Below are positions 1-64,000 of a DNA stretch of 64,000 nt, one piece after another. Made by a program: the position numbers and the translations under genes. The notes beneath the pieces are model-generated. The model was given only the letters and a program-made list of their open reading frames with translations, did not search any database and was not told the DNA's origin. Every line of letters starts with the position of its first letter. The stretch's first letter is position 1. The DNA lies in assembly GCF_002224645.1 (NCBI RefSeq), contig NZ_CP022121.1, positions 124,001-188,000 on the forward strand, written 5' to 3'. Source of the DNA: Dehalobacterium formicoaceticum (GTDB taxonomy: Bacteria > Bacillota > Dehalobacteriia > Dehalobacteriales > Dehalobacteriaceae).

Positions 1-1719
1 CTGCTGGGGAACCTCTGATCCTTCTTTTAAGAAAACCATCGGTTCAGACAGAGTATTCTCCTGTATGGAATAGAAAATTACAGTTCTGTCCAACAGCTTG
101 ATCATCTGCTGCGCCGTTTCGCTCAAGATTTCCGATTGATCCTTTGCCTGCTGCAATTTGCGGTTTGTTTCCAAAAGCACTTCCGTGCGGTAGGCTTTCT
201 GCACGGCTTGGCGCGCCTGCTCCTTGACCCGCTTGGTCAGCGTGCTGGTGATGAGACCAGCTGTAAACATAACCAAAAAAGTAACCGGATAACCCGTACC
301 AAAGGCTTGAAAAGAAAAATGCGGCTCAACAAAGGCAAAATTGAAGACAAGCACGCTCAAGACTGAGGCTACTGCACTGTATATCCGACCTTTTGTAATG
401 ATGGAATTGAGCAGTACTCCTAAAATATAGACAGTAATGATATTCGCTTCGCTAAAGCCAAGAGAATTGAACCATAACCCAATCATCGTGCAGACAATCA
501 AAATTCCTATCGTTTTGAAGAAATCCGCCAGAGAAAATTTTGTGTCCTTTGATATATATCTGGGCAGCCGAAAATGGAAGGAAGGCTGTGTATCCGGGAT
601 GATATAAATATCGATATTTGGTGCGAGCGCAGATAGTCTGTCCACGAAATTACGCTTTGTGAGCCATTTTTTCGTATGATTGGAGCGCCCTATGACAATT
701 TTAGAAACACGGCTTACCTTGGCGTATTCCGCGATTTGTCCGGGGACATCCTCTCCATACACGGTTGCAATTTGTGCACCGAGCTGTTCGGCAAGTCGTA
801 AATGCTCCCTGAGCCGCGTTAAGTTCTTAGTTTCCAGCTCCGCTGTTTCCGGTGTCTCTACAAAAAGCGCTGTGAATGTACCATGGAATGCATCCGCCAT
901 TCTTGCGGCTGTGCGAATTACCTTGGCATTAGAGGGGGCCGAGGATAGGCAAACTAATATGTGCTCACTAAAATAAGCATCGCTGCTTTTAAATGGGTCG
1001 CAGTTATGCGCCGCTATTCGGTTGACCTGATCGGCTGTACGCCGAAGCGCTATTTCACGCAGAGCGATCAGCTTTTCCTTGGTGAAAAAATTGGTAAGAG
1101 CCCTCTGCGCCTGTTCCTCACGATAGACTTTCCCTTTATTCAGGCGCTCTATCAGTTCCTCCGGCTCGATATCGACAACCTCAATCTGATCGGCGCTGTC
1201 GAATACGCTGTCCGGAATTCGCTCCCGCACAGTGATCCCTGTAATGGAAGCCACTACATCATTGAGGCTTTCGATATGCTGCACATTGATAGTAGTATAC
1301 ACATCGATGCCCGCCCGCAGCAGTTCTTCCACATCCTGATACCGTTTTATATGGCGGCAGCCTTCGGCGTTTGTGTGGGCCAGCTCATCTACCAAAATGA
1401 GCTCGGGCTTTCTGCGAAGGGCTCCGTCCAGATCAAACTCTTTTAGTAAGACGTCTTTATAGGTGATATTCAGAACGGGCAGGGCTTCTATCCCTTCCAG
1501 AAGGGCGGCTGTTTCCGGACGTGCATGGGGTTCAATGTATCCAGCAACCACGTCGATGCCGTTACTTTTCATTTCGTGAGCATCCTTGAGCATTGCGGAA
1601 GTTTTGCCAACTCCGGCTGCATAACCAAAGTAAATTTTCAGCCTTCCGCGCTTTTGTACAACCGGTATGGAGGAAAGCTGCTCCTGCAAAGGTTCGGAAT
1701 CGGTTTGATGAATTGTCAT
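1..1719 (-). CDS. kdpD: KdpD osmosensitive K+ channel sensor histidine kinase, N-terminal 573 residues (runs off the window)
   Basis: Sensor kinase that controls expression of the Kdp K+ uptake ATPase through KdpE. The protein starts MTIHQTDSEP and is followed by the KdpD-type nucleotide-binding motif GYAAGVGKT, the family hallmark DELAHTN near residue 110, a universal-stress-protein-like domain, about four closely spaced membrane helices (around residues 400-500), and the start of the GAF-like linker. The catalytic kinase half lies beyond base 1. The ATG at 1719 is chosen because GGAGG lies 10 bases upstream. It is transcribed away from kdpE, whereas most bacteria have a kdpDE operon. A KdpE-type promoter lies immediately upstream (1761-1824), implying positive feedback. 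Identification is secure from the motifs. Confidence 0.96.
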   Translation of the reverse strand, partial: MTIHQTDSEPLQEQLSSIPVVQKRGRLKIYFGYAAGVGKTSAMLKDAHEMKSNGIDVVAGYIEPHARPETAALLEGIEALPVLNITYKDVLLKEFDLDGALRRKPELILVDELAHTNAEGCRHIKRYQDVEELLRAGIDVYTTINVQHIESLNDVVASITGITVRERIPDSVFDSADQIEVVDIEPEELIERLNKGKVYREEQAQRALTNFFTKEKLIALREIALRRTADQVNRIAAHNCDPFKSSDAYFSEHILVCLSSAPSNAKVIRTAARMADAFHGTFTALFVETPETAELETKNLTRLREHLRLAEQLGAQIATVYGEDVPGQIAEYAKVSRVSKIVIGRSNHTKKWLTKRNFVDRLSALAPNIDIYIIPDTQPSFHFRLPRYISKDTKFSLADFFKTIGILIVCTMIGLWFNSLGFSEANIITVYILGVLLNSIITKGRIYSAVASVLSVLVFNFAFVEPHFSFQAFGTGYPVTFLVMFTAGLITSTLTKRVKEQARQAVQKAYRTEVLLETNRKLQQAKDQSEILSETAQQMIKLLDRTVIFYSIQENTLSEPMVFLKEGSEVPQQ

Positions 1720-1760
1720 CTCAAATATGCCTCCTTCCTTCAATAAATTACTTTCAAATT

Positions 1761-1824
1761 ATTATAGCACAGGAGAAATTACCGTAGCATTATGATTTCC
1801 CGCACTACATTAAGATCATATAAA
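1761..1824 (-). promoter_or_regulatory. kdpD promoter with KdpE-type half-sites
   Basis: Reading leftward: TTTAT (1824-1820), TTAAT (1813-1809, 11-base period), CATAA (1794-1790) and a perfect -10 TATAAT (1766-1761). These four elements have exactly the same spacing as in the promoters at 1935, 2740 and 3551. No good -35 hexamer is visible, as expected for an activator-dependent promoter. Predicted transcript start is about 35 bases before the kdpD ATG. That KdpE is the activator is inferred. Confidence 0.75.
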
Positions 1825-1934
1825 GATTCACTGGAAAAGTAAATCGGGATTGCATAGATTTCTTATATTTATTTTTAACAATCATCAAGCCCCCTATTTT
1901 AAGTTTGTCCTTCTGCCTCACATTTCAGTCGGTC

Positions 1935-1998
1935 TTAATGTCATTTTAATCCCCTCATGGAAACCCTAACCTCACATTTATGTTGAAAATGATACACT
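1935..1998 (+). promoter_or_regulatory. Promoter of the CBS-domain gene with KdpE-type half-sites
   Basis: TTAAT (1935-1939), TTAAT (1946-1950, 11-base period), CCTAA (1965-1969), then -10 TACACT (1993-1998). There is no TTGACA-like -35. Spacing is identical to the kdpE, kdpF and kdpD promoters in this window. It lies about 110 bp from the divergent kdpD box. Confidence 0.75.
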
Positions 1999-2004
1999 GA
2001 ACCA

Positions 2005-2191
2005 GAGGTAAGCAATCTGGTTTATTTCCAGTAAACTAAAGCCGATAAGTGAGGGCGATACTGTGAAAAATACTTTTCACGCTTGTAAAAATGGACTTGG
2101 ACGCTGAGAGGGATGGATTTCATCTTTTTTGTGCACCTCCCATTATTCTTGCCTGCTTATGCCGCCGTTACGCGGCAGAATGGAGTCTGAA
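2005..2191 (+). promoter_or_regulatory. Long structured 5' leader of the CBS-domain gene
   Basis: If transcription starts just after the -10 at 1998, the CBS gene has a leader of about 185 bases, while the other Kdp-region leaders are 25-35 bases. It contains several short hairpins, among them GTGAAAA/TTTTCAC (about 2061-2078) and GCCGC/GCGGC (about 2161-2176) close to the ribosome binding site. This could be a cis-regulatory RNA. I could not match it to the ydaO (c-di-AMP) or another known riboswitch by eye. Confidence 0.35.
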
Positions 2192-2686
2192 ATGAAAACC
2201 GCTGTCAAAGATATAGATGAAAACGACACATCTTGGAATAAGGACTACGAACCGGTAAATAGACGGGAAAGTAAAACCATTGCCAGTTTGTTAACGCCCA
2301 AAGTGATGCTCGCATTTTTAGAAGATCACCATACCTTGCGTCAGGGCCTTGAAAAAATGCGAAACCATGGATATACGGCCATGCCGATAGTTGCGAAAGA
2401 TGGGACTTACATAGGAACCGTCAGTGAAGGGGATTTCCTTTGGTATATGCTGGATAGTCATATTTGTGCTAAAAAGGATCAGGAAGATTTTATGGTTTTA
2501 GATATCCTCCGGAAAGATTGGAATCCTCCGGTCAGAATCAACGCAACGATGGACGAACTCTTCCTGCGTGTAATGGATCAGAACTTTGTCCCCGTAATCG
2601 ACGACCGGGGAAAATTCGTAGGGATTGTTACCCGCAAGTCGGTCATCAGATATTATTACGGATTGCTTACAAGCGGTAAACCATAG
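2192..2686 (+). CDS. CBS-domain pair protein (CbpB/DarB-like)
   Basis: Small soluble protein of about 164 residues made almost entirely of two CBS domains: the first around ASLLTPKVMLAF through GTVSEGDFLWYM, the second around VLDILRKD through GIVTRKSVIRYYYG. CBS pairs bind adenine nucleotides; the stand-alone DarB/CbpB type in Firmicutes binds c-di-AMP, the signal of K+ status. Location inside the kdp locus under a KdpE-type promoter makes a role in K+ signalling likely (inference). In-frame ATG codons also exist at 2129 and 2180, but the ATG at 2192 has GGAG six bases upstream and gives the usual length for this type. No membrane or catalytic domain is attached. Confidence 0.85.
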   Translation: MKTAVKDIDENDTSWNKDYEPVNRRESKTIASLLTPKVMLAFLEDHHTLRQGLEKMRNHGYTAMPIVAKDGTYIGTVSEGDFLWYMLDSHICAKKDQEDFMVLDILRKDWNPPVRINATMDELFLRVMDQNFVPVIDDRGKFVGIVTRKSVIRYYYGLLTSGKP

Positions 2687-2739
2687 ATTCGAAGATTGCT
2701 TGATCCTCCCTTGAACAGCGTATGGCAATTCTGATGGTC

Positions 2740-2803
2740 TTAATGCAATATTCATGCCGCCACATTTATCCTAACACTACCTTAGTTTTAAAAGGGCTAC
2801 AAT
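2740..2803 (+). promoter_or_regulatory. kdpE promoter with KdpE-type half-sites
   Basis: TTAAT (2740-2744), TTCAT (2751-2755, 11-base period), CCTAA (2770-2774), -10 TACAAT (2798-2803). Same geometry as the other three Kdp-region promoters, with one mismatch in the second half-site. It predicts a kdpE leader of about 35 bases and autoregulation. Confidence 0.72.
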
Positions 2804-2844
2804 GAAGTTCAGAACAGCCCTGCCGCTGAAAGGAAGAGATTAAA

Positions 2845-3537
2845 ATGAATACAAAGCCCTTGGTGTTAATTGTTGAGGATGAAGAGAGCATCAGCAATTT
2901 TGTTTCTTTCGTTTTGACTAATAATAGTTTTCAAGTTATCAACGCAAAGACGGGGAACGAAGGAACTTTGATGGCTGCGACTTGCACACCTGATATCATC
3001 TTGTTGGATCTGGGACTTCCCGATATCGATGAGCTGGAAGTTTTGAAAAACATACGTGAGCGCTCCAATAGCCCCATTATTATCGATACGGCGCACGGGA
3101 ACGAGCGCGAAGAAGTTGCGGCGCTTAATATGGGTGCGAATGATTATCTCGCAAAGCCTTTTACGACCGATGAATTACTTACTCGGATACGTATGGTAAT
3201 AAAAGGCGATACTAAGTTTATTGATGGTAATGGAAAAGTTGTAATTGGTGAACTTGTGATTGATTATGACAAACGGGCGGTCTTTCTCTCTAATAAAAAA
3301 ATTCGTCTGCCACCCATTGAGTATGAGTTGCTGTCGCTGCTCTCAAAAAACACGGGAAAAATACTTACACATGATTCCATAATCAAGCAGATATGGGGCG
3401 AAAATAGCGATGGTAGGAAGTTGCTACGCTCCAATATGGCGGCCCTACGAAGAAAGATAGAAGCAAACCCTGCAACGCCAAAGTACATTCTGGCGGAGCT
3501 TGGCGTTGGCTATCGCATGAATAACAATTTACCATGA
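2845..3537 (+). CDS. kdpE: KdpE-type response regulator (OmpR family)
   Basis: 230-residue two-domain response regulator. Receiver domain: acidic pocket E11/D12, phosphoacceptor D55 in IILLDLGLPD, a threonine in DTAHG at the switch position, and the conserved lysine in YLAKPF. The C-terminal winged helix ends in the OmpR-family signature MAALRRKIE...GVGYRM. It is the expected partner of KdpD (1-1719) and should activate kdpFABC at low K+ or turgor. It is transcribed alone from its own promoter at 2740, rather than with kdpD. The ATG is preceded by GGAAGAG. The DTAHG stretch differs from the common LSARG of KdpE proteins but keeps the needed hydroxyl. Confidence 0.93.
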   Translation: MNTKPLVLIVEDEESISNFVSFVLTNNSFQVINAKTGNEGTLMAATCTPDIILLDLGLPDIDELEVLKNIRERSNSPIIIDTAHGNEREEVAALNMGANDYLAKPFTTDELLTRIRMVIKGDTKFIDGNGKVVIGELVIDYDKRAVFLSNKKIRLPPIEYELLSLLSKNTGKILTHDSIIKQIWGENSDGRKLLRSNMAALRRKIEANPATPKYILAELGVGYRMNNNLP

Positions 3538-3550
3538 GGAGAAAAGGCTC

Positions 3551-3614
3551 TTAATATGACCTTAATGCGCCCATGAAAACCCTAATCCCAAACTAATAGG
3601 AAAAGTGCTAAACT
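3551..3614 (+). promoter_or_regulatory. kdpFABC operon promoter with KdpE-type half-sites
   Basis: TTAAT (3551-3555), TTAAT (3562-3566, 11-base period), CCTAA (3581-3585), -10 TAAACT (3609-3614). There is no recognisable -35. It lies 32 bases upstream of the 31-aa peptide that opens the kdp operon. Spacing is identical to the boxes at 1761, 1935 and 2740. Confidence 0.78.
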
Positions 3615-3646
3615 GAATCACAATAAACGATAAGGAGGATTTTTGA

Positions 3647-3742
3647 ATGATGGATTTATTAATGGCGGGGACCTTGGCAGCCTGCTTTCTGTTGATCAAG
3701 CTGTTTGCCGATTGGTGCGGACGCCAAGTGGAAAAATCATAG
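3647..3742 (+). CDS. 31-residue hydrophobic peptide upstream of kdpF
   Basis: Short ORF starting MMDLLMAGTL and ending GRQVEKS, with AAGGAGG upstream. It has one hydrophobic helix (residues about 3-21) followed by a short polar tail containing DWCGRQ. It is the first gene of the kdp operon, 16 bases before kdpF. It resembles small membrane peptides often seen just before kdpF in Gram-positive kdp operons, but I do not know an assigned function. It could be a second small subunit that stabilises KdpA/KdpB, as KdpF does in Escherichia coli (inference). Confidence 0.65.
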   Translation: MMDLLMAGTLAACFLLIKLFADWCGRQVEKS

Positions 3743-3758
3743 AGGAGGATAATTTTTT

Positions 3759-3836
3759 ATGTTAATTCTTGGAATTTTAATTGTAGGATTGGCAGGGTAT
3801 TTGGTATACGCTCTGGTCAACCCTGAAAAATTTTAA
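3759..3836 (+). CDS. kdpF: KdpF small subunit of the K+-transporting ATPase
   Basis: 25-residue single-helix membrane peptide, MLILGILIVGLAGYL followed by VYALVNPEKF; the GYLVYAL-P-E-F ending is characteristic of KdpF. GGAGG lies 8 bases upstream. In E. coli KdpF stabilises the KdpABC complex like a lipid. It sits 21 bases before kdpA, the normal order. Confidence 0.9.
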   Translation: MLILGILIVGLAGYLVYALVNPEKF

Positions 3837-3857
3837 CAGGAAGGTGGAGGAAAAAAT

Positions 3858-5585
3858 ATGCTGCAAATTATAATATTCTTGGCAGTCTTTATTGCCTTGA
3901 TTTTCCCAATGGGAAAATATCTCTATCATATTGCTCTCGGTAAGCACACCTTTGCCGATCCGGTTTTCGACCGGGTGGACAATGGGCTTTACCGGGTGTG
4001 CGGTATTGACAGAACAAAAGAAATGAATTGGAAACAATATGTTTTTGCCATGCTTGCGACCAATGCAATCATGGTGCTGGTCGGCTACTTGATTTTAAGG
4101 CTTCAATCGCTTCCGATTTTTAATCCAAATGGAATCGGAGGGATGGAACCCACACTGTCATTTAACACGATCATCAGTTTTATGACGAATACCAACCTCC
4201 AGCACTATTCTGGAGAATCCGGTCTTTCCTACCTGAGCCAGATGATGGTGATTATCTTCATGATGTTCACCTCGGCGGCCACCGGATTTGCTGTCTGCAC
4301 AGCCGCTGTCCGGGGATTTTCCGGCAGAACCAAAACCTTCGGTAACTTCTATGCCGATCTTGTCCGAATCACAACCCGTGTGCTTCTGCCTCTTGCCCTG
4401 TTGGTTGGGCTGGTGCTCGTGTCTCAGGGCGTTGTTCAGAACCTGTCGCCCAACGTAACGGTTCAGACAATTGAAGGCAGCAATCAAGACCTTGCCATGG
4501 GGCCGATGGCCGCGCTGGAGAGCATTAAGCATTTGGGAACGAACGGCGGAGGCTTCCTCGGGGCCAACTCAACCACGCCCTTTGAAAACCCAAATGTCCT
4601 GACAAATATGATCGAAATGTTGTCGATGATGATTCTGCCCGGAGCCTGTGTTGTCATGTTTGGGCTTATGGTGCGCAACCGTAAAAAGGAGACCGAAAAA
4701 GCAAACGCTATAGAAAAAAAGGTCCTGTTCGGCAGCGAAGCCAAACCAATTTTTGCAGTCATGCTTACTATTTTTATTGTGGGTATTGCCGTTTGCTTTG
4801 GAGCGGAACAAGCTGGAAACCCCGCGCTGGCACAGGTAGGCTTAGACCAGAGCATGGGTAACATGGAAGGCAAGGAAATGCGTTTTGGCATTGCTCAGTC
4901 CTCACTTTTCACAACCGTAACGACCGCCTTTACCACTGGCACCGTCAATAACATGCATGATACCCTGACACCGCTCGGAGGCATGGTTCCGCTGATGAAT
5001 ATGATGCTCAACCTCGTATTCGGCGGCAAGGGCGTCGGGCTGCTGAACATGGTTCTGTATGTGATCTTAACTGTGTTCATCTGTGGGCTGATGGTAGGCC
5101 GCACGCCGGAATATCTGGCTAAAAAAATTGAGGGCAAGGAAATGAAGCTGGCGGCACTGGGTATCATCATCCACCCGTTGCTGATCCTGTTCTTCTCAGC
5201 GCTGGCTGTGGCCGTACCTGCGGGCCTTGCGGGTATCACGAACCCCGGTCAGCATGGGCTGACACAGGTATTGTATGAATTCTCGTCCGCTGCCGCCAAC
5301 AATGGCTCCGGCTTTGAAGGGCTGGCGGATAATACGTATTTCTGGAATATCACCACAGGGTTAGCCATGTTCTTTGGCCGCTATCTGTCTATTGTCATCA
5401 TACTGGCCATCGCAAGCTCGCTGATGATGAAGCAGCCAGTGAGTGAATCTATCGGTACATTAAGAACCGATACGAGAACGTTTACCATTGCGCTGCTCAT
5501 GGTCGTTTTAATCATTGCCGCATTGACATTCTTCCCGGCATTGATTCTTGGCCCGATTGCAGAGCATATGACTTTGTGGAGTTAA
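3858..5585 (+). CDS. kdpA: KdpA, K+-binding and translocating subunit
   Basis: 575-residue polytopic membrane protein, about ten helices, within the usual KdpA length. Recognisable family segments include [13 protein letters not shown] (first selectivity-filter region), [38 protein letters not shown] and [10 protein letters not shown], which form the four-fold pseudo-symmetric K+ selectivity filter. KdpA selects K+ with high affinity and passes it to KdpB. Start ATG is preceded by GGTGGAGG. Second core gene of the operon, 13 bases before kdpB. No anomalies seen. Confidence 0.97.
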
Positions 5586-5598
5586 GGAGGATACTTTT

Positions 5599-7653
5599 AT
5601 GAGTAAAGAAAAGAAATCAAAATTTATTACCAGGGATATTCTGAAATCCTCCATTTTGGGAGCGTTTAAGAAACTGAATCCCCGGTACATGATAAAAAAC
5701 CCCGTCATGTTTGTGGTGGAAATAGGGTTTGTGGTGACGCTGCTGCTCTGCTTTTTCCCCGGCCTGTTCGGAGACGAAGGCGCCAACTTGGTGCTGTATA
5801 ACGCGATTGTGTCGGTTATCCTGCTGATCACGGTGTTGTTTGCAAACTTCGCCGAAGCTGTGGCCGAAGGCAGAGGCAAAGCGCAGGCAGAAAGCCTAAA
5901 GAAAACGCAAAAGGATATGCAGGCCCGCATCCTGCATGAAGATGGTGCGGAATCCATTGTGAGCGCCAGCACACTGAAAAAAGGTGATGTGGTGCTGGTA
6001 AAAGTCGGAGAGTTGATCCCCAACGATGGCGAGGTTATCGAAGGCATCGCCTCGGTGGACGAGTCCGCCATCACCGGTGAATCCGCGCCCGTACTCAAGG
6101 AAAGCGGAGGAGATTTTTCATCGGTCACCGGCGGCACAACGGTAGTCAGCGACTGGCTCAAAGTCCGAATCATGTCTAACCCCGGCGAATCCTTTCTTGA
6201 TAAAATGATCGCACTGGTGGAAGGAGCGTCCCGTAAGAAAACGCCCAACGAGATCGCGCTGAATACGCTGCTGGTCAGTTTGACAATTATCTTCCTGATC
6301 GTGATCGTCAGCCTCTATCCCATCGCAGTATATAGTGGTGTTCGCCTGCAGATATCCACACTGGTTGCCCTGACCGTATGCCTGATCCCCACGACCATCG
6401 GCGGGCTGCTGTCTGCTATCGGTATCGCCGGTATGGACCGTGTGACACGCTTTAATGTTATCGCCATGTCCGGTAAGGCCGTGGAAGTCTGCGGAGACGT
6501 GGACACGATGATCCTCGACAAAACCGGTACCATCACCTACGGCAACCGCATGGCGGCAAAATTTATTACCGTGGGCGGCACGGGTGAACAGGACCTGATT
6601 CACTATTCCGTCGTCAGTTCAATCAAAGATGATACCCCGGAGGGAAAATCAGTGGTCGATCTGGGTGAACGGCTGAGTGGAAAGCATCAGGAAGCCATCA
6701 CCGGCATGGAGTTTTTGGAGTTTACCGCACAGACCCGCATGAGTGGCGTTGATCTTCCGGACGGAACGAAGATACGCAAAGGCGCATATGATGCGATTCA
6801 AAAATATGTACAAGAGCTCGGCGGCACGATTCCCGGGGATCTGGAGGCTCGGGTTAATGAAGTTGCCAAGCTGGGAGGTACGCCGCTGGTTGTCAGTGTC
6901 GGAAACCGGATTTTAGGAGTTATTTATTTGAAGGATACCATTAAGGCAGGGCTGGTGGAGCGTTTCGCAAGGCTGCGCGAAATTGGTATCAAAACCATCA
7001 TGTGCACCGGCGATAATCCGCTGACAGCAGCGACCATTGCGCAGGAAGCAGGTGTGGACAGTTTCATCGCCGAATGCAAGCCGGAAGATAAAATCAAGGC
7101 AATCAAGGTGGAACAGGCTGAAGGCAAAATCGTCGCCATGACGGGCGACGGCACCAATGACGCCCCTGCCTTAGCACAGGCGAATGTCGGCATCGCGATG
7201 AACAGCGGCACTCAGGCCGCTAAGGAAGCCGCCAATATGATCGATCTGGATTCCGACCCCACAAAGATTCTGGATGTAGTGGAAATCGGCAAGCAGCTTC
7301 TGATTACACGCGGCTCTCTGACGACGTTCAGCATCGCAAACGATGTCGCCAAGTATTTCGCGATTATCCCCGCTATGTTTATGGCGGTCATCCCACAATT
7401 GGGCGTGCTGAATATCATGGGGCTGTCCACGCCCTACAGTGCGATTTTGTCCGCTTTGATTTTCAACGCAATCATTATCCCGCTCCTGATTCCCCTCGCC
7501 ATGAAGGGCGTCAAATACAGACCGATGCGTGCGGAAAAGATGTTGTCCCGGAACATGCTGATTTACGGGTTGGGCGGCATTGCCGCGCCTTTCGTGGGCA
7601 TCAAGCTGATCGATCTATTGATCACACCGCTGCTGGCCGCTTTGGGAATGTAA
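5599..7653 (+). CDS. kdpB: KdpB, P-type ATPase subunit
   Basis: 684-residue P-type ATPase that powers K+ import. Motifs: actuator TGES (T159-S162), phosphorylation site DKTGT with Asp307, nucleotide domain with KGAYDAI, hinge GDGTNDAP (Asp517). The residue equivalent to E. coli KdpB Ser162, the site of inhibitory phosphorylation at high K+, is conserved in the TGES motif, so the same shut-off is possible. Preceded by AAGGAGG. Full length with no disruption. Normally kdpC follows directly; here a 117-residue ORF intervenes (7693-8043). Confidence 0.97.
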
Positions 7654-7692
7654 CAGGAGAACGGGTGAACTTCGGGAAGGGAGATGTTGTTT

Positions 7693-8043
7693 ATGGATAG
7701 TTTCCTGGAAAATGTCGGCATCTTGGCTATCGCATTTTTGATCATCTATATCTACAAGAAAATACTGGAATGGCACGACTATAGACACTCAGGTTTCTAT
7801 GCGGATGAGAAAGTATATAAGGCGGCCGATGAGTTTGTCCATGGAGCATCTTCTGATGATGTCAAGACCCTTTTAGCAGACTGTTTTGATTTCGATGAAG
7901 GAGATGCCAAAAAAATCATGTCCTTGTCAACTCCTCATAGGACTGACAAGGACGGAGGGTATAAAGCGTTCATAAGGTCTGTGAACAAAGTGTTGGGCGA
8001 TGAGGTTTATGATGAAAAACGACATGTACATGGAACTGAATGA
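7693..8043 (+). CDS. Uncharacterised membrane-anchored protein between kdpB and kdpC
   Basis: About 116 residues: one N-terminal membrane helix (VGILAIAFLIIYIYKKI) followed by a charged soluble domain with predicted helices (GFYADEKVYKAADEFVHG, CFDFDEGDAKKIM). I do not recognise the family. The ATG at 7693 is preferred over 7684 because GGGAG then lies 9 bases upstream; with 7684 the Shine-Dalgarno would touch the start codon. Its place between kdpB and kdpC, in the same orientation and with short spacers, points to a role in assembly or control of the pump (inference). Confidence 0.75.
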   Translation: MDSFLENVGILAIAFLIIYIYKKILEWHDYRHSGFYADEKVYKAADEFVHGASSDDVKTLLADCFDFDEGDAKKIMSLSTPHRTDKDGGYKAFIRSVNKVLGDEVYDEKRHVHGTE

Positions 8044-8105
8044 ATTCAGTATCCAACGGTTGATCGCTCCCATTGCTTTTAAGTTAAAAACAGGAGGTTA
8101 TCGAT

Positions 8106-8741
8106 ATGGTTAAAGTTTTGAAAGGACTAAAGAAGCCGCTTTTGATTACAGTGGCGATGCTCCTGATTTGCGGGCTGGCTTATCCTCTGGTGCTCACGGG
8201 GATCAGTCAACTAATTTTCCCAAATCAGGCAAATGGCAGTTTGATCAAGGTAGATGGTCAGGCCGTTGGCTCGATGCTTATCGGGCAGGATTTTACGGAC
8301 TCAAGGTTCATGAAATGCCGCCCCTCTGCCGTGAATTACAACACGTACACGCAGGAGGCCAAAGAGAGCGGCGATTACGCCGGGCCGGGTTCCGGTTCTA
8401 ACAACTACGCACCGACCAATCCCGCGCTTGTTGAACGTGTTGAAGCCGATATTACAGAGTTCTTGGCGGCGAATCCGTCTGTTACCAAGGAGGATATCCC
8501 CACAGACCTGTTAACGGCATCCGGCTCCGGTCTTGACCCGCATATCAGCCCCGCTTCGGCTTCTATCCAGATACCGGCTCTGGTTGAATCGACCGGTTTG
8601 TCGGAGGAGACGCTGGAGTCTATTGTCAATGAGAATACGAAGGGCAAGTTCCTCGGTATTTTCGGTGAAGAAACCGTGAATGTTCTGCTGGTGAATCTGG
8701 ATATTGCCAATGAGTTAGGACTAATTGAAGCGGTGGAATAG
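8106..8741 (+). CDS. kdpC: KdpC subunit of the K+-transporting ATPase
   Basis: 211-residue protein with a single N-terminal membrane helix (about residues 13-33) and a periplasm-facing soluble domain. Family segments: GSMLIGQDFTDSRFMKCRPSA, SGSNNYAPTNPAL and DPHISPASASIQIPAL (KdpC signature). KdpC is an accessory subunit that raises ATP affinity of KdpB. AGGAGG precedes the ATG. The unusual N in SNNYAPTN versus the common GSN.GP.N is minor. Followed 11 bases later by the TPR gene. Confidence 0.95.
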   Translation: MVKVLKGLKKPLLITVAMLLICGLAYPLVLTGISQLIFPNQANGSLIKVDGQAVGSMLIGQDFTDSRFMKCRPSAVNYNTYTQEAKESGDYAGPGSGSNNYAPTNPALVERVEADITEFLAANPSVTKEDIPTDLLTASGSGLDPHISPASASIQIPALVESTGLSEETLESIVNENTKGKFLGIFGEETVNVLLVNLDIANELGLIEAVE

Positions 8742-8752
8742 GGGGGATTTTT

Positions 8753-9202
8753 GTGGAACAGCACTATACGCTGGAAGCCCAGCAGGAATTAGCGGTATTG
8801 TGCAATGCAGTCAAAAAGCTTGTTGAGCAAAACGAATATCAACAAGCTGAACTGCTAATCAAAGAAGCTGTCGGGAAATATCCCGGAGCGCCCCACCCGC
8901 ATAATCTGCTGGGTCTGCTGCTTGAAGCGCGGAATGATCATTTGACTGCCATGAAGCACTTCCGCGCGGCATGGGCATTAGACCCTACTTATCTTCCCGC
9001 ACGGCAAAATCTCGACACCTTCGGAAGTTTTTATCCAAGTGGAAAATGGGCTTACAACGAGGCGGATTGCCCGCAGGAGAAGAAAAGTAATAGTTGCAAA
9101 ATTGAATATGACGCCAAAGGTGTTGGCCATGTTGTCAGCACACATAAAGTTGAATACGATACGAACGGCATTGGTCATGTTGTAAAGGAGGACCAATCAT
9201 GA
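8753..9202 (+). CDS. Tetratricopeptide-repeat protein in the kdp operon
   Basis: 149 residues, GTG start with GGGGGGA upstream. N-terminal two-thirds form TPR-like helical hairpins (NEYQQAELLIKEAVGKYPG; HPHNLLGLLLEARNDHLTAMKHFRAAWALDP). The C-terminus carries two copies of a 12-residue motif, IEYDAKGVGHVV and VEYDTNGIGHVV, separated by a short spacer. No enzyme motif. TPR proteins mediate protein contacts, so it may link the pump to the TrkA-like proteins that follow; its stop codon overlaps the start of the next gene. Function unknown. Confidence 0.8.
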   Translation: MEQHYTLEAQQELAVLCNAVKKLVEQNEYQQAELLIKEAVGKYPGAPHPHNLLGLLLEARNDHLTAMKHFRAAWALDPTYLPARQNLDTFGSFYPSGKWAYNEADCPQEKKSNSCKIEYDAKGVGHVVSTHKVEYDTNGIGHVVKEDQS

Positions 9203-9654
9203 AGCTGTTTGAGAAAAAAAAAACAGATTACACCGTGATTATAGGCTGTGGGCGCTTCGGTTCCAGTCTTGCTAACGCCTTATGCAATGGAGGCGGGGTT
9301 GTTTTGGTCATTGACCGTAATAACGACGCTTTCAGCAAGATTGTGGCACCGTCACTCTATTTGGGGTTTACTACGCTGATTGGTGACGCTACGGATATTG
9401 ATGTGCTCCGCGAAGCACAAGTGGAGAAAGCCACAGCGGTTATTGTCGCCACAAACAATGACAACACCAATATTATGATCGCACAGATTGTGAAGGAGCT
9501 TTTCAAAAAAGAGCGTGTTATCGCAAAGCTGAACGATACTGAACGAGAGTGCGTATATCGTAAATTAGGTATTGATACGATATCCCCTGCTGCTTTGTTC
9601 GTAAAAGAGAGCTGCAGTTGGCTTAGTGGTGCTCAGGAAGCGGTGGACGTATGA
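9199..9654 (+). CDS. TrkA-N (RCK N-domain) K+ regulatory protein, first of a pair
   Basis: 151-residue Rossmann-fold protein. The NAD-binding loop GCGRFGSSLA is intact and the acidic residue at the end of strand 2 (VIDRN) is present; the segment ATNNDNTNIMIAQIVKE is typical of KtrA/TrkA. The TrkA-C domain is missing, so it is a stand-alone N-domain. Such proteins gate K+ channels or transporters in response to nucleotides. It overlaps the upstream TPR gene by 4 bases and the next gene by 4, so the three are translationally coupled. No KtrB/TrkH pore gene is nearby, which suggests it acts on Kdp or on a pore encoded elsewhere (inference). Confidence 0.88.
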   Translation: MKLFEKKKTDYTVIIGCGRFGSSLANALCNGGGVVLVIDRNNDAFSKIVAPSLYLGFTTLIGDATDIDVLREAQVEKATAVIVATNNDNTNIMIAQIVKELFKKERVIAKLNDTERECVYRKLGIDTISPAALFVKESCSWLSGAQEAVDV

Positions 9655-10043
9655 AGAAAAGAGCTTTGTTGGCCGGAGGGTTACATAAGGCGCGTCCGCT
9701 TGCCGATATGCTGATAGAGAAGGGGTATCGTGTCACGGTGATCAACAATGATTATGGGGACTGCCTTATCATGGCGGAGAATGATTCCGTCACCGTTATC
9801 AACGGTGACGGAACGCTCCCATTCATCCTGGAAGAGGCCAACGCGCGGGATGCCGATATAGCGATTGCTTGTACAGAAATGGATGCCGATAACTTGATTA
9901 TCTGCGAGCTTTGTAAAAAGCAATTCCATGTAAAAAAGACAATAGTATTGATGGAAGACCCAAAGAAAACTGAATTCTTCTGCCAAATGGGGATTGATTC
10001 TGTCGTATGTGTCACCAGCGTAATCGCGAGTAACTTTGATTAA
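9651..10043 (+). CDS. TrkA-N-like protein, second of a pair with degenerate NAD loop
   Basis: 130-residue Rossmann-type domain related to the preceding gene: the N-terminus reads KRALLAGGLHKARPLADML where a canonical TrkA would have a G-x-G-x-x-G loop, so nucleotide binding is probably altered or lost. Downstream segments (VINGDGTLPFILEEANARDADIAIACT would be the TrkA core in shorter pieces, for example DADNLIICELCKKQF) keep the TrkA-N pattern. Starts in an ATGA overlap with the upstream gene. The two together may form a heterodimer equivalent to a full two-domain TrkA. Confidence 0.82.
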   Translation: MKKRALLAGGLHKARPLADMLIEKGYRVTVINNDYGDCLIMAENDSVTVINGDGTLPFILEEANARDADIAIACTEMDADNLIICELCKKQFHVKKTIVLMEDPKKTEFFCQMGIDSVVCVTSVIASNFD

Positions 10044-10134
10044 CCTTAAGGTAGTAAGAAATGGGGGTGCTTAACAAGCATTGGGATTGCCTATCGGCTT
10101 GTGGATGAGTGAATTTTTTAGAAGCCTGAATAGG

Positions 10135-10182
10135 AAAAGGAATTGCTGCGCGATCATCTGATTGTGCGGCAATTCCTTTTTT
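10135..10182 (+). terminator. Terminator between the kdp operon and the ABC exporter
   Basis: Perfect 12-bp inverted repeat AAAAGGAATTGC / GCAATTCCTTTT with T-runs on both strands, so it can end both the rightward kdp transcript and the leftward exporter operon. Confidence 0.85.
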
Positions 10183-10218
10183 AATATAAACATTATGCAT
10201 GGACTTTGTCAGCTGCTA

Positions 10219-10932
10219 TTATATGATTTTCCGGCTGAATCTCCTGTACAGAAGTAAAATCCAGATCAGCGAGGACAGCAGCGCCGGAATTAAGAACACA
10301 AGATTCTGCCCGAGACAAAGCTTGGCAATCCAAAAGGACGGCAAGGGCGAAAACAGATACTGTGTATCCGACAAAAGGAAGAACGGCACAGGCAGACCCA
10401 GCATCAATAGCCCCGACAGCTTTGCCATTGCCATGCCCTCCACCCGGTTATGAGAAAAAGCAAACAGTAAAAGCGCCACGGCAACGCTCGTAAGGCTTGT
10501 CAGTAAACAGGTAATCAGAGCCATCCCCCACGACCACTCCGTCAGGGTAAACCAGTGCATAAGCAGCACAGAAACGATAAAGGAAATCACAGCCGGAAGT
10601 GCCAGCCTGGACAGGAGATACCCTCTTTTGCCAACAGGAGTCACCGCCAGATAGCCGGCTATGTTTTCATCGTATTCAGTCAGCATCATCATTGCCGATG
10701 CAAAACAGAGCATATAGGGAGTGACAAGAGCCAGCAGCAGATCAAACAGCAGGTAGTAATCTGCGAGAATGGACTCCTTTTGAAAATAGCCGCACAACGC
10801 GGTTTCGACTGCCGGGATACCGAACCGGATAAAAAATGCGCTCAAGAGGGCGGCGCAGCACACGGCCGCCAGCATGCTGTCTCTAAATACCTGCCGCACA
10901 AACATGGAAAAAGATCGAAGCAGGGGCCTCAT
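10219..10932 (-). CDS. ABC-2 type permease subunit
   Basis: 237-residue membrane protein with about six helices and no extracellular domain; pattern MLTEYDENIAGYLAVTPVGKR is typical of ABC-2 permeases, which carry a conserved cytoplasmic loop ending in a short positively charged helix. Last gene of a four-gene leftward operon (TetR, ATPase, two permeases) in which every junction is a 4-base ATGA overlap. The pair of permeases forms the export channel; the substrate is not evident, though TetR control suggests a toxic compound or antibiotic. Confidence 0.85.
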   Translation of the reverse strand: MRPLLRSFSMFVRQVFRDSMLAAVCCAALLSAFFIRFGIPAVETALCGYFQKESILADYYLLFDLLLALVTPYMLCFASAMMMLTEYDENIAGYLAVTPVGKRGYLLSRLALPAVISFIVSVLLMHWFTLTEWSWGMALITCLLTSLTSVAVALLLFAFSHNRVEGMAMAKLSGLLMLGLPVPFFLLSDTQYLFSPLPSFWIAKLCLGQNLVFLIPALLSSLIWILLLYRRFSRKII

Positions 10933-11612
10933 AGTTTAACACCTCCCAATGAGCGAAGATTTTTTGTCACCACCCGGTATGCCAGCAGCAAAGACAATCC
11001 CACCCATACCAGCAGGATAGCGGCTGCAGGGACTGCATAGGCTCCGTTTTGACACAGCTCCACAATGCAAACTCCCGGATGGACGATCAGCCACCGCGGT
11101 TTCCATCCGAATAGCCAGGCAATAGCAGGGAGGTTGATGATAATTTCGGCGGGTATGGTTGCAACGATAAATTGATTTAATGTTGTAATATTTGCCGCGA
11201 CCATAAGCCCTACGGCGGAAAACAGACAGGAACCAAAGAATACGCCTGTGACGAATAACAGCGGGTTTGAGATAACGCCGCCGCCAAATCCGATGAGCAG
11301 CCCGACCGCTGTAGAAATAAGGGCGATGGATACCAGCTTAGAAACCACATACTCGATTGGTTTGACAGGTGATACAGCAAGGCTGTCCAAAACCCGCTCA
11401 CCCTTCTCAAACAAAACAATCGCTCCCATAAAGAAAAGCCCCATAGCTGCAGGGTCGCTAAAGACCATCAATACAGCACCCTGATTTCGCCACTCGGAAG
11501 GCAGCAAATAGAGCAAACTGATATATAGTATCGTAAAGACCAGATATAAAAAATAAAACCCGTATTTAAACTGAAAGCGGATATCGCCTATCAACAGAGC
11601 CTTTGTCCTCAT
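10929..11612 (-). CDS. ABC-2 type permease subunit
   Basis: 227-residue membrane protein, about six helices. The segment VLDSLAVSPVKPIEYVVSKL matches the conserved cytoplasmic loop of ABC-2 permeases (compare GYLAVTPVGKRGYLLSRL of its neighbour), so the two are probably paralogous halves of one heterodimeric channel. Overlaps both neighbours by 4 bases. Confidence 0.85.
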   Translation of the reverse strand: MRTKALLIGDIRFQFKYGFYFLYLVFTILYISLLYLLPSEWRNQGAVLMVFSDPAAMGLFFMGAIVLFEKGERVLDSLAVSPVKPIEYVVSKLVSIALISTAVGLLIGFGGGVISNPLLFVTGVFFGSCLFSAVGLMVAANITTLNQFIVATIPAEIIINLPAIAWLFGWKPRWLIVHPGVCIVELCQNGAYAVPAAAILLVWVGLSLLLAYRVVTKNLRSLGGVKL

Positions 11613-12454
11613 TGCAGCCGCCTCCCTGTTATTTCCACAAAAATATCGTTCAGGGTAGGTTCACTGCTGTGGATGGACAGCAGCCGGTTTTCCCGGATAA
11701 GCCTTTGCAGTATATCGTCCCCGCCCGTTTGATTCAGCGGAATTTCCGCTTCTTCCTCACGGCCATTTACCGCATATGTGTATCGAATTCTGGAGGCGCC
11801 TTTGGACATAATCAAATTCCGCGGTGTGTCCAGTGCACGCAGCTTACCATCTACAATAAAGGCTACGCGGTCACAAAGCTCGGTCGCGTCGTACATATTG
11901 TGGGTGGTCAGCAATATGGTTTTTCCCTTTGCTTTTTCCTGCAAAATGATGTCCTTCATCCGTTTTGCATTGGACGGATCAAGCCCGGAGGTCGGCTCAT
12001 CAAGAAAAAGAAGCGCCGGGTCATGGAGCAGCGCCTTAATAAAGTTCAGTCTGGATTTCATTCCCTTAGAGAAGTCCGATACCTTTTTGTTGGCATCATT
12101 AAGCAATCCGACGCTTTCCAGCAGAGAGTCAACCGCTTGATATTTCTTGTACAGCGAGGCGAAAAAACGAAGATTTTCCCTCGCTGTCAGTTTTTCATAC
12201 AGGCTCGGAAATTCAAAGTCTACACCGATACTTTCATAAAAGCTGTTGTCATGATGCTTTACCTCTGTGCCGTTTAACTGTACACTGCCCCTATATGTGG
12301 TCAAAAGGCCAGTGAGAATTTTTTGCAGCGTGCTTTTGCCCGCCCCGGACGGCCCTAAAAACCCAAAGATTTCACCGCTTTGGACATCAAAGCTCATGTT
12401 TTCAATAAAGGGCTGTTTTGAATAGCTGAATTGTAAATCCTGTACCTGTATCAT
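11609..12454 (-). CDS. ABC transporter ATP-binding protein
   Basis: 281-residue ATPase of the DrrA/CcmA drug-export type. Walker A GPSGAGKST, signature region FSKGMKSRL (SKGM in place of SGGQ, usual for ABC-2 exporters), Walker B LLFLDEPTSGLDP, and H-loop TTHNMYD. It has the C-terminal extension found in this subfamily. It energises the two permeases encoded just downstream and overlaps TetR by 4 bases upstream. Confidence 0.93.
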   Translation of the reverse strand: MIQVQDLQFSYSKQPFIENMSFDVQSGEIFGFLGPSGAGKSTLQKILTGLLTTYRGSVQLNGTEVKHHDNSFYESIGVDFEFPSLYEKLTARENLRFFASLYKKYQAVDSLLESVGLLNDANKKVSDFSKGMKSRLNFIKALLHDPALLFLDEPTSGLDPSNAKRMKDIILQEKAKGKTILLTTHNMYDATELCDRVAFIVDGKLRALDTPRNLIMSKGASRIRYTYAVNGREEEAEIPLNQTGGDDILQRLIRENRLLSIHSSEPTLNDIFVEITGRRLQ

Positions 12455-13056
12455 AACGTTCCCTCCTCAAATAATTGAAGTACCGCCCCTCTCAGCATGA
12501 CGCGGATTGTTTCATAAAATACATCTTCACCAATCTCCCGTTTGTGGAGCATCGTGCAGAAGATAGCTCGTAAAACAGCGCTGAATATTTTGATGTTGCC
12601 TTCTGTCTGCACGCCGGGCAGCAAGGAAAGCAGCTGTTCCATATGAAAGTCATCCTCCTTGGCATGGGCGGCGGCAACATCCGGCGGCAATTTTCTCACC
12701 AGCAGTTCTAAATCCCCGCTTGCGATAAAGGAATAAAGAAACGTAGCATCCACCTGCTTGTATAAGCGAAAAATAAGCTCTGTGACCGTCTCGACATTGA
12801 CATTGTCTTTTAACTCGTCAATCCAGAGAAGTAACGTGGATTGCAACTCATCATGGAGCGTACAGAACACATCAAAAAACAGCAGTTCCTTGGAGGAATA
12901 GAAGAGATAGAATGTTCCTTTGGGTATGTTGACCCGTTTTACAAGCTCGTCTACCGTGGTCTTGCGCATACCGAACTGAGCAAGGCATATTTGCGCTTCC
13001 TCCATGAGACGTTTTTTAATATATGCCCTTTCACTGTCCGAAAAAGTCTTTGGCAT
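12451..13056 (-). CDS. TetR-family transcriptional regulator
   Basis: About 201 residues. N-terminal helix-turn-helix: CLAQFGMRKTTVDELVKRVNIPKGTFYLFYSSKELL is the classical TetR DNA-binding region (seen in parts), followed by a helical ligand domain. The ATG at 13056 is chosen because GGAGG is upstream and because longer versions would start inside the operator. First gene of the exporter operon. A palindrome with 13-bp arms overlaps its perfect promoter, so it probably represses itself and the exporter until a ligand binds. Confidence 0.9.
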   Translation of the reverse strand: MPKTFSDSERAYIKKRLMEEAQICLAQFGMRKTTVDELVKRVNIPKGTFYLFYSSKELLFFDVFCTLHDELQSTLLLWIDELKDNVNVETVTELIFRLYKQVDATFLYSFIASGDLELLVRKLPPDVAAAHAKEDDFHMEQLLSLLPGVQTEGNIKIFSAVLRAIFCTMLHKREIGEDVFYETIRVMLRGAVLQLFEEGTL

Positions 13057-13072
13057 TGTATTTCTTCCCTCC

Positions 13073-13122
13073 AATTCTATTTGACTATATTTAATTATAT
13101 GGTCAAATAGAATTTTTGTCAA
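13073..13122 (-). promoter_or_regulatory. Consensus promoter and palindromic operator of the TetR/ABC operon
   Basis: Leftward -35 TTGACA (13122-13117), 17-base spacer, -10 TATAAT (13099-13094), both perfect consensus. A 13-bp perfect inverted repeat, AATTCTATTTGAC (13073-13085) and GTCAAATAGAATT (13102-13114), places one arm in the spacer and the other just after the -10, ideal for repression by TetR. Confidence 0.88.
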
Positions 13123-13149
13123 GGTTCTTGCATTTGATATTTGTGCGCC

Positions 13150-13520
13150 GGCTTGACAAATCCCGCCGGACCTGTAGGCGGGGTTTAATGCAAGAGATCT
13201 GCCGCAGGACTTTAAAATCCTGCGGCAAATCTCAAAAATTAAATGTTCCCACTTTTGTGCCGCAAAGCTGCCCTCGCACCAAATCTGCTGCAGATTCAGA
13301 ATGTGCTCGTGAGTAGGCGTGCCATCCGTTTATCGCTACCGTTTTACCGCTTCCTCGAAAATGTTCTTGCGGATACTCCGGCTACCAGACCTTTATCCAT
13401 GCACAGATGCAAGATATGCTCGATCAGGCGGCGGAACAGACTTTCCCCGTGAAACCGTCTACGCCGGTTTTGGGAGATCATCGAGTGATCCGGCACCCTG
13501 TCGTAAATAAAGCTGAAGTC
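13150..13520 (-). pseudogene. Decayed IS1182-type transposase fragments
   Basis: Two leftward translated pieces look like parts of a DDE transposase of the IS1182 type. Fragment 1 (13520 to a stop at 13344) reads YDRVPDHSMISQNRRRRF, then FRRLIEHILHLCMDKGLVAG; VPDHS.xSQNRRRRF is a family hallmark. Fragment 2 (13311 down to about 13150) reads HILNLQQIWCEGSFAAQKWEH, matching the C-terminal EG(T/S)FAAQK.xH region. The middle, with most of the catalytic residues, is missing and fragment 1 ends in a stop. No terminal repeats recognised. Confidence 0.7.
13194..13233. repeat. Long hairpin inside the transposase remnant
   Basis: 16-bp inverted repeat with one mismatch: GAGATCTGCCGCAGGA and TCCTGCGGCAAATCTC, spacer CTTTAAAA. 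It could be a terminator or debris of the mobile element; there is no clear T-run. Confidence 0.55.
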
Positions 13521-13555
13521 TACGGCAGACTATAAAACGTCCTCTTTTCGGCTAT

Positions 13556-13924
13556 TTATTTAACTATTAACGGTGCAAACCTGCCAATAATCGACTTTAC
13601 GACAATACAGCCAGCAACTACAAGAAGTGCAATTTTGGGGTCATAAAGAATAGGAATTTTCCATTTGAATATTTGTGCTGCTGTTGTAAGTAATGCGATT
13701 GTTCCAAAGATGTACCCCATGATGGTGAGTGGGTGAGCAGGTGCATTGCTGATGAATTTTCCGATGGTCGGCATAATCATACACATTGCAAAGCCGATTG
13801 CACCCAAAGTAATAACAGCCGATCTCGGCCCATTGATGAATAATATTTGTTTGCCGGATAGTCCTGCATAAACAATCAGGCCGGTTATAAACCACTCTGC
13901 TGCCAATATTCCAATTCCTTTCAT
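13556..13924 (-). CDS. Small four-helix membrane protein of unknown function
   Basis: 122 residues, four predicted membrane helices (GILAAEWFITGLIVYAGL; SAVITLGAIGFAMCMIM; PLTIMGYIFGTIALLT; IALLVVAGCIVVKSI). No catalytic or transport motif recognised. Its start overlaps the stop of the TetR gene upstream by 4 bases, so it is the regulated target of that repressor. It may be a small multidrug or stress-related membrane protein, but this is a guess. Confidence 0.75.
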   Translation of the reverse strand: MKGIGILAAEWFITGLIVYAGLSGKQILFINGPRSAVITLGAIGFAMCMIMPTIGKFISNAPAHPLTIMGYIFGTIALLTTAAQIFKWKIPILYDPKIALLVVAGCIVVKSIIGRFAPLIVK

Positions 13925-14556
13925 TGTTTATCGCTCCTTAAATAAGTTTTATTGAACATCGTAATATGTTTTTCTAAAAAAGATAAAGCTTCTTCATATT
14001 TTTTGGGCTGATTGTCGTATTTTGATAACAGCAAATACAAAGGTGAATAAAACTGCAAGGCCATTACCATTGGGTCAGCATCAACATAAATCCTATCATC
14101 TATTAAATTATTGAACACGTCTGATATATAATCTAAGCCCTTGTCTATTATCAATTCCCTAAAAAACTTGCTTGCCTCCGACCTTCTATACTGTTCCATT
14201 GTCAACATTCTACGCAGTTGCGAACCATACTCTGTTTTGAGATAGAACTGGAACATCGTAACGCTGATACGGAATAGTTCCTCTCTCACGCCGCTTTCTT
14301 CCGATAGAATATTGGCTATGCCTTCAGGAGGAAGAAAAGTAGAGACTTCCTCTTGATAACGACGCTCAATGTCTTTGAGAATTGAGTCAAAAATGTCTTG
14401 CTTACCGCTATAATGCTTGTAAAGGGCGCTTTCCCGTATTCCGATTTCTTTTGATATGTCACGGATGCCAACCCCATCATAACCTTTTTCAGAAAACAGT
14501 TTTAGCGCAACGGTCAAAATAACTTCCTTTGTATCCCGTGTTTCGTTTTTGGGCAT
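13921..14556 (-). CDS. TetR-family transcriptional regulator
   Basis: About 211 residues beginning MPKNETRDTKEVIL. The HTH reads KLFSEKGYDGVGIRDISKEI then GIRESALYKHYSGKQDIFD, clear TetR features. ATG at 14556 chosen for GGAGG five bases upstream; upstream in-frame codons lie within the operator. Encoded with the membrane protein 13556-13924 in a two-gene operon. A perfect 16-bp palindrome overlaps the promoter, indicating autorepression. The ligand domain is not assignable by eye. Confidence 0.92.
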   Translation of the reverse strand: MPKNETRDTKEVILTVALKLFSEKGYDGVGIRDISKEIGIRESALYKHYSGKQDIFDSILKDIERRYQEEVSTFLPPEGIANILSEESGVREELFRISVTMFQFYLKTEYGSQLRRMLTMEQYRRSEASKFFRELIIDKGLDYISDVFNNLIDDRIYVDADPMVMALQFYSPLYLLLSKYDNQPKKYEEALSFLEKHITMFNKTYLRSDKQ

Positions 14557-14579
14557 AATAACCTCCATCAATAAATGCA

Positions 14580-14628
14580 GTGAGCAGTTGTTCACCATCA
14601 TTATAGTGAACAACTGCTCACTTTTCAA
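14580..14628 (-). promoter_or_regulatory. Promoter and perfect 16-bp palindromic operator of the second TetR operon
   Basis: -35 TTGAAA (14628-14623), 17-base spacer, -10 TATAAT (14605-14600). Perfect inverted repeat GTGAGCAGTTGTTCAC (14580-14595) and GTGAACAACTGCTCAC (14606-14621) with a 10-base centre that contains the -10 itself; the outer arm fills the spacer exactly. Confidence 0.9.
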
Positions 14629-14875
14629 GAAGGGAAGTAAATTATATCCTCACGCTGTTATTTATGGGCATTTCTAACCTCTTCGCTAACCAGCTGTTTC
14701 GTGCTACATATCTTTCTTTCAATCGGCCACACTAATACATTTTATTCTTTTCTGTGATAATCTTTTCTTAGAGTGAGAGGTTCTGGTGGGTTCACAGTGA
14801 ACCGCACCTGGGTTCAGCGAAAAAACGGAACAACCCCTTGGTGGTAAATTCGTCTTTTCACTCTGCCGTGGCCTG
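14629..14875. other. Non-coding stretch at the left side of the conjugative element
   Basis: No convincing gene. It holds a short palindrome GGTTCA-CAG-TGAACC (14789-14803) followed by another GGTTCAG at 14811. The change from AT-rich flank to the GC-richer element occurs about here, so the left element boundary may lie in this stretch. No copy of the tRNA-Ala 3' end is visible. Confidence 0.4.
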
Positions 14876-15142
14876 CTATTTTTTTAAAATGAGACGGTTG
14901 GATGTGTTGCTTCCATTCTCCCGATAGCGTGATTCCTTTTCAATGAGCCCCGCCTTGACCAGATCATGGAGGGCGCGCTTGACGGTGCTACGTGAGAGCT
15001 GCAGGTCGTAGGCAATGGTTTTTACTGCAGGCCAGCAGTCCGATCCTTTCCCAGCTCGGTCACGGAGATATATATAAACAGCCCTCGCCCGATGGGGAAG
15101 CTCATCGGGCGAGGCGGTATAAATGTGGTTGAAGTAACTCAC
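14876..15142 (-). CDS. Winged-helix DNA-binding protein of the conjugative element
   Basis: 88 residues, GTG start with AGGAGG ten bases upstream. Pattern ARAVYIYLRDRAGKGSDCWPA, then LQLSRSTVKRALHDLVKAGL, is a HTH_36/GntR-like winged helix as found in replication initiators and small regulators of mobile elements. Last gene of the element on the left side, 11 bases after the VirD4 stop. Could regulate or take part in element replication; not resolved. Confidence 0.8.
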   Translation of the reverse strand: MSYFNHIYTASPDELPHRARAVYIYLRDRAGKGSDCWPAVKTIAYDLQLSRSTVKRALHDLVKAGLIEKESRYRENGSNTSNRLILKK

Positions 15143-15153
15143 GGAAACCTCCT

Positions 15154-16968
15154 TTACGTTTTGAGCGTGCTACGGCGGCGCATGGTGTTTTCAGAGGGTT
15201 CTGCTGCCGGGGTATGAAGGGTTCCTGTTCCAGATGGCGGCTCCAAAATCTCCCCGGTTTCTTCATCCACCATCATGCAGGCTGTGTGCCTACGGACAAT
15301 ATTTTCCTCCAGCGCCTGCTTATCAGCATACACCACTTTTCGGTTTGCTTTTTCCTCCACAGTATAAGGCTCCCCGAAACGAATGCCCCAATCAAGAAAC
15401 AGCCGCAGCTTTGTCCTCATGGGATGGGTGCCGGTTTTCATTACAACAAAGCTACCTTTTGGAATGGATTTGAGTTCATCCGGGGTCATGAGGGGACGCT
15501 CCATCATTTGCAGAGACTGCGAGGGATCATTTTTCCCTCTGCTGATACTGCCGCTCATGACGGTGCGGCTTCCCAGCGCCTTGCTCAATACCTCGGCTGT
15601 TTGGCTGTTAGGGGCAAAGCCACCGAAGATGGTGTCCTGGCAGTTGTCCTGCACGATTTCACTGCCTTCTCTGCCATAATTCTTTTCGAGCTGTGCAAGA
15701 CTCTGGATGATCGGCACCAAAGTTAACCGGCGAGAGCGCCCCGCCGAAAACAAGGGTAGGATATCAAACGGCGGCATGGTTCCCAACTCATCGCAAAAAA
15801 GAACCACACGGTTTTTTAGCTTGCCGCCGTTCTCATCGGCTACGGAAAACAGTTCACGGGACAGGTTTTGGATCATGAGTCCGGCCATGAAGTTCTTGGT
15901 CTGATCTTCCTCCGGGAGAATTAAAAAAATGGCTGACTTCTCGTTTGCAAAGGTTTCTGCATCAATGGTGCTGTCAAAGCACAGCACCTGCTCCAGCTCG
16001 GAATCTAAAAAAGCATTCAGGCGCGACAGCACCGTGGACATAACGGAGGCCATCGCCTGCTCTGCACTGTTCAGAGCGGCACCGGCAAACCAGCGGGCTT
16101 TGTGATCTCCGGGAAGCTTATTCATTAAAAGTTGAAATTGGCTTTTCCCCTTTACTTTGGAGGGTTCCAGTAAATCTTGTACCAGCTTGAATACAGAAAT
16201 GATGTGCCGCTGCTCCTGGGGGTTTTCATCTGTGGGCGGTAAATACTCAGCCAGCAAAAGGACGACCGATGTCAACAACCCCTCGGCTGCATCGTAAAAG
16301 AAAGCATTTTGTCCATAGCTGGACGCATCCCCTTCTGGATTGACAATGGTTTTAGCCAAGATTTTGGCGTACTTTTCCGCCTTGGCTCTGGCGGCCAGAT
16401 TATTGGGTTCCCTGCGGCAGATATCCATATAACGGTTGATAAGGGTGAGCAGATTATTTCCATTTGAGCGGCTTGGGTTTCGCAGGTCTATGACTGACAC
16501 ATTGTAACCATAGTAATTTTGAGCAATGCTTCCATAGTTTCGGGCGAGGTCACCCTTGGTGTCCAATGCCAGAAAACTCATCCCACTGGCGCAGGCGTAT
16601 TCCATATTTGGGTATAAAAAGAACGCTGTTTTTCCTACGCCGGATGCGCCGATCATCAAAATGTGAACATCGTCGGTATCCACCAATGCGGTGACAGCAT
16701 TTTTCTCGCCCTTGCTTCCGAGTATAACTCCCTGCTCAGTGGGGAGGCTTTCGCCCCGCCTCCAAAGCTCCGGTTGAAATGGAATGTGTTTATAGGTATT
16801 TTTGATTTCCTGCTTTGATGCGAACCGTGCCGTGCCGTGCTGCCCGTCGCCTACCGTGCGGGATTTGATGCCGTTTAAAGTATAATAATGCGCCAGCAGA
16901 GACAAGCCACCGATGACAGCGAACATTATGGCTGCGGCGCCAATCAGGATGTAAACTTGAGATTGCAT
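15154..16968 (-). CDS. VirD4/TraG-type conjugal coupling ATPase
   Basis: 604 residues. N-terminal membrane helix (YILIGAAAIMFAVIGGLSLL), then Walker A GASGVGKT near residue 110, KGDL motif, Walker B region VVLFCDELGTMPPFDILP, and the conserved SLAQLEKNYG...NCQDTIFGG segment, all diagnostic of type IV coupling proteins of Gram-positive elements. It brings the relaxosome, and any protein substrates, to the secretion channel at the membrane. It is followed by the winged-helix gene and preceded by the Toprim protein. The C-terminus ends in a basic stretch and lacks the methionine-rich tail seen on many other proteins of this element. Confidence 0.95.
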   Translation of the reverse strand: MQSQVYILIGAAAIMFAVIGGLSLLAHYYTLNGIKSRTVGDGQHGTARFASKQEIKNTYKHIPFQPELWRRGESLPTEQGVILGSKGEKNAVTALVDTDDVHILMIGASGVGKTAFFLYPNMEYACASGMSFLALDTKGDLARNYGSIAQNYYGYNVSVIDLRNPSRSNGNNLLTLINRYMDICRREPNNLAARAKAEKYAKILAKTIVNPEGDASSYGQNAFFYDAAEGLLTSVVLLLAEYLPPTDENPQEQRHIISVFKLVQDLLEPSKVKGKSQFQLLMNKLPGDHKARWFAGAALNSAEQAMASVMSTVLSRLNAFLDSELEQVLCFDSTIDAETFANEKSAIFLILPEEDQTKNFMAGLMIQNLSRELFSVADENGGKLKNRVVLFCDELGTMPPFDILPLFSAGRSRRLTLVPIIQSLAQLEKNYGREGSEIVQDNCQDTIFGGFAPNSQTAEVLSKALGSRTVMSGSISRGKNDPSQSLQMMERPLMTPDELKSIPKGSFVVMKTGTHPMRTKLRLFLDWGIRFGEPYTVEEKANRKVVYADKQALEENIVRRHTACMMVDEETGEILEPPSGTGTLHTPAAEPSENTMRRRSTLKT

Positions 16969-16984
16969 AGAGATCCTCCTTATT

Positions 16985-17010
16985 CTTCTGACGACTTGAA
17001 ATGTCAGAAG
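16985..17010 (-). repeat. Short hairpin between primase-like gene and virD4
   Basis: Perfect 8-bp inverted repeat CTTCTGAC / GTCAGAAG with a 10-base loop, in the 66-base gap before virD4. No T-run; may be an mRNA processing or translation element. Confidence 0.4.
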
Positions 17011-17034
17011 CGGAGGTGGTGCTATTGCCGGGCT

Positions 17035-18453
17035 TTACATGGACAGCTTCATTTCCTGATTCTGCTCCATCTTTTGCCGGTGTTTCTCCAGCAGGATGGT
17101 TCCCTTGAGACCGTGGGCGGCAATGTGTTCATAGCACTCTGCCAGTTTTTCCTTTTCGACGGCAGACACCACACGCTCATAGCTCCGCAGAGACATGATG
17201 TCGGACTCCAGTAAATCCAGCCGGGTTTTCAGATGCCCGCGGTTTTCATAGGTTCTGAACCCATTGTGGAGACTTGCCTGCACAGCGGAGAGATCCCGGC
17301 TGTGATCCATCTGCCGGTACTCCCTCACGGCACCAGCCATAGAGTGGAGGCACATCTCCCGAAGACAATCATCCGCCTCGGAAAAGCGTCCCCAATGCAG
17401 ATGGGAACGGGTTTTTATGAGCAGGGCGGACAGGGTATCCGCAGAGCAGCCGGATTTCGCAGGCAATCCCGATTCCATAAGCTGCCGGCAGATATCATCC
17501 CGAAGAATATGCTGGGGATGTTCCTCAGCGGGAATGGCCGTCAATCCGTGTTTGGCCTTGATATCCTCATTCCAGTCCTTGTGCATGGAAAGCTCCCGCT
17601 CACATGAAATCTCTTTTGCCAACAGCAGGTCCTGGTATTTCTCCGACGCTTCGATTCCAGCCTCATCATGGTCCAGACACAGAACCACATGGGTTAGGTT
17701 TGGATACAGCTCCAGCATCTTCATCATGGCGTATTCTGATACACCGCAGAGAGCCACATAGCTGTGCTTCTTCCAGTCCTGGGGATGCAAGGTAATATAA
17801 GACAGCAGGTCGATGGGCGCCTCGAATACATAGAGGCGGTTGCTTGTGCCGATATGGTGGAAACTGTAGTTTGGATCGCAGCTATCCACGTTGCCTTTGA
17901 AGCCGGGTCCATCGGTATACAGTCCCCGCTTGTGGGCATGGCGCGGCACACCGTTTTCATCGAATCCTACAAATACGGCGTTATGGTATTCCTTCGTGCC
18001 GTCCTTGGACTTTTCGCAGCTCTCGTACAGGAGCTTTAATCTGGCAAAGTAACTGACCACTTCACGGTCGATGAGCCGGGTTTTTGTAAGGTAGGCATAG
18101 ACACGGCGCATATCGCTGTGGGGAGCCGGAAGAGCGAAGGGCTTTTTCGGCTCCTGCTTCTTTTGTGAGGTGGGCCGATAGACCTCCCCCTGCTCACCAC
18201 CCAGCAGCATGGTCACGGCTTCGGGAAAAGTGAGACCGTAAAAGTTTCGCACGAAGTCAATGGAATACCCGCCGCTCTCCGCGGAATGATCGTACCACTC
18301 GTTTCCCCGGACGGTGATGCTGCGGTCGGACGCCAACCTTTTATCCCGGCCGCTGGGAATCAGCTTCTCACCGCGACGCTGGAGGAAGTCCACAAGATCC
18401 ACATTGTTGGCACGGTACTTCTGCTCATCTGTAAAATGCACATAGACACCCAT
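17035..18453 (-). CDS. DUF3991/Toprim protein, primase-like
   Basis: 472 residues. N-terminal part (VDFLQRRGEKLIPSG, EWYDHSAESGGYSIDFV) matches the zinc-less CHC2/DUF3991 region found beside relaxases; the middle holds a Toprim domain with the acidic FEAPIDLLS and the DxD-type LDHDEAG. Toprim proteins of mobile elements act as primases or in strand processing and could prime the transferred strand in the recipient. The C-terminus is a helical region ending QNQEMKLSM, a methionine-rich tail shared with other cargo of this element. It lies between the relaxase and virD4. The assignment as primase is by family, not shown. Confidence 0.85.
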   Translation of the reverse strand: MGVYVHFTDEQKYRANNVDLVDFLQRRGEKLIPSGRDKRLASDRSITVRGNEWYDHSAESGGYSIDFVRNFYGLTFPEAVTMLLGGEQGEVYRPTSQKKQEPKKPFALPAPHSDMRRVYAYLTKTRLIDREVVSYFARLKLLYESCEKSKDGTKEYHNAVFVGFDENGVPRHAHKRGLYTDGPGFKGNVDSCDPNYSFHHIGTSNRLYVFEAPIDLLSYITLHPQDWKKHSYVALCGVSEYAMMKMLELYPNLTHVVLCLDHDEAGIEASEKYQDLLLAKEISCERELSMHKDWNEDIKAKHGLTAIPAEEHPQHILRDDICRQLMESGLPAKSGCSADTLSALLIKTRSHLHWGRFSEADDCLREMCLHSMAGAVREYRQMDHSRDLSAVQASLHNGFRTYENRGHLKTRLDLLESDIMSLRSYERVVSAVEKEKLAECYEHIAAHGLKGTILLEKHRQKMEQNQEMKLSM

Positions 18454-18583
18454 AGATGCACCTCCTACCTGTGGCGATTGCCGATTCTATGAAAAAAGCC
18501 GCCCTTTTTACAGGACGGCAATGGTTCTGGAGCAATTTCCCCTTGATGGGCTGCTGCTTGATTTTATTTTTCTGTTTCTTCAC
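18425..18583 (-). CDS. Possible 52-residue leader peptide overlapping the primase-like gene
   Basis: GTG start with GGAGG six bases upstream; product begins with KKQKNKIKQQPIKGK and is very basic with three cysteines. It overlaps the start of the 18453 gene by 29 bases, and its coding region contains a terminator-like hairpin (18492-18519). This arrangement resembles a leader peptide whose translation could control readthrough. No homologue recognised; may be spurious. Confidence 0.4.
   Translation of the reverse strand: MKKQKNKIKQQPIKGKLLQNHCRPVKRAAFFIESAIATGRRCIYGCLCAFYR
18492..18519 (-). terminator. Terminator-like hairpin upstream of the primase-like gene
   Basis: Leftward: GCCGTCC (18519-18513), loop, GGGCGGC (18504-18498), followed by TTTTTT. 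It lies about 40 bases before the start codon at 18453, the same arrangement as before virB4, virB6 and other genes of this element. Confidence 0.6.
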
Positions 18584-18599
18584 AGTTATCCTCCAATCG

Positions 18600-21476
18600 T
18601 TATAGCGACATAGTCTGTTCGTGATCCCCCTGGGCATGACCGGCCGCACGCTTTTTCTCGTTCAGCTTGAGACGCCGTTTTCGGTCAATGTGAGGACCGG
18701 GTGGCTTCAGCGGCGGCGTATTGTCAGAAAAAATACGGCTCATGTGATGCAGGAGCCGTGTCCCCGCCAGCAGGACGGAGGGGTCTTTGAAGCTGTCCAT
18801 ATGGTCGAGGAAAAACTGAGCGTAGATGTTGCCCTGCGCTGCCGAGAGGGTAAACCAGCGGACAGCGGCATCCTTGTCCCTTGGAACGTCCTTGCCCATC
18901 AGATACAGCTTGCCGAGGGTGTACTGCGCATATTGATTTCCCTGTTCAGCGGCGGCAGTCAGAAATTGCAGGGCTGCCTGTATGTCTTTTGGCACATCCT
19001 CACCCATGAGGTAAATCTTGCCAAGCCGGTACTGTGCAAACTGGTTTCCCTGACCGGCAGACTGTTTCAGGTACGCCATGGCTTTCGGGATATCCTTGGG
19101 AACATCCTCCCCCTTGAAGTAGAGGATGCCGAGGGCGTATTCCGCAAACTGATTTTTTTTGTCGGCGGCAAAGGTAAGCCAGCGAACGGCGGACTCCACA
19201 TCCTTCAGTACGCCCGTACCGCCAAGATACAGCTTGCCGAGCCGGTATGCGGCGAAGTCATTGTCTTGTTCTGCCGACAGGGTATAGAGTCGTATCGCCT
19301 CGGCGGTATTCTGCGCAACGTGCTGCCCCTTTTCATAGAGCTTTCCAAGAAAATATGCGGCATAGGGATTCTCTGCCTCCACCGCTTTTCTGAGATAGCC
19401 AAGGGCCTTTTCTACCTCTTGCTGCGGTGCATTTTCATCGGAGAGGATGAGCTTGGCAAGCTGGTAGCAGGCAAAGGGGTTTCCCACAGATGCCGCCTTT
19501 TCAAAGTATTCCTTTGCCCTGGCTTCATTCTTGTTAGTACCAACGCCGTTCAGAAGCATCCAGCCAAGACGGTACTGGAGCTTATCATCATGGCCCTTTT
19601 CCTCCAGAGAAACAAAGCCGAGAAAGGCTTCTTGAAAGCGGCGGTCAGCGTCCTGCTGATTTTTTTTACAGCCTATTCCATCCCGCAGCATTTTACCCAG
19701 CTCAAAACTGGCATAGGGAAAGCTCTGATCCGCCGAGCGGGTATAGAGGGCAAAGGCAGTTTCACGATCCTGTTCCACGCCCTTACCGTGGTAATACAAA
19801 CCGCCAAGGGAATACTGAGCATACTTATACTTTGCATTCGCGGAGAGGGTGAGCCAATCGGCCGCCTGCAGATAGTCCTGCTCCGTGCCAAGCCCAACGG
19901 CAACCATTTTGCCGATTCGGTACTCAGTATACTTCCACGGCTTTTCTTCCTCGGCGGCATGGAAAACGGCGAGGGCTTTTTCATACCATTGGTACGCTTC
20001 TCCGGCATCCGCTTCGCAGCCAAGGCCATCGGCAGCCATTCGGCCAAGGTCATATAGAGCAAGCGGATTATCCGCCCCCGCTTCCGCGAGGAAGATTTCA
20101 CGGGCTTTTTCAAAGTCCTGCGGGATTCTGGCATCCTCATCGCCGTACAGGTATTTCTTTGCCAGCGTGTAGTCCTCCGTCCACCATGAGTCAGAGGATT
20201 CCTTGCCGTCAGAGTTTTTTTCCCTTGTGGACCGCCCCTCATCATCTGCCGACTCCTGATCTTCTTCATCCTCCGTGTCGGCGGAGGGTATCTCCAGATC
20301 ATTCTCCGGCTCCGGAAGAGCGGTTTCCACCGATGCCGGTTCCTCGAAGGTCATAGTCCCAAGGAGCAAGGTTTCCTGAATGACCATGTTACGGATGGAC
20401 TTGAAATCATCACAGCGGGAAAGAGGCGGTGGCTCGGATGGCGTTTCGGTATAGATGGATTCGATCCTGCCCCTGGTTTCCCACCACAGGCGATAGGCTT
20501 CCGCGACACGACTATCCTGCGCCAGCTCATCCACGATTTCGTCCACGATATTTTTCAGCTCCGCCTTGAGGTATCCATACTGTTTTTTGCCGCCAACCGT
20601 TTGCAGACGCTCGGCAAGGTGTGTGATGAGTTGCTCTATGCGGTCACTCTGTAAAACGCCGCCTTTCATCTGACGGATTAACCCCCGCATGGACTCGGCA
20701 GCTCGTTCCTTCAGGTCATCCCGCCGCTGGGACTTTTCCCCGTAGAGCGGAATGAGCTCCTGCCGAAAAATATCATTTGCCAGTGAGGACTTCATCTTCT
20801 TGATGCCCTGCTTGGTGAGGTATCCTTCTTTGGGGTCGGTGCTGTAGCAGAGCATGTGGACATGGGGATGGTGGCTTTCATTATGAAAGGCAGCGTACCA
20901 TTTCAGATGATCCGGATGGATTTTCAGATTCTCCGCAATCTCCAATGCCTTGGAGGAAAGCAGGGCCTTCCATGCAAGCGCATTGTCATACCCCAGCCGG
21001 GAGGCATCCTCACGCCGGAGAGAAATAATCGGCATCCACACATTTCCGGTATATGCGGACAGCTCATCCGCAACTTGATTTAAGACCAGTGGATCATCGC
21101 CGCTCGTGAACAAACCGTGGCTGTCAAATTTTTCGACGCGGGGACGATTGGCAATGTAGTCCAGATATTTTTCCCGGTCACCGATTTTATCCAGATGCTG
21201 TTCCAATGCGATGGTGATAAACTCCGAGGCGTTTTCCCGGTTTGGGTATGCGAGGTAATCCTCATACTCGAACAGCTCCTTGGTGTCGGGAAACTCCCGG
21301 AGGATTTCCTTGACGAGAGCCTGCTGTTTTTTCGTAGCGTGCCAAAGCTCACGGCCATTCTTTATTTTATCCACACCATCACGGGTGGCAATATACTTGA
21401 CGAGGTTATTCAGATGGGCGGCAGTTTTTTCGCTGCCTCCCTTGAGGTAACCGTTTTTTATAACGATGCGGGCCAT
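18600..21476 (-). CDS. MobP-type relaxase fused to a Sel1-repeat array
   Basis: 958 residues. Residues about 1-270 form the relaxase: the metal-binding histidine cluster HNESHHPHVHMLCYS lies near residue 205 and a tyrosine-containing N-terminus is present, as in MobL/MobP3 relaxases. A low-complexity acidic linker (around residues 390-430) follows. The C-terminal half has about 11-12 Sel1 repeats of 36 residues (for example AQYRLGKIYLMGEDVPKDIQ), which are protein-binding helical repeats. The enzyme nicks oriT and is transferred with the DNA. Its start overlaps the RHH gene stop by one base. It ends GDHEQTMSL, the element-wide tail type. Sel1 arrays are not usual in relaxases of other families. 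Confidence 0.92.
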   Translation of the reverse strand: MARIVIKNGYLKGGSEKTAAHLNNLVKYIATRDGVDKIKNGRELWHATKKQQALVKEILREFPDTKELFEYEDYLAYPNRENASEFITIALEQHLDKIGDREKYLDYIANRPRVEKFDSHGLFTSGDDPLVLNQVADELSAYTGNVWMPIISLRREDASRLGYDNALAWKALLSSKALEIAENLKIHPDHLKWYAAFHNESHHPHVHMLCYSTDPKEGYLTKQGIKKMKSSLANDIFRQELIPLYGEKSQRRDDLKERAAESMRGLIRQMKGGVLQSDRIEQLITHLAERLQTVGGKKQYGYLKAELKNIVDEIVDELAQDSRVAEAYRLWWETRGRIESIYTETPSEPPPLSRCDDFKSIRNMVIQETLLLGTMTFEEPASVETALPEPENDLEIPSADTEDEEDQESADDEGRSTREKNSDGKESSDSWWTEDYTLAKKYLYGDEDARIPQDFEKAREIFLAEAGADNPLALYDLGRMAADGLGCEADAGEAYQWYEKALAVFHAAEEEKPWKYTEYRIGKMVAVGLGTEQDYLQAADWLTLSANAKYKYAQYSLGGLYYHGKGVEQDRETAFALYTRSADQSFPYASFELGKMLRDGIGCKKNQQDADRRFQEAFLGFVSLEEKGHDDKLQYRLGWMLLNGVGTNKNEARAKEYFEKAASVGNPFACYQLAKLILSDENAPQQEVEKALGYLRKAVEAENPYAAYFLGKLYEKGQHVAQNTAEAIRLYTLSAEQDNDFAAYRLGKLYLGGTGVLKDVESAVRWLTFAADKKNQFAEYALGILYFKGEDVPKDIPKAMAYLKQSAGQGNQFAQYRLGKIYLMGEDVPKDIQAALQFLTAAAEQGNQYAQYTLGKLYLMGKDVPRDKDAAVRWFTLSAAQGNIYAQFFLDHMDSFKDPSVLLAGTRLLHHMSRIFSDNTPPLKPPGPHIDRKRRLKLNEKKRAAGHAQGDHEQTMSL

Positions 21477-21892
21477 TATTCTTCATCATCCTGGCTGCTC
21501 TGGAAGTCCACCGCATCATCCAGACGGATTTTGCCCCTGGTCTTTTTCACTTCGGCAACGCATCGGCCGCGAAGCCGGTGCAATTCATCATCTGTGATAT
21601 TGAGCGTGGTTGCCAGCAGATGCATCATCATGCTGATCTCCACCGACAGACGAAAGAGGTTAGCCGCCACCCGGTTTTCGGTTTTCTGCAAGGTTCCCTC
21701 AACGGAGGAGAGCAGGGCTTTGGAGAGGTAGGATGTGATGTCCTCCGATCCAAGGTAACCCATATAAAAGCCGAGTGCCTTTTCTATGAACTCGCTTCGG
21801 CTCTTGCAGTTGTCCTTTTCCAGCCAGCCGTCCATCCGGTCCATCGTTTCGGGATACATCCAGACAGCGGTTCTTTCCTTGTTATTTTTCAT
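21476..21892 (-). CDS. Ribbon-helix-helix mobilisation accessory protein
   Basis: About 138 residues beginning MKNNKERTAVWMYPETMDRM; the N-terminal pattern WMYPETMDRMDGWLEKDNC, then KSRSEFIEKALGFYM, is that of a MobC/RHH relaxosome protein. ATG at 21892 has GGAGG eight bases upstream. The C-terminal half is helical and acidic, ending SSQDDEE. It is encoded directly before the relaxase and just left of the candidate oriT, the normal place for the protein that loads the relaxase on oriT and represses the operon. Confidence 0.85.
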   Translation of the reverse strand: MKNNKERTAVWMYPETMDRMDGWLEKDNCKSRSEFIEKALGFYMGYLGSEDITSYLSKALLSSVEGTLQKTENRVAANLFRLSVEISMMMHLLATTLNITDDELHRLRGRCVAEVKKTRGKIRLDDAVDFQSSQDDEE

Positions 21893-21959
21893 CGGCAAAT
21901 CCTCCTTAAGTGTGACGTCTACCCCAAAGGTGACGGTTAGAAAGTCTGTGGTTCTCTGC

Positions 21960-22280
21960 ATTTTTTCTATTTTCGACCACCCCGGTTGTGACAAACCCTC
22001 AATCCGACCACCTCATGGGGAAGTGCGAAAAACGCCCAGCACTGCTGGGCGAAGTGAGCGGCGGGCGGTCGCTTGCGACCACCCGCCTTTCTCCTGCTCT
22101 TTTTTCGACCGAGGGGACCTGCCGGATTCGGGAGCCGGTGCGCCTTTCCAAACGCCCGGCACAAAGCCTTTACGTTGCCGTTTGGGGCGGGATGGGTTAT
22201 GGATGCCACATCCGTCCTGAAAACGGCACACGGGGGCGAACAGGGGGCAACGCTGGGGGATACGTGCAGTGGGCGGTATG
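21960..22280. other. Candidate origin of transfer (oriT) region
   Basis: 388 bases without a gene between the RHH gene and 22281. It holds a perfect 9-bp hairpin CGCCCAGCA-C-TGCTGGGCG (about 22033-22051), a second near-perfect stem GGTCGC-TT-GCGACC (about 22067-22080) flanked by GCGGGCG / CACCCGC, and repeated CGACCACC motifs (about 21974 and 22005). Dense stem-loops beside RHH and relaxase genes are what oriT regions look like. The nick site is not identified. Confidence 0.55.
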
Positions 22281-22553
22281 CTACTTCATCTCCATGCCAG
22301 AATGACCTTGGATAGGCTCGGATTGGCAAAGTTCTGTTTCTCTGAGGCTGAAAGAGGAAAGCGAATAGAATTCCCGGTCAAACTCACCCAAGCCGTGCCG
22401 TTTCAGAAATTCATCATTGCTGGCATTGATGCCGAGATCCTCTTTGCCGTATGCGTCAGTACAGGCGTATATTTCCTCTATGCTGCCGTCCTCCATGCGG
22501 AGAAACATTCCGGCCTTAATCTCATTGCTGTGCTTATCAAAATACTGCATCAT
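22281..22553 (-). CDS. Small element-borne protein of unknown function
   Basis: 90 residues (or 89 from the second Met). Compact beta-rich appearance (IKAGMFLRMEDGSIEEIYAC), then a short linker with SSFSLRETELCQSEPIQG and the tail HSGMEMK. No domain recognised. Start overlaps the upstream gene by 4 bases. The GMEMK ending is nearly the same as the FGMEMK ending of the ArdA-like protein at 57729, although the two proteins are otherwise unrelated. Confidence 0.75.
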   Translation of the reverse strand: MMQYFDKHSNEIKAGMFLRMEDGSIEEIYACTDAYGKEDLGINASNDEFLKRHGLGEFDREFYSLSSFSLRETELCQSEPIQGHSGMEMK

Positions 22554-22807
22554 TGCTCCTCCTGCCTCGGCTCTGCTGTCTGCCTGATTTTTTCTTTCTG
22601 CTTTTTGGGTGAAGCCTCCGCCGGAGCTTCACCCTCTATGCCCTCGTCAATGTATTCCCGGACGGAAGACGGAACATATTTTTCATAGAGCTTCTGCAGG
22701 GAATCACAAAGCTCTTTCGTGAGATCCGCGTCCTTCTTTTCCATGTAGCGTTTTACCGCACGGAGCTTTTCGCCGTCCATTTGTATGGTAATGCTTTCTT
22801 TTTTCAT
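22550..22807 (-). CDS. Small charged helical protein (DUF6103-like)
   Basis: About 85 residues from ATG 22807 (GGAGG nine bases upstream): MKKESITIQMDGEKLRAV, KRYMEKKDADLTKELCD, SLQKLYEKYVPSSVREYID. This resembles a DUF6103-type protein often found in Clostridia conjugative elements; the assignment is from memory of the pattern. The rest is a Lys/Glu-rich tail. RHH-like binding is possible. Lies between the DUF3846 gene and the 90-residue gene, with tight spacing. Confidence 0.75.
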   Translation of the reverse strand: MKKESITIQMDGEKLRAVKRYMEKKDADLTKELCDSLQKLYEKYVPSSVREYIDEGIEGEAPAEASPKKQKEKIRQTAEPRQEEQ

Positions 22808-22820
22808 AATGGGAGCCCTC

Positions 22821-23195
22821 CTAATACTCAAATCCGATAAAGGTGAAGCCGGGTTCAAGCTCCGGCTCCTGCCCGGTGAATTCTGGAATGTCAGCAAAGA
22901 GCTGGCTGTATTCCGCGATCTTGCTCTTGCGGAGCGAGGTAAAGTTGCCGTCATGGGCGGTGTCGCAGACAAAAAACGGGCCGCAGATAATGTCCGCACC
23001 CAGCCTTCTGTTGGGTAGCATTCCGTTTATCTTGCCTTCCTCATTGCAGACGGCAACGCAGCCGTTTGGAAAGCCGATGCATTCAATCAGCCCTCCAACC
23101 TCCGCCTGCAGGCTGGCAAGGTCATTTGGGATTTCCTTGACTTGGGGCGCCTGCCCCGGCTCAATTTTGAGTACCTTAATCCTGTTTTCACGCAT
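22821..23195 (-). CDS. DUF3846-type protein
   Basis: 124 residues with the DUF3846 pattern: IKVLKIEPGQAPQVKEIPN, LQAEVGGLIECIGF, VCNEEGKINGMLPNRRLG, DIICGPFFVCDT. DUF3846 proteins occur in phages and conjugative elements; function unknown, possibly antirestriction or regulation. The C-terminus, after an acidic stretch TGQEPELEPG, is FTFIGFEY, a hydrophobic ending like those of other cargo here. Confidence 0.82.
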   Translation of the reverse strand: MRENRIKVLKIEPGQAPQVKEIPNDLASLQAEVGGLIECIGFPNGCVAVCNEEGKINGMLPNRRLGADIICGPFFVCDTAHDGNFTSLRKSKIAEYSQLFADIPEFTGQEPELEPGFTFIGFEY

Positions 23196-23218
23196 AAAAT
23201 CATTCCTTCTTTCTCTTT

Positions 23219-24727
23219 TTACGGCAGATAATTTCTCGGATTCTGCTTCACGCCATTCACCCGCACCTCGAAGTGCAGATGGTTTCCGGTGCTGCGCCCG
23301 GTGGAGCCCACCTTGGCAACGGTTTCCCAGGCTTTCACCGTCTGCCCCTCACGGACAAGAATCCCCGAGCAGTGACCATATAAAGTCACCAGCCCGCCGC
23401 CGTGGTCAATGGTCAGGTAATAGCCGTAGCCGGTGCTACCATAGACCACGGTTTTCACCGTTCCCGCCTTGGCCGCACGGATGGAGGTGCCCTTTGCGGC
23501 GCCGAGATCGATACCGGAATGCCCTGCCTGTTGCCCGGTGATGGGGTCCGTCCTGCCGCCGAATTCGGAGGTCACCATGGACCGCCAGCTCTTTCCCAAC
23601 GGAGAAACCAAGCCGGAGGCCGAGCTTTTCGGCGCTTCGGCGTAGGGTCTTGCGTACAGAACCTGCTTGCCGGAATCAAACAAATCTCGGTAGACGACCT
23701 GTCCTTTCGAGGAGGATGCGTCTACCACCTTGCCGTCTCCGGCGTAGATGCCGACGTGGGTAATGTTCATGAAGCGGCCGTTGGGCTTGTGGCTCCAGAA
23801 CACCAAATCGCCGGAGGCAAGGCTGGATTTTGGTATGGTCAGCCCGTTGTCCACGCAGTATTTTCCCTGCGCCGCAGCCGTGCCGGGGAGATTTACGCCC
23901 AGCTTTTTATACACCCACTGCACAAGATAGCTGCAGTCGGTGTAGCTGCCCTGTCCGCGCAGCTCCTGTGAATACGGGTCGCCAAGGCGGGAAAGCCCCA
24001 GCCGGACAGCCTCCGTGCCCGTTTCTCCGACAGGCAAATCGGAATAAAAGCCGTCCATCTGATCCGGCGTCCAGTCCTGCCACGAATCGGAACCGTCTCC
24101 CTCCATGGGTGCGCCGGTGCCGTACCGGGCGCGGTAATAAATTTCGTTGGCGTTGGCCTGATCCTCATAGGTGATGGCTCTGCCAAGCAGTGCGCGGATG
24201 TTGTTGTAGACGGTGGGCAGCGAAGCAATGGGAACGGCTACGGTGTAGGTTTCTTCCGAGGTGGTGCCGTCGCCGTTGTCCACGGTACGGGTGCGTTCCT
24301 CGTAGGTCACAAAGCAGTCCACATATTTTCGATGCTCCAGCCGGGAGGGGGACTCCGCGCCGAAGAACAGAGAATAAAAAATTGCCTTGACCCGGTAATC
24401 GTCAAGGCTGTCGCCGCCCTCCATTTCCGCGTTCACATCGTTGATGGCATTGTCTATGAGGGTAAAGCTCTGGCGCATATCCCCGATGTATTCCCGGTAC
24501 TCCGCAGGCATACTCGCCGGAATGACACCGCCATGGAAGCACAGCTCCACGGCGATGTTGTTGTGGCCCGTGGTGCCGGAGAGCAAGGAACAGACCAGCA
24601 CGACGACTAAAATCAGCGGGGACAGGACGGCGGCGATTATCCAGCCGATGATCTTTCGGGTGCGCTCATCCGAGAGCGCGGCAGCGGCGGCTTTGGCAAC
24701 CGCTGTGATGGTTGCGGGATCTGCCAT
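23219..24727 (-). CDS. Cell-wall hydrolase with NlpC/P60 and M23 domains (VirB1-like function)
   Basis: 502 residues. One N-terminal membrane helix (IIGWIIAAVLSPLILVVVLV), a central region of unknown fold, then an NlpC/P60 peptidase domain with catalytic Cys in YTDCSYLVQW and His in NITHVGIYAG, and a C-terminal M23 endopeptidase with HSGIDLG and HLHFEVR zinc ligands. Both enzymes cut peptidoglycan and would open the wall for the conjugation channel. Such two-domain hydrolases are the VirB1 equivalent of Gram-positive type IV systems. Encoded between the GGCT gene and DUF3846. Confidence 0.93.
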   Translation of the reverse strand: MADPATITAVAKAAAAALSDERTRKIIGWIIAAVLSPLILVVVLVCSLLSGTTGHNNIAVELCFHGGVIPASMPAEYREYIGDMRQSFTLIDNAINDVNAEMEGGDSLDDYRVKAIFYSLFFGAESPSRLEHRKYVDCFVTYEERTRTVDNGDGTTSEETYTVAVPIASLPTVYNNIRALLGRAITYEDQANANEIYYRARYGTGAPMEGDGSDSWQDWTPDQMDGFYSDLPVGETGTEAVRLGLSRLGDPYSQELRGQGSYTDCSYLVQWVYKKLGVNLPGTAAAQGKYCVDNGLTIPKSSLASGDLVFWSHKPNGRFMNITHVGIYAGDGKVVDASSSKGQVVYRDLFDSGKQVLYARPYAEAPKSSASGLVSPLGKSWRSMVTSEFGGRTDPITGQQAGHSGIDLGAAKGTSIRAAKAGTVKTVVYGSTGYGYYLTIDHGGGLVTLYGHCSGILVREGQTVKAWETVAKVGSTGRSTGNHLHFEVRVNGVKQNPRNYLP

Positions 24728-24731
24728 GCCG

Positions 24732-25235
24732 TCACCACCATTTCATTTCACCAAAGCCGAACAGGTTTTGCTGTTCCGGCTCCGGCTCACTCTCCATGAG
24801 CTGCTCGGTATAGTCCACCGCCTGCTCCAGAACAGCGGGATCAAACCCCGCGGTTTTGTAGCCCTCACGGATGGTGTTGTAGTAATAGTCCGATGGGTAC
24901 CCCAAGCGATGCCCCGGCGTCATGACATAGACCATGGCGGACACCATTTGTCCGTCCAGCGGCAGCTCCATCATTTCCTTGTCATAGAACCGGGGAAAGC
25001 CCTCGTAAACATCCAGCGCCGCCTCGTCCTTAGGCGTGATTTTCCATAGCAGAACAGGGACGGAGGAGCCCTCGCAGGGTTCGATGGTAGCAACGGCTCC
25101 GCTTCGGCCGCCCCGGAACACAAGAGCATAATTCTTGATTTCGGATGCCCCCACCACCTTGGCGGATGGGCAGCGATGCGCCATCTGCGGCAGATTGAGA
25201 TTGCTGCCGTAGGCGATATACAGTTTATTTTTCAT
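24732..25235 (-). CDS. Gamma-glutamylcyclotransferase-like (AIG2-type) protein
   Basis: 167 residues beginning KLYIAYGSNLNLPQMAHRC, the GGCT/AIG2 signature loop YGSN.L; the expected acidic residue lies in ALDVYEGFPRFYDKEMMEL. GGCT enzymes cleave gamma-glutamyl bonds. It follows an amidoligase gene; amidoligase + GGCT neighbourhoods have been described in mobile elements as peptide-bond making and breaking pairs. The C-terminus is a Glu/Gln-rich linker with NLFGFGEMKWW. GGGAG precedes the ATG. Confidence 0.88.
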   Translation of the reverse strand: MKNKLYIAYGSNLNLPQMAHRCPSAKVVGASEIKNYALVFRGGRSGAVATIEPCEGSSVPVLLWKITPKDEAALDVYEGFPRFYDKEMMELPLDGQMVSAMVYVMTPGHRLGYPSDYYYNTIREGYKTAGFDPAVLEQAVDYTEQLMESEPEPEQQNLFGFGEMKWW

Positions 25236-25247
25236 ATGATCTCCCTT

Positions 25248-26285
25248 CTACATGGACATAGTAAAAGCGGGGGACTGATCGTCCTCCGCTTCCATAATGG
25301 GTTCTGGCACCGCTTCTTCCGGCGGGGTCTGCGCCTGGGAGCGCTCCGCCTCCCGCTTTTGCCGCAGCCGTTCTTTTTGTCTTTGGGCTTGTGCCGGGTC
25401 TTTCCACGCAATACAGCCCTCCAGATGATCCAGCAGATGCTTACGGGCGGTTTTGAACTCATCCCCGATCATGCCGAGACGTAAAAGCCAGACACGAAAG
25501 GTGTATTTTTCATTGCTGGATTGGGTTTTGGTAGGGCTTGCCGACCGCTGGTTGAGCGCCTGCGCGGTCATGGCAAGGCAGAACTGGATGTATGCCTTGA
25601 TTTTCCCGGCGTGCAGCTCTCCGTTGAACGCCCGGAACTCCACCGTGCCCTTCTGGAACACACTGTGCAGATTCAGGCAGTGGTAGCGGCTGTCGTGATA
25701 ATGCTCCCGGCTGCCGTCCCTGCCGTTGTACCAGAGGCTTTTCAGCCGGTCGAGGGTGGCGGGCTTCTGCCGGTTGAGCCGCTCTAAAAAAGCGGGGTCA
25801 ATCTTTCGGCAGTAGTGGCTTTCCCGCCCCCGCGAAACCTTCAGCGCCTTGTAGATCATATCCTCCTTGGCCGCCATGATGTTGACCAGATTGCGGAGAT
25901 GCGGCGCGTCAAAGGGCGCGGCGTTGATGTGAATATGGATGCCGCAGGAGGAATTCACAAACGCCCCGGCCTCCCGGAGCTTACGGATCAGCTCCTGCAC
26001 TGTTTCAATATCCTTATACTGACAGATGGGGCTAACCAGCTCCACGCTGTAGTTCCGGTCGGCGCTGACCTTTCTGCGCCCTTCCTTCCGCTGGCAGTCC
26101 AGACTGCCGTCGCTCATGACCTTCCATTTGCGGCCGGTGGTATCCCTTGCAAAATAGGCGTCATAGAAGCTGCCCTCATATTCTTTTGTGGTGCCGAAAT
26201 ATTCGGCAATCACCTCGGCGGCGCGGCTTCTGGTAAGCCCGGTCATTTCAATTTCGATTCCAAAATCCTGACCCTGTAGTTCCAT
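25248..26285 (-). CDS. Amidoligase (glutamine-synthetase-like fold)
   Basis: 345 residues. N-terminal FGIEIEMTGL (metal-binding glutamates), ELVSPICQYKDIE, and SCGIHIHINAAPF with two histidines are typical of the amidoligase family, which joins an amine to a carboxylate using ATP. Together with the GGCT gene 13 bases downstream it may modify peptides, peptidoglycan or a protein of this element; the substrate is unknown. The last 60 residues are a Glu/Arg/Pro-rich linker ending AEDDQSPAFTMSM, one of the clearest copies of the shared tail. Confidence 0.88.
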   Translation of the reverse strand: MELQGQDFGIEIEMTGLTRSRAAEVIAEYFGTTKEYEGSFYDAYFARDTTGRKWKVMSDGSLDCQRKEGRRKVSADRNYSVELVSPICQYKDIETVQELIRKLREAGAFVNSSCGIHIHINAAPFDAPHLRNLVNIMAAKEDMIYKALKVSRGRESHYCRKIDPAFLERLNRQKPATLDRLKSLWYNGRDGSREHYHDSRYHCLNLHSVFQKGTVEFRAFNGELHAGKIKAYIQFCLAMTAQALNQRSASPTKTQSSNEKYTFRVWLLRLGMIGDEFKTARKHLLDHLEGCIAWKDPAQAQRQKERLRQKREAERSQAQTPPEEAVPEPIMEAEDDQSPAFTMSM

Positions 26286-26297
26286 TTCACCACCGCC

Positions 26298-26777
26298 TTA
26301 CCACATCCTGTGCTGCAGGGTCAGGTCTTTTTCCTGAGCCAGCCCCGCCAGCTCCGCCGCGGAATTGATGAATCCGCACAGCCGCTCCCTGCGCCATGTA
26401 TCAATGAGATACCGTCCGCATTCCTCGTTGAGCGCATTGATTTTCAATACCGTATCCCGCACACACTCTGAAACGGCGGCGGGATCGCCCTGCGCTTCCA
26501 TCAGATCGTCAATATAATCATCCAGAATCCGGCCCATGAGAGATACATCCTCCGGGGTATAGTGGTAGCTCCCGGCGTAGGGATCGGGGTATTCCTTGCC
26601 GTCCATGCAGCTGCGGAGCTGCTCCAAAATGGCGGGGCGCTCGTCGCAGTCCGCTTTCTGGTACTTCTCCATAAACGCTAAAAGATCCGCCTCCCGGTTG
26701 GGGGTGTAGCGGATAAAGGACAGCATATCTTCGAGGAGTCCCGATTTGTTTTCTTTCTGCTGTTGCAGTCTGTTCAT
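26298..26777 (-). CDS. Helical protein of the amidoligase cluster, unknown function
   Basis: 159 residues from ATG 26777 (GGGAG eight bases upstream; an alternative ATG at 26798 overlaps the virB4 stop). Mostly helical, with LLEDMLSFIRYTPNREADLLAF and YHYTPEDVSLMGRILDDYID. Family not recognised. It lies directly before the amidoligase with 12 bases between and so is probably part of that pathway. Ends KDLTLQHRMW. Confidence 0.75.
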   Translation of the reverse strand: MNRLQQQKENKSGLLEDMLSFIRYTPNREADLLAFMEKYQKADCDERPAILEQLRSCMDGKEYPDPYAGSYHYTPEDVSLMGRILDDYIDDLMEAQGDPAAVSECVRDTVLKINALNEECGRYLIDTWRRERLCGFINSAAELAGLAQEKDLTLQHRMW

Positions 26778-26797
26778 GATTTTTTCTCCCTTCTTCA

Positions 26798-28627
26798 TTA
26801 TCTGCCGCCCGCCGTTCCGAACAATTTCTCCTTATACGCCGGAGCGTGGACCGCAAGGTTGTACCGCTCAATGCCGCATTTGTAAAGGCACACGCCCCGC
26901 TGGGGAAAGCGGATGAGGTTATATTCGGATTCCTCCAGCTGGAGGGAGTCGATATAGAACCGCTTGTCAATATTGCCTGCGTTAAACAGAAACGCATGAG
27001 ACGGAATGGAAAACAGGGGCTTTGTCAGCTCCCGGATATGCTCAATGTTGAAGTCCTCCAAGTTCTGCGACGAAAGGATGACCGCCGATTCCTTCTTACG
27101 CACACGCTTCATGAAATTGCGGATATATTCAATAGCCGTCAGGTTGGTGAGGAACAGGTACAGCTCGTCAATGGCGGCGGCGGTGTTGCCCTCGGTCAGC
27201 AGCTTGTCGCTCATAAAGGACAGCACGTTAAACAGCAGGGCGTTCTTCACGTTCCGGCTGGCCTGCAAGAGTCCCTTGACGCCGAACACAATGAAGCGGT
27301 CGGAGGTCACGTTGGTGTGACCGTTGAAGAACTGACTCTCCGCGCCCATGCACATGGAGTGGAGCCCCAGCAGGATTTCCTGCAAAAGCTCCGGCGGGTA
27401 GAGCTGATATTTGGTCTTGTCATAGCCCTTGTACTCGGCTTCAATCAGGGCATACAGGTCGGACAAAATGGGATAGTCCGTGGTGCCAAGGCTCCTGAAA
27501 TCGGTGCGGTCGCTGATGCCGAATTGTTCGTACAGCTTGCCCAGCATGATTTCAATGGCGTCAATGTGGCGGTCTGAAAAATCTTTGTAGCATCGGAAGA
27601 AATCCTTGAGAAAGCTGATGTGCTGACTGAGCTTGGTGGACTGGCGGAATGCCTGGGGCGCGTCGGTATCCTCCGGGCTGCCGCCCTCGTCCCATGTTTT
27701 CGGCTCCAGCGGATTAATCCGGTACCGGCCCGACATAAGGTCAATGAAACAGCCGCCGAGGTTTTCTGCCAGCTCCACATATTCGTGCTCGGGGTCCAGG
27801 CACAGAACGGACTTGCCTGATTCGAGGATATTGCAGAGAATGAGCTTGAGAAGATAGCTCTTGCCCTGACCGGAGTTCCCCAAAATCAGCACATTGGCAT
27901 TTGTTTTGTCATCGTCGCGTTTGTCAAAATCCGCGATGATATTCGAGCCGAATTTGTCCCTGCCGAGGTAAAATCCATGAGGATCGGTCTTGCCGCTGTA
28001 GTTGAAGGGATAAAGGTTTGCCACGGAGCTTGCGGGCAGCACCCGTTCAAACTGGCTGGCGAACACATTCCATCCGGCGGGGCCTACGGCGAGAAAGCCC
28101 TCCCGCTGGCGCAGCATGAGCCGATCCACATTGAGCTTACTGCGCACCAGCTCGGTGAGGACGTCGGTCTGGAGGAGCTTCAGCGCATCGGAGTCGTGAG
28201 CGGTCAGCTCAAGAAACACAGCGCAGTGCAGGAGCGGCTCCCGGTTGCGGTGCATGGAGGACACCAGCGTGACAACATCCTGCAAATTGCTCTCGGCGGT
28301 GACCGTCTGCTGGAGGTCGTTGGTGCTGCTTTTATCCATGCGGTTTTTGTTGGCGGCGTTGTGGATGATTTTCTTTTCCTCGGCCGCCGTTACCTGTCTG
28401 GTGTAGATGCGCAGGGTCACGCCGTCCTTTTCTCCAAGGTGGCGTAGGATGGCCTGTTCCTCTGTGGTGGTGGGGTATTCCCGCAGCACCCACACACAGC
28501 GGTAGGTGTTGCCGCAGAGGAAGTGATCAGTATTGAATTTGATGATGCCCGGTGCGATCATGTCAAGGAAATCCTTGATTTTTACATCTTCCTGTGGCGG
28601 AGATTGAGGACTTCTTTTTCTTGCCAT
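26798..28627 (-). CDS. VirB4/TraE-type conjugation ATPase
   Basis: About 609 residues. Start MARKRSPQSPPQ at 28627 chosen because AAAGGAAG lies about eight bases upstream. N-terminal CagE/VirB4 region, then Walker A LGNSGQGKSYLL near residue 255, Walker B AAIDELYLFL, and the late motif SSQNLEDF. VirB4 powers pilus subunit and substrate movement in type IV systems and is the most conserved conjugation gene. The usual neighbours PrgI/VirB3 and a VirB4-N-like gene lie upstream, separated by an inserted VOC gene on the other strand. Complete. Confidence 0.95.
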   Translation of the reverse strand: MARKRSPQSPPQEDVKIKDFLDMIAPGIIKFNTDHFLCGNTYRCVWVLREYPTTTEEQAILRHLGEKDGVTLRIYTRQVTAAEEKKIIHNAANKNRMDKSSTNDLQQTVTAESNLQDVVTLVSSMHRNREPLLHCAVFLELTAHDSDALKLLQTDVLTELVRSKLNVDRLMLRQREGFLAVGPAGWNVFASQFERVLPASSVANLYPFNYSGKTDPHGFYLGRDKFGSNIIADFDKRDDDKTNANVLILGNSGQGKSYLLKLILCNILESGKSVLCLDPEHEYVELAENLGGCFIDLMSGRYRINPLEPKTWDEGGSPEDTDAPQAFRQSTKLSQHISFLKDFFRCYKDFSDRHIDAIEIMLGKLYEQFGISDRTDFRSLGTTDYPILSDLYALIEAEYKGYDKTKYQLYPPELLQEILLGLHSMCMGAESQFFNGHTNVTSDRFIVFGVKGLLQASRNVKNALLFNVLSFMSDKLLTEGNTAAAIDELYLFLTNLTAIEYIRNFMKRVRKKESAVILSSQNLEDFNIEHIRELTKPLFSIPSHAFLFNAGNIDKRFYIDSLQLEESEYNLIRFPQRGVCLYKCGIERYNLAVHAPAYKEKLFGTAGGR

Positions 28628-28672
28628 CGGCATTTCTTCCTTTCTGATTTTGATTTTGATTTTGAATATAGG

Positions 28673-28698
28673 AAAAGCCGCCACATTAGTGACGGCTT
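28673..28698 (-). terminator. Terminator-like hairpin in the virB4 leader
   Basis: Leftward: AAGCCGTCAC (28698-28689), loop TAAT, GTGGCGGCTT (28684-28675), then TTCC. It lies about 45 bases before the virB4 start codon and after the inserted VOC gene. Confidence 0.6.
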
Positions 28699-28710
28699 GA
28701 AGTAAAATGG

Positions 28711-28739
28711 TTCACTTTGATAAAGATGTGAGGTATAAT
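28711..28739 (+). promoter_or_regulatory. Promoter of the VOC-family gene
   Basis: TTCACT (28711-28716), 17-base spacer, TATAAT (28734-28739), 38 bases upstream of the ATG at 28778. A rightward promoter inside the leftward conjugation operon. Confidence 0.65.
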
Positions 28740-28777
28740 TATTTTCTAAACCCTGTATTCAATTAAGGAGAAAATAT

Positions 28778-29215
28778 ATGATTGATAATTTTCAGATGAC
28801 CTTTCATCACATAGGCAAACCTGTTCCGTTAGAAAACATTAAAGATAATAAGGATACGAAGTACAGTCCTCTGTTCGACATGTACTCGTTGGATATGAAA
28901 AATGATTTGTCCCTTCCAATAGAGTTACATGCTTTCGGTGAAAATTCCTCACTTGATGTTAGAATCCAAAAAGAACCTCACGTTGCTTTTAAGGTGAATG
29001 ATATTGAGTCTGCCTTGGATGGGAAAGAAATCGTCATGCCGCTTTATCAGCCTTTTGCCGGGTATCGCTGCGCCATGGTTATCATTAACAAGCAGCTGAT
29101 CGAGTTAATCGAAACGACATTATCTGAAAGTGAAATTTGGGGAGACGGAATATTTAAGGACAGTATTCTTTATCCCAAAGGGAAACACGTTTTAGATGAA
29201 TCTGCGGAAAAGTGA
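28778..29215 (+). CDS. VOC (glyoxalase-fold) family protein, inserted in the conjugation operon
   Basis: 145 residues starting IDNFQMTFHHIGKPVPLEN; HHIGKPV matches the first metal-binding region of vicinal-oxygen-chelate proteins. A second beta-alpha module is present (HVAFKVNDIESALDG, MVIINKQLIELIE). Enzymatic role cannot be assigned; relatives act on glyoxal adducts, antibiotics or isomerise sugars. It is the only rightward gene within the virB region, AT-richer than its neighbours by eye, with its own promoter and a terminator, so it was probably acquired later. AAGGAG precedes the ATG. Confidence 0.75.
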   Translation: MIDNFQMTFHHIGKPVPLENIKDNKDTKYSPLFDMYSLDMKNDLSLPIELHAFGENSSLDVRIQKEPHVAFKVNDIESALDGKEIVMPLYQPFAGYRCAMVIINKQLIELIETTLSESEIWGDGIFKDSILYPKGKHVLDESAEK

Positions 29216-29219
29216 TTTG

Positions 29220-29258
29220 CGGAAAGCCGGGGGTGCATACTTCCGGCTTTCCGTTTAT
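29220..29258 (+). terminator. Terminator of the VOC-family gene
   Basis: Perfect 11-bp inverted repeat CGGAAAGCCGG (29220-29230) / CCGGCTTTCCG (29243-29253) followed by TTTAT, directly after the VOC stop; may act on both strands. Confidence 0.75.
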
Positions 29259-29262
29259 CTGT

Positions 29263-29850
29263 TCACTCATTCAAAATAACCCAGCGTTCCCCATCGTAAT
29301 CCTCATACACCTCGGTCGTGACATTCTGCTCATAATAGACACCCAGCAGACGCTTGATGTCCGATTCACCCGCCTTGCGCACCGTGAAGCCCTGATCCTT
29401 GAGGCTCTTTTCGATGCGGGAAAGGTATGGCTGAACATCGCTTTCTTTTTCATTCCGAAGCCGTATAATGATTAAAAATTCCCGCGCCGTTGCCATCTGC
29501 ACCTGCATATGGTCAAGGGCTGTCTGATCCTGTGCCAGCAGCTTTCGGATGACGGGGTTCTGCTCGGCGTCCATTCTGGCTTTCAGGTAGCTTTTGTTGT
29601 CCTCAAAATTTTCCCGGCTGTTCAGGCACAGCATTTCAATATCCGAGATGCCTTTCAGCACATTCATAAGGGCATAAATCCTTGCTCCGATGCTGGAATT
29701 GGACAGGACACTGATATTGGTAGGCTTGATCATAAAAAATACCAGCTCGCCGTGGGGAGTCACAAGGCTGTGGCCGGTGATGCCCTCGATGTCCATGAGC
29801 TGGCGGGTGGAGGCTTTTTCTCTGGCCTCCTGCTTCTTTTTCCGGTTCAT
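29263..29850 (-). CDS. Conjugation protein resembling a VirB4 N-terminal domain
   Basis: About 195 residues from ATG 29850 (GGAGGGCG upstream; the PrgI stop overlaps the leader). Basic N-terminus NRKKKQEAREKAS, then a mixed alpha/beta region with SNSSIGARIYALMNVLKG and EFLIIIRLRNEKES that recalls the N-terminal domain of VirB4/TraC proteins. Located between the PrgI gene and virB4, where Gram-positive systems often carry such a protein. Likely part of the inner-membrane complex. Confidence 0.75.
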   Translation of the reverse strand: MNRKKKQEAREKASTRQLMDIEGITGHSLVTPHGELVFFMIKPTNISVLSNSSIGARIYALMNVLKGISDIEMLCLNSRENFEDNKSYLKARMDAEQNPVIRKLLAQDQTALDHMQVQMATAREFLIIIRLRNEKESDVQPYLSRIEKSLKDQGFTVRKAGESDIKRLLGVYYEQNVTTEVYEDYDGERWVILNE

Positions 29851-29852
29851 AT

Positions 29853-30110
29853 TCACGCCCTCCATTCATAGGTCTGCTGCTTTCCAAAAAAGAAAGCGGC
29901 GGCGTAGCGGATAAAATCAAGGATGCTCACATCCTCGAAGCGGATGGATAAAAAGGCATAGACCGCCGTCACGACAATGGGTGGCAGCCAGCCGAGCCGT
30001 GAGAGTGCGAACACTGAAATCAGGCAGCCGATGCCGATGATTCCGATGTCACGCAGCTCCCACAGCCACAGGGTTGCCTTGGATTTTAGGTTGTCGGGGT
30101 AGATGTACAT
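29853..30110 (-). CDS. PrgI/VirB3-like conjugation membrane protein
   Basis: 85 residues with two membrane helices (DIGIIGIGCLISVFALSRL and LPPIVVTAVYAFLSIRF). Size, topology and position just before the VirB4 genes match PrgI/VirB3-type proteins of Gram-positive type IV systems. AGGAGG lies upstream inside the end of the methyltransferase gene, which it overlaps by 25 bases. Confidence 0.82.
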   Translation of the reverse strand: MYIYPDNLKSKATLWLWELRDIGIIGIGCLISVFALSRLGWLPPIVVTAVYAFLSIRFEDVSILDFIRYAAAFFFGKQQTYEWRA

Positions 30111-32344
30111 GGGGGTGATTCCTCCTGTTCCTCATCAATTTTTCGCAAAAAATAGGCGATACCGCGGAGGACAAAGTCCACACAGGGTATCGCCACACTA
30201 TTTCCAAGAGCCTTATATCTGGCGCTGTCCGATGCGCCGGGAATCAGAGTCCAGCCATCGGGAAAGCCTTGAAGCCGTTCGCATTCCAGTGGGGTGAGCC
30301 TGCGGATGAGGTTGCGCCTTTCGACAATGCATTTATTCTGACTGACATACTGGCTGCCGATGCCTTTCTCATCCCCCCGGCACAACGCACCTACCACCTC
30401 TTGGTATGGCTCACACACTGCGTGCCGATCAGAGGTCGTAATGGTGTAGCTGATGTCCGACTGACAGCCGAGGCCGTTCCCGCCGTTTTCCGGTTCCCTG
30501 TCGATGGTATTGCCCGCAATGCAGATGGTTTCCTGCATTGCGGGATTCCCCACCAGCGGAACATTGTTGCCCCCGGTTCCCATACGGGCGGACATGGTGG
30601 GCGCCACAGCATGCGGGCCGGTATAGCGGCTGTCGATGCCGTGATTTTCAAACAACACCGGCTGATTATTTCCGCTCATCCCGGCACTGGCTGTAATGGT
30701 GGGGCAGATGCCCTCGCCAATTTCAGCGCCGCCCTGTTGGGTTGCCATGACCAGCGGCTGATTGTTCCCGCCCTGCCCGAAGCCTGCGGATACCGTTTGC
30801 GATACCGCCACCGGCCCGGTAAAGCGGGAATCCTGTGCGTGGTTGTCAAACACCAGCGGCTGGTGTCCATGCTCCTGTGCGCGAAGGGTGCCGGTGATAT
30901 CCTCGGTGCAGTGCATCTGGCTGCCGCCCTGATCGTTGAGACACAGCACCGATGGCGCTGTGCCTGTTTTAATGGTAGGGGAACACTCCGCCTGATAGCC
31001 GATTCCTCTGGCATCGGCACTGGCGCTGCCGCAGAAGCCTGCGGTTAGCACACAGGGGTAGCCTTGTCCGGCCTGTCCACCGCCGCCGGTTAGCGAGGTG
31101 TGCGTTTCAGGTGTCAAAAAACAATCCCCGTCCCCTTTGCTGACAACGCCTGCCGCAAACAGAAGCCCCGCCGGGTTCCTGCCCCCGCCACCGTCCGCAC
31201 CGGCAAGGGTCGGCGCCACACCCTCCGGTGCGAACACACGGCTTTGCTGGGTGTCCCAGCTGTTCATGCAATTGGGCTGAGATACCAGCGGAGGATGCCC
31301 TCCCATACCGGCGCGCAGTGTGGACGCCACATCCTCGGTGACATCCATCCGTTCGCCGCCCTGATCGTTCAAGCACAACAGCGGATGTGCCACAAAGGTC
31401 TGCTGCTTCATCCCTGGCTGCGCACCCAAGGAACCAGCTACATCATGGAGATCCCGCACTTCATCACGCTGATTCGCGGCAAAGGCTATCGCTGTTTTTT
31501 CTTCTGTCTGGATATATCCGTGCCCGCCGCCTTCGCCGCCATAGAGGGCGGGCCATGTTCCGGTTTCTTCAAAAATGCGGCGGCTCTGCACATCCCATGG
31601 GGTCAGGCAAGTCCCGCCTGTATCATCAAGGCATCCTTCAGCTGGAGCGGCAGTTCCTTTCCTCTGGCCTCCGCTCTGCGCAATATCCCCAAACAAGCTG
31701 TCTTGCTTAAATAGTATTTCTGGTGCGGTCGTGCCTCCAAAATCTGCGACAAGGAAGATGCGACGGCGGCGCTGGGCGACTCCCCAGAATTGAGCGTCCA
31801 TGACACGCCAAGCCAGGCTGAATTCATCTCCCAAAAGGACAGCCCCAGCAGATTCCCAGCGCCCGGACTCAGGTCGAGGCACATCACAGGCACTGTACTT
31901 AATGCGGACGATCTCTTCAATGACCGCCCTGAAATCCTCCCCCTCTGCCGAGCTGAAAGCTCCGGGGACATTCTCCCAAACGAGGTATCGAGGTCGAACA
32001 AGGTAAGCTGGTACGTTTCGTTGCTCATCACCTTTTCTCATCTCCTTTGTAATTCTGGTTTGCTCCATAAACAGCCCGGAACGCTCACCCGCCAAGCCCC
32101 GGCGCTGGCCAGCGACCGATAAATCTTGGCAGGGTGAGCCGCCGCAAATGACGTCCACAGGCGGCAGTTTCGATCCGTCCAGCTTTGTGATATCCCCGAC
32201 ATGGAGCATTTCGGGGAATCGGATTTTGGTCACTTCAATGGGAAAGGCTTCAATTTCACTGGCCCATACGGGAGTGATACCGTTGCGGATAGCCGCCAAT
32301 GGAAAACCTCCGATCCCATCGAAGAGGCTCCCCATCGTCATCAT
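30086..32344 (-). CDS. C5-cytosine DNA methyltransferase with a long repeat-filled target region
   Basis: 752 residues, about twice the usual size. N-terminal catalytic part: SAM motif SLFDGIGGFPLAA, catalytic GGSPCQDLSVAG (PC motif), WENVPGAF (ENV motif), QRRRRIF. C-terminal conserved block RRLTPLECERLQGFPDGWTL and KALGNSVAIP. Between them, about residues 240-640, is an insertion made of repeats of the type SR.tGP.AV..T.SA..G.GGNNqPLV, and CLNDQGG.xM..TED...TLRA. The enzyme should protect the element DNA from restriction in a new host. The repeated insert could provide several recognition specificities or bind another partner. Overlaps the DUF4406 gene stop. Confidence 0.92.
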   Translation of the reverse strand: MMTMGSLFDGIGGFPLAAIRNGITPVWASEIEAFPIEVTKIRFPEMLHVGDITKLDGSKLPPVDVICGGSPCQDLSVAGQRRGLAGERSGLFMEQTRITKEMRKGDEQRNVPAYLVRPRYLVWENVPGAFSSAEGEDFRAVIEEIVRIKYSACDVPRPESGRWESAGAVLLGDEFSLAWRVMDAQFWGVAQRRRRIFLVADFGGTTAPEILFKQDSLFGDIAQSGGQRKGTAAPAEGCLDDTGGTCLTPWDVQSRRIFEETGTWPALYGGEGGGHGYIQTEEKTAIAFAANQRDEVRDLHDVAGSLGAQPGMKQQTFVAHPLLCLNDQGGERMDVTEDVASTLRAGMGGHPPLVSQPNCMNSWDTQQSRVFAPEGVAPTLAGADGGGGRNPAGLLFAAGVVSKGDGDCFLTPETHTSLTGGGGQAGQGYPCVLTAGFCGSASADARGIGYQAECSPTIKTGTAPSVLCLNDQGGSQMHCTEDITGTLRAQEHGHQPLVFDNHAQDSRFTGPVAVSQTVSAGFGQGGNNQPLVMATQQGGAEIGEGICPTITASAGMSGNNQPVLFENHGIDSRYTGPHAVAPTMSARMGTGGNNVPLVGNPAMQETICIAGNTIDREPENGGNGLGCQSDISYTITTSDRHAVCEPYQEVVGALCRGDEKGIGSQYVSQNKCIVERRNLIRRLTPLECERLQGFPDGWTLIPGASDSARYKALGNSVAIPCVDFVLRGIAYFLRKIDEEQEESPPCTSTPTT

Positions 32345-32727
32345 CAGGCCATCCTCATCGCCTGCTGGGGAGCTTCGGCCGGTTCGGTGCCTTTGGCTCT
32401 GCCGACAGCAAAGCCGTTTTCCTGTTCCATCACCCGGCGAACCGGGATTCCGATTCTGACCGCTTCCTCGATTTCAAGGTGCATTCCGAAGGAAATACGG
32501 TCGCCATAGCACCACAGCTCGTCGCAGCGGGGCAGCATGGCAAGCCCCATATCCAGACCCGCCTGGCGCTCCTGCGGCTTGGAATCATCAAGGAGCTGCG
32601 GGTATAACAGATGGGGCGCAAAAAAAGCGTGCCCCTCGCTCATCACATGGCGGCACGCTTTCCTGGCAAATTCGGTATTCTGTTCGATGTCCCCGGCGTA
32701 GGGGGACGCCACATAGATTAGTTTCAT
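32344..32727 (-). CDS. DUF4406 / nucleoside 2-deoxyribosyltransferase-like protein
   Basis: About 127 residues from ATG 32727 (AGGAA upstream). KLIYVASPYAGD at the N-terminus, HAFFAPHLLYPQ, LPRCDELWCYGD and MHLEIEEAVRIGIPV fit the DUF4406/N-deoxyribosyltransferase fold, which handles nucleosides or nucleotide-derived signals. The C-terminal extension AEAPQQAMRMA resembles the tails on other cargo. Stop overlaps the methyltransferase start. Confidence 0.82.
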   Translation of the reverse strand: MKLIYVASPYAGDIEQNTEFARKACRHVMSEGHAFFAPHLLYPQLLDDSKPQERQAGLDMGLAMLPRCDELWCYGDRISFGMHLEIEEAVRIGIPVRRVMEQENGFAVGRAKGTEPAEAPQQAMRMA

Positions 32728-32746
32728 AGGCTTTTTCCTTTCTGTG

Positions 32747-33652
32747 CTATTTTGGCGCAACCGCCTGCACGATGGTGCGGGTGGTGTTGACGGCCGCCTG
32801 TGCGGTATACACGGCGCTCATCACATTGGCCTTTGTGCTGGTGTCCAGCCCGAATGCTCCGGCAATTCGCGGCACTTCTCCGGCGGCCAGCATCAGACCA
32901 AGCCCCAGCAGGGCATGGGTTCGCAAGACCATAAGCCCTGCGGCGAGGATGGTTGCCTGTAAAAACGTGGTCAGGCACAGGCCGATAATCTGCTTGCACC
33001 ACTGGGTAAAGCCGTCGATGTAGCCGCGAGGGACGGAGAACATATACAGGCTGCCCACGGCGATTTGGATCAGCAGGATGCCTCCGCGCTTCAGGTTGGC
33101 AAAGAACACCTTAATGACCGCGTAGCCCATCATGATAATCATAAAGAGCAGCAAGATCGGGCTTGTAATGACAGACAGACCTCCGAACACACCGGAGCCC
33201 ATGGCGCCGCCGATATCCGGTGAGCTGCCAAGCTCGGAAATGATATTCCCGGCAAGGTCGCCGAAGCTGGTACCGTAGCCGGTGATGCCCGCCGTGAGGC
33301 TGCTCTGGAGATTGACCGAGAGCTTGAACAGCTCCACCGGCACGATGGTAAAAAGGGACACCGCCATAAAGCCCTTGATGGCGTTTAAGGCGGTGTCCTT
33401 CACGCTGCCCCGCCCGTGCTGGTATTCGATGCCGGTTTCAAACGCCGACACCACCAGCCCGGTTCCGTACAGCGCCCAAGCCAGATAGGAAAAAAACAGG
33501 ACGATGGACTGTACCCAGCTCATCTCAAACAGCTCCACGCCCATGTTTCCCATCTGCGCAAAGAAGTCGGCCAGAAAGCCGACCACCTGTCCGTAGAGCC
33601 ATTCGATGATCTGATCCATGACGGTTCCAAGGACGAAGTCCCAGATAAACAT
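32747..33652 (-). CDS. VirB6/TrbL-like polytopic conjugation protein
   Basis: 301 residues from ATG 33652 (GGGGTGAG six bases upstream). Six or seven helices including IVLFFSYLAWALYGTGLVVS and LLLFMIIMMGYAVIKVFF; the soluble part is small. Topology and position near VirB4 and PrgI fit the VirB6/TrbL channel component of Gram-positive type IV systems. A terminator-like hairpin lies in its leader (33681-33715). Confidence 0.87.
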   Translation of the reverse strand: MFIWDFVLGTVMDQIIEWLYGQVVGFLADFFAQMGNMGVELFEMSWVQSIVLFFSYLAWALYGTGLVVSAFETGIEYQHGRGSVKDTALNAIKGFMAVSLFTIVPVELFKLSVNLQSSLTAGITGYGTSFGDLAGNIISELGSSPDIGGAMGSGVFGGLSVITSPILLLFMIIMMGYAVIKVFFANLKRGGILLIQIAVGSLYMFSVPRGYIDGFTQWCKQIIGLCLTTFLQATILAAGLMVLRTHALLGLGLMLAAGEVPRIAGAFGLDTSTKANVMSAVYTAQAAVNTTRTIVQAVAPK

Positions 33653-33680
33653 TGGATTCTCACCCCTTTCTGTGGAAATA

Positions 33681-33715
33681 AAAAAGGCACACCATAGCAA
33701 TGCCTGCGGTGTGCC
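33681..33715 (-). terminator. Terminator-like hairpin in the virB6 leader
   Basis: Leftward: GGCACACC (33715-33708), loop, GGTGTGCC (33693-33686), then TTTTTT. It ends about 30 bases before the virB6 start codon; without readthrough it would cut off the whole downstream conjugation operon. Confidence 0.75.
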
Positions 33716-33777
33716 AACATATCTGTCTGAACAAATTTCGGGCAGGGCGCAAAGATTTAGAAGACTTCAAAAACGAC

Positions 33778-33806
33778 TTGACAATCTGCTCGTTCAGAGC
33801 TTCAAT
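33778..33806 (+). promoter_or_regulatory. Promoter of the 55-residue rightward gene
   Basis: TTGACA (33778-33783, perfect -35), 17-base spacer, TTCAAT (33801-33806), 46 bases before the GTG start at 33853. Confidence 0.55.
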
Positions 33807-33852
33807 ACCACACAACGGTGGCCACCGAAATTAGGAAAAGGAGGTCAATTGC

Positions 33853-34020
33853 GTGGCAGACTACAAAAAAATGTATGATTCGCTGTTTAACGATGTGACA
33901 GATGCCATTTCGCTGCTTCAGCGTGCGCAGCAAAAGACGGAGGAGCTTTTCATCTCCGGCAATGACGGCGTTATTGTGGAGCTCAAAAGAGATTCCGAGC
34001 CTGACGGCAGCGATAAATAG
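33853..34020 (+). CDS. Small conserved-looking protein, phage/element type
   Basis: 55 residues, GTG start with GGAGG eight bases upstream: ADYKKMYDSLFNDVTDAISL then LQRAQQKTEELFISGND. It resembles short helical proteins often seen in phages and conjugative elements of Clostridia; function unknown. Rightward in the leftward operon, with its own promoter and a strong terminator 22 bases after the stop. Confidence 0.72.
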   Translation: MADYKKMYDSLFNDVTDAISLLQRAQQKTEELFISGNDGVIVELKRDSEPDGSDK

Positions 34021-34041
34021 CGAAATTCGTTTACAAACAGC

Positions 34042-34073
34042 AAGGAGAGCGGTTCTGCCGCTCTCCTTGTTTT
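34042..34073 (+). terminator. Terminator of the 55-residue gene
   Basis: Perfect 11-bp inverted repeat AAGGAGAGCGG (34042-34052) / CCGCTCTCCTT (34058-34068) followed by GTTTTG. Confidence 0.85.
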
Positions 34074-34101
34074 GCTGCCACAAACGCCTTTTGGGGGAAA
34101 T

Positions 34102-34135
34102 AAAAAAGCGCACCATGGGTTCATTCACAGTGCGC
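34102..34135 (-). terminator. Terminator-like hairpin at the end of the 34121 gene
   Basis: Leftward: GCGCAC (34135-34130), loop, GTGCGC (34113-34108), then TTTTTT. It overlaps the last codons of the 34121-34543 gene and would end that transcript. Confidence 0.7.
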
Positions 34136-34543
34136 CTTGGAGCATAATTCCGATTGGTTTTTCAGCTCGCTCATCCTGACGGGGTCTATATAGTGGGTGG
34201 CATAGGCTTTTTCAATGTCCTCGCCGCCGCTTTTGGAAAACCGGAGCTTCTTTGCGTGAGGGCGGTTTTTCAGTCCCCACTGCTTATAAAAGGTCCACGA
34301 AGCCTTGAGATTGTTTTTCGCGGCATAGCTTCGGATTTCCCGCATGATAAGGGACAGTTTGGAGAGGTTCACTTTGCAGACACGCTCCAAATAATCCACC
34401 TTGCCGAAGCGCCACTGCTCATAATCCTCTTTGGATAGGATGTCTAAATCCATCAGCACCTGCACGGGGACAGCTATGCCGCTCTTTTGCAGCTGCTGAT
34501 ACATGGAGTTATGGATTTTCCCTTTCATATCATTGCTGTTCAC
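34121..34543 (-). CDS. Conserved-looking element protein of unknown function
   Basis: 140 residues, GTG start with GGAGG seven bases upstream. Helical, basic: VLMDLDILSKEDYEQWRFGK, VNLSKLSLIMREIRSYAAKN, LKASWTFYKQWG. Similar uncharacterised proteins occur in mobile elements of gut and soil Clostridia (memory of the pattern, not searched). Between the AbiEii gene and the small rightward ORF; possibly DNA-binding. Confidence 0.72.
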   Translation of the reverse strand: MNSNDMKGKIHNSMYQQLQKSGIAVPVQVLMDLDILSKEDYEQWRFGKVDYLERVCKVNLSKLSLIMREIRSYAAKNNLKASWTFYKQWGLKNRPHAKKLRFSKSGGEDIEKAYATHYIDPVRMSELKNQSELCSKAHCE

Positions 34544-34561
34544 CGCATCACCTCCTGCGCA

Positions 34562-35569
34562 TTACAGCATTTTCTGCTGGGTTTGCCCACCGGGAGCCTG
34601 CGTCCTTTCAAGCCCCTCATCCAACTGGAGCAGGGTTTGATTCAAGGCTGCCATGCTTTCGGATAACCGTACCGGTGAAAGAATATCCCGCTGCGAAAAC
34701 ACATAAATCTTCTGCATTTTTGAAAAGGCCGCCGCCAGCTCGTCATCTGTGCCAACCGCATCAAACAGTGTGAATTCGGAAAACGGCTTTTCCGACAGAT
34801 CACTTCCGATCCGCTCCCTTTCTTCTTTCCGCTTATAGGCGAGCATGGCTGTGAGCTCTTCCGGCGCTGAGAGCAGGGTGCGGATTCTTTCCTGTTCCAT
34901 CATGATGGAAAGATCATAAAGGTGCTTTGCGGTATCAAACAGCATCCGCCGCTGGTAATAAAACTCCGCAGCCAGTATTTTATCCGCGAAGATCCGTTCC
35001 AGTTTGATGGTCTGCACAGAAAAGGGCTTTACGCCATAAGCCGATTCGAGAATTTGCCGCTGCTCACCGGTTGCCTCCGAATAAAGCAGCGGTGAAACTT
35101 CAAGGGCTTCCACCGGTTCACTGATGGTGAAGGAGGTTGCTTCCACTTTGACATAGCCAAAACGCTGCAGTGAGTCAGCGGAATCCACCGCAGTCACAGG
35201 TACATATTCATATACGCTGGTGATGCTGCCCCTCTGATTGCTTTCTCTGGCTTTATCGGTTGTCCTTGAAAGAGTATGATAGCCGTTTGCCGATGTTTCC
35301 AGCCGCTTTTTTCCCTGACTTTTTGAACAGTCTTGAACCGCAACCGTCAGATCAATATCTTCCGAAAAGCGTTTCATGCGGCCGATGGATTTATACAGGG
35401 CGGTTCCGCCTTTGAAGTATGCGGGAAGGAAATTCTGCTTTTCGGACAGTTCCCATAACAGCAGCGTCAGATAATAATCCTTTTCGACAATGTCACTTCG
35501 GATGCCTGTTCTGCGGCTGACGTCCGAGAGCAGGGCTTCAAATGCGTCTTTATCCTGATGTAAGTTCAT
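34562..35569 (-). CDS. AbiEii-type nucleotidyltransferase toxin
   Basis: 335 residues with the AbiEii motif GGTALYKSIGRMKRFSEDIDL (in pieces: FKGGTALYKSI and RFSEDIDLTV), the catalytic nucleotidyltransferase signature. AbiEii is the toxin of the AbiE system; homologues such as MenT transfer nucleotides to tRNA acceptor stems. It overlaps the AbiEi gene by 20 bases, so both are made from one mRNA. C-terminus PGGQTQQKML. Confidence 0.9.
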   Translation of the reverse strand: MNLHQDKDAFEALLSDVSRRTGIRSDIVEKDYYLTLLLWELSEKQNFLPAYFKGGTALYKSIGRMKRFSEDIDLTVAVQDCSKSQGKKRLETSANGYHTLSRTTDKARESNQRGSITSVYEYVPVTAVDSADSLQRFGYVKVEATSFTISEPVEALEVSPLLYSEATGEQRQILESAYGVKPFSVQTIKLERIFADKILAAEFYYQRRMLFDTAKHLYDLSIMMEQERIRTLLSAPEELTAMLAYKRKEERERIGSDLSEKPFSEFTLFDAVGTDDELAAAFSKMQKIYVFSQRDILSPVRLSESMAALNQTLLQLDEGLERTQAPGGQTQQKML

Positions 35570-36218
35570 CGTTCACCTCCATGAGTAAGTCAATAAGGGG
35601 CAGGATCACCTTTGCCGGGTAATGTTTACGTGCGGTAAACAGCAGGGCAAGACCGTCAAGCTCCTGTTGCTTTGCGTAGCCTGCCAGCAGCAGCTCCGGC
35701 CTCTGTGCATCTATGTGCGCATCGGCAAGCGCCATTGTCAAATCGATGAACTGGAGATATTTCCAGTTGTCCTCCGTTACCGGCACAGCAGGCTTCTTGA
35801 GTTTAATATGGCAATCCTTCGGCAGCTTTGCACCATAGCGGTTTGTGGTGATTTCCATGTCGCGGGGAATCAAGGTAGTCAGTCCCAGCTTATTCATCAG
35901 GAATGCGCCCGATTCGTATCCGATTTTTACACCGCCTTGCTCCGTCAGGGTTTTCTTCATCACCTGTTCCGTGCTGGGCGTAACCCTCCCGAACACGGTC
36001 TGCTTCACCTGGCAATAGATACCTTTTTGCAGCCTTTCGATTTCGCCCTTGTCCGCCATCCGCTTCAGCTTCACATTGGTCAGGGCCTTGGCCTGCTCAT
36101 AGGGCAAGTCAAAGGTTCCCGCCAGCTGTGCCGCTATATTTTCTGTTTGGATGGCTGCTTCGTAGGGAATATTTTTAACGGTTTCTGCAATGTGTTCTCC
36201 ATATCCAATCTGCTCCAA
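35550..36218 (-). CDS. AbiEi-type antitoxin / transcriptional repressor
   Basis: About 222 residues. A TTG start at 36218 is preferred: GGGAGG lies eight bases upstream, and longer versions would run through the operator palindrome. N-terminal winged helix (FDLPYEQAKALTNVKLKRMADKG in part, EIERLQKGIYCQVKQ) followed by the AbiEi C-terminal domain (VKIGYESGAFLMNKLGLTT). AbiEi proteins of this type bind inverted repeats at their own promoter. Pairs with the toxin 34562-35569 as a type IV toxin-antitoxin and abortive infection system that may also stabilise the element. Confidence 0.85.
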   Translation of the reverse strand: MEQIGYGEHIAETVKNIPYEAAIQTENIAAQLAGTFDLPYEQAKALTNVKLKRMADKGEIERLQKGIYCQVKQTVFGRVTPSTEQVMKKTLTEQGGVKIGYESGAFLMNKLGLTTLIPRDMEITTNRYGAKLPKDCHIKLKKPAVPVTEDNWKYLQFIDLTMALADAHIDAQRPELLLAGYAKQQELDGLALLFTARKHYPAKVILPLIDLLMEVNDELTSG

Positions 36219-36237
36219 GTGTTTCACCTCCCGGTCG

Positions 36238-36291
36238 AGTGATATTATATGGCTTGTTTTCATTTGTTATATTTGCCACTATAATATCACT
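36238..36291 (-). promoter_or_regulatory. AbiE promoter region with palindromic operator
   Basis: Perfect 12-bp inverted repeat AGTGATATTATA (36238-36249) and TATAATATCACT (36280-36291), 30 bases apart. Leftward the proximal arm contains TATAAT, a possible -10. Fits AbiEi autorepression. Confidence 0.7.
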
Positions 36292-36322
36292 TTATGCACC
36301 GGAAGTCAATCTGTCCCTGCTT

Positions 36323-36367
36323 ACATACCAAGTATCGTCCAGTCAATACTTGCATAAGGACAGTGGA
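36323..36367 (+). repeat. Short copy of the cargo-island leader repeat (hairpin module)
   Basis: Sequence with arms CAAGTAT (36329-36335) and ATACTTG (36346-36352) around a loop containing GTCCAG, followed by CATAAGGACAGTG. It corresponds to the first part of the longer repeats at 37941 and 38625, where the arms are CAAGAATA / TATTCTTG; both arms changed together. It lies about 210 bases before the AraC-type gene. The rest of 36368-36573 is AT-rich with nothing else recognised. Confidence 0.7.
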
Positions 36368-36573
36368 AATTTGCGGCAACATATGGTACGATAACTTTTA
36401 ACAAGTATTTGAATTGCTAATTATTTATAATCTGTACAGTAATTAAAGGCATCCGTAAACTCCTGCTGCAGCCAAATTACGGAGATTATCGGCAAGCACT
36501 TTATCTCATATGTGCAACTTATATCAGGTAATTGTCTGTGAGAATTGATATACTGGAGAAAGGAGTGAAGCAA

Positions 36574-36915
36574 ATGTCTGTTCAAACAATAGAAACAATG
36601 GCAAAGTGGGTAGAAAATAACATAACAGAAAGCCCAAGCCTGCAAGATATGTCATCATATGTTGGTTATTCACCGTATTACTGCTCTACAAAGTTTCGGG
36701 AGCACATGGGTATGACATATAAACAATTTCTTGCCCAATGTAAATTAAAAGCTGCTGCTAATGATCTTTGCATAACCAATGACAGAATAACCGATATTGC
36801 TTTTCGATATGGGTACTCGTCATCTGAAGCGTTTGCAAGAGCTTTTTCACAAGCGTTTCAATGCTCGCCACGCCAATATCGGAAAACTTCCGGTGTTTCT
36901 CTTAGCTCACCTTAG
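36574..36915 (+). CDS. AraC-family DNA-binding protein (DNA-binding domain only)
   Basis: About 113 residues from ATG 36574 (AGGAG upstream). Two HTH motifs of the AraC/XylS type: SLQDMSSYVGYSPYYCSTKF and DIAFRYGYSSSEAFARAFSQ, ending in FQCSPRQYRK. There is no effector-binding domain, as in the MarA/SoxS group. First gene of a rightward AT-rich cargo cluster. It may act on the repeated leader elements of this cluster (inference). Confidence 0.88.
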   Translation: MSVQTIETMAKWVENNITESPSLQDMSSYVGYSPYYCSTKFREHMGMTYKQFLAQCKLKAAANDLCITNDRITDIAFRYGYSSSEAFARAFSQAFQCSPRQYRKTSGVSLSSP

Positions 36916-36964
36916 TCTATAGGGCGTATTGCTCCCTCCGAATTTGTAAATGCGAGGAGATAAA

Positions 36965-37840
36965 ATGTCTGACAAGTTTGGAAGAAATGATCTCTGCTGG
37001 TGTGGCAGCGGTCGAAAATATAAGAAATGTCATGGCCCTATTGATGAGCAAATTGAAATCTACCGCTTAAAGGGATATGAAGTGCCTTATCGAAAATTGC
37101 TTAAAACAAAACAACAGATTGAAGGTATTCGGGAAAGCGGCAAACGAAACATCGCTTTACTGGATTTCATTGCAAATTATGCGGTTGATGGAATCACCAC
37201 GGAAGAGCTTGACCGGCTTATCTTCGAAAAAACCAAGGAACTGGGAGGCGTTCCAGCAACACTCAATTTTGACGGATACCCTAAGAGCGTGTGTATCTCA
37301 ATTAATGATGTTGTATGTCATGGTATCCCCTCTGATCGTATATTCCTGCGAAACGGCGATATTGTAAATATTGATGTGTCTACAATTTATAACGGATTTT
37401 TTTCAGATTCTTCACGCATGTTTTGCATTGGTGCTGTTTCCGCTGAGAAACAAAAACTGGTTGATGTTGCGAAAGAGTGTGTGGAGCTGGGCATTGAACA
37501 GGTAAAACCGTGGGGATTTCTTGGTGATGTTGGGCAAGCTGTTCAAGACCATGCAAGGGAAAATGGATATTCTGTCGTTCGAGAAATCGGAGGCCACGGT
37601 ATTGGTCTACAATTTCATGAAGATCCTTGGGTCGGTTATGTGACAAAGCAAGGAACAGGAATGCTCTTAGTCCCAGGACTTGTTTTTACTGTAGAGCCTA
37701 TGATAAATATGGGAAAATCCAATATAGTAACAGATAAATGCGATAATTGGACTATTCGCACTGCTGATGGGAAGCCTTCTGCGCAATGGGAAAAACAGGT
37801 GTTAGTAACCGAAACTGGTTATGAGGTGTTGGCATATTAA
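36965..37840 (+). CDS. Type I methionine aminopeptidase with N-terminal SEC-C zinc motif
   Basis: About 291 residues from ATG 36965 (GAGGAG five bases upstream). N-terminal SEC-C motif GRNDLCWCGSGRKYKKCHG, then the pita-bread fold: metal ligands in GDIVNIDVS, FSDSSRMF, GGHGIGLQFHE and FTVEPMIN. Removes the initiator Met from nascent proteins. SEC-C-tagged MetAPs are known as an extra isoform beside the housekeeping Map. Follows the AraC gene by 49 bases; why it is on a mobile element is unclear, perhaps as an inhibitor-resistant copy. Confidence 0.93.
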   Translation: MSDKFGRNDLCWCGSGRKYKKCHGPIDEQIEIYRLKGYEVPYRKLLKTKQQIEGIRESGKRNIALLDFIANYAVDGITTEELDRLIFEKTKELGGVPATLNFDGYPKSVCISINDVVCHGIPSDRIFLRNGDIVNIDVSTIYNGFFSDSSRMFCIGAVSAEKQKLVDVAKECVELGIEQVKPWGFLGDVGQAVQDHARENGYSVVREIGGHGIGLQFHEDPWVGYVTKQGTGMLLVPGLVFTVEPMINMGKSNIVTDKCDNWTIRTADGKPSAQWEKQVLVTETGYEVLAY

Positions 37841-37940
37841 TGAACAGTTAGGAATAACCAGAATTTCTTATTATGAGCATAATGAAAACCTAAATGAGCA
37901 GACCCAGCTCCTTGCAGAACTGGACCTACTCATTATTACT

Positions 37941-38142
37941 ACATGCCAAGAATAGTCCAGAGTATCCTTGCATAAGGGTGGTGAACGGACTTTTTTCATA
38001 GTATCTGTGTCCTTTCCATTGTTCATATTTGTTTGATTGAAAGTTCCGATTTACTATGGTAAACTCACTTTATATATCTACCGTGTAAAACTTTTGTGAA
38101 ACGGTAGCATGGGAAATTAACGCTCGGTGAGCAAGTTTATAT
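37941..38142 (+). repeat. Long leader repeat, copy 1 (upstream of the ABM-like gene)
   Basis: About 202 bases highly similar to 38625-38829. Order of elements: hairpin CAAGAATA-N8-TATCCTTG, a conserved AT-rich stretch, palindrome TTTACTATGGTAAA overlapping a possible -35 (TTTACT, 17-base spacer, TATATC), then a hairpin CTACCGT / ACGGTAG. It ends about 20 bases before the ATG. Stretch 37841-37940 before it holds an imperfect hairpin (AATGAG...CTCATT). Confidence 0.85.
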
Positions 38143-38164
38143 AATGTGCGAGGTGGTGCAATAA

Positions 38165-38512
38165 ATGTTTAATGAAATTTGTATCTATGAGGCAAAGATT
38201 GAAAAGCAAGAGGAAATTGAGCAACTTATGAAAGAGGTTGCCGCCTTTTATATGGAGCAGGATGGTGTTATTGAAGTTAGATATATCAAACGCACCCACC
38301 GCCAAACAGATTTTAATGCCGTTAAAGAAGGGGCATTGCCTGTTCGCCTCACACGCAATGTAGGCAAAGTCACTTATGTTTTACATTGGACTGTTAGAGA
38401 TGAAGAAACTCACGCAAGGGTGTCAAAGTTAGGGTTAGAGCATTTTTACAAGCGGTGGAACAGATGCTTAACCACTATGCCAAAAATTATTTTGGGTGAA
38501 AACATTGTGTAA
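38165..38512 (+). CDS. ABM-like (dimeric alpha-beta barrel) small protein
   Basis: 115 residues. FNEICIYEAKIEKQEEIEQL, VAAFYMEQDGVIEVRYIKRT and YVLHWTVRDEETHARVSKLG resemble antibiotic biosynthesis monooxygenase/ferredoxin-like barrels, small homodimers that oxidise or bind small molecules or haem. No catalytic residues can be assigned. It follows leader repeat copy 1 with GAGGTGGTG before the ATG, and is ended by a terminator at 38582. Confidence 0.65.
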   Translation: MFNEICIYEAKIEKQEEIEQLMKEVAAFYMEQDGVIEVRYIKRTHRQTDFNAVKEGALPVRLTRNVGKVTYVLHWTVRDEETHARVSKLGLEHFYKRWNRCLTTMPKIILGENIV

Positions 38513-38581
38513 GGGTATGAGCACACCCTCTGTTAGTGTTTAACTTCACCTACACAATAAAATCTGACTTATCACGAAATT

Positions 38582-38620
38582 GAGCCGTTGCATCTAACTT
38601 GACGCGACGGCTCTTGCTTT
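38582..38620 (+). terminator. Terminator after the ABM-like gene
   Basis: GAGCCGT (38582-38588) and ACGGCTC (38607-38613), extended by TGC/GCG, followed by TTGCTTT. It sits just before leader repeat copy 2, so each gene of the island is an independent unit. Confidence 0.7.
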
Positions 38621-38624
38621 GTCT

Positions 38625-38829
38625 ACATGCCAAGAATAGTCCAGAGTATTCTTGCATAAAGACAGTGAACGTATTTTTTCTTTCATAGTAACTGTGTCCT
38701 TACTATTGTTCATATTTGTTTGATTGAAAGATCCGCTTTACTATGGTAAACTTACTTTATATATCTATCGTGCAAAACTTTTGTGAAACGGTAGCACGAG
38801 AAATTAACGCTCAGTAAGCAAATTTATAT
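38625..38829 (+). repeat. Long leader repeat, copy 2 (upstream of the helical-repeat gene)
   Basis: About 205 bases, second copy of the 37941-38142 element. First hairpin arms are perfect here (CAAGAATA / TATTCTTG). The TTTACTATGGTAAA palindrome and TTTACT-17-TATATC promoter-like pair are kept; the last hairpin is CTATCGT / ACGGTAG, a T-G wobble version of copy 1. Confidence 0.85.
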
Positions 38830-38847
38830 TAGCTTTGAGGTGATATT

Positions 38848-39294
38848 GTGCATAACATTCAAGACTTGGTTTATGGGTTATCGAATAATGATGATAAAAA
38901 GGCTTATGAATGTTTAAAGCAACTGAAAAGTGAAAGCAGTCAGTCCGATGCCGTGTACCCTTTTTTTGACATATTTGCAGATATGCTCGATGATGAAAAT
39001 TCTTATGTCAGAACAAGAGGCATTGTTTTGATTGCTGTTAATGCACAATGGGATAGCGACTATAAAATAGATGAAATTATCGATAAATATCTAAAGCATA
39101 TTACAGACGATAAGCCGATTACTGCACGGCAATGCATTAAGGTGCTACCTGTTATAGCAAAATACAAGCCAGATTTAAGGCAGGATATATTGAATGCACT
39201 GCATCGTGCTAATCCGACAAGATACAAGGAAAGTATGCAATCGCTGGTAGTAAAAGATATTCAAAAATGCTTAAACGATATTGAAAAGCTATAA
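38848..39294 (+). CDS. HEAT-like helical-repeat protein
   Basis: 148 residues, GTG start with GAGG upstream. Helical pairs such as VYGLSNNDDKKAYECLKQL, FADMLDDENSYVRTRGIVLI and PITARQCIKVLPVIAKYKPD suggest HEAT-type repeats, as in small proteins annotated SufBC-like. Function unknown. Preceded by leader repeat copy 2 and ended by a strong terminator. Confidence 0.7.
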   Translation: MHNIQDLVYGLSNNDDKKAYECLKQLKSESSQSDAVYPFFDIFADMLDDENSYVRTRGIVLIAVNAQWDSDYKIDEIIDKYLKHITDDKPITARQCIKVLPVIAKYKPDLRQDILNALHRANPTRYKESMQSLVVKDIQKCLNDIEKL

Positions 39295-39363
39295 CCAAGC
39301 AAAATGAGCATTCACTTGATATGAGGCCTTTGCTTCCTACTAAAGCTAAATTCGATTACTAAT

Positions 39364-39415
39364 GAACAAGGTGTGACCCTGCCATATATGGCTTGGTCGC
39401 ACCTTGTTCATTTCC
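39364..39415 (+). terminator. Terminator closing the rightward cargo island
   Basis: 15-bp inverted repeat with one mismatch: GAACAAGGTGTGACC (39364-39378) / GGTCGCACCTTGTTC (39395-39409) followed by ATTTCC. Its outer arms GAACAAGG/CCTTGTTC recur in the hairpin at 39782. Confidence 0.8.
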
Positions 39416-39419
39416 ACCG

Positions 39420-39758
39420 TCATAATCCGAGTATAGTCCAGATATAGGTCGGTGCCGTCAGAGTGAACACCAAACAGGCAAACAAAATCGCTGGCGCGGC
39501 CCACTCAAATTGTCCGTGCTTTCGATAGTCGAAGTACGCCGTCCCCAATTTTGCGAAGAAAAACACCGCCAGAATCAGGTCGATTGCCGGGAATACCACC
39601 TTGTTGACCACGGTTTTAATCTGCCCAGAGGCGTCGTTCCACGTTCCCTCAATTGCCCCGGCCACATCGCCGTTTGCCGCAAACGCGGTTGTGCAAAACA
39701 GCAGGCTTATCATCAGGACAAGCGAGAGCGCCAGCACTATTTTTTTGTATTTTTTCAT
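39420..39758 (-). CDS. DUF3852/Maff2-type pilin-like membrane protein (VirB2-like)
   Basis: 112 residues from ATG 39758 (AGGTGG five bases upstream). Signal peptide KIVLALSLVLMISLLFC...TAFA-ANGD with a likely cleavage after AFA, then two hydrophobic helices (VFPAIDLILAVFFFAKLG and PAILFACLVFTLTAPTYI). Size and topology resemble VirB2/TrbC pilins, and DUF3852-type proteins recur in conjugative elements of Clostridia. Probably a structural subunit of the conjugation channel. Last gene of the leftward operon starting at 42627. Confidence 0.82.
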   Translation of the reverse strand: MKKYKKIVLALSLVLMISLLFCTTAFAANGDVAGAIEGTWNDASGQIKTVVNKVVFPAIDLILAVFFFAKLGTAYFDYRKHGQFEWAAPAILFACLVFTLTAPTYIWTILGL

Positions 39759-39781
39759 AAAGACCACCTTTCCGAAATGAG

Positions 39782-39819
39782 GAACAAGGCCGCAGAGTTC
39801 ACCCCCTGCGGCCTTGTTC
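39782..39819 (+). terminator. Strong inverted repeat between the DUF3852 and ART-like genes
   Basis: Perfect 14-bp inverted repeat GAACAAGGCCGCAG (39782-39795) / CTGCGGCCTTGTTC (39806-39819). T-run TTTTT is on the rightward side although both flanking genes run leftward, so it may be an RNA processing or stability element. Confidence 0.65.
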
Positions 39820-39830
39820 TTTTTCTGCTT

Positions 39831-40301
39831 TTATAGCTGCATGGTCATGTCCATGCCGGGAGCCTGTTCCTCCATAAGAGGGGCAACCGCAAGCACCTGG
39901 GGGTTCCGGTAAAACTTCAGGTCGCCCCGGAACCCTTTTTTCAGCGCACTGAATTCCTCCGCTTGTGCAAGGAGCTCAGCGGAACATCCGGGCGGCAGCT
40001 CCTGATTCCAGCGCACCCAATCGCCGTTCTGATAGCGCGGTTCCAGCTGAAGGATGACATAGTCCTCCGGTACAAAAGCAGGGTATTTTCGCAGCTGCCC
40101 CTGGGTGTCCACGTAAGGATGCCCCTCCTTCATGACGGTCATTTCCATAAGCCGCAGGGTATCCGCAAGAGAGGTGCAGAACCAGCATTCCCGATCTCCG
40201 AACCGCCGGATGCGGCCATCCTGCAGGATTGCATCCAGCCGCTCTTTTTTCGTGTAGTGGTACAGGCTGCCCTTTGGAGCCTCAATCCGTTCATATGCCA
40301 T
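39831..40301 (-). CDS. Putative ADP-ribosyltransferase-fold protein
   Basis: 156 residues from ATG 40301 (GGGAGG seven bases upstream). The start APKGSLYHYTKKERLDAILQ, then GRIRRFGDRECWFCTSLADTL, is like the N-terminal His-Tyr half of ART-fold proteins (DUF952, DarT or KptA type). A catalytic Glu is not securely placed. Such proteins modify DNA, RNA or protein, so it could act on a host target. It ends EEQAPGMDMTMQL, one of the strongest examples of the shared tail, which makes it a candidate for transfer to the recipient. Assignment is tentative. Confidence 0.6.
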   Translation of the reverse strand: MAYERIEAPKGSLYHYTKKERLDAILQDGRIRRFGDRECWFCTSLADTLRLMEMTVMKEGHPYVDTQGQLRKYPAFVPEDYVILQLEPRYQNGDWVRWNQELPPGCSAELLAQAEEFSALKKGFRGDLKFYRNPQVLAVAPLMEEQAPGMDMTMQL

Positions 40302-40314
40302 CTTCGTCCCTCCC

Positions 40315-42000
40315 TTACGGCTTGAGGGGACCGGCATGCCAATCCTGCCACAGATTGCCCTTTATGGTCAGGCTGTCGGTCAGATTGGCGGACAGCATTC
40401 CATCCGGCGTCCACGCATCTATGAGCCATGTATTGACGGTATAGGCGCCGTCCGGCATCCAGATCGGGCTGAAATGGGTGCGATTTTTGTAGGTGGAATA
40501 CGGATTTTTCTGAAACTCAAACCGCCCTGTACCCATCCGCTCCAAGAGCCGCCAATAGGTTTCGTAGCCGAATTCGGGGAAATAGCTGACCGCATTCTGC
40601 GGCTGGGTTACCGCCGAGCTTTGGTTGGAGCTGATGCTCCCGGTAACAGTCTGGTTGATGCCGTATCCTGACTTCATTACCGTTCCGCTGGCAGTGGGGT
40701 TCTTGCTGTCGCATTGGATGCTCATGTCAGCGGTCAGGCTGGCGCTGTAGCGATCCAAGTCAAATTCGTACCAGCCGTGATCACACCAATATCCGTCCTC
40801 GTCGTCTCCATGCCACACCCAATATTCCTGCCACCACGGACGCCAGACACTCCAGCTTGCCGTGCTTTTCACCGCCCTGCTTGGGACAGAAGCACGGGAG
40901 AAGCTGTCGTTGCGGTCATCCGCTACGGGATTGGGCGGCGTGTTCTTATCAAGGTCAACAATTTTCACGTTGAGGGTCGTTTTTGCCGTGCTGCCGGGGC
41001 CCGATACCGTCACTGCAATGGTCATGTTCTGCTCAGTATCCGGGGTTTTCCATTTCACCCACGCAAGCTGGCTGTCGCCGTCGGGGTAGTAAACATTGCC
41101 CACACTGTAGGTCTGTCCGCCGATATTGAAGCTGACGCGGGTGGGGCTGTCGGGGTCGGACTGGCCGCCGCTGACCCGCACCGCCGTGATGACGTTGGTG
41201 TTGACCCGGTACTCGTAATCGTAGGCTTCAATCTGCGGTTCCTCCGGTGTTTTCTCAAAGCGGACAATGCCAAGCCCAAGGCTGGACTTGATATCCGCAT
41301 TGGTGGCGGCGCTGGTCTTACTGCCGCCCCATGCGGGATAGCCGAGGTCGCTTACCTCCAAAAACATGGCGAGAGGCAGATTCTTGTGGGTGAGAGATAC
41401 CATGCGCCGCCTTAACAGGCCGCTGGTCTGCTCATCATAGAGCGCTGCTTCGGTAGCGGTCGTAGCAAACATATTTCCTTCAAATTTGTAGTACGCCAGC
41501 GGCTCCAAAAGAATTTTATACTTACCGCCGATGAGAACGTCATAATTCATGCCTGTAATTTCTGCGATACGCTTAACCACATATTCGGAACAGAAGTATT
41601 TCTTTATGGCCTCAATGTTGTTGCTGCCGTTGGTGCTGATGATACGGGGCATAGTCTGTCCGGGATTTTTATAGATATATCCACCTTTTACCGGGTTTAG
41701 AGAAACACCGTTATTGTATTGCAGTTTGCTAACCTTTCCAAAGTGGTATATTCCTGCCGAGGGAGCCTTATTGGTAAAATCAAAAGGTGTGGTGACCACC
41801 GCATGGTCGCTTGCACGCACCACCGTCACACGCACACCTTCATTGCCGGGACTCCATGAATTGGTGCTGGTTCCCTGACCCATACCGCCACCACCGCCGT
41901 CAATGTTTCCGCTACCGCCTGTGTCGGCAAAAGCAGTCATCGGGCAGAGCAGACAAAAAATGAGGAACAGCGGCAAGACTCTTAAAAGTAAGTTTTTCAT
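40315..42000 (-). CDS. Large secreted protein of the conjugative element
   Basis: 561 residues from ATG 42000 (AGGAGG six bases upstream). Clear signal peptide NLLLRVLPLFLIFCLLCP...AFA, then a Gly-rich stretch (GGSGNIDGGGGGMGQG). The rest is beta-rich with an Ig-like segment around VRVSGGQSDPDSPTRVSFN and a Trp/Tyr-rich region (WRPWWQEYWVWHGDDEDGYW). No known domain. Probably cell-surface or wall-associated, in the operon with the pilin-like DUF3852 gene. A terminator-like hairpin lies 24 bases upstream. Confidence 0.8.
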   Translation of the reverse strand: MKNLLLRVLPLFLIFCLLCPMTAFADTGGSGNIDGGGGGMGQGTSTNSWSPGNEGVRVTVVRASDHAVVTTPFDFTNKAPSAGIYHFGKVSKLQYNNGVSLNPVKGGYIYKNPGQTMPRIISTNGSNNIEAIKKYFCSEYVVKRIAEITGMNYDVLIGGKYKILLEPLAYYKFEGNMFATTATEAALYDEQTSGLLRRRMVSLTHKNLPLAMFLEVSDLGYPAWGGSKTSAATNADIKSSLGLGIVRFEKTPEEPQIEAYDYEYRVNTNVITAVRVSGGQSDPDSPTRVSFNIGGQTYSVGNVYYPDGDSQLAWVKWKTPDTEQNMTIAVTVSGPGSTAKTTLNVKIVDLDKNTPPNPVADDRNDSFSRASVPSRAVKSTASWSVWRPWWQEYWVWHGDDEDGYWCDHGWYEFDLDRYSASLTADMSIQCDSKNPTASGTVMKSGYGINQTVTGSISSNQSSAVTQPQNAVSYFPEFGYETYWRLLERMGTGRFEFQKNPYSTYKNRTHFSPIWMPDGAYTVNTWLIDAWTPDGMLSANLTDSLTIKGNLWQDWHAGPLKP

Positions 42001-42023
42001 CCTAACCTCCTGTTTCTGCAAAT

Positions 42024-42052
42024 AAAAAGGCACGGTATCTTTCAACCGTGCC
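42024..42052 (-). terminator. Terminator-like hairpin in the leader of the secreted protein gene
   Basis: Leftward: GGCACGGT (42052-42045), loop, ACCGTGCC (42036-42029), then TTTTTATTT and AGGAGG. Same layout as the virB6 leader. Confidence 0.75.
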
Positions 42053-42069
42053 ATGGGGTATATTCCTAT

Positions 42070-42627
42070 TTAGTCCATGATACCAACCTGCTTGTTGATA
42101 TCACCGTCTCCGTCAACAACTTCTCCATGATTAGCACCGCCATCCGGCACATTATCAAAGCCGGGAATGCTGTTTCCGCCACTGCTGGGTTTAGAGGATG
42201 ATTCCTGCTTCGGTGTTTCCTTGGGTTGTTCCACCTTGTCATGTTCGACAGCCGCGGGAGGCTCGGTGACCTTTTCGCCGTTGGGCTTCTGCGTAGGGTC
42301 TTGAAGCTGTTCCTCGGTATATTCGGGCTTGCTCACATCGCCCTGAATGGTCTGCTCGGTGCCGCTGGAAACCGCACCGTTGTCGGTGCTCACCGGCTGC
42401 GTGGTATCGGGCGGGGTGACCACTACCTCTTTTTCTTTCTCTGTGCTGTCCGGCTCGGACGGGTCTACCGTCACATCGCTTACCTCAGAGCTTTGGGACG
42501 GGAGGGGCGCATCCACCGGCTTGGGTGTCTGGAACCGCTGCCCGATCAGCACCACCAGCACAGCGCAGAGGGCGAGTCCACCGGCGACGGCCAGCCACTT
42601 TTTCATTTTGGGGTTCATATTTTTCAT
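42070..42627 (-). CDS. Membrane-anchored low-complexity protein (DUF6550-like)
   Basis: 185 residues. Basic N-terminus, one membrane helix (WLAVAGGLALCAVLVVLIG), then an acidic Pro/Ser/Thr/Glu-rich extracellular stalk and the tail DINKQVGIMD. AGGAGG upstream. I recall similar proteins as DUF6550 in conjugative elements. May be a wall-spanning spacer. First gene of the operon driven by the promoter at 42712-42740. Confidence 0.72.
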   Translation of the reverse strand: MKNMNPKMKKWLAVAGGLALCAVLVVLIGQRFQTPKPVDAPLPSQSSEVSDVTVDPSEPDSTEKEKEVVVTPPDTTQPVSTDNGAVSSGTEQTIQGDVSKPEYTEEQLQDPTQKPNGEKVTEPPAAVEHDKVEQPKETPKQESSSKPSSGGNSIPGFDNVPDGGANHGEVVDGDGDINKQVGIMD

Positions 42628-42711
42628 AAGAGCATCCTCCTATTTACCATATTTTGATAAGTCTCTTGTTAAGTCACACCCTACCACGAAGTTTTCAAAA
42701 AGTCTATCTAT

Positions 42712-42740
42712 ATTATAGAAAACTTTTTTATAACAGTCAA
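42712..42740 (-). promoter_or_regulatory. Internal element promoter
   Basis: Leftward -35 TTGACT (42740-42735), 17-base spacer, -10 TATAAT (42717-42712). About 85 bases before the ATG at 42627. The AT-rich gap stands out in this GC-rich region; it would drive the 42627-39420 genes independently of the Tad operon. Confidence 0.75.
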
Positions 42741-43285
42741 AACCTTGGTGTGTATCCAGCGCTGGTCTTGACCTTGATGGTCATGGGCGGCAGCAGCTGT
42801 CCGCCAAAGGATACGGGAACCTCCAGCAGGATGGTGCTGTCCGCCTCAAAGCGGGCGGAGGCTTGTTCACCCGATGCAAATGGCGCGTTTCGGATGTCCA
42901 CATCCAGATTCCAGACTTTAAACTCCAGCTTGCCGTTCGGGGTGCGCTTTTCATGATAGCCGCTGCTATAGGAAAGTCCAAGGATGTCGTCCAGCCGGTC
43001 ATAAATATCGCCGTAATCGAGGCTTTCCTCGAAATCTCCGGCATAGGGCTGATACGCGCCCGAATAGCCCTCCCGCACACCGTGGTACACGTCATCGTAA
43101 TTCTCCACCACCATGGAAATGACAGCTGCCTGCACTGCATCCCGAACACCCTGCGCTATGATCATCAGCCGGAAATATTCAGAAATGCCGGTGAAGATGA
43201 TGACCAGCGACAGGGTGATTGCGATGATCAACGGAAAGCCCGCGCCGCCTTTTCCCCGTAGGATTTGCTTGATTTTATCCGTCAT
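42737..43285 (-). CDS. TadE/TadG-like pseudopilin
   Basis: 182 residues. Short basic leader with GKGGAGFPLIIAITLSLVI, then one membrane helix, then a beta-rich extracellular domain. The GGAGF plus hydrophobic helix looks like a prepilin-type start, as in TadE/F/G minor pilins. Overlaps the upstream DUF4320 gene by 4 bases; last gene of the Tad-like cluster. Confidence 0.75.
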   Translation of the reverse strand: MTDKIKQILRGKGGAGFPLIIAITLSLVIIFTGISEYFRLMIIAQGVRDAVQAAVISMVVENYDDVYHGVREGYSGAYQPYAGDFEESLDYGDIYDRLDDILGLSYSSGYHEKRTPNGKLEFKVWNLDVDIRNAPFASGEQASARFEADSTILLEVPVSFGGQLLPPMTIKVKTSAGYTPRF

Positions 43286-43680
43286 TTCCAGTAGACCTCG
43301 CTCTTTCCCGCCGCGTCCGCCCGCAGCGTAATGGGGAACGAGCCGAAGCCGCCAAACAGTCCGATGTTGGTCTGGTAGGTGACCGTTACCGTGACTTCCT
43401 CGTTCAGCTGGATTCTGCCGGTTTCAGACCACTCTACGCTGGGAGAAAGCCCGGTCTTTTCCCGTAGAAGCTGCTCACGGCGGCTGGTTTCGCCGCCCAC
43501 CTGTCCGGCAATTTCCGCCTCCCGGATGAGCTCTGTGGCAAAGGTGTCCAGCTGCTGCTTTTGGATATAGACGGGGAACACCTTCACGGCAAGGGCAATG
43601 ACCAGCATGGCGCACAGTACCAGCACCGCCACATCAAGATAGCCCTCGCCGCGCTTGTTTCTCAGAAGTTTTCTCAGCAC
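43282..43680 (-). CDS. DUF4320/TadE-like pseudopilin
   Basis: 132 residues. LLRNKRGEGYLDVAVLVL: a basic leader, RGEGY-L-D and a hydrophobic helix, the prepilin-like start of TadE family proteins (cleavage after RG would put Asp at +5). Soluble domain ends FPITLRADAAGKSEVYWK. The same RG(E/D)GY(I/L)D motif occurs in the two pilin-like proteins at 49973 and 54569. Likely minor subunit of the Tad pilus. Confidence 0.8.
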   Translation of the reverse strand: MLRKLLRNKRGEGYLDVAVLVLCAMLVIALAVKVFPVYIQKQQLDTFATELIREAEIAGQVGGETSRREQLLREKTGLSPSVEWSETGRIQLNEEVTVTVTYQTNIGLFGGFGSFPITLRADAAGKSEVYWK

Positions 43681-44330
43681 ATGGTCACCCCCTGCTCAAA
43701 GGGTCCCTGCTCCAGCCTTGGTTCCGGGTTGTGGTCACTTAAGATACGCCACGCACCCTTGCTGAAATCAGCGGTGCAGATTTCCTGCTCCAGCAGTTCC
43801 TCTGCGGGAACATCTCTGGCAAACTCAGAGCTGCCGGGATTCCCTTTCACGCTTTGTCCCGCCAGCAGAAGCTGTGCGGTTTCCGGTGTGAGGTATACAT
43901 ATCCGCCGGGCGTCATCAGATCAAACGATGCGTTCGGATGCGCTTCAATAAATTCCCGCAGGGTGATTTTCACTTCCTCTGCGGAAACAGGCGTATAGTC
44001 CGGGTCAAGAGTATACTCTGCTTCCGATTCTCCCTTGTCCCACAGCGTCCAGAGCGCATGGGTGAGCTCCTCGCTGAAATCAACGTTCTGTTCGGATATC
44101 CACTGATCCGTTACTACCTCCAGCGGGTTTTCGAAGCGGAGCAGATACTCCATATATTCGGCGGAATAGCTGCCTTCGGCCAGCTCTTTATACACAAACT
44201 GCGCAGCGGCAATTTCACTTGCCAGCTCCACCAGCTCGGAGGCCGGTTTTTGCCGCCACTCCTTTTGATACCGCGCCATTCCGTTGTCCAGCTTTTTGCG
44301 CAGAAGCGTCATCATTTCCTGTTCCGTCAT
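43674..44330 (-). CDS. DUF3848-type protein
   Basis: 218 residues. The N-terminal 80 residues (LRKKLDNGMARYQKEWRQKP, then AAAQFVYKELAEGSYSAEYM) match the DUF3848 pattern seen in large polyvalent proteins of conjugative elements. Middle region unassigned. Ends QGPFEQGVTMC. Encoded between TadC and the pseudopilin, perhaps a cytoplasmic factor of the element rather than a pilus part. Confidence 0.72.
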   Translation of the reverse strand: MTEQEMMTLLRKKLDNGMARYQKEWRQKPASELVELASEIAAAQFVYKELAEGSYSAEYMEYLLRFENPLEVVTDQWISEQNVDFSEELTHALWTLWDKGESEAEYTLDPDYTPVSAEEVKITLREFIEAHPNASFDLMTPGGYVYLTPETAQLLLAGQSVKGNPGSSEFARDVPAEELLEQEICTADFSKGAWRILSDHNPEPRLEQGPFEQGVTMC

Positions 44331-44346
44331 TTAGTTCGCACCTCCC

Positions 44347-45219
44347 TTAGAACATCCCGGAAAGGGATGTGATGATTTCATAGACAATAACCGCCATATA
44401 GGTCATGAGAAAGCACATGAGCATGGCAAAGGAAAACACCCGGATTTTCGGCGGGATCTTCATGGCCTGCGCTTTCAGCCGCTGAAGCTCCAGCTGCTTC
44501 ATGTCGTGGGCCAGCATCTGAAAATACATCCCGCCGTCGTCCCCGCGCAGTACGCCGATCAGCCCTCTGGTAATATCCGAGAGCATGGGCGAATTGAACC
44601 TCGCCTCAAAGCGGGTCAACGCCGCCTCGTAGCTGGAGGAGCGCATATCCGCCGTGAGGATGTCAAGCTCCGCGGCGAAGTCCTCGCCTGCGTTTTTCTT
44701 GAAATTCTCCAGCATGGACAGCACGTCACGGCTGGCCTTCAGCTCCTGGGTGATGGTAGCCACAAAGCGCGGCAGCTCCTGTTCGATTTTCCCCCGCTTG
44801 GCGGAAAGCGCCTCATCCGCCTTACGGATTTCCTTGAAATAGACCAGTATGGCAGTAAACAGTACAATGGGTGCCAGCAGCGGCAGAACAATCAGGCAGG
44901 GAATGATACACAGCCCGATAGCCGCCGCCTTGACAATAGCCGTTGCCGTGAACAGCTCCGGCGAGTCGGAAAGCCCTGCCGCCGACAGCACATTTGCCAT
45001 CCGGGTTTTCTTGTATGCATCCATGCGGAGATACCGGGAGAGCCCGACGGCGGCGTTTCGCAGCAGGGCATCGGTGGTTTTGGGCTTTGACTTGGCCTGC
45101 TTTCCTGCCGACAGCATCGCCTTTTGGGTGGCGAGAGTGGGCAGATGCAGCAGATCGGCGGCAAGGAAAAAGAGTCCTGTCGATAGGAGGACTCCGAATA
45201 AAAACAGATAGATTGTCAT
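44347..45219 (-). CDS. tadC: TadC-like inner membrane platform protein
   Basis: About 290 residues from ATG 45219 (GGAGG five bases upstream). Three or four helices and the T2SS-F domain (KIEQELPRFVATITQELKAS). TadB and TadC form the membrane platform on which the TadA ATPase polymerises Flp pilins. Directly follows tadB with 10 bases between. Confidence 0.88.
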   Translation of the reverse strand: MTIYLFLFGVLLSTGLFFLAADLLHLPTLATQKAMLSAGKQAKSKPKTTDALLRNAAVGLSRYLRMDAYKKTRMANVLSAAGLSDSPELFTATAIVKAAAIGLCIIPCLIVLPLLAPIVLFTAILVYFKEIRKADEALSAKRGKIEQELPRFVATITQELKASRDVLSMLENFKKNAGEDFAAELDILTADMRSSSYEAALTRFEARFNSPMLSDITRGLIGVLRGDDGGMYFQMLAHDMKQLELQRLKAQAMKIPPKIRVFSFAMLMCFLMTYMAVIVYEIITSLSGMF

Positions 45220-45229
45220 GGGCTCCTCC

Positions 45230-46159
45230 TTATCTTCGATATTCAATGGGCTGGGTGAGCTTGATCACAAACGCCGTGGAAATGAAAATCACGGCGGCGC
45301 AGATGGTCAGCACCACCTGTCCCAGCGGGGTGTGCATCAGGGTGTGATACCAGTCCTGATTCAAGAAATACAAGAGCGGGATATTCCCGATGACGAGAAT
45401 CACCATAACGATGAATTCCTTTCTCGGCTCAAACACCATGTTTTCCAGCTCACCGTTGACCACCCGCATATCACTGAGCTTACTGACGATGGGCGTCAAA
45501 GTGGTTTTCAGGCTGCGGTCATGCTGGCAGGCAATGAGAGCATCGCACCACTCATGGAACACTGCGTTGTCAATTCTCGTTTTCACATCATGGAGTGCCG
45601 CCGTCACATCGGGGTCCACCAGCCGGACGCGGGACACAAAGCTCTGAAATACCGACAGCACCGGCGGGTTCAGGTACGGGAGGTTTTCCTCCACCGCCGT
45701 CAGAATATCCTCGTTTCGAAGATAGGCCGTGGTGATAATGGAAAGCGCCGTTTCCAGCTCCGCCGCAATGTCCTTTTTGAAGTGGCTGGCCGTGAGCTTC
45801 ACCCACCAGAACGGCAGGAGCATACAGCCTGCCGCCATGACAGGAACCAAAAAAAAGTTTGAGAGCATGACAGCTACCGACGCACCCACGGCAAAGAACA
45901 GCAGGGACAATGCGCAGAGCATGGGAAAGCGCGCCGACCGGCCGGTGACCTTGAGGATAGACTGCACCTCGGCAATTTCCCGGCGCAGATAGGACTTCTT
46001 TTTCCTGTGGGTGGTTTCATTGATTTCATCCCGGAGGGCTTTGGGCTGATCGGTCAGCCTGCCGAAAATGGCGGTTGTAAATGCCATAGGGGTCAGCCCA
46101 AGCAAAATGAAAGAGCCTGCGATCATGCCGATGCAGGCGATTAAAAGTACCGTCGTCAT
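45230..46159 (-). CDS. tadB: TadB-like inner membrane platform protein
   Basis: 309 residues; N- and C-terminal helices (VLLIACIGMIAGSFILLG; VVLTICAAVIFISTAFVI) with a T2SS-F domain (DIAAELETALSIITTAYLRN). Overlaps tadA by 4 bases. Role as for TadC. Confidence 0.88.
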   Translation of the reverse strand: MTTVLLIACIGMIAGSFILLGLTPMAFTTAIFGRLTDQPKALRDEINETTHRKKKSYLRREIAEVQSILKVTGRSARFPMLCALSLLFFAVGASVAVMLSNFFLVPVMAAGCMLLPFWWVKLTASHFKKDIAAELETALSIITTAYLRNEDILTAVEENLPYLNPPVLSVFQSFVSRVRLVDPDVTAALHDVKTRIDNAVFHEWCDALIACQHDRSLKTTLTPIVSKLSDMRVVNGELENMVFEPRKEFIVMVILVIGNIPLLYFLNQDWYHTLMHTPLGQVVLTICAAVIFISTAFVIKLTQPIEYRR

Positions 46160-47733
46160 GCGGTTTGCGCCTCCTTTCTCCGCAAACTCTCAATGACCGC
46201 CTGCGGCATGCCGTTTTCCAGCAGCCGCTTGGCAAGGCTGTCCGAGAGGGTGTTGACCTGCGCATGGTGCCCCTCAATAATGAATTTTCCGTCCTCCATG
46301 CGGTTTTCGGTAATGACATACTGAAACAGCGGACGGAAACGCCTTGTGCCGTCGGGCAGGATTTCGCACTCCTGAATCTCCATCATGCGGCGCTGCTTGT
46401 TTTCCAGCTGCTTGCAGAACACCACAATGGGATAGGCTTCGGTGACATAGTCCATGAGGGTCGCATCGGACATATCCACGGCGCGCTTACACAGAGACAC
46501 CATGCGGCGATAGGTGGCCTCGCAGGAATTGGAGTGGATGGTGGTCAGCACCGCCACGCCGGTTCGGGCGGCCTCCTGCGCGGCATTTGCTTCTGCACCG
46601 CGCATCTCGCCCACCACAATGATGTCCGGGTTAAAACGGAGGGCATAATCTAAAAGGTTGGTCTGGTCGATGCGCTGGCGGTCGTTATCGCTGTCACGGG
46701 TCAAGGTGTGGATGACCGAATTGACCACTTTCCCATCCTTTTCCCGCACCAGAGCCAATTCACGGGAGCCGTTCTCGATGGTATAGATGCGCTTGTTATC
46801 CGGTACGGTGGTCAGTACCCAGCCTGCCACGGTGGTTTTGCCGGAGCTGGTGGCTCCCGCTACGCAGACCGAAATCCCGTAGCGGATGCAAAGGGATAAA
46901 AAGTCCAGCATTGGGTCTGTCGCCGTACCGCTTCGGACAAAATCCTCTTTTTTCATACTCTGAGGGTTGACGATACGAATGGAAGCCGCCACGCCCACAT
47001 CCTCGTCCACAATGGGGCTTTTGAGGACGGCAATTCGGATGTTTTTGCTGAGATGCCCCAGCACGATGGGACTGGCGTTATCCAGCACCATGCCGCTGAT
47101 GTGCAGCATCCTGCGAATCACATTGACAGCATGCTGGGGGCTTTCAAAGCGTTCCTCCAGCTTGACGGTGCGGCCATCCGAATACTGCACCTCAATATCC
47201 CGCCACGAATTGATGTCGATTTCCTCAATTCCTGTGCCGAAGATGTATTTGGTCAGAAACCCAAACTCTGCCATTTCGGTGTAGAGGGCGTCCGCCAGCC
47301 TGCCGCCGCTCATGCCGTTGACTGACACCCGGTGATCCTGCAGGAATTTCTGGATATACCGCTTCATCTGCACCTTGGCGTCCTCGCCGCCTGCGGTAAG
47401 GAGGGTGCTGTAATGCTCGGAAATGTACGCCTGCACCTCGGCAAGCACCGAGGAGAAATCCTTTCCCTCCGTTTCCGGGGTAAAGAACAGACCATGCGCA
47501 CGCAGCGTGCGGTTGTCACACAACGGCGCGGCTTCCTGCTCATCCGGCGGATTCAAAACATCCACATCGGAACCGAACTGCAAGTTTGCAAACCTCTCAG
47601 CCGTGGGTTCGGAGGTATTCCCGACTTCGGTGATCAGCTCTGGTTCTGTGGATAACGGATGACTGCCGTTTTTTTCTGTGCGTGCCGCCTTATTCTGAAA
47701 TGCCGGTGCGCTTCGTTTTTTGCCCAACTTCAT
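46156..47733 (-). CDS. tadA: TadA/CpaF-type secretion ATPase
   Basis: 525 residues. Walker A VAGATSSGKTTVAGW near residue 290, Asp box TIENGSRELAL, Walker B PDIIVVGEMRGAEA, His box TTIHSNSCEATYRR. The pattern of N-terminal domain plus the GEMRG-type Walker B is the CpaF/TadA subfamily of VirB11-like ATPases. It powers assembly of the Tad pilus; it could in principle also replace VirB11 in conjugation. Overlaps tadB downstream and tadZ upstream by 4 bases each. Confidence 0.93.
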   Translation of the reverse strand: MKLGKKRSAPAFQNKAARTEKNGSHPLSTEPELITEVGNTSEPTAERFANLQFGSDVDVLNPPDEQEAAPLCDNRTLRAHGLFFTPETEGKDFSSVLAEVQAYISEHYSTLLTAGGEDAKVQMKRYIQKFLQDHRVSVNGMSGGRLADALYTEMAEFGFLTKYIFGTGIEEIDINSWRDIEVQYSDGRTVKLEERFESPQHAVNVIRRMLHISGMVLDNASPIVLGHLSKNIRIAVLKSPIVDEDVGVAASIRIVNPQSMKKEDFVRSGTATDPMLDFLSLCIRYGISVCVAGATSSGKTTVAGWVLTTVPDNKRIYTIENGSRELALVREKDGKVVNSVIHTLTRDSDNDRQRIDQTNLLDYALRFNPDIIVVGEMRGAEANAAQEAARTGVAVLTTIHSNSCEATYRRMVSLCKRAVDMSDATLMDYVTEAYPIVVFCKQLENKQRRMMEIQECEILPDGTRRFRPLFQYVITENRMEDGKFIIEGHHAQVNTLSDSLAKRLLENGMPQAVIESLRRKEAQTA

Positions 47734-48548
47734 ATGCCGAACACCTCCTTTGCGATTTTTTCGATTTCTTTTTTAAACGGGCGGCTGTCCTTCAGGGACA
47801 AATCCGCCAGTAGATTCCCGGCAAGGTACTGTTCCTCCAGCTCCGGCGAGTGGGTCAGGGTAAAGGCTACGGAGCCCAGCGCCTGTCCGATCTGCTCCCC
47901 GGCCTGCCGGGGTTTTACGTTCCCGGCAACCTTGTACTGCTTCTCCGCATCCCACTTGGAATCCCGGAGCAATGGGAGCTGGCTGGAGAGATAGCTCACG
48001 GATTTCAGATCGGCGTTCGCAAGGCGCAGAACACTGTCGGCCTCCATGAGCGCCACGGCGGAGAGAATGTCATTGGCGATATAGCTGCCGCAGTCCGCCA
48101 CCACGAAAGGGGCGATTTTTCGCAGATTATCCAGAAGTTCTTGTGCCTGAGTCTGCTCATAAGGCGGGTAGGTGTACTCGTTCTCACCCTTTTTCATGCC
48201 GAGGATGGTGAGGTGTTTGTGCTTTTTCAGCGTCACCAGATTGTGCTTGATGAGCGGCTCCGTCACATGGGCGGCGGCTAGAATACTGCCCAGCGAATGC
48301 TCACCCTCCAGCTCCGAGGGCGGGCAGATGCAGGGCAGCATGGGCGCGGTCATATCGCAGAGCAGCAGCACCACGTTTTTCTTCTGGTCAGCAAGATGCT
48401 TTGCAATCTTTACGGCAGTGACGGTCTTGCCGCTGCCGGGGGAACCCCAAACCGCAAGGATGCCGTCCTGCGGCTCCTGCTGCGGCGAGGCATCCTCCTT
48501 TGGGGCTTGGCGGGTGAAGATGCCCTTTTTCTTGAAATTCAGCATCAT
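47730..48548 (-). CDS. tadZ: TadZ/CpaE-like MinD-family protein
   Basis: 272 residues with a P-loop WGSPGSGKTVTAVKIAKHLA, a MinD/ParA-type ATPase fold with VLLLCDMTAPML. TadZ proteins localise the Tad machine at a pole or patch. An ATPase-like motif is present, though many TadZ are degenerate. The start overlaps the CpaB stop. Some related proteins are annotated as ParA-like; the tad context favours TadZ. Confidence 0.85.
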   Translation of the reverse strand: MMLNFKKKGIFTRQAPKEDASPQQEPQDGILAVWGSPGSGKTVTAVKIAKHLADQKKNVVLLLCDMTAPMLPCICPPSELEGEHSLGSILAAAHVTEPLIKHNLVTLKKHKHLTILGMKKGENEYTYPPYEQTQAQELLDNLRKIAPFVVADCGSYIANDILSAVALMEADSVLRLANADLKSVSYLSSQLPLLRDSKWDAEKQYKVAGNVKPRQAGEQIGQALGSVAFTLTHSPELEEQYLAGNLLADLSLKDSRPFKKEIEKIAKEVFGI

Positions 48549-49369
48549 TCCACCCCGCTTTCCGCAGTTGCTTCGGATGCAGTGCTTTCCTCCGGTTCCT
48601 GAGATTCGGAAGTGCTGTCCTGCACCGGCTCCACGGGATACAGCGCCGCAACGACCTTGTCCTGTGCCTCGATAAATTTGGCGGTGTTGGCAGGCGTGCC
48701 GCGGTAAACGAGGGACAGGTGGAGTTTGCCGTCAGACTCCAGCTCCGCCAGCGTCTTGCTCTGCTCCGGGGACACCAGCAGGGTCACCGTGGAGGGCAGC
48801 TCCTTTTCGTCCCCGGTTTCTGTTTCCGTCTGCGCTCCGGTGTTGGCGTCATAGCCGCTGCCTGCGGTGACGGCGATAACCTCCACATATTTCAGCTCGG
48901 CGGGGATCACGGTGGAGCCCTGCTTTTTGTAATCCGGGGCAATCACCGACACGATATCGCCGCTCTGGAGCTTGCCGGACAGTCCGTTTGCAAAGCTCTT
49001 GATGGTCACCGACATGGCCTGCTTGGTACCGTCCAGACTGTAAAGATAGGTATTTTCTGCAGCGGGAGTATCAGACAGCTTGGTGTTTAAGATATAGTCC
49101 CCGACGGAAAGATCGGCGGTGGCATATTTGCCCACGACAGTTTCACTCTGGCGAAGAACATTGTCGGGCAGACCAAAGCCGCCCACCTCCACGGTCTGCA
49201 CCATCTCTCTGGTGACTTCCTCGCCTGCCTTGATTTCCTTTACGACACGGACAATTTCGGTTTTCTGACTAACGGACTGGTTAAACAGCGGCGTCACGCC
49301 GAAGCAGATGAGCAGGGACAAAAGGATGCAGATCACGCCGACCACCGTGCGGTTTTTGAAAAGGCTCAT
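48545..49369 (-). CDS. cpaB: CpaB/RcpC-like SAF-domain protein
   Basis: 274 residues. N-terminal membrane helix (VVGVICILLSLLICFGV), then the SAF segment VKEIKAGEEVTREMVQTVEV and DYILNTKLSDTPA, and an RcpC-type beta domain; C-terminal acidic Ser/Thr-rich tail. CpaB/RcpC is an extracytoplasmic Tad component; in Gram-positives without a secretin it probably works in the wall. AAGGAGG upstream. Confidence 0.87.
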   Translation of the reverse strand: MSLFKNRTVVGVICILLSLLICFGVTPLFNQSVSQKTEIVRVVKEIKAGEEVTREMVQTVEVGGFGLPDNVLRQSETVVGKYATADLSVGDYILNTKLSDTPAAENTYLYSLDGTKQAMSVTIKSFANGLSGKLQSGDIVSVIAPDYKKQGSTVIPAELKYVEVIAVTAGSGYDANTGAQTETETGDEKELPSTVTLLVSPEQSKTLAELESDGKLHLSLVYRGTPANTAKFIEAQDKVVAALYPVEPVQDSTSESQEPEESTASEATAESGVE

Positions 49370-49399
49370 AGATTTTTCCTCCTTGATTTCATGGTGATT

Positions 49400-49534
49400 T
49401 TAGAAGCTGGAGCTGTATCTGCGGTGTTTCACTGCTTTCACAGCCTTGGGGATCAGGGTGGCGGCTGCCAGCGCAACGGCGGCAATACCGGCAACAATGA
49501 GGGTCTTTTTTCTGCTGATATGGATTTTTTTCAT
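49400..49534 (-). CDS. 44-residue basic membrane peptide of the tad operon
   Basis: KKIHISRKKTLIVAGIAAVA followed by a short helix and basic tail KAVKHRRYSSSF. GGAGG lies 10 bases upstream and the start overlaps the end of the prepilin peptidase gene. A small membrane protein between tadV and cpaB; not recognised, could be a minor pilin or assembly factor. Confidence 0.65.
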   Translation of the reverse strand: MKKIHISRKKTLIVAGIAAVALAAATLIPKAVKAVKHRRYSSSF

Positions 49535-49983
49535 AGGATGTTTCCTCCAATTCTTAGAATGGTTATGGCAAGAAAGCCGAGGGACAAAAACGGCGCCATA
49601 GGCAGAGATGCCTGTGACGCCTTCCGCGGCTCCAGCTTGCGGAGCCGTCTGATCAGTTGGTTGATGAGATAAAAAAAGAGGGATGCCGTCAGGCCGAGCA
49701 GCAGCCCGGCCGTGCATCCCACAAAGCCCAGCACCATGCCTGCGGCGGCGGTGAGCTTGATATCCCCGCCGCCGATGCCCTCCGGCTTATATAAAGCAAC
49801 AAGAAACATAGGCAGTGCCGCAAAGATACCCCAAAACCTGACGGGGCTGAAATCCATCAGCCCCGTCAGTGCAATCAGGAGGCAGATGCTGTCCGGGATA
49901 ATCCGCTTGCGGAGATCCCATACAGAAGCCGCCAGCAGCAGACAGAAAAAAAGCACCGCCTGAAAGGTGCTATCAGCCTGCAT
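49531..49983 (-). CDS. tadV: TadV/CpaA-type prepilin peptidase (A24 family)
   Basis: About 150 residues from ATG 49983 (AAGGA upstream; overlaps the pilin gene end). Two catalytic aspartates of the A24 family: SVWDLRKRIIPD near residue 20 and GIGGGDIKLTAA (GxGD). Short form lacking the methylase domain, as in TadV. Cleaves the leaders of Flp-type pilins and pseudopilins. Six helices predicted. Confidence 0.9.
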   Translation of the reverse strand: MQADSTFQAVLFFCLLLAASVWDLRKRIIPDSICLLIALTGLMDFSPVRFWGIFAALPMFLVALYKPEGIGGGDIKLTAAAGMVLGFVGCTAGLLLGLTASLFFYLINQLIRRLRKLEPRKASQASLPMAPFLSLGFLAITILRIGGNIL

Positions 49984-50203
49984 AGTTGAACATTTCCTTA
50001 ATGCGCTGCACAAGGGTAGGCAGCACCGTTTCCCCGAACAGAGCATACAGCCCCGCAAGGAGCAGAGCGCCCAAGACCACGGCAATCAGGATTTTGATGG
50101 CGGTGTCAATGTAGCCGTCCCCGCGGCTACCGGAAAGGATGCGGCGGGTTCTGGCGGCGGTCATGACCGCCTTGCATTTCAGCTTACAAATGAGATGCTT
50201 CAT
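49973..50203 (-). CDS. Flp-like pilin (DUF6133-type), copy 1
   Basis: 76 residues: basic leader, SGSRGDGYIDTAIKIL, a hydrophobic helix VVLGALLLAGLYALF, and the end QRIKEMFNYAG. The RGDGYID motif before the helix is a probable prepilin cleavage site (cleavage after RG puts Asp at +5). The last 46 residues are identical to those of the second copy at 54569. Likely the major pilin of the Tad-type pilus. Just upstream of the peptidase gene. Confidence 0.82.
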   Translation of the reverse strand: MKHLICKLKCKAVMTAARTRRILSGSRGDGYIDTAIKILIAVVLGALLLAGLYALFGETVLPTLVQRIKEMFNYAG

Positions 50204-50215
50204 GGATGTTCCCCC

Positions 50216-53200
50216 TTATTCAAAATGGTACGTCACCGAGTAGGTGATGTTGGATTTGTTGTACATGCACGAGTGATTGGTGTAATAATAGAACTCCAGC
50301 TGCGTATACACGCCAGCACCGAGGGTGCGGGTAAAGGTGATGCCGTTGGAGGTGGTGCCGTAGTCCAGCTGATCCCACTGCCCGGTCAGCCTGTTGTAGC
50401 CGCGCACTCTGCCGAAATCCGAGCCGCTGTGCCCGCTGACAGGCGGTACCGTAAAGGTATATTCCGTGATGGTGGCGCCCTCGATGCCGTTTTCCATGAT
50501 CACGGAATCGGGGCCGGTGAGCGTCATGCCACCGCCGCCGTTGGAGTCCGCCACAAAGAACACGATGGCGGCCCAGGGGGATTCAGCCCCTGCGGAATCC
50601 ACGGCTTTGACACGGACCACATTCTTTCCACGGGGATAGGTCTGTGTTTCGGAACTTCTGCCCTCCCAAATCAGGGTGACGGAATCGCCGTCCGGGTCGG
50701 AGCTGGCGGCCGTGATGGTGACCGGCGTTCCCGGCGCTACGCTGTTGCCGTTCGGGGTTCGGGTAATCACCGGCGCTGTCGGCGCGGAATTTGCCACGGT
50801 AAAGGTCTTGGATACCCACTGCGAGTACAGTCCCGTTGCATCCTTGGCGCGAACCTTTACGGTATGCGTGCCGGGCGCATAGTAACCGTCCGCCGCTTTG
50901 TTATCCCATTCCAGCGTGGTGGCGTCGCCGTCCGCATCAGCGGCTGTGGCGCTTATATTGACAAGGAATTTGCCGTTATTCGCTGTGCGGGTGGGGGATG
51001 CAGTCAAGGTAACAGTAGGCGCAGAGCTGGTGATGGTAAAGGTCTTTTCTGTCCATGGGGAATATGCTCCGGCGATATCCTTTGCGCGGACATGGATGGT
51101 GTGGGTTCCCGGCGCATAGTAGCTGTCCGCTGCCTTGTTATCCCACTCCAGCGTGGTGGCGTCGCCATCCGCATCGGTAGCTGTCGCACTGATATTGACA
51201 AGAAATTTGCCGTCCTTCACCGTGCGGGTCGGCTCGGCGGTCAGGGTTACGGTGGGCACGGCATTGGTCACGGTAAAGGTCTTTTCTGTCCATGAGGAAT
51301 ACGCCCCGGCGATATCCTTTGCCCGGACACGGATGGTGTGGGTTCCCGGCGCATAATAGCTGTCCGCCGCAGTATCCGCATACTCCAAGGTTACCGCATC
51401 CCCATCGGGGTCTGTGGCACTGGCGGTAATGTTCACAAGAAACTTGCCGTCCTTGGCGGTGCGGGTGGGAACGGCCTCTACCACGGGGGCATTCGGCGCG
51501 ATGTTGGTGACCGTGATGTGTTCCGAATAGATGGTGACTCGTCCTTCGCTGTCGGTCACGGAGGCAGTCAGGGTAAATGTGCCGGTATCACGGATGGCGA
51601 TTTTCCCGCCGTCATTGCCGAGGGTTCCCTGATACTGTGCGGGATTGCCGTCCTTTTGCAGTGCCCAAGCTACGGCATAGCTGCCGAGGTGCTGCACATC
51701 CTTTGCGGCAACCTCAAACTCCGTGCCGTAGTGAACAGTCTGTGGCATGGTAAATGCGTACTGCACCACCGGCAGGATGCGAATGCTCTCGCTGTGGGAA
51801 TAGCTGCGCTTCAAATAATCGGTCATGGTGGCGGTGAGAACATACTCGCCATTATCCTTGAAGGTGATTTTGCCGCCCTGTGCGTTGAGCCCGCCACTGA
51901 ACGCCTCGGAGAGCGGAAGGCTCTTGCCGTCCTTTGTCACAGACCACTCCACCGGCAGAACCTGATTGTTGCCGTGGGTTCTAAGGTTGAGGGCGGTGTC
52001 GGTGTAGGCAAATTCGGGGAGTTCAAAGCCGAGGGTCAGCACCGGCATAACCTCGCACTTTTCCTTACTTTCGTACAGAAATACACGGCCGGTTTCATCG
52101 GTAACTCTGGCTGTCAGCTCATAGACACCGGCTCGTTTGAAACGAATTGTGCCGCCGTCGTTTGTAAGTGTTCCGTCCACATAGGTCGGCCAGTCCTGAA
52201 ACCCGTAGGTGTTGTCCACCAGCCATTCGATTGTCAGACCGTCCAGATCGGCTGTTTCGGTTTTGACCGTAATATCCGTATCGGTGTGGACATATTCAGG
52301 CAGACTGTAGCGGACGGCAGGCACGGGATACACCTTGAAGCCCTGCTCATAGCGGTAGGTTCTGCCGCCGTCGTCGGTGAATTCCGCTTTCAGAACATAG
52401 CTGCCCTTGGTGCGGACCTTCAGCTCACCGCCGCTGTTGCCCAGCGTACCCTCGGCTGCATCGGTGAGGGATACTTCCTTGCCATCACGGAGCAGCGTCC
52501 ATTTTGCCGTATGGCTGCCGATTTCCCCGAACACTGCCTCTACCATCACGGTGTTGTCGGTGTGGAAGATTTCCGGCAGATAAAAGCCCGCGGAGCCTAC
52601 CGGGTAGACGGTAATATTGGCGGTACCGGTAAACACTCGGCCGGTGGCGTCGGTGACAGAGGCAGTCAGGGCATACACGCCTTTTTCCTTAAAACGGATG
52701 CTGCCGTCAGAGAGCGTCCCCTCAATAAAGGCGTCGGTTTCGGCAGGCTCGCCGTTGCGGGTCAGGGTGTAGATTACTGTAAGGCCGTCCGCTTCTTTTG
52801 TTTCTGTCTGTAGAGTGATGGTTTTGTCCGTATGAGAAACGGCCGGGAGGGTGAGCTTGACCTCCGCCACCGGGTAGACGGTGATGTTATCCTGTGCGGT
52901 GATAACCTTACCCAGCTCATCTGTAATAGAGGCTGTCAGCGTATAACTGCCCTTTTCCTTGAACAGCACCGTGCCGCCGGTAGCGGTCAGCTCTCCGGAG
53001 AGGGCCGTTTCCATATCCACAGCCGTGCCGTCCTTTTCAAGGGACCACACCACCGCATTGGAACCGAGATTTTCGGTCGTCAGCTCCACCGCTACGGATT
53101 TGTCGGTATGGGTGGTTTCCGGCAGCGTGAACGCCGCCGTCACCACTGGGTAGATGCTGATGGTCTGCTCATGGGTCACCGTGACGCCCCGGCTGTTTTT

Positions 53201-54169
53201 TGCCGTGGCAATCAGGGTAATACTGCCGGTCTGTGTGAATTTCACTTTGCCGCCGTTTTTATCAAGGGTACCGTCTGTCAGCCCGGAAAGCTCCACGGGC
53301 AGGCCGTTTTTCAGGGCGGACCATGTCACACCGCTCACAGAACGGCTTTCCGGCTTGATCTCAATTTCATCGGCGGTATAGGCAGTTTTCGGCAAGGTGA
53401 AGCTGAACTGCGGGGCGGGAACATAAGAGCTGCCGCCACCGGAACCGCCGCTGGAGCTGCCTCCGCCAGAGGGCTTATCCTCCGGCTTGGCAGGAGTCGT
53501 CGGCTTGGGCGGTTCTTCCTTCTTGATCTGCTCTTTGGCCTTTTCTGTATCCACCAGCATTTCAAAGGCTTCGGCGCGGGTGGCCTCGCCGTCCGGTTTG
53601 ACCGTACCGTCCGGGTAGCCGTCTACAATGCCGTATTCCTTGCCGGTGCAGATACTGGATTTATCCGCCTCGGAGAGTGTGCCGTCATCGGAAAAGCCGG
53701 TGACGCAGGGGCAGGAGGCGTCATGTTCCCCCTTACCGATGGCCCGCACCAGCATACGGATCATTTCCATACGGGAAATGGGCTGATCCGGTTGAAATTC
53801 TATGCCGAAATCGTCCTTTTGGATGATTCCAGCGATGATGAGCGCTTCAATATCCTGCTCCGACCAGTGTCCGGCAATGTCGGTGAAGCGAATGGTAACC
53901 TCGCTTTCCTCCGGTTCCGGCAGCTCCATGGTTCTGGAAACCAGCGCGGCAAATTCCCCTCTGGTGATGATGTCATCCGGGTGCGCCAGCCCGTCTGGAT
54001 AACCGCTGATGACGCCTTTTTCCGTGAGAATCTGAATGGCTTCCTCCGCCCAATGCCCCTTGGCATCCTCAAAATACCGGTTTACCGCATAAGCGCTGCC
54101 TGCCAGCAGGGAAAGCACAAGGCAAACGGCGAGGACGAGACCCAGCGGCTTTTTCATTTTCTTCTTCAT
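50216..54169 (-). CDS. Giant SLH-domain surface protein with Ig-like repeats
   Basis: 1317 residues from ATG 54169 (GGAGG five bases upstream). Signal peptide (LGLVLAVCLVLSLLAG-SAYA), three SLH domains (about residues 30-215; GHWAEEAIQILTEKGVISGY is the first) that bind pyruvylated wall polysaccharide, a Pro/Ser/Gly linker, seven Ig-like repeats of about 85 residues (pattern LP..x.HTD..v.v.t...GTL...GG.i.FK..G.Y.LTA..TD..GR), four PKD-like repeats, three nearly identical with a 79-residue period, and a beta-rich C-terminal domain. It should be an adhesin that holds donor and recipient or a surface. It sits between two copies of the pilin gene. Confidence 0.93.
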   Translation of the reverse strand: MKKKMKKPLGLVLAVCLVLSLLAGSAYAVNRYFEDAKGHWAEEAIQILTEKGVISGYPDGLAHPDDIITRGEFAALVSRTMELPEPEESEVTIRFTDIAGHWSEQDIEALIIAGIIQKDDFGIEFQPDQPISRMEMIRMLVRAIGKGEHDASCPCVTGFSDDGTLSEADKSSICTGKEYGIVDGYPDGTVKPDGEATRAEAFEMLVDTEKAKEQIKKEEPPKPTTPAKPEDKPSGGGSSSGGSGGGSSYVPAPQFSFTLPKTAYTADEIEIKPESRSVSGVTWSALKNGLPVELSGLTDGTLDKNGGKVKFTQTGSITLIATAKNSRGVTVTHEQTISIYPVVTAAFTLPETTHTDKSVAVELTTENLGSNAVVWSLEKDGTAVDMETALSGELTATGGTVLFKEKGSYTLTASITDELGKVITAQDNITVYPVAEVKLTLPAVSHTDKTITLQTETKEADGLTVIYTLTRNGEPAETDAFIEGTLSDGSIRFKEKGVYALTASVTDATGRVFTGTANITVYPVGSAGFYLPEIFHTDNTVMVEAVFGEIGSHTAKWTLLRDGKEVSLTDAAEGTLGNSGGELKVRTKGSYVLKAEFTDDGGRTYRYEQGFKVYPVPAVRYSLPEYVHTDTDITVKTETADLDGLTIEWLVDNTYGFQDWPTYVDGTLTNDGGTIRFKRAGVYELTARVTDETGRVFLYESKEKCEVMPVLTLGFELPEFAYTDTALNLRTHGNNQVLPVEWSVTKDGKSLPLSEAFSGGLNAQGGKITFKDNGEYVLTATMTDYLKRSYSHSESIRILPVVQYAFTMPQTVHYGTEFEVAAKDVQHLGSYAVAWALQKDGNPAQYQGTLGNDGGKIAIRDTGTFTLTASVTDSEGRVTIYSEHITVTNIAPNAPVVEAVPTRTAKDGKFLVNITASATDPDGDAVTLEYADTAADSYYAPGTHTIRVRAKDIAGAYSSWTEKTFTVTNAVPTVTLTAEPTRTVKDGKFLVNISATATDADGDATTLEWDNKAADSYYAPGTHTIHVRAKDIAGAYSPWTEKTFTITSSAPTVTLTASPTRTANNGKFLVNISATAADADGDATTLEWDNKAADGYYAPGTHTVKVRAKDATGLYSQWVSKTFTVANSAPTAPVITRTPNGNSVAPGTPVTITAASSDPDGDSVTLIWEGRSSETQTYPRGKNVVRVKAVDSAGAESPWAAIVFFVADSNGGGGMTLTGPDSVIMENGIEGATITEYTFTVPPVSGHSGSDFGRVRGYNRLTGQWDQLDYGTTSNGITFTRTLGAGVYTQLEFYYYTNHSCMYNKSNITYSVTYHFE
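50790..51500. repeat. Three tandem 237-bp coding repeats
   Basis: Period of exactly 237 bases: the same GCGCAT landmark occurs at 50875, 51112 and 51349. Encodes the 79-residue PKD-like repeats of the SLH protein. High DNA similarity suggests recent duplication or gene conversion and possible length variation. Confidence 0.85.
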
Positions 54170-54178
54170 AGGCACCTC

Positions 54179-54535
54179 CTATATTCCGCCCATGACAGGC
54201 TGGCCTTGCTCCTGCTGGGCGGGGGATTCCTGTTTCTGCGCGGCGGTCTGTCCCTGAGTCAGCGCCTGCTGGTAAGCGCCGAGGACAGCCTTGTCGAATT
54301 CCGCTTTGGCCTCTTTGGTGCAGGGAAAGCAGATATCCTTGTACTCGCCGTTTCCGGCTCTGTAGCTTGGCATGGAGATAAACAGCCCCTTGGAGCCCTC
54401 CATGATTTTGATGCCCCGCACGGCGAAATCGCCGTAGACATTGACCGAGGCGGTGGCCTTGCAGTTGCCCTCCGGACGGATGGAGTGGATTTTCACATCG
54501 TACTTGGGGGCGGATGGTGTCGTATTGTTAGGCAT
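54179..54535 (-). CDS. SpoVG-family protein
   Basis: 118 residues. VKIHSIRPEGNCKATASVNV, DFAVRGIKIMEGSKGLFISM and KDICFPCTKEAKAEF are the SpoVG core (about 90 residues), a small RNA- or DNA-binding regulator. A C-terminal Gln-rich extension AQKQESPAQQEQGQ ends in PVMGGI and is not part of usual SpoVG. On mobile elements SpoVG-like proteins are common, role unknown. Confidence 0.9.
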   Translation of the reverse strand: MPNNTTPSAPKYDVKIHSIRPEGNCKATASVNVYGDFAVRGIKIMEGSKGLFISMPSYRAGNGEYKDICFPCTKEAKAEFDKAVLGAYQQALTQGQTAAQKQESPAQQEQGQPVMGGI

Positions 54536-54568
54536 GATCTTTCCTCCTTCTCAAAATGTCCGGCATCT

Positions 54569-54799
54569 TTAACCGGCGTAATTGAACATCTCTTTAATGC
54601 GCTGCACAAGGGTTGGCAGCACCGTTTCCCCGAACAGGGCATACAGCCCCGCAAGGAGCAAAGCGCCCAAAACAACGGCAATCAGAATTTTGATCGCGGT
54701 GTCAATGTAGCCCTCCCCGGCGTTCCCCGTGAGGATGGAGCGACTTTTGGCAGCTGCCGTGCCGATTTTTTTCTTAAGCTTGCAAAATAGGTTCTTCAT
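54569..54799 (-). CDS. Flp-like pilin (DUF6133-type), copy 2
   Basis: 76 residues from ATG 54799 (GGAGG upstream). Leader differs from copy 1 (KNLFCKLKKKIGTAAAKSRS) but the mature part, from GEGYIDTAIKIL to FNYAG, is the same except for one residue near the cleavage site. DNA differences between copies in this part are almost all synonymous, which indicates purifying selection rather than very recent copying. Located on the other side of the SLH gene. Confidence 0.82.
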   Translation of the reverse strand: MKNLFCKLKKKIGTAAAKSRSILTGNAGEGYIDTAIKILIAVVLGALLLAGLYALFGETVLPTLVQRIKEMFNYAG

Positions 54800-54830
54800 T
54801 TTTTTCCTCCGTTCTAATGATGAGGGCATG

Positions 54831-54853
54831 AAAAAAGACAGCCGACGGCTGCC
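54831..54853 (-). terminator. Terminator-like hairpin upstream of pilin copy 2
   Basis: Leftward GGCAGCCG / CGGCTGTC with a tight loop then TTTTTT, about 32 bases before the pilin start and overlapping the stop of the YodL-like gene. Confidence 0.5.
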
Positions 54854-55410
54854 TACATACGCATACCCATGGTTTGGGTTTGCTCCGGTTCCCCGAAGCT
54901 GATTTTCTGAAATCCAAAGCGGTCGCAGTAGTGAAATTCGCTGCCCTCTGCGTCATACAGCTCCACCACATCGGACATGGACAGGGAGTGTCCGTCATAA
55001 CCGGGCGGATGATTCACATTGCATCTTGTGTAGATGGCTTCGAGATCGTTGGTATCCAGCTGGCCGTCATAGGCAACGCGGTAATGCTCCGGGGACGGCT
55101 CCCCGAACTGCCGCACCGTTTCCTCATAGGAGATAAACTTCATATACACGTCCGTATCCGGCTTCAATTGCCAGATGCGGACATTTTTGAGCGGAGCGGC
55201 GGCTTCAGCCATGCCGCCCATCCGTTCCCCCGCGGCAAGGCGCTCCATCACGCCGTCCGTCCACTGCGGGGTCAGGCTGCGGCTTTTGAGCCATGTGGTC
55301 AGCTCGTCGTTTCGGAAGATGCTGTCCACCACCGCCTTTTCTTTTTCTGTATATCCGGCCGGGTTTCCGTAGTAGGAAATGAGGCCGTTTTTCAGGGTGA
55401 TTCCCGGCAT
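54853..55410 (-). CDS. YodL-domain protein
   Basis: 185 residues. Central KNVRIWQLKPDTDVYMKFIS, YRVAYDGQLDTNDLEAIYTR, HPPGYDGHSLSMSDVVELYD and FHYCDRFGFQKI form the YodL domain found in large polyvalent proteins of Firmicutes conjugative elements. N-terminal region (LISYYGNPAGYTEKEKAVVD) is a helical domain. Function unknown, possibly antirestriction or host takeover. Ends EPEQTQTMGMRM. Confidence 0.82.
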   Translation of the reverse strand: MPGITLKNGLISYYGNPAGYTEKEKAVVDSIFRNDELTTWLKSRSLTPQWTDGVMERLAAGERMGGMAEAAAPLKNVRIWQLKPDTDVYMKFISYEETVRQFGEPSPEHYRVAYDGQLDTNDLEAIYTRCNVNHPPGYDGHSLSMSDVVELYDAEGSEFHYCDRFGFQKISFGEPEQTQTMGMRM

Positions 55411-55451
55411 ATGCTCACCTCCCGGATCGTGTGTTGGGAATCCAAGACCGA

Positions 55452-55991
55452 TTATTTGCCGTAGACGATTTCCTCCAGCATAATCAGCTCATCCAGCTCC
55501 GCGAGGCACACGCCGCTTTGGGCCAGCACCGTAAGAATACCTGCCGGCACATCGGTAATGTCCTGCTGGACATCCGCCTCTACCACCGTGATTTCGCCGC
55601 TGTCCTCGTCCGTATAGGCTTCCAGCTTGGCGTCCGCGGGGATGCCCGATTCCTCCAGTAGATAGCCGGGGATGCGGATGCTTTGGCTTTCATCCAGCAG
55701 ATCATGGCAGAGAGAGCACCCTGCCACCCATTCGGCGGGGCAGCCCTCCCCGCATTCATCGCCGCAGTTGCTGCAAAGGCCGCAGGCGGAGGCGAGAACG
55801 ACGGTCAAATCCGAGGCGAGGGCGCTGAGACTATGGATGGCGTTCGCCACCTCCAAGGCCGTCATTTTGTCCTTCAGAAACACAAGGGCGTTCTGTCCGG
55901 CATGAAGCTCCAGCGTATCCTTGTCGGTAAAGCCGGATTGCTCACAGGCGTCGGCAGGGAGACCGATTTGGGGCATTTGATTCTTTTTCAT
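55452..55991 (-). CDS. Cys-rich protein flanked by AbrB-like segments
   Basis: 179 residues. N-terminal MPQIGLPADACEQSGFTDKD and a second IRIPGYLLEESGIPADAKLE look like SpoVT/AbrB swapped-hairpin segments; between them a cluster CGLCSNCGDECGEGCPAEW...CSLCH with eight cysteines is a probable zinc or Fe-S site. AGGAGG upstream. Probably DNA-binding or regulatory; family not known to me. Confidence 0.75.
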   Translation of the reverse strand: MKKNQMPQIGLPADACEQSGFTDKDTLELHAGQNALVFLKDKMTALEVANAIHSLSALASDLTVVLASACGLCSNCGDECGEGCPAEWVAGCSLCHDLLDESQSIRIPGYLLEESGIPADAKLEAYTDEDSGEITVVEADVQQDITDVPAGILTVLAQSGVCLAELDELIMLEEIVYGK

Positions 55992-56057
55992 GAATGAGTT
56001 CCTCCTATAAAAGATTGGGTTTGAGATTTATGCAATGCTGTGCTAAGGGCGTTTTGC

Positions 56058-56888
56058 CTATTCCATGAAGCCTCCTTCTCCAAACAGATTCAGCTGTGAC
56101 GGAGCGTTTTTCTCGCGCTCATGCAGATCATAGTTGGCAATGAGGATTTCGGGGAACTGCGCTCCGTTGTCGTACCGCTGCTTGATATTGTTAATGCGGG
56201 TAAAGGCTTCCGTCTGGATGCCCGGTGCTTCATAGAGGCTGCGGATAAATTCACAGTCGTTGTAGGACAGCAGGAATTTCCCCTCAATCCCCAGCAGTGC
56301 ATCCCGCAGACGGATATGGTCTTTTTCCGTGAAGCCGTCCTCGCCCACGTTTTTGTAATAGCTTTCGGTTTCAAAATACGGAGGGTCACAGTAGAAAAAG
56401 CTGACGGGGCGGTCATACTGCCCGATGAGCTTCTCGAAATCCTTGTTTTCGATGACCACCTTGGCAAGCCGCCGGTGAGCCTGCTCAATGAGGGGAAAGT
56501 TGCTGCGGATGTCGTGGGGCTGGCTGCCGTAGCTGGTCAGCCCCGAAGCGTAGCTGTAGCGGATGAGCTGGTAAAACCACGCCGCCCTTTGCACGTCTGA
56601 TGCGGGGCTGTCACGGGCAAGGGCGTTTTTCACAAGCTCAAAATCCGCGCGGGAATTAAGGCAGTAGGCAAGTGCCGCCATCAGCTCCTGCGGCTTCTCC
56701 CGCACACAGCGGTAGAGGTTCACCAGCAGGCCGTTGAAATCGTTGTAGACCTCAAAATCGTTGCCGGGCAGCTTGTGAAACAGCACCCAGCCACCTCCGC
56801 CGAACACCTCAATGTACCGCTCATAATAGAGGGGAAACAGGGTGACGATCAGCTCCCGCAGGGATTTCTTCCCGCCGATCCAGGACAT
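56058..56888 (-). CDS. Dam-type N6-adenine DNA methyltransferase
   Basis: 276 residues. Starts with GGKKSLRELI and FGGGGWVLF (SAM-binding motif I), catalytic DPPY in FFYCDPPYFETESYY, and the D12-class end region. Methylates adenine, probably for protection from restriction in the next host or regulation. C-terminal extension REKNAPSQLNLFGEGGFME. The start ATG lacks a strong Shine-Dalgarno; an upstream start is not available in frame. Confidence 0.93.
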   Translation of the reverse strand: MSWIGGKKSLRELIVTLFPLYYERYIEVFGGGGWVLFHKLPGNDFEVYNDFNGLLVNLYRCVREKPQELMAALAYCLNSRADFELVKNALARDSPASDVQRAAWFYQLIRYSYASGLTSYGSQPHDIRSNFPLIEQAHRRLAKVVIENKDFEKLIGQYDRPVSFFYCDPPYFETESYYKNVGEDGFTEKDHIRLRDALLGIEGKFLLSYNDCEFIRSLYEAPGIQTEAFTRINNIKQRYDNGAQFPEILIANYDLHEREKNAPSQLNLFGEGGFME

Positions 56889-56896
56889 GAAGCTGT

Positions 56897-57229
56897 TCAG
56901 AAGTCATCACCTCCCTCCAGCGGCAGGCGCAGTTGGGTATCGTCAAAGGCCGCAAGGGAGCGGCGCAGGCCGGTAATGGCGGCGCTGATTCCGCTGATGC
57001 GGTTTCTCATATGCCGGATGGTCATGCGCACCTCGGCTTCGGTTTTCGCATAAAAGTACCCGTTCTGGTCGCTGGCAATGGGAACTCCCTCCCGGCGCAG
57101 GGCATTGACCTGATCCCGCAGCTCCTTGCCTGAAACGCCGAAGCTGCGTTCCAGCTCTTTGCTTATGACGGCGTTTTCTGCGCCGTGGTGATACCGGCGC
57201 AGATGCTCTGCAAGCTGTTCTTTCTGCAT
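56897..57229 (-). CDS. Winged-helix-like element protein
   Basis: 110 residues from ATG 57229 (GGAGG four bases upstream). LAEHLRRYHHGAENAVISKE, FGVSGKELRDQVNALRREGV and IASDQNGYFYAKTEAEV form a winged helix as in phage HTH proteins, followed by a helical segment. Precedes the adenine methylase by nine bases and may regulate it. A terminator-like hairpin lies in its leader. Confidence 0.75.
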   Translation of the reverse strand: MQKEQLAEHLRRYHHGAENAVISKELERSFGVSGKELRDQVNALRREGVPIASDQNGYFYAKTEAEVRMTIRHMRNRISGISAAITGLRRSLAAFDDTQLRLPLEGGDDF

Positions 57230-57278
57230 GGGTCCTCCTTTCCGGCCGTTTCCCCGGAAAGAAAGGCAAAAAGGGCGC

Positions 57279-57318
57279 AAAAAAACAGGGCCGCCTCCTG
57301 TTGGGGAAACGGCCCTGT
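57279..57318 (-). terminator. Terminator-like hairpin in the leader of the 57229 gene
   Basis: Leftward ACAGGGCCG (57318-57310), loop, CGGCCCTGT (57293-57285), then seven T. It ends about 50 bases before the ATG at 57229. Confidence 0.8.
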
Positions 57319-57360
57319 GTTGATGTTGGGTCTAAAAAAGCACAGGCATCTCTGCTTGCG

Positions 57361-57651
57361 CTACTGGATTACGCCAAGCTCTCTTAACACTGCTACGCAG
57401 TCCTTGGCGCCCTGAATGTACAGATGCTTCTGAAACGTTACCTCCAAATCCGAATTTTGACTCAGATAATACTCAATTCTGTCTTTTATACCTTGACTGA
57501 TTTCAAAGTTGTTCCGGATGCTGTCACTGAGTGACATTAATTCCTGCGCCAGTTTCTCCGACTGAGGGTCTGATTCACGCAGGGCAGCATACGCAAGCTG
57601 AAACCGTTCCGCCAGAGCCATATCCAGCAAGTCCATGAGCTTCTCGTCCAT
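57361..57651 (-). CDS. Small helical protein of unknown function
   Basis: 96 residues, GGGAGG eight bases upstream. Helical throughout (LMDLLDMALAERFQLAYAAL, IKDRIEYYLSQNSDLEVTFQ) and acidic at the start. Not recognised. Independent unit before the terminator-like hairpin at 57279. Confidence 0.72.
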   Translation of the reverse strand: MDEKLMDLLDMALAERFQLAYAALRESDPQSEKLAQELMSLSDSIRNNFEISQGIKDRIEYYLSQNSDLEVTFQKHLYIQGAKDCVAVLRELGVIQ

Positions 57652-57728
57652 CTTCTTCGCCTCCCTTCAGCGCAACACAATGCCACAGCTTCATGAGAAT
57701 AGCTATACCAAAACCCAACAAAGATTTG

Positions 57729-58967
57729 CTATTTCATTTCCATGCCGAAACTCTGGTTGGGATGGTTCAGGCATTGCTCTACCGTTTGCCCGGTCAGTGA
57801 CCATAGGACGCCGTATTCGGTAAGAGTGACACCTTTTTCCTCCATCAGCTTTTCGCCGTATCTATGGAGATTCGCACAGGAAAACAACTCGCTTTCACAT
57901 TCAATGCAGTATTTAGTCAGCATAAATTTGGCGTAATCCGCAGGGGTAGTCGCCTCACGGATGACTGAAAAATTCTTTATCTGCTGTGAAAGCTCCAGTG
58001 CATCCTCCAAGGAAAATTCCCCCGGCACGGCTTCCAGCATCGCCTTGTAGGTTGGAATACTGCGCTTATCTGCCATGCGCCGGAGCTGTTCCGCCAGCTC
58101 ATTGACCAGACCATAGCAGTCGCCCTCCGAGGCATACAGGGCGTCATTTATTTTTTCGGTGAGGCTTGGCGCCATGCAGTCCTCCGCCGAAAATGCACAT
58201 TCCTCCGGGGAAGCCGCTCCGACAGCATCGACCGCCTGCAAAAGCGTCGCATCCCCGGCAGGGAGCTTCAGGTAGACAGACGGTTCACTGTCCTGTGCAA
58301 GGCCGTTAAAATATCCCTTGGTTACACGGAGAAGCACGGTGTAATCCGGCTTTTCAAGGGAAACCGCATCGCCGCTGTGGTAGTCCGCTGCAATCTCACC
58401 GTTCTGCACCACATAGCCATGAGGCGTGAATACGCCACCCTCGCCCTCACGCATCTCTCTGCCAATTTTACCAAAGTCCAAATATGCGTAGACTTCATCC
58501 GATACATTTTCCAGCGCCGGTACAAAGTCATTATCCGCGTAAAATTTGCCGAGGGAAGCATCGTCATGAGCTTCGTAGGCAACTTGGCAATGCGCCATGC
58601 TGTGTGTCATATTGATGAGCCGATCCACCGGAATGGGAGCGTACTGAGTCTGAACGGCATCCATCATCACCATGCCCTCAAAGCAGTCCAGTTCCCATGC
58701 ACTCAAGGAAGACAGCCGCTGGGCGAGGTGGTTCAGCTCATGAAGATTGATATCGGGCTGGATAAATTGCGGCAGATAGTCCAGCTGGCAGCTTAAAACC
58801 TCCGCAGAATAAACGGTGTCCCCGGCGGTTCCCGCTCTTTCCAACGCATCCGCCAGCTCATAGGGTGTGGCGGGGAGTGCGATTTCTGCCGACGGATTTA
58901 TACCGGAAGGGTTCCACCGGCTGAGTTCTACTGAAAAAATTTTTTCTTCTCTGGCGTTAACGCTCAT
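57729..58967 (-). CDS. ArdA-like antirestriction protein
   Basis: 412 residues from ATG 58967 (GGAGG upstream). Central segments such as ALERAGTAGDTVYSAEVLSC, LNHLAQRLSSLSAWELDCFE and KFYADNDFVPALENVSDEVY recall ArdA-type DNA-mimic domains of Gram-positive elements. The whole protein is very acidic, as expected of a DNA mimic that inhibits type I restriction enzymes. It ends NHPNQSFGMEMK, a tail of the shared type; delivery of an antirestriction protein with the DNA would be useful. Confidence 0.75.
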   Translation of the reverse strand: MSVNAREEKIFSVELSRWNPSGINPSAEIALPATPYELADALERAGTAGDTVYSAEVLSCQLDYLPQFIQPDINLHELNHLAQRLSSLSAWELDCFEGMVMMDAVQTQYAPIPVDRLINMTHSMAHCQVAYEAHDDASLGKFYADNDFVPALENVSDEVYAYLDFGKIGREMREGEGGVFTPHGYVVQNGEIAADYHSGDAVSLEKPDYTVLLRVTKGYFNGLAQDSEPSVYLKLPAGDATLLQAVDAVGAASPEECAFSAEDCMAPSLTEKINDALYASEGDCYGLVNELAEQLRRMADKRSIPTYKAMLEAVPGEFSLEDALELSQQIKNFSVIREATTPADYAKFMLTKYCIECESELFSCANLHRYGEKLMEEKGVTLTEYGVLWSLTGQTVEQCLNHPNQSFGMEMK

Positions 58968-59012
58968 ATTGATACCTCCGTTTGATTGATCACTGCAATG
59001 CACATCCGTCGG

Positions 59013-59627
59013 TTACACGAAAACCGCTCCGTCGCACCACTTTTTCATGGCGTTGTACAGCAACAGTACCTTGGTTTGATCCGATACCTCCTGCCATGTG
59101 GCCGGTTTGAACTGCCGAAGCCCGTATTGGCGTTCCCCTTCAAAATATGCAAGAATGCCGATGTGGCAGGGGATCTCCTCGGCGATTCTGGCGGTAAGGG
59201 CTGTCGGCACGCAGTAGTAATTTTCGTTTCCATGAAAGTTATGGCCGTTTCTGCTTTTGAAATCCTGATAGGTGATTTTGACTTCAAAACAGGTGACCAT
59301 CATGCCGATATGCCAGTTATGGCACCGCAGGACGCAGCCATGGCATTTCTGTGCATTTTGCTCTGTGCTGCCGTCCCGAAAGCATTTTCCGGGTTCATGC
59401 CTATACCCCGTCAGGCACGGTTCCTTTTCGGAAAACCGCTCCGCATCCAAAAGCCTGCAGAGATATTCCTCATTCTCGTAATAGTCCTCAAACCGAATAC
59501 TGTCTACGATCCCTGACGGCGTCCATACCTCATCCGCCCACCGGACGGTTCGCTTTTCGGTATGCAGCTTTGGGCGATAGTGATGAGTCAGTGCCTTAAT
59601 CCGTTTTGTTAATTCGGTTTCCATCAT
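59013..59627 (-). CDS. Putative PD-(D/E)XK nuclease-like protein with Cys cluster
   Basis: 204 residues. The order VWTPSGIVDSIRFEDYYEN (Asp), then VTCFEVKITYQDFKS (E-x-K) fits a PD-(D/E)XK or MmcB-like nuclease core, with an inserted Cys/His cluster (CLTGYRHEPGKC, KCHGCVLRCHNWH) that may bind zinc. The stop of the next upstream gene overlaps its start region by about 30 bases. Could act in DNA processing of the element. Confidence 0.65.
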   Translation of the reverse strand: MMETELTKRIKALTHHYRPKLHTEKRTVRWADEVWTPSGIVDSIRFEDYYENEEYLCRLLDAERFSEKEPCLTGYRHEPGKCFRDGSTEQNAQKCHGCVLRCHNWHIGMMVTCFEVKITYQDFKSRNGHNFHGNENYYCVPTALTARIAEEIPCHIGILAYFEGERQYGLRQFKPATWQEVSDQTKVLLLYNAMKKWCDGAVFV

Positions 59628-59847
59628 TCACCTCGTTTTTCCTGCGTTTTGCAATTTTCTGCATATCGCTTCTGAGACAATCGCCCTCCGAGCTATAGCA
59701 GATAAATCCATGGGATGGGTACGGGCAGCTGCCGCAGCTTTGGAATGGGCCGCGTGGCCGTTCAGCCGATGGTATTTTGCCTACGGTGACGAGATTGTTT
59801 GAATCGTAGCAGGCGGTTTGTTTATTTCTTTTATAGCGTACCAACAT
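59596..59847 (-). CDS. Small Cys-containing protein, first gene of the element on the right
   Basis: 83 residues from ATG 59847 (GGAG five bases upstream). Basic, with CGSCPYPSHGFICYSSEGDC as a possible zinc ribbon. Overlaps the 59627 gene. No family recognised. A long hairpin with T-run is in its leader (59869-59919). Confidence 0.65.
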   Translation of the reverse strand: MLVRYKRNKQTACYDSNNLVTVGKIPSAERPRGPFQSCGSCPYPSHGFICYSSEGDCLRSDMQKIAKRRKNEVNDGNRINKTD

Positions 59848-59868
59848 GGCTACTCCTTTCCAGAAAAC

Positions 59869-59919
59869 AAAAAAAGCCGGAAAATAAAGTGCGTTTCCGC
59901 ACTCCAATTCTCCGGCTTT
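59869..59919 (-). terminator. Terminator-like hairpin in the leader of the 59847 gene
   Basis: Leftward AAAGCCGGA (59919-59911) / TCCGGCTTT (59881-59873) with a nested AGTGCG/CGCACT stem, then seven T. Ends about 22 bases before the ATG. Confidence 0.75.
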
Positions 59920-59958
59920 CCGATGCTTTCATTTTTAATGTGATTTTGGTGTATATAT

Positions 59959-60015
59959 AAAAAGGGCGCTAACTTTATCGGCTTTCAATCAGCCTTAAAA
60001 ATCAGCGCCCTTTTT
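59959..60015 (-). terminator. Terminator-like inverted repeat at the right end of the element
   Basis: Perfect 12-bp inverted repeat AAAAAGGGCGCT / AGCGCCCTTTTT, 33-base loop, T-run on both strands. No gene in 59920-60249 apart from these hairpins. Confidence 0.7.
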
Positions 60016-60045
60016 GGTTTCAGCTCATTCCTTTGATTGTATTTT

Positions 60046-60092
60046 GAGTGGCGCCCTTTTTCATTTTCTCTGTGCGAAAAAGGGCGCCACTC
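60046..60092. repeat. Perfect 17-bp inverted repeat
   Basis: GAGTGGCGCCCTTTTTC (60046-60062) and GAAAAAGGGCGCCACTC (60076-60092), loop 13. Shares GGGCGC and the A/T run with the repeat at 59959. May be a terminator, an element end or recombinase site. Confidence 0.75.
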
Positions 60093-60158
60093 ATGAATGT
60101 TCTTACTTGTAGGTTTGAGTCCTGTCTGAGTGAAGCTTTTACCCTAATAAATCTACGA

Positions 60159-60192
60159 GAAAAGGGCTTCCACTTTTCATCGTGGAAGCCCT
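60159..60192 (-). terminator. Probable terminator of tRNA-Ala
   Basis: Leftward AGGGCTTCCAC (60192-60182) / GTGGAAGCCCT (60173-60163) then TTTCTC, 58 bases after the tRNA 3' end. Confidence 0.8.
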
Positions 60193-60249
60193 CGAAAGGC
60201 TTGGATTTACTGGCTTTGTAAGCAATAAATCTTTTTTGCCTTTTGTTTT

Positions 60250-60325
60250 TGGTGGAGATAAGGGGATTCGAACCCCTGGCCTCCTGAATGCCATTCAGGC
60301 GCGATCCCAACTTCGCCATATCCCC
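60250..60325 (-). tRNA. tRNA-Ala (anticodon GGC)
   Basis: 76 bases including an encoded CCA. Acceptor GGGGATA pairs with TATCTCC; anticodon stem CCTGA/TCAGG with loop ATGGCAT, anticodon GGC at 60292-60290; T-arm AGGGG-TTCGAAT-CCCCT. Its 3' end faces the conjugative element, the usual arrangement for integration by a tyrosine recombinase, though no integrase gene is in the window. Confidence 0.96.
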
Positions 60326-60420
60326 AGGATGTTTTGCTAAGTTACAAAACTCATTATATAAAATTGATTAATGCTTGTCAATACTCAAAAATAATTTCTC
60401 TCCAAAAACCTATGCTAAAC

Positions 60421-61164
60421 CTATGCTTTAAGGCAAATAAAATACATCCGTTCATCCTGCTCAAGGTTCAATGGTCGGTCCCAAAGATTCGAGACCACTG
60501 CTTCTAATTTAAAGCCCATCTTTTCCATTAGTTCCTTCATCATTTCCATGGGATAGCATCTTTGCTGGTGTTCCTCCACATATTTTCGGAAAAGTCCATT
60601 TTTTTCTTCAATAAAAAAGGTAAGTTCCATATTCATCAAAGGATTTTGAGAAAAATCATTTTCCCAAAACAGATAAAGGCCTTCCTCTTTCTGCATCCAC
60701 TCAGCGTCAGCCAGAATATCTTCATAATAATGGGGTGTGCGCAAGTCAAAAATAAAACTCCCCCCAGGCTTAAGGACATGATAAATATTTTTCAAACCCC
60801 GTTCCAAAGCGCTTTCATCCGTGAGATAATTTAAAGTATCACAAAGGCAGATCGCACTATCCACCGGCTTCGGCAGCTGAATCTCTTCAATATCCATTTC
60901 CAGCAATAAAGAGGAAAGGTTTTTTTCAAATAACCGATCCTGACAGACAGACAGCATCTCCGGGGAATTATCAATGCCAATAACCTGATACCCGCCTTGA
61001 ACCAAGGGTAGCAGCAGGTTGCCGGTGCCGCAGCCCACATCCAATACCTGATGGGGGACAATATTCAGCTTTTGCCACTGATGTTCCAAACCCCGCACCC
61101 AGTCTTGATAATTAACATGTCCCATCAGACGATCATATACAGCTGCCATAGATTGATAGATCAT
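60421..61164 (-). CDS. SAM-dependent methyltransferase of the rsfS cluster
   Basis: About 247 residues from ATG 61164 (AGGA upstream, two bases after the rsfS stop). Motif I VLDVGCGTGNLLLPL, then IGIDNSPEML and LKPGGSFIFDLRTPHYY. This class I methyltransferase is commonly found next to rsfS in Clostridia; substrate unknown, possibly ribosome-related. Confidence 0.9.
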   Translation of the reverse strand: MIYQSMAAVYDRLMGHVNYQDWVRGLEHQWQKLNIVPHQVLDVGCGTGNLLLPLVQGGYQVIGIDNSPEMLSVCQDRLFEKNLSSLLLEMDIEEIQLPKPVDSAICLCDTLNYLTDESALERGLKNIYHVLKPGGSFIFDLRTPHYYEDILADAEWMQKEEGLYLFWENDFSQNPLMNMELTFFIEEKNGLFRKYVEEHQQRCYPMEMMKELMEKMGFKLEAVVSNLWDRPLNLEQDERMYFICLKA

Positions 61165-61166
61165 GG

Positions 61167-61520
61167 CTATTCCTGCTCTCGAAGGTAAGTAAATTTTGCA
61201 TCGCCCCACAGACGTTCCAGATTATAGTATAAGCGCTCTTCTTCCTGGAAGACATGGACGACCACACCGCCAAAATCCATCAGAATCCAACGGCCTTCCT
61301 TTAACCCCTCTATACGTAGAGCCGGCTGTCCTCCGGCCAATTTTACCTCTTCATTGATAAATTCACAAATGGCCTGTACCTGATTGATATTATTCCCGGA
61401 GCAAATTACAAAATAGTCGGCAATAAGAGAAATCTCCTGCAAATCCATAATAACAACATTCATGCCTTTCTTTTTTACTGCAGCTTGTGCCGCAATCCTT
61501 GATAATTCATAAGAAGTCAA
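61167..61520 (-). CDS. rsfS: RsfS ribosome silencing factor
   Basis: About 117 residues from a TTG start at 61520, chosen because AAAGGAG lies eight bases upstream and this gives the usual length. Core NVVIMDLQEISLIADYFVIC, GLKEGRWILMDFGGVVVHVF. RsfS binds uL14 and keeps 50S subunits from joining when nutrients are scarce. Confidence 0.94.
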   Translation of the reverse strand: MTSYELSRIAAQAAVKKKGMNVVIMDLQEISLIADYFVICSGNNINQVQAICEFINEEVKLAGGQPALRIEGLKEGRWILMDFGGVVVHVFQEEERLYYNLERLWGDAKFTYLREQE

Positions 61521-61549
61521 ATTTTTTTCTCCTTTCAGATGCACCTGTT

Positions 61550-62149
61550 TTATTTCCTGATTAAAGATAATTGTTGATACATGAGTGTAGAATTGGGATG
61601 AATGACCTGACCTTTTTTTCGAAGCAGATTAAGGGTGCCTTCCAGCGCGTGCTTCAATGCCAGATCAAGGTCATAATAAACCTCCCGACGCAGCTCTTCA
61701 ACTCCCGGCCAGCGGCGGTTGGGTTCGATTAAATCCGCCAAATATATAATCTTATCCAATAAAGAGAGATGCTCACCCCCCACTGTATGTTTAGCGATGG
61801 CATCTAAGACTTCCTGATCCTGTATGCCCAGTTCCTTCTTTACCAGCAAAGCACCAACGGGAGCATGAAGCACCACGGGATGAATCCGCTCTTCCCTTAA
61901 TATGGTTAAACCATAATTTGTTGCCATCTCTAATAGCTCTTCCGGAGGATATTCCCGGGCATAATCATGAAGCATACCGGCCAGCCAGGCTTTTTCCGGA
62001 TCAGCACCCCAAAATTCTGCCAATTTCTGAGCAGTTTCTGCCACCCCTAAGGCATGACGATAACGAGGAGTGGATAACTTTTCTTTAATCACCCTCTGAT
62101 ATGCCATATGTGTCTTATCTGCCCTATCTGTCATAAATTTTTGCCCCAT
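61550..62149 (-). CDS. yqeK: YqeK, HD-domain diadenosine tetraphosphatase
   Basis: About 199 residues. HD motif in RHALGVAETAQKLAEFWG and AGMLHDYARE, later VVLHAPVGALL and LSLLDKIIYLADLIEPNR. YqeK hydrolyses Ap4A symmetrically. ATG at 62149 preferred over a TTG at 62182. Part of the nadD-yqeK-rsfS cluster. Confidence 0.93.
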   Translation of the reverse strand: MGQKFMTDRADKTHMAYQRVIKEKLSTPRYRHALGVAETAQKLAEFWGADPEKAWLAGMLHDYAREYPPEELLEMATNYGLTILREERIHPVVLHAPVGALLVKKELGIQDQEVLDAIAKHTVGGEHLSLLDKIIYLADLIEPNRRWPGVEELRREVYYDLDLALKHALEGTLNLLRKKGQVIHPNSTLMYQQLSLIRK

Positions 62150-62226
62150 CCTGTTATTTCCCTTTATTAAATACCCTATCAACTAATTCCATATTAACCC
62201 GGATTTTTCCTCCCAAAAGATAAGTA

Positions 62227-62288
62227 AACCTCCTTTTTTCTTTTACTAAAGGAGGTTAAGAATTTTTTATACTTTCAAAAAGTATAAA
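62227..62288. repeat. Two short inverted repeats between yqeK and the RRM gene
   Basis: AACCTCCTTT / AAAGGAGGTT (62227-62257) and TTTATACTTT / AAAGTATAAA (62266-62288). They may end or process the RRM transcript; neither has an ideal leftward T-run. Confidence 0.5.
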
Positions 62289-62319
62289 TTAAAAAGGTTG
62301 ATGCCAAGAACTCTGTTGA

Positions 62320-62565
62320 TCATTCTCGGGGTTTTGCCTCACTCACAGTAAGAACTCGTCCGGAAAACTCCCGTCCGTTCATCGCTTCAATCATTTTCTC
62401 TACATCTTCATCATTGACCTCAACAAAACCAAAGCCCTTGCTGCGCCCGGTTTCCCGATCCGTAATAATTCGACTGTTCATAACCTCACCATGTGCGCCA
62501 AAGGCTGTTGTTAATTCTTCTGATTTAGTCGACCAGGGCAAATTCCCTACATATAGTGTCCGCAT
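62320..62565 (-). CDS. RNA-binding protein with one RRM
   Basis: 81 residues consisting of one RRM: RNP2 LYVGNLP and RNP1 GFGFVEV are intact. Stand-alone RRM proteins of this size are known in cyanobacteria and some Clostridia and are often cold- or stress-related. Sits between nadD and yqeK. Confidence 0.92.
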   Translation of the reverse strand: MRTLYVGNLPWSTKSEELTTAFGAHGEVMNSRIITDRETGRSKGFGFVEVNDEDVEKMIEAMNGREFSGRVLTVSEAKPRE

Positions 62566-62598
62566 TATTCTTCACCTCACAAGTAACATTTATAACTA

Positions 62599-63222
62599 TT
62601 ATTTACCCGGAGATGAAGAATATACTTCCCGATATAAATCATGTTGATAAATATAATTCTCCACCGGTTCCGGCAACAAATATTTAATAGGACGGTGTTC
62701 GGCCACCCGCCTGCGAATATCCGAGGAGGAAATCGCCAATGCAGGAACTTCCATAAAAATTATCTTCCGGATGAATTTATCCGGCAGTTGGTGCAGATCA
62801 TCTAAATGGAATCCTGGTCTGGTTGCCGCAATAAACTGACAATATTCCATCAACTTATCTACATTCTTCCATGTAATAATTTCTAAAATTGCATCGGCAC
62901 CGGTAATGAAATAGAGCTCCGCATCCGAACCATATTGTTCCACAAATTGGGACATGGTATCAATGGCATAAGAATATCCCGGCCGATCCAATTCCACTCG
63001 GGAAATTTGAAAATAAGGATTGCTTTTCACTGCCAATTCAGTCATGTTATATCGATGTTCCGCCGCCGTGATTTGCCGTTCTTTTTTATGAGGCGGACGT
63101 CCCGAGGGAACAAAGATAACCTTGTCCAGTTTGTACCCGTAGCGGGCAGCCTCTGCAGTTACCAAATGACCGTAATGGATAGGGTCAAAGGTACCTCCCA
63201 TAATACCGATTGCTTTATTCAT
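62599..63222 (-). CDS. nadD: NadD, nicotinate-nucleotide adenylyltransferase
   Basis: 207 residues. [18 protein letters not shown] (HxGH) and [13 protein letters not shown] (ISSTxIR) motifs of the NadD family. Makes nicotinate adenine dinucleotide for NAD synthesis. Usual neighbour of yhbY and yqeK. Confidence 0.95.
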
Positions 63223-63290
63223 AGCTCCGCCTTATTCCCGATTTTGTCATCACGATAACAAAATCCTTGTTTTAAATAAAGAATGAATAC

Positions 63291-63581
63291 TCAAGGCAGT
63301 TCAATTTGAGGCTTCTTTTCCGACCTGCGAAAAAGAAGGATATTCCTCCCAATAACCTGAACCAATTCGGCATTGATGGCGGAAACGATTTCATTCCCTG
63401 CTTCTCTGGGATCCTCATCGCTGTTGGACAGCACCTTAACCTTAATCAGTTCCCGGGCTTCCAAAGCATCACTCAGTTGTTTGATCAGGTTTTCGTTTAA
63501 ACCACCCTTACCGATTTGAAAAATAGGATCAATCCCTGTGCCTAAAGCACGTAAATACCTGCGTTGTTTTCCAGTCAGCAT
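63291..63581 (-). CDS. yhbY: YhbY, CRM-domain ribosome-associated RNA-binding protein
   Basis: 96 residues: LTGKQRRYLRALGTGIDPIF, the CRM loop GKGGLNENLI and GRNILLFRRS. Binds pre-50S particles. Between obg and nadD, the normal order. Confidence 0.94.
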   Translation of the reverse strand: MLTGKQRRYLRALGTGIDPIFQIGKGGLNENLIKQLSDALEARELIKVKVLSNSDEDPREAGNEIVSAINAELVQVIGRNILLFRRSEKKPQIELP

Positions 63582-63710
63582 AGTTTACCGACACTTAGCC
63601 GGAACCACACCTCCCCCTCACATTAATTTAGGCTATTATATCACATTTTTCTTATTTACCCAATCATTTAATATCTTTCTCCGATCCTTTCAACCTTACG
63701 TCCGGATGTT

Positions 63711-63736
63711 CAAAAAGCAGGTCTGAAAAGACCTGC
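63711..63736 (-). terminator. Terminator downstream of obg
   Basis: Leftward GCAGGTC (63736-63730), loop, GACCTGC (63723-63717), then TTTTTG, six bases after the obg stop. Confidence 0.85.
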
Positions 63737-63741
63737 CATAA

Positions 63742-64000
63742 TTAGTCCGCAAAATCGAATTCCAAAGAACTGATCTGGATTACATCTCCTGCCTTTGCCC
63801 CTTTTTCTCTTAATGCTTGATCCAAACCCATAACCTTAAAAATACGTTGCAGCCTGCGCACTGCCGCATCATTATTAAAATCGGTCATGGCTACATGCTT
63901 CTCCACTTCTTCACCGGAGACGACAAAAAATCCTGCATCATTTCGAGAGATTTTAAATCTCTCTTGGGGAATTACTTTTACCTGTCTGATTTCCGTTTCC
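63742..64000 (-). CDS. obg: Obg GTPase, C-terminal OCT domain (partial, runs off the window)
   Basis: The last 85 residues are present: KVIPQERFKISRNDAGFFVV, VSGEEVEKHVAMTDFNNDAA, VRRLQRIFKVMGLDQALREK, GAKAGDVIQI, which is the Obg C-terminal domain. The GTPase part lies beyond base 64000. Ribosome assembly and stress GTPase; first gene of the yhbY-nadD block. Confidence 0.92.
   Translation of the reverse strand, partial: ETEIRQVKVIPQERFKISRNDAGFFVVSGEEVEKHVAMTDFNNDAAVRRLQRIFKVMGLDQALREKGAKAGDVIQISSLEFDFAD

Follow-up and report, generated by a model that had tools for sequence, protein, structure and literature searches.

The window, a stretch of 64,000 nucleotides from Dehalobacterium formicoaceticum, holds a pilus operon of the Tad kind on its minus strand, the strand of every feature whose coordinates are given below. 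The conserved upstream flank is O185 (54853..55410), a YodL-like gene. It is followed by a pilin-like gene, here called B (54569..54799; DUF6133/PF19629, E=3.4e-36), a SpoVG-family gene (54179..54535; PF04026, E=1.4e-28), a gene for a surface protein of 1319 aa with SLH and Ig/PKD-like domains (50216..54175; SLH E=4.3e-30, and PKD), and a second pilin-like gene of the same family, A (49973..50203; Pfam E=1.2e-36). The SLH part of the surface protein matches the S-layer protein Sap, and we refer to the whole as a putative adhesin. An earlier note made from the letters of this DNA had described two pilins flanking a giant adhesin gene; the bracketing by direct repeats holds, but two genes lie between them, spoVG being the other, and the protein is large rather than giant. 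Downstream lie an A24 prepilin peptidase (49531..49983; PF01478, E=5.5e-13) whose ATG falls among the final codons of pilin A, CpaB/RcpC (48545..49369; PF16976, E=1.6e-18), a CpaE-like P-loop ATPase with weak Pfam matches (47730..48548), a CpaF/TadA-type ATPase (46156..47733; PF00437, E=9.4e-26; TIGR03819 TadA-like, E=5.4e-34, below the curated cut-off) and two ORFs for TadB/TadC-like membrane proteins (44347..46159), which are named by gene order, the TadC-like one having no Pfam match. Further on, a DUF4320 protein (43282..43680) has the GEGY(I/L)D motif in common with the pilins and matches PF19629 weakly (E=0.0015). The ATPase of CpaF/TadA type, RcpC/CpaB and the A24 peptidase, by which a Tad operon was judged, are all present, and both spoVG and the SLH gene lie inside the operon.

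Both pilin-like genes encode 76 aa, B being counted from the ATG preceded by GGAGG; an alternative ATG upstream, at 54829, would give 86 aa. The product of B consists of a 27-aa leader followed by a core that begins GEGYIDTA. As DNA the two genes form a direct repeat of 227 nt (54573..54799 and 49977..50203) with 81% identity and a start-to-start spacing of 4596 nt, and their 3′ ends agree at 136 of 153 nt (89%), the longest uninterrupted match there being 23 nt. The proteins are identical from Tyr-31 to the end, so that the near-identical pair with a common mature part of 46 residues is where the earlier note had placed it; the 14 residues that differ all fall in the leader and motif, and none among the 46 after the GDG/GEG motif. 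That note's further remark that the differences are mostly synonymous fits the mature part, where this is true of all 13 differing codons, and fails for the leader, where 14 of 22 are non-synonymous. A search of the 3.77-Mb genome with A retrieves B at E=1.8e-34 and otherwise nothing better than E=0.003, and the likeness is therefore not a matter of chance.

In Pfam, searched up to E=10, the subunit matches DUF6133 (PF19629) as its sole family and no pilin model. It lies outside the Flp/Fap models that were tested, for which reason we describe it as Flp-pilin-like and do not file it as an Flp pilin. Its traits are nevertheless those of such a protein, namely a basic leader, a Gly ahead of the core and a stretch of 19 residues with a mean hydropathy of 2.73, and judged from these the DUF6133 subunit may work like an Flp pilin, with cleavage and polymerisation as predicted steps. 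This suggests that DUF6133 could be annotated as the likely pilin of the system.

The operon travels on a mobile element. Profile matches identify a MobL relaxase (E=5.4e-33), a coupling protein of the T4SS-DNA_transf family (E=8.9e-39), an AAA_10/TraG-like ATPase (E=1.1e-10) and TrbL_5 (E=1.5e-150), and ArdA is also encoded; with relaxase, coupling protein and T4SS ATPase together, it has the transfer genes of an integrative and conjugative element. Its right end meets a tRNA-Ala(GGC) gene (60250..60325). A second att repeat was found neither in the window nor in the 14 kb to its left, no integrase was recognised among the element's proteins, and the left end was not located.

For comparison, a search of genome_contigs anchored on CpaF returned 50 loci, to which 49 further stretches from individual genomes were added. 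Across the near-family loci the order O185-B-spoVG-SLH-A-peptidase-CpaB-CpaE-CpaF is conserved, and in most loci compared the A24 peptidase stands directly behind the downstream pilin. Twenty complete PF19629 pairs were obtained (21 genomes stand behind 23 loci), all 20 with the adhesin; 17 of them have a spacing of 4.58-4.85 kb, and the remaining three (L010, L019 and L023) one of 7.1-7.9 kb, due to an insert at the adhesin 3′ end. Once the near-family elements truncated at the end of a contig (G047:C297, G047:C84 and G054:C11/C27) are set aside, there are 22 resolved elements, of which 21 (the 20 pairs and the window) keep the adhesin and both pilins and one, L025, lacks the adhesin. Among genomes bearing PF19629 (11 of 25 in the genus of G046, 11 of 200 in the family of G057) no further near-family deletion was seen in the five loci inspected. 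In the host's own class a match occurs in 2 of 43 genomes, one of them the genome of the window.

Outside this conserved order the association is looser. L027 and L028 have the adhesin with A as the sole pilin copy; the SLH gene is placed elsewhere in L051, L116, L118, L134, L138 and L168 and is not nearby at all in some other loci. The adhesin can therefore do without the pair, and the pair without the adhesin. L035, L137 and L167 have two pilins around spoVG with no SLH gene, as does L033 with two spoVG genes; L044 and L056 have one pilin between two spoVG genes, and L171 has three pilins in tandem. Such arrangements would be expected from repeated, independent tandem duplication and loss of spoVG-pilin units in many lineages, with the SLH gene trapped between two pilins by chance. 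We consider this possible but doubtful as an account of the near-family pair, where A leaders are alike across loci (distance 0.213, against 0.48-0.50 between A and B), so that the pair there is old and not newly duplicated in each element. For the distant loci, recurrent duplication is compatible with the explanation that we prefer, recombination between paralogous copies. In L033, L035 and L137 the two cores of a locus differ by 0.143, 0.136 and 0.048, and the nearest other pilin by 0.218-0.252, a self-similarity that could come either from conversion or from separate duplications. At L167 even the leaders are alike, and the core distance is 0.204.

Several observations point to exchange between A and B within the near-family. 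In a set of 13 representatives drawn from 18 pairs, the core distance between A and B is 0.131 within a locus and 0.159 between loci (p about 0.007, 20,000 label permutations), a modest signal to which shared base composition could contribute; by the same test the leaders are not homogenised (p 0.99). In the window, L007, L012 and L017, the B leader starts out A-like and turns B-like towards its end. In the elements L009 and L010 the upstream 7.5 kb are 99.9% identical and the downstream 4.6 kb 99.5%, but pilin A departs from this likeness at 14 sites, 8 in the core and stop and 6 in the leader. Among the 8 sites of the core and stop, 7 are the same in the L009 copy as in B of its own element, but on comparison with other A copies a B origin is apparent for just 3 of them (codons 16 and 20 and the stop), which makes the pattern suggestive of conversion and no proof of it. 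Purifying selection acting alone, with no recombination, could also keep two proteins identical; it accords with the fact that every difference in the mature part is synonymous, and the compositional confound in the distance test leaves it some room. Against it stand core amino-acid variants that are common to A and B within lineages. We thus regard exchange between the copies as likely.

A probable trace of such recombination is L025, a locus from a metagenome-assembled genome that lacks spoVG and the adhesin and has one hybrid pilin. Compared with L024, from the isolate Clostridium sporosphaeroides DSM 1294, its identity is 99.7% in the 3.3 kb on the upstream side and 98.9% in the 9.4 kb on the downstream side; across the two flanks it matches L024 and L026 at 98.8-99.7% and L031 at 96.9-98.8% of DNA positions. 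The missing length, 4584 nt, is exactly the repeat spacing in L024. Read along the hybrid gene, 58 informative sites are of B type and the following 29 of A type, with no exception, and at the switch point 3-4 bases match neither parent-like copy (VMP for VLP). These odd junction bases and the metagenomic origin speak for an assembly artefact, the companion claim to selection acting alone. The parent-like copies, however, have no run longer than 28 nt in common, which makes collapse of a repeat unlikely; 46 differing sites over 2.1 kb downstream (7893-10000) argue against a mis-joined copy of L024; and the L025 genome has no match to the adhesin and only the one PF19629 match. Selection alone combined with an artefactual L025 is accordingly an unlikely pair of claims. 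Judged from this one assembled sequence, L025 appears to be a natural deletion by recombination between the pilin copies, and the loss of the adhesin that the earlier note had thought possible thus has an instance, in a genome with no adhesin anywhere. Other collections added no second case. Viral_contigs queried with CpaF gave no deletion allele; a pilin-pattern search found a single contig, L158, of which the retrieved stretch runs no further than the pilin stop; and a search with the adhesin gave three contigs with no pilin recognised in the stretches examined. Among plasmids the adhesin query returned only SLH-domain or partial matches and the CpaF query distant ones; in phages CpaF matches are present.

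The explanation that we favour, at a probability of about 78%, is that the two pilins are paralogues homogenised by recombination and that the same process occasionally deletes the adhesin, one-way and not as a switch. A and B would be paralogous pilin-type subunits of a Tad-like operon, each with a leader of its own and both with the same mature subunit. Homologous recombination between the cores, as gene conversion or unequal crossing-over, would keep the cores alike and the leaders different, and could also excise the 4.6-kb segment, so that spoVG and the SLH protein would go in one step. What remains would be one hybrid pilin, with the B leader and the A 3′ end, followed by the intact start codon of the peptidase. 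The position of this codon matters here. In 45 of 49 rows in which a pilin is followed by the peptidase, the peptidase ATG lies within the pilin 3′ end (the Tyr codon TAT, then G), and an ATG of this type occurs in 3 of 32 rows in which a pilin is followed by spoVG (leaving out the re-fetched loci, 42 of 46 and 3 of 31). Because recombination between direct repeats leaves the B 5′ end and the A 3′ end, a whole pilin and the peptidase start remain, and because that start lies inside the A 3′ end the deletion leaves the pilus operon intact. The deletion is probably rare and one-way, and not a regulated switch.

A more elaborate proposal is that the pilin pair has been selected as a bracket that turns the adhesin and the adjoining spoVG gene into a detachable cassette of the conjugative pilus, whose excised circle may enter again. 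If so, a smaller part of the elements in a population would be adhesin-free, with a pilin that is hybrid yet functional, attachment or mating range would be altered, and re-entry of the circle by the same homology would also explain exchanged leaders. We find this quite improbable. The earlier note had also raised exchange of the adhesin. The near-family adhesins are orthologues (83-93% aa identity in best matches), and this idea was dropped. Pairwise identity per gene over 19 near-family loci did reveal mosaics, the clear one being L023, which misfits a swap bounded by the two pilins: its right breakpoint is at a group II intron at the adhesin 3′ end, and upstream the mosaic continues beyond both O185 and pilin B, which a cassette exchange between the pilins would not do.

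The phase-variation device proposed in that note, in which recombination between the pilins would turn off or exchange the SLH adhesin in a population at a useful frequency, has in its favour the same-orientation direct repeats around the gene, one known deletion allele and a geometry in which any such deletion spares the peptidase start and one full pilin, yet it is very improbable, since the adhesin is kept in all but one of the resolved near-family elements, the repeats are imperfect (longest identical runs of only 17-38 nt in 18 pairs) and direct rather than inverted, no inversion, no recombinase among the scanned locus proteins and no adhesin exchange bounded on either side by the pilins came to light, and the deletion has no evident return path. 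That note had taken the absence of deletions and a fixed adhesin in relatives as speaking against it, and here the loci are divided, with one deletion and the adhesin otherwise fixed.

The locus is of interest in several respects. A whole Tad-type pilus operon, SLH surface protein included, is carried by a conjugative element between distant clostridia, and to our knowledge Gram-positive conjugative elements usually have no known pilus and their attachment to recipients is poorly understood. The apparent natural version without the adhesin also offers a ready comparison for the role of the adhesin in transfer or attachment. In the open-licence PMC literature we found no paper on DUF6133 or this element, none joining Tad pilus, integrative and conjugative element and Firmicutes, and none joining Flp pili, conjugative elements and Lachnospiraceae.

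Compared with known systems, the operon resembles Tad/Flp (type IVc) operons in its A24 peptidase, CpaB/RcpC, CpaE-like and CpaF/TadA proteins, two membrane proteins and short single-helix subunits. It differs in that the subunit is a DUF6133 protein with the GEGYIDTA motif and no match to an Flp/Fap model, and in that the operon, itself on a conjugative element, also encloses genes for an SLH protein and SpoVG. Unequal recombination between direct repeats generally leaves one hybrid gene with loss of the intervening DNA, and duplicates can evolve in concert; unlike the general case of deletion between duplicate genes, the repeats here are the pilin genes themselves and the loss leaves the pilus operon intact. 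Flp-pilus plasmids have been described in the Gram-positive bacterium Cutibacterium acnes (PMC5696575), which as mobile replicons of a Gram-positive host with Flp pilus genes are comparable. They belong to a different phylum and a different kind of element, and an SLH protein or twin pilins go unmentioned in the part of that source used here. The nearest known functional parallel is provided by conjugative plasmids whose type IV pili have shuffled adhesins. R64, with its shufflon, has a type IV pilus with variable PilV adhesins, and in PilV systems a dedicated recombinase reversibly swaps the adhesin ends, whereas here no recombinase was seen and the observed outcome is loss of the adhesin gene. 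TP114 likewise has a conjugative-plasmid type IV pilus with variable PilV adhesins (PMC9045228), and our element is like TP114 and R64 in being a conjugative element that joins a type IV-type pilus to an adhesive component changeable by recombination.

The adhesin gene's final codons are an insertion hot spot in the near family, the elements that share the gene order pilin B, spoVG, SLH adhesin, pilin A and peptidase. In four of these elements the codons are interrupted by insertions of 2.5-3.3 kb. The insertion in locus L010 (4161-7507) has an ORF that was judged recombinase-like by reading, and those in L019 (4738-7404), L023 (5109-7603) and L055 (3656-6183) have group II-intron-like reverse transcriptase ORFs. 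Relatives of the putative adhesin, with 43-44% identity, are also encoded on two IMG/VR contigs filed as viral (L159 and L160), and no pilin or Tad genes were recognised in the examined stretch of these contigs.

The start codon of the prepilin peptidase gene overlaps pilin A at window 49973-49983, and because of this overlap a synonymous Tyr codon is held apart between the pilin copies, being TAT in A and TAC in B. Other arrangements of DUF6133 genes were found in more distant elements, with three in tandem at L171 3138-3999 (genome G482) and four at G603:C1 18276-19277. At L153 1675-12111 (G054:C23), about 10 kb of other DNA lies between a pilin-spoVG pair and a second spoVG with peptidase.

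Elsewhere on the element, an AbiEii-type nucleotidyltransferase toxin gene (PF08843) and its adjoining partner ORF occupy window 34562-36263. The low-GC stretch at 36400-39300, holding methionine aminopeptidase-like and AraC-like ORFs (both names from reading), is missing in the related element of G045 and also in that of G048, where the absence runs from 34.1 kb on. A DUF4320 protein (window 43282-43680; PF19629 match, E=0.0015) has the RGEGYLD motif in common with the pilins, and on the strength of this shared sequence the same peptidase may cut both.
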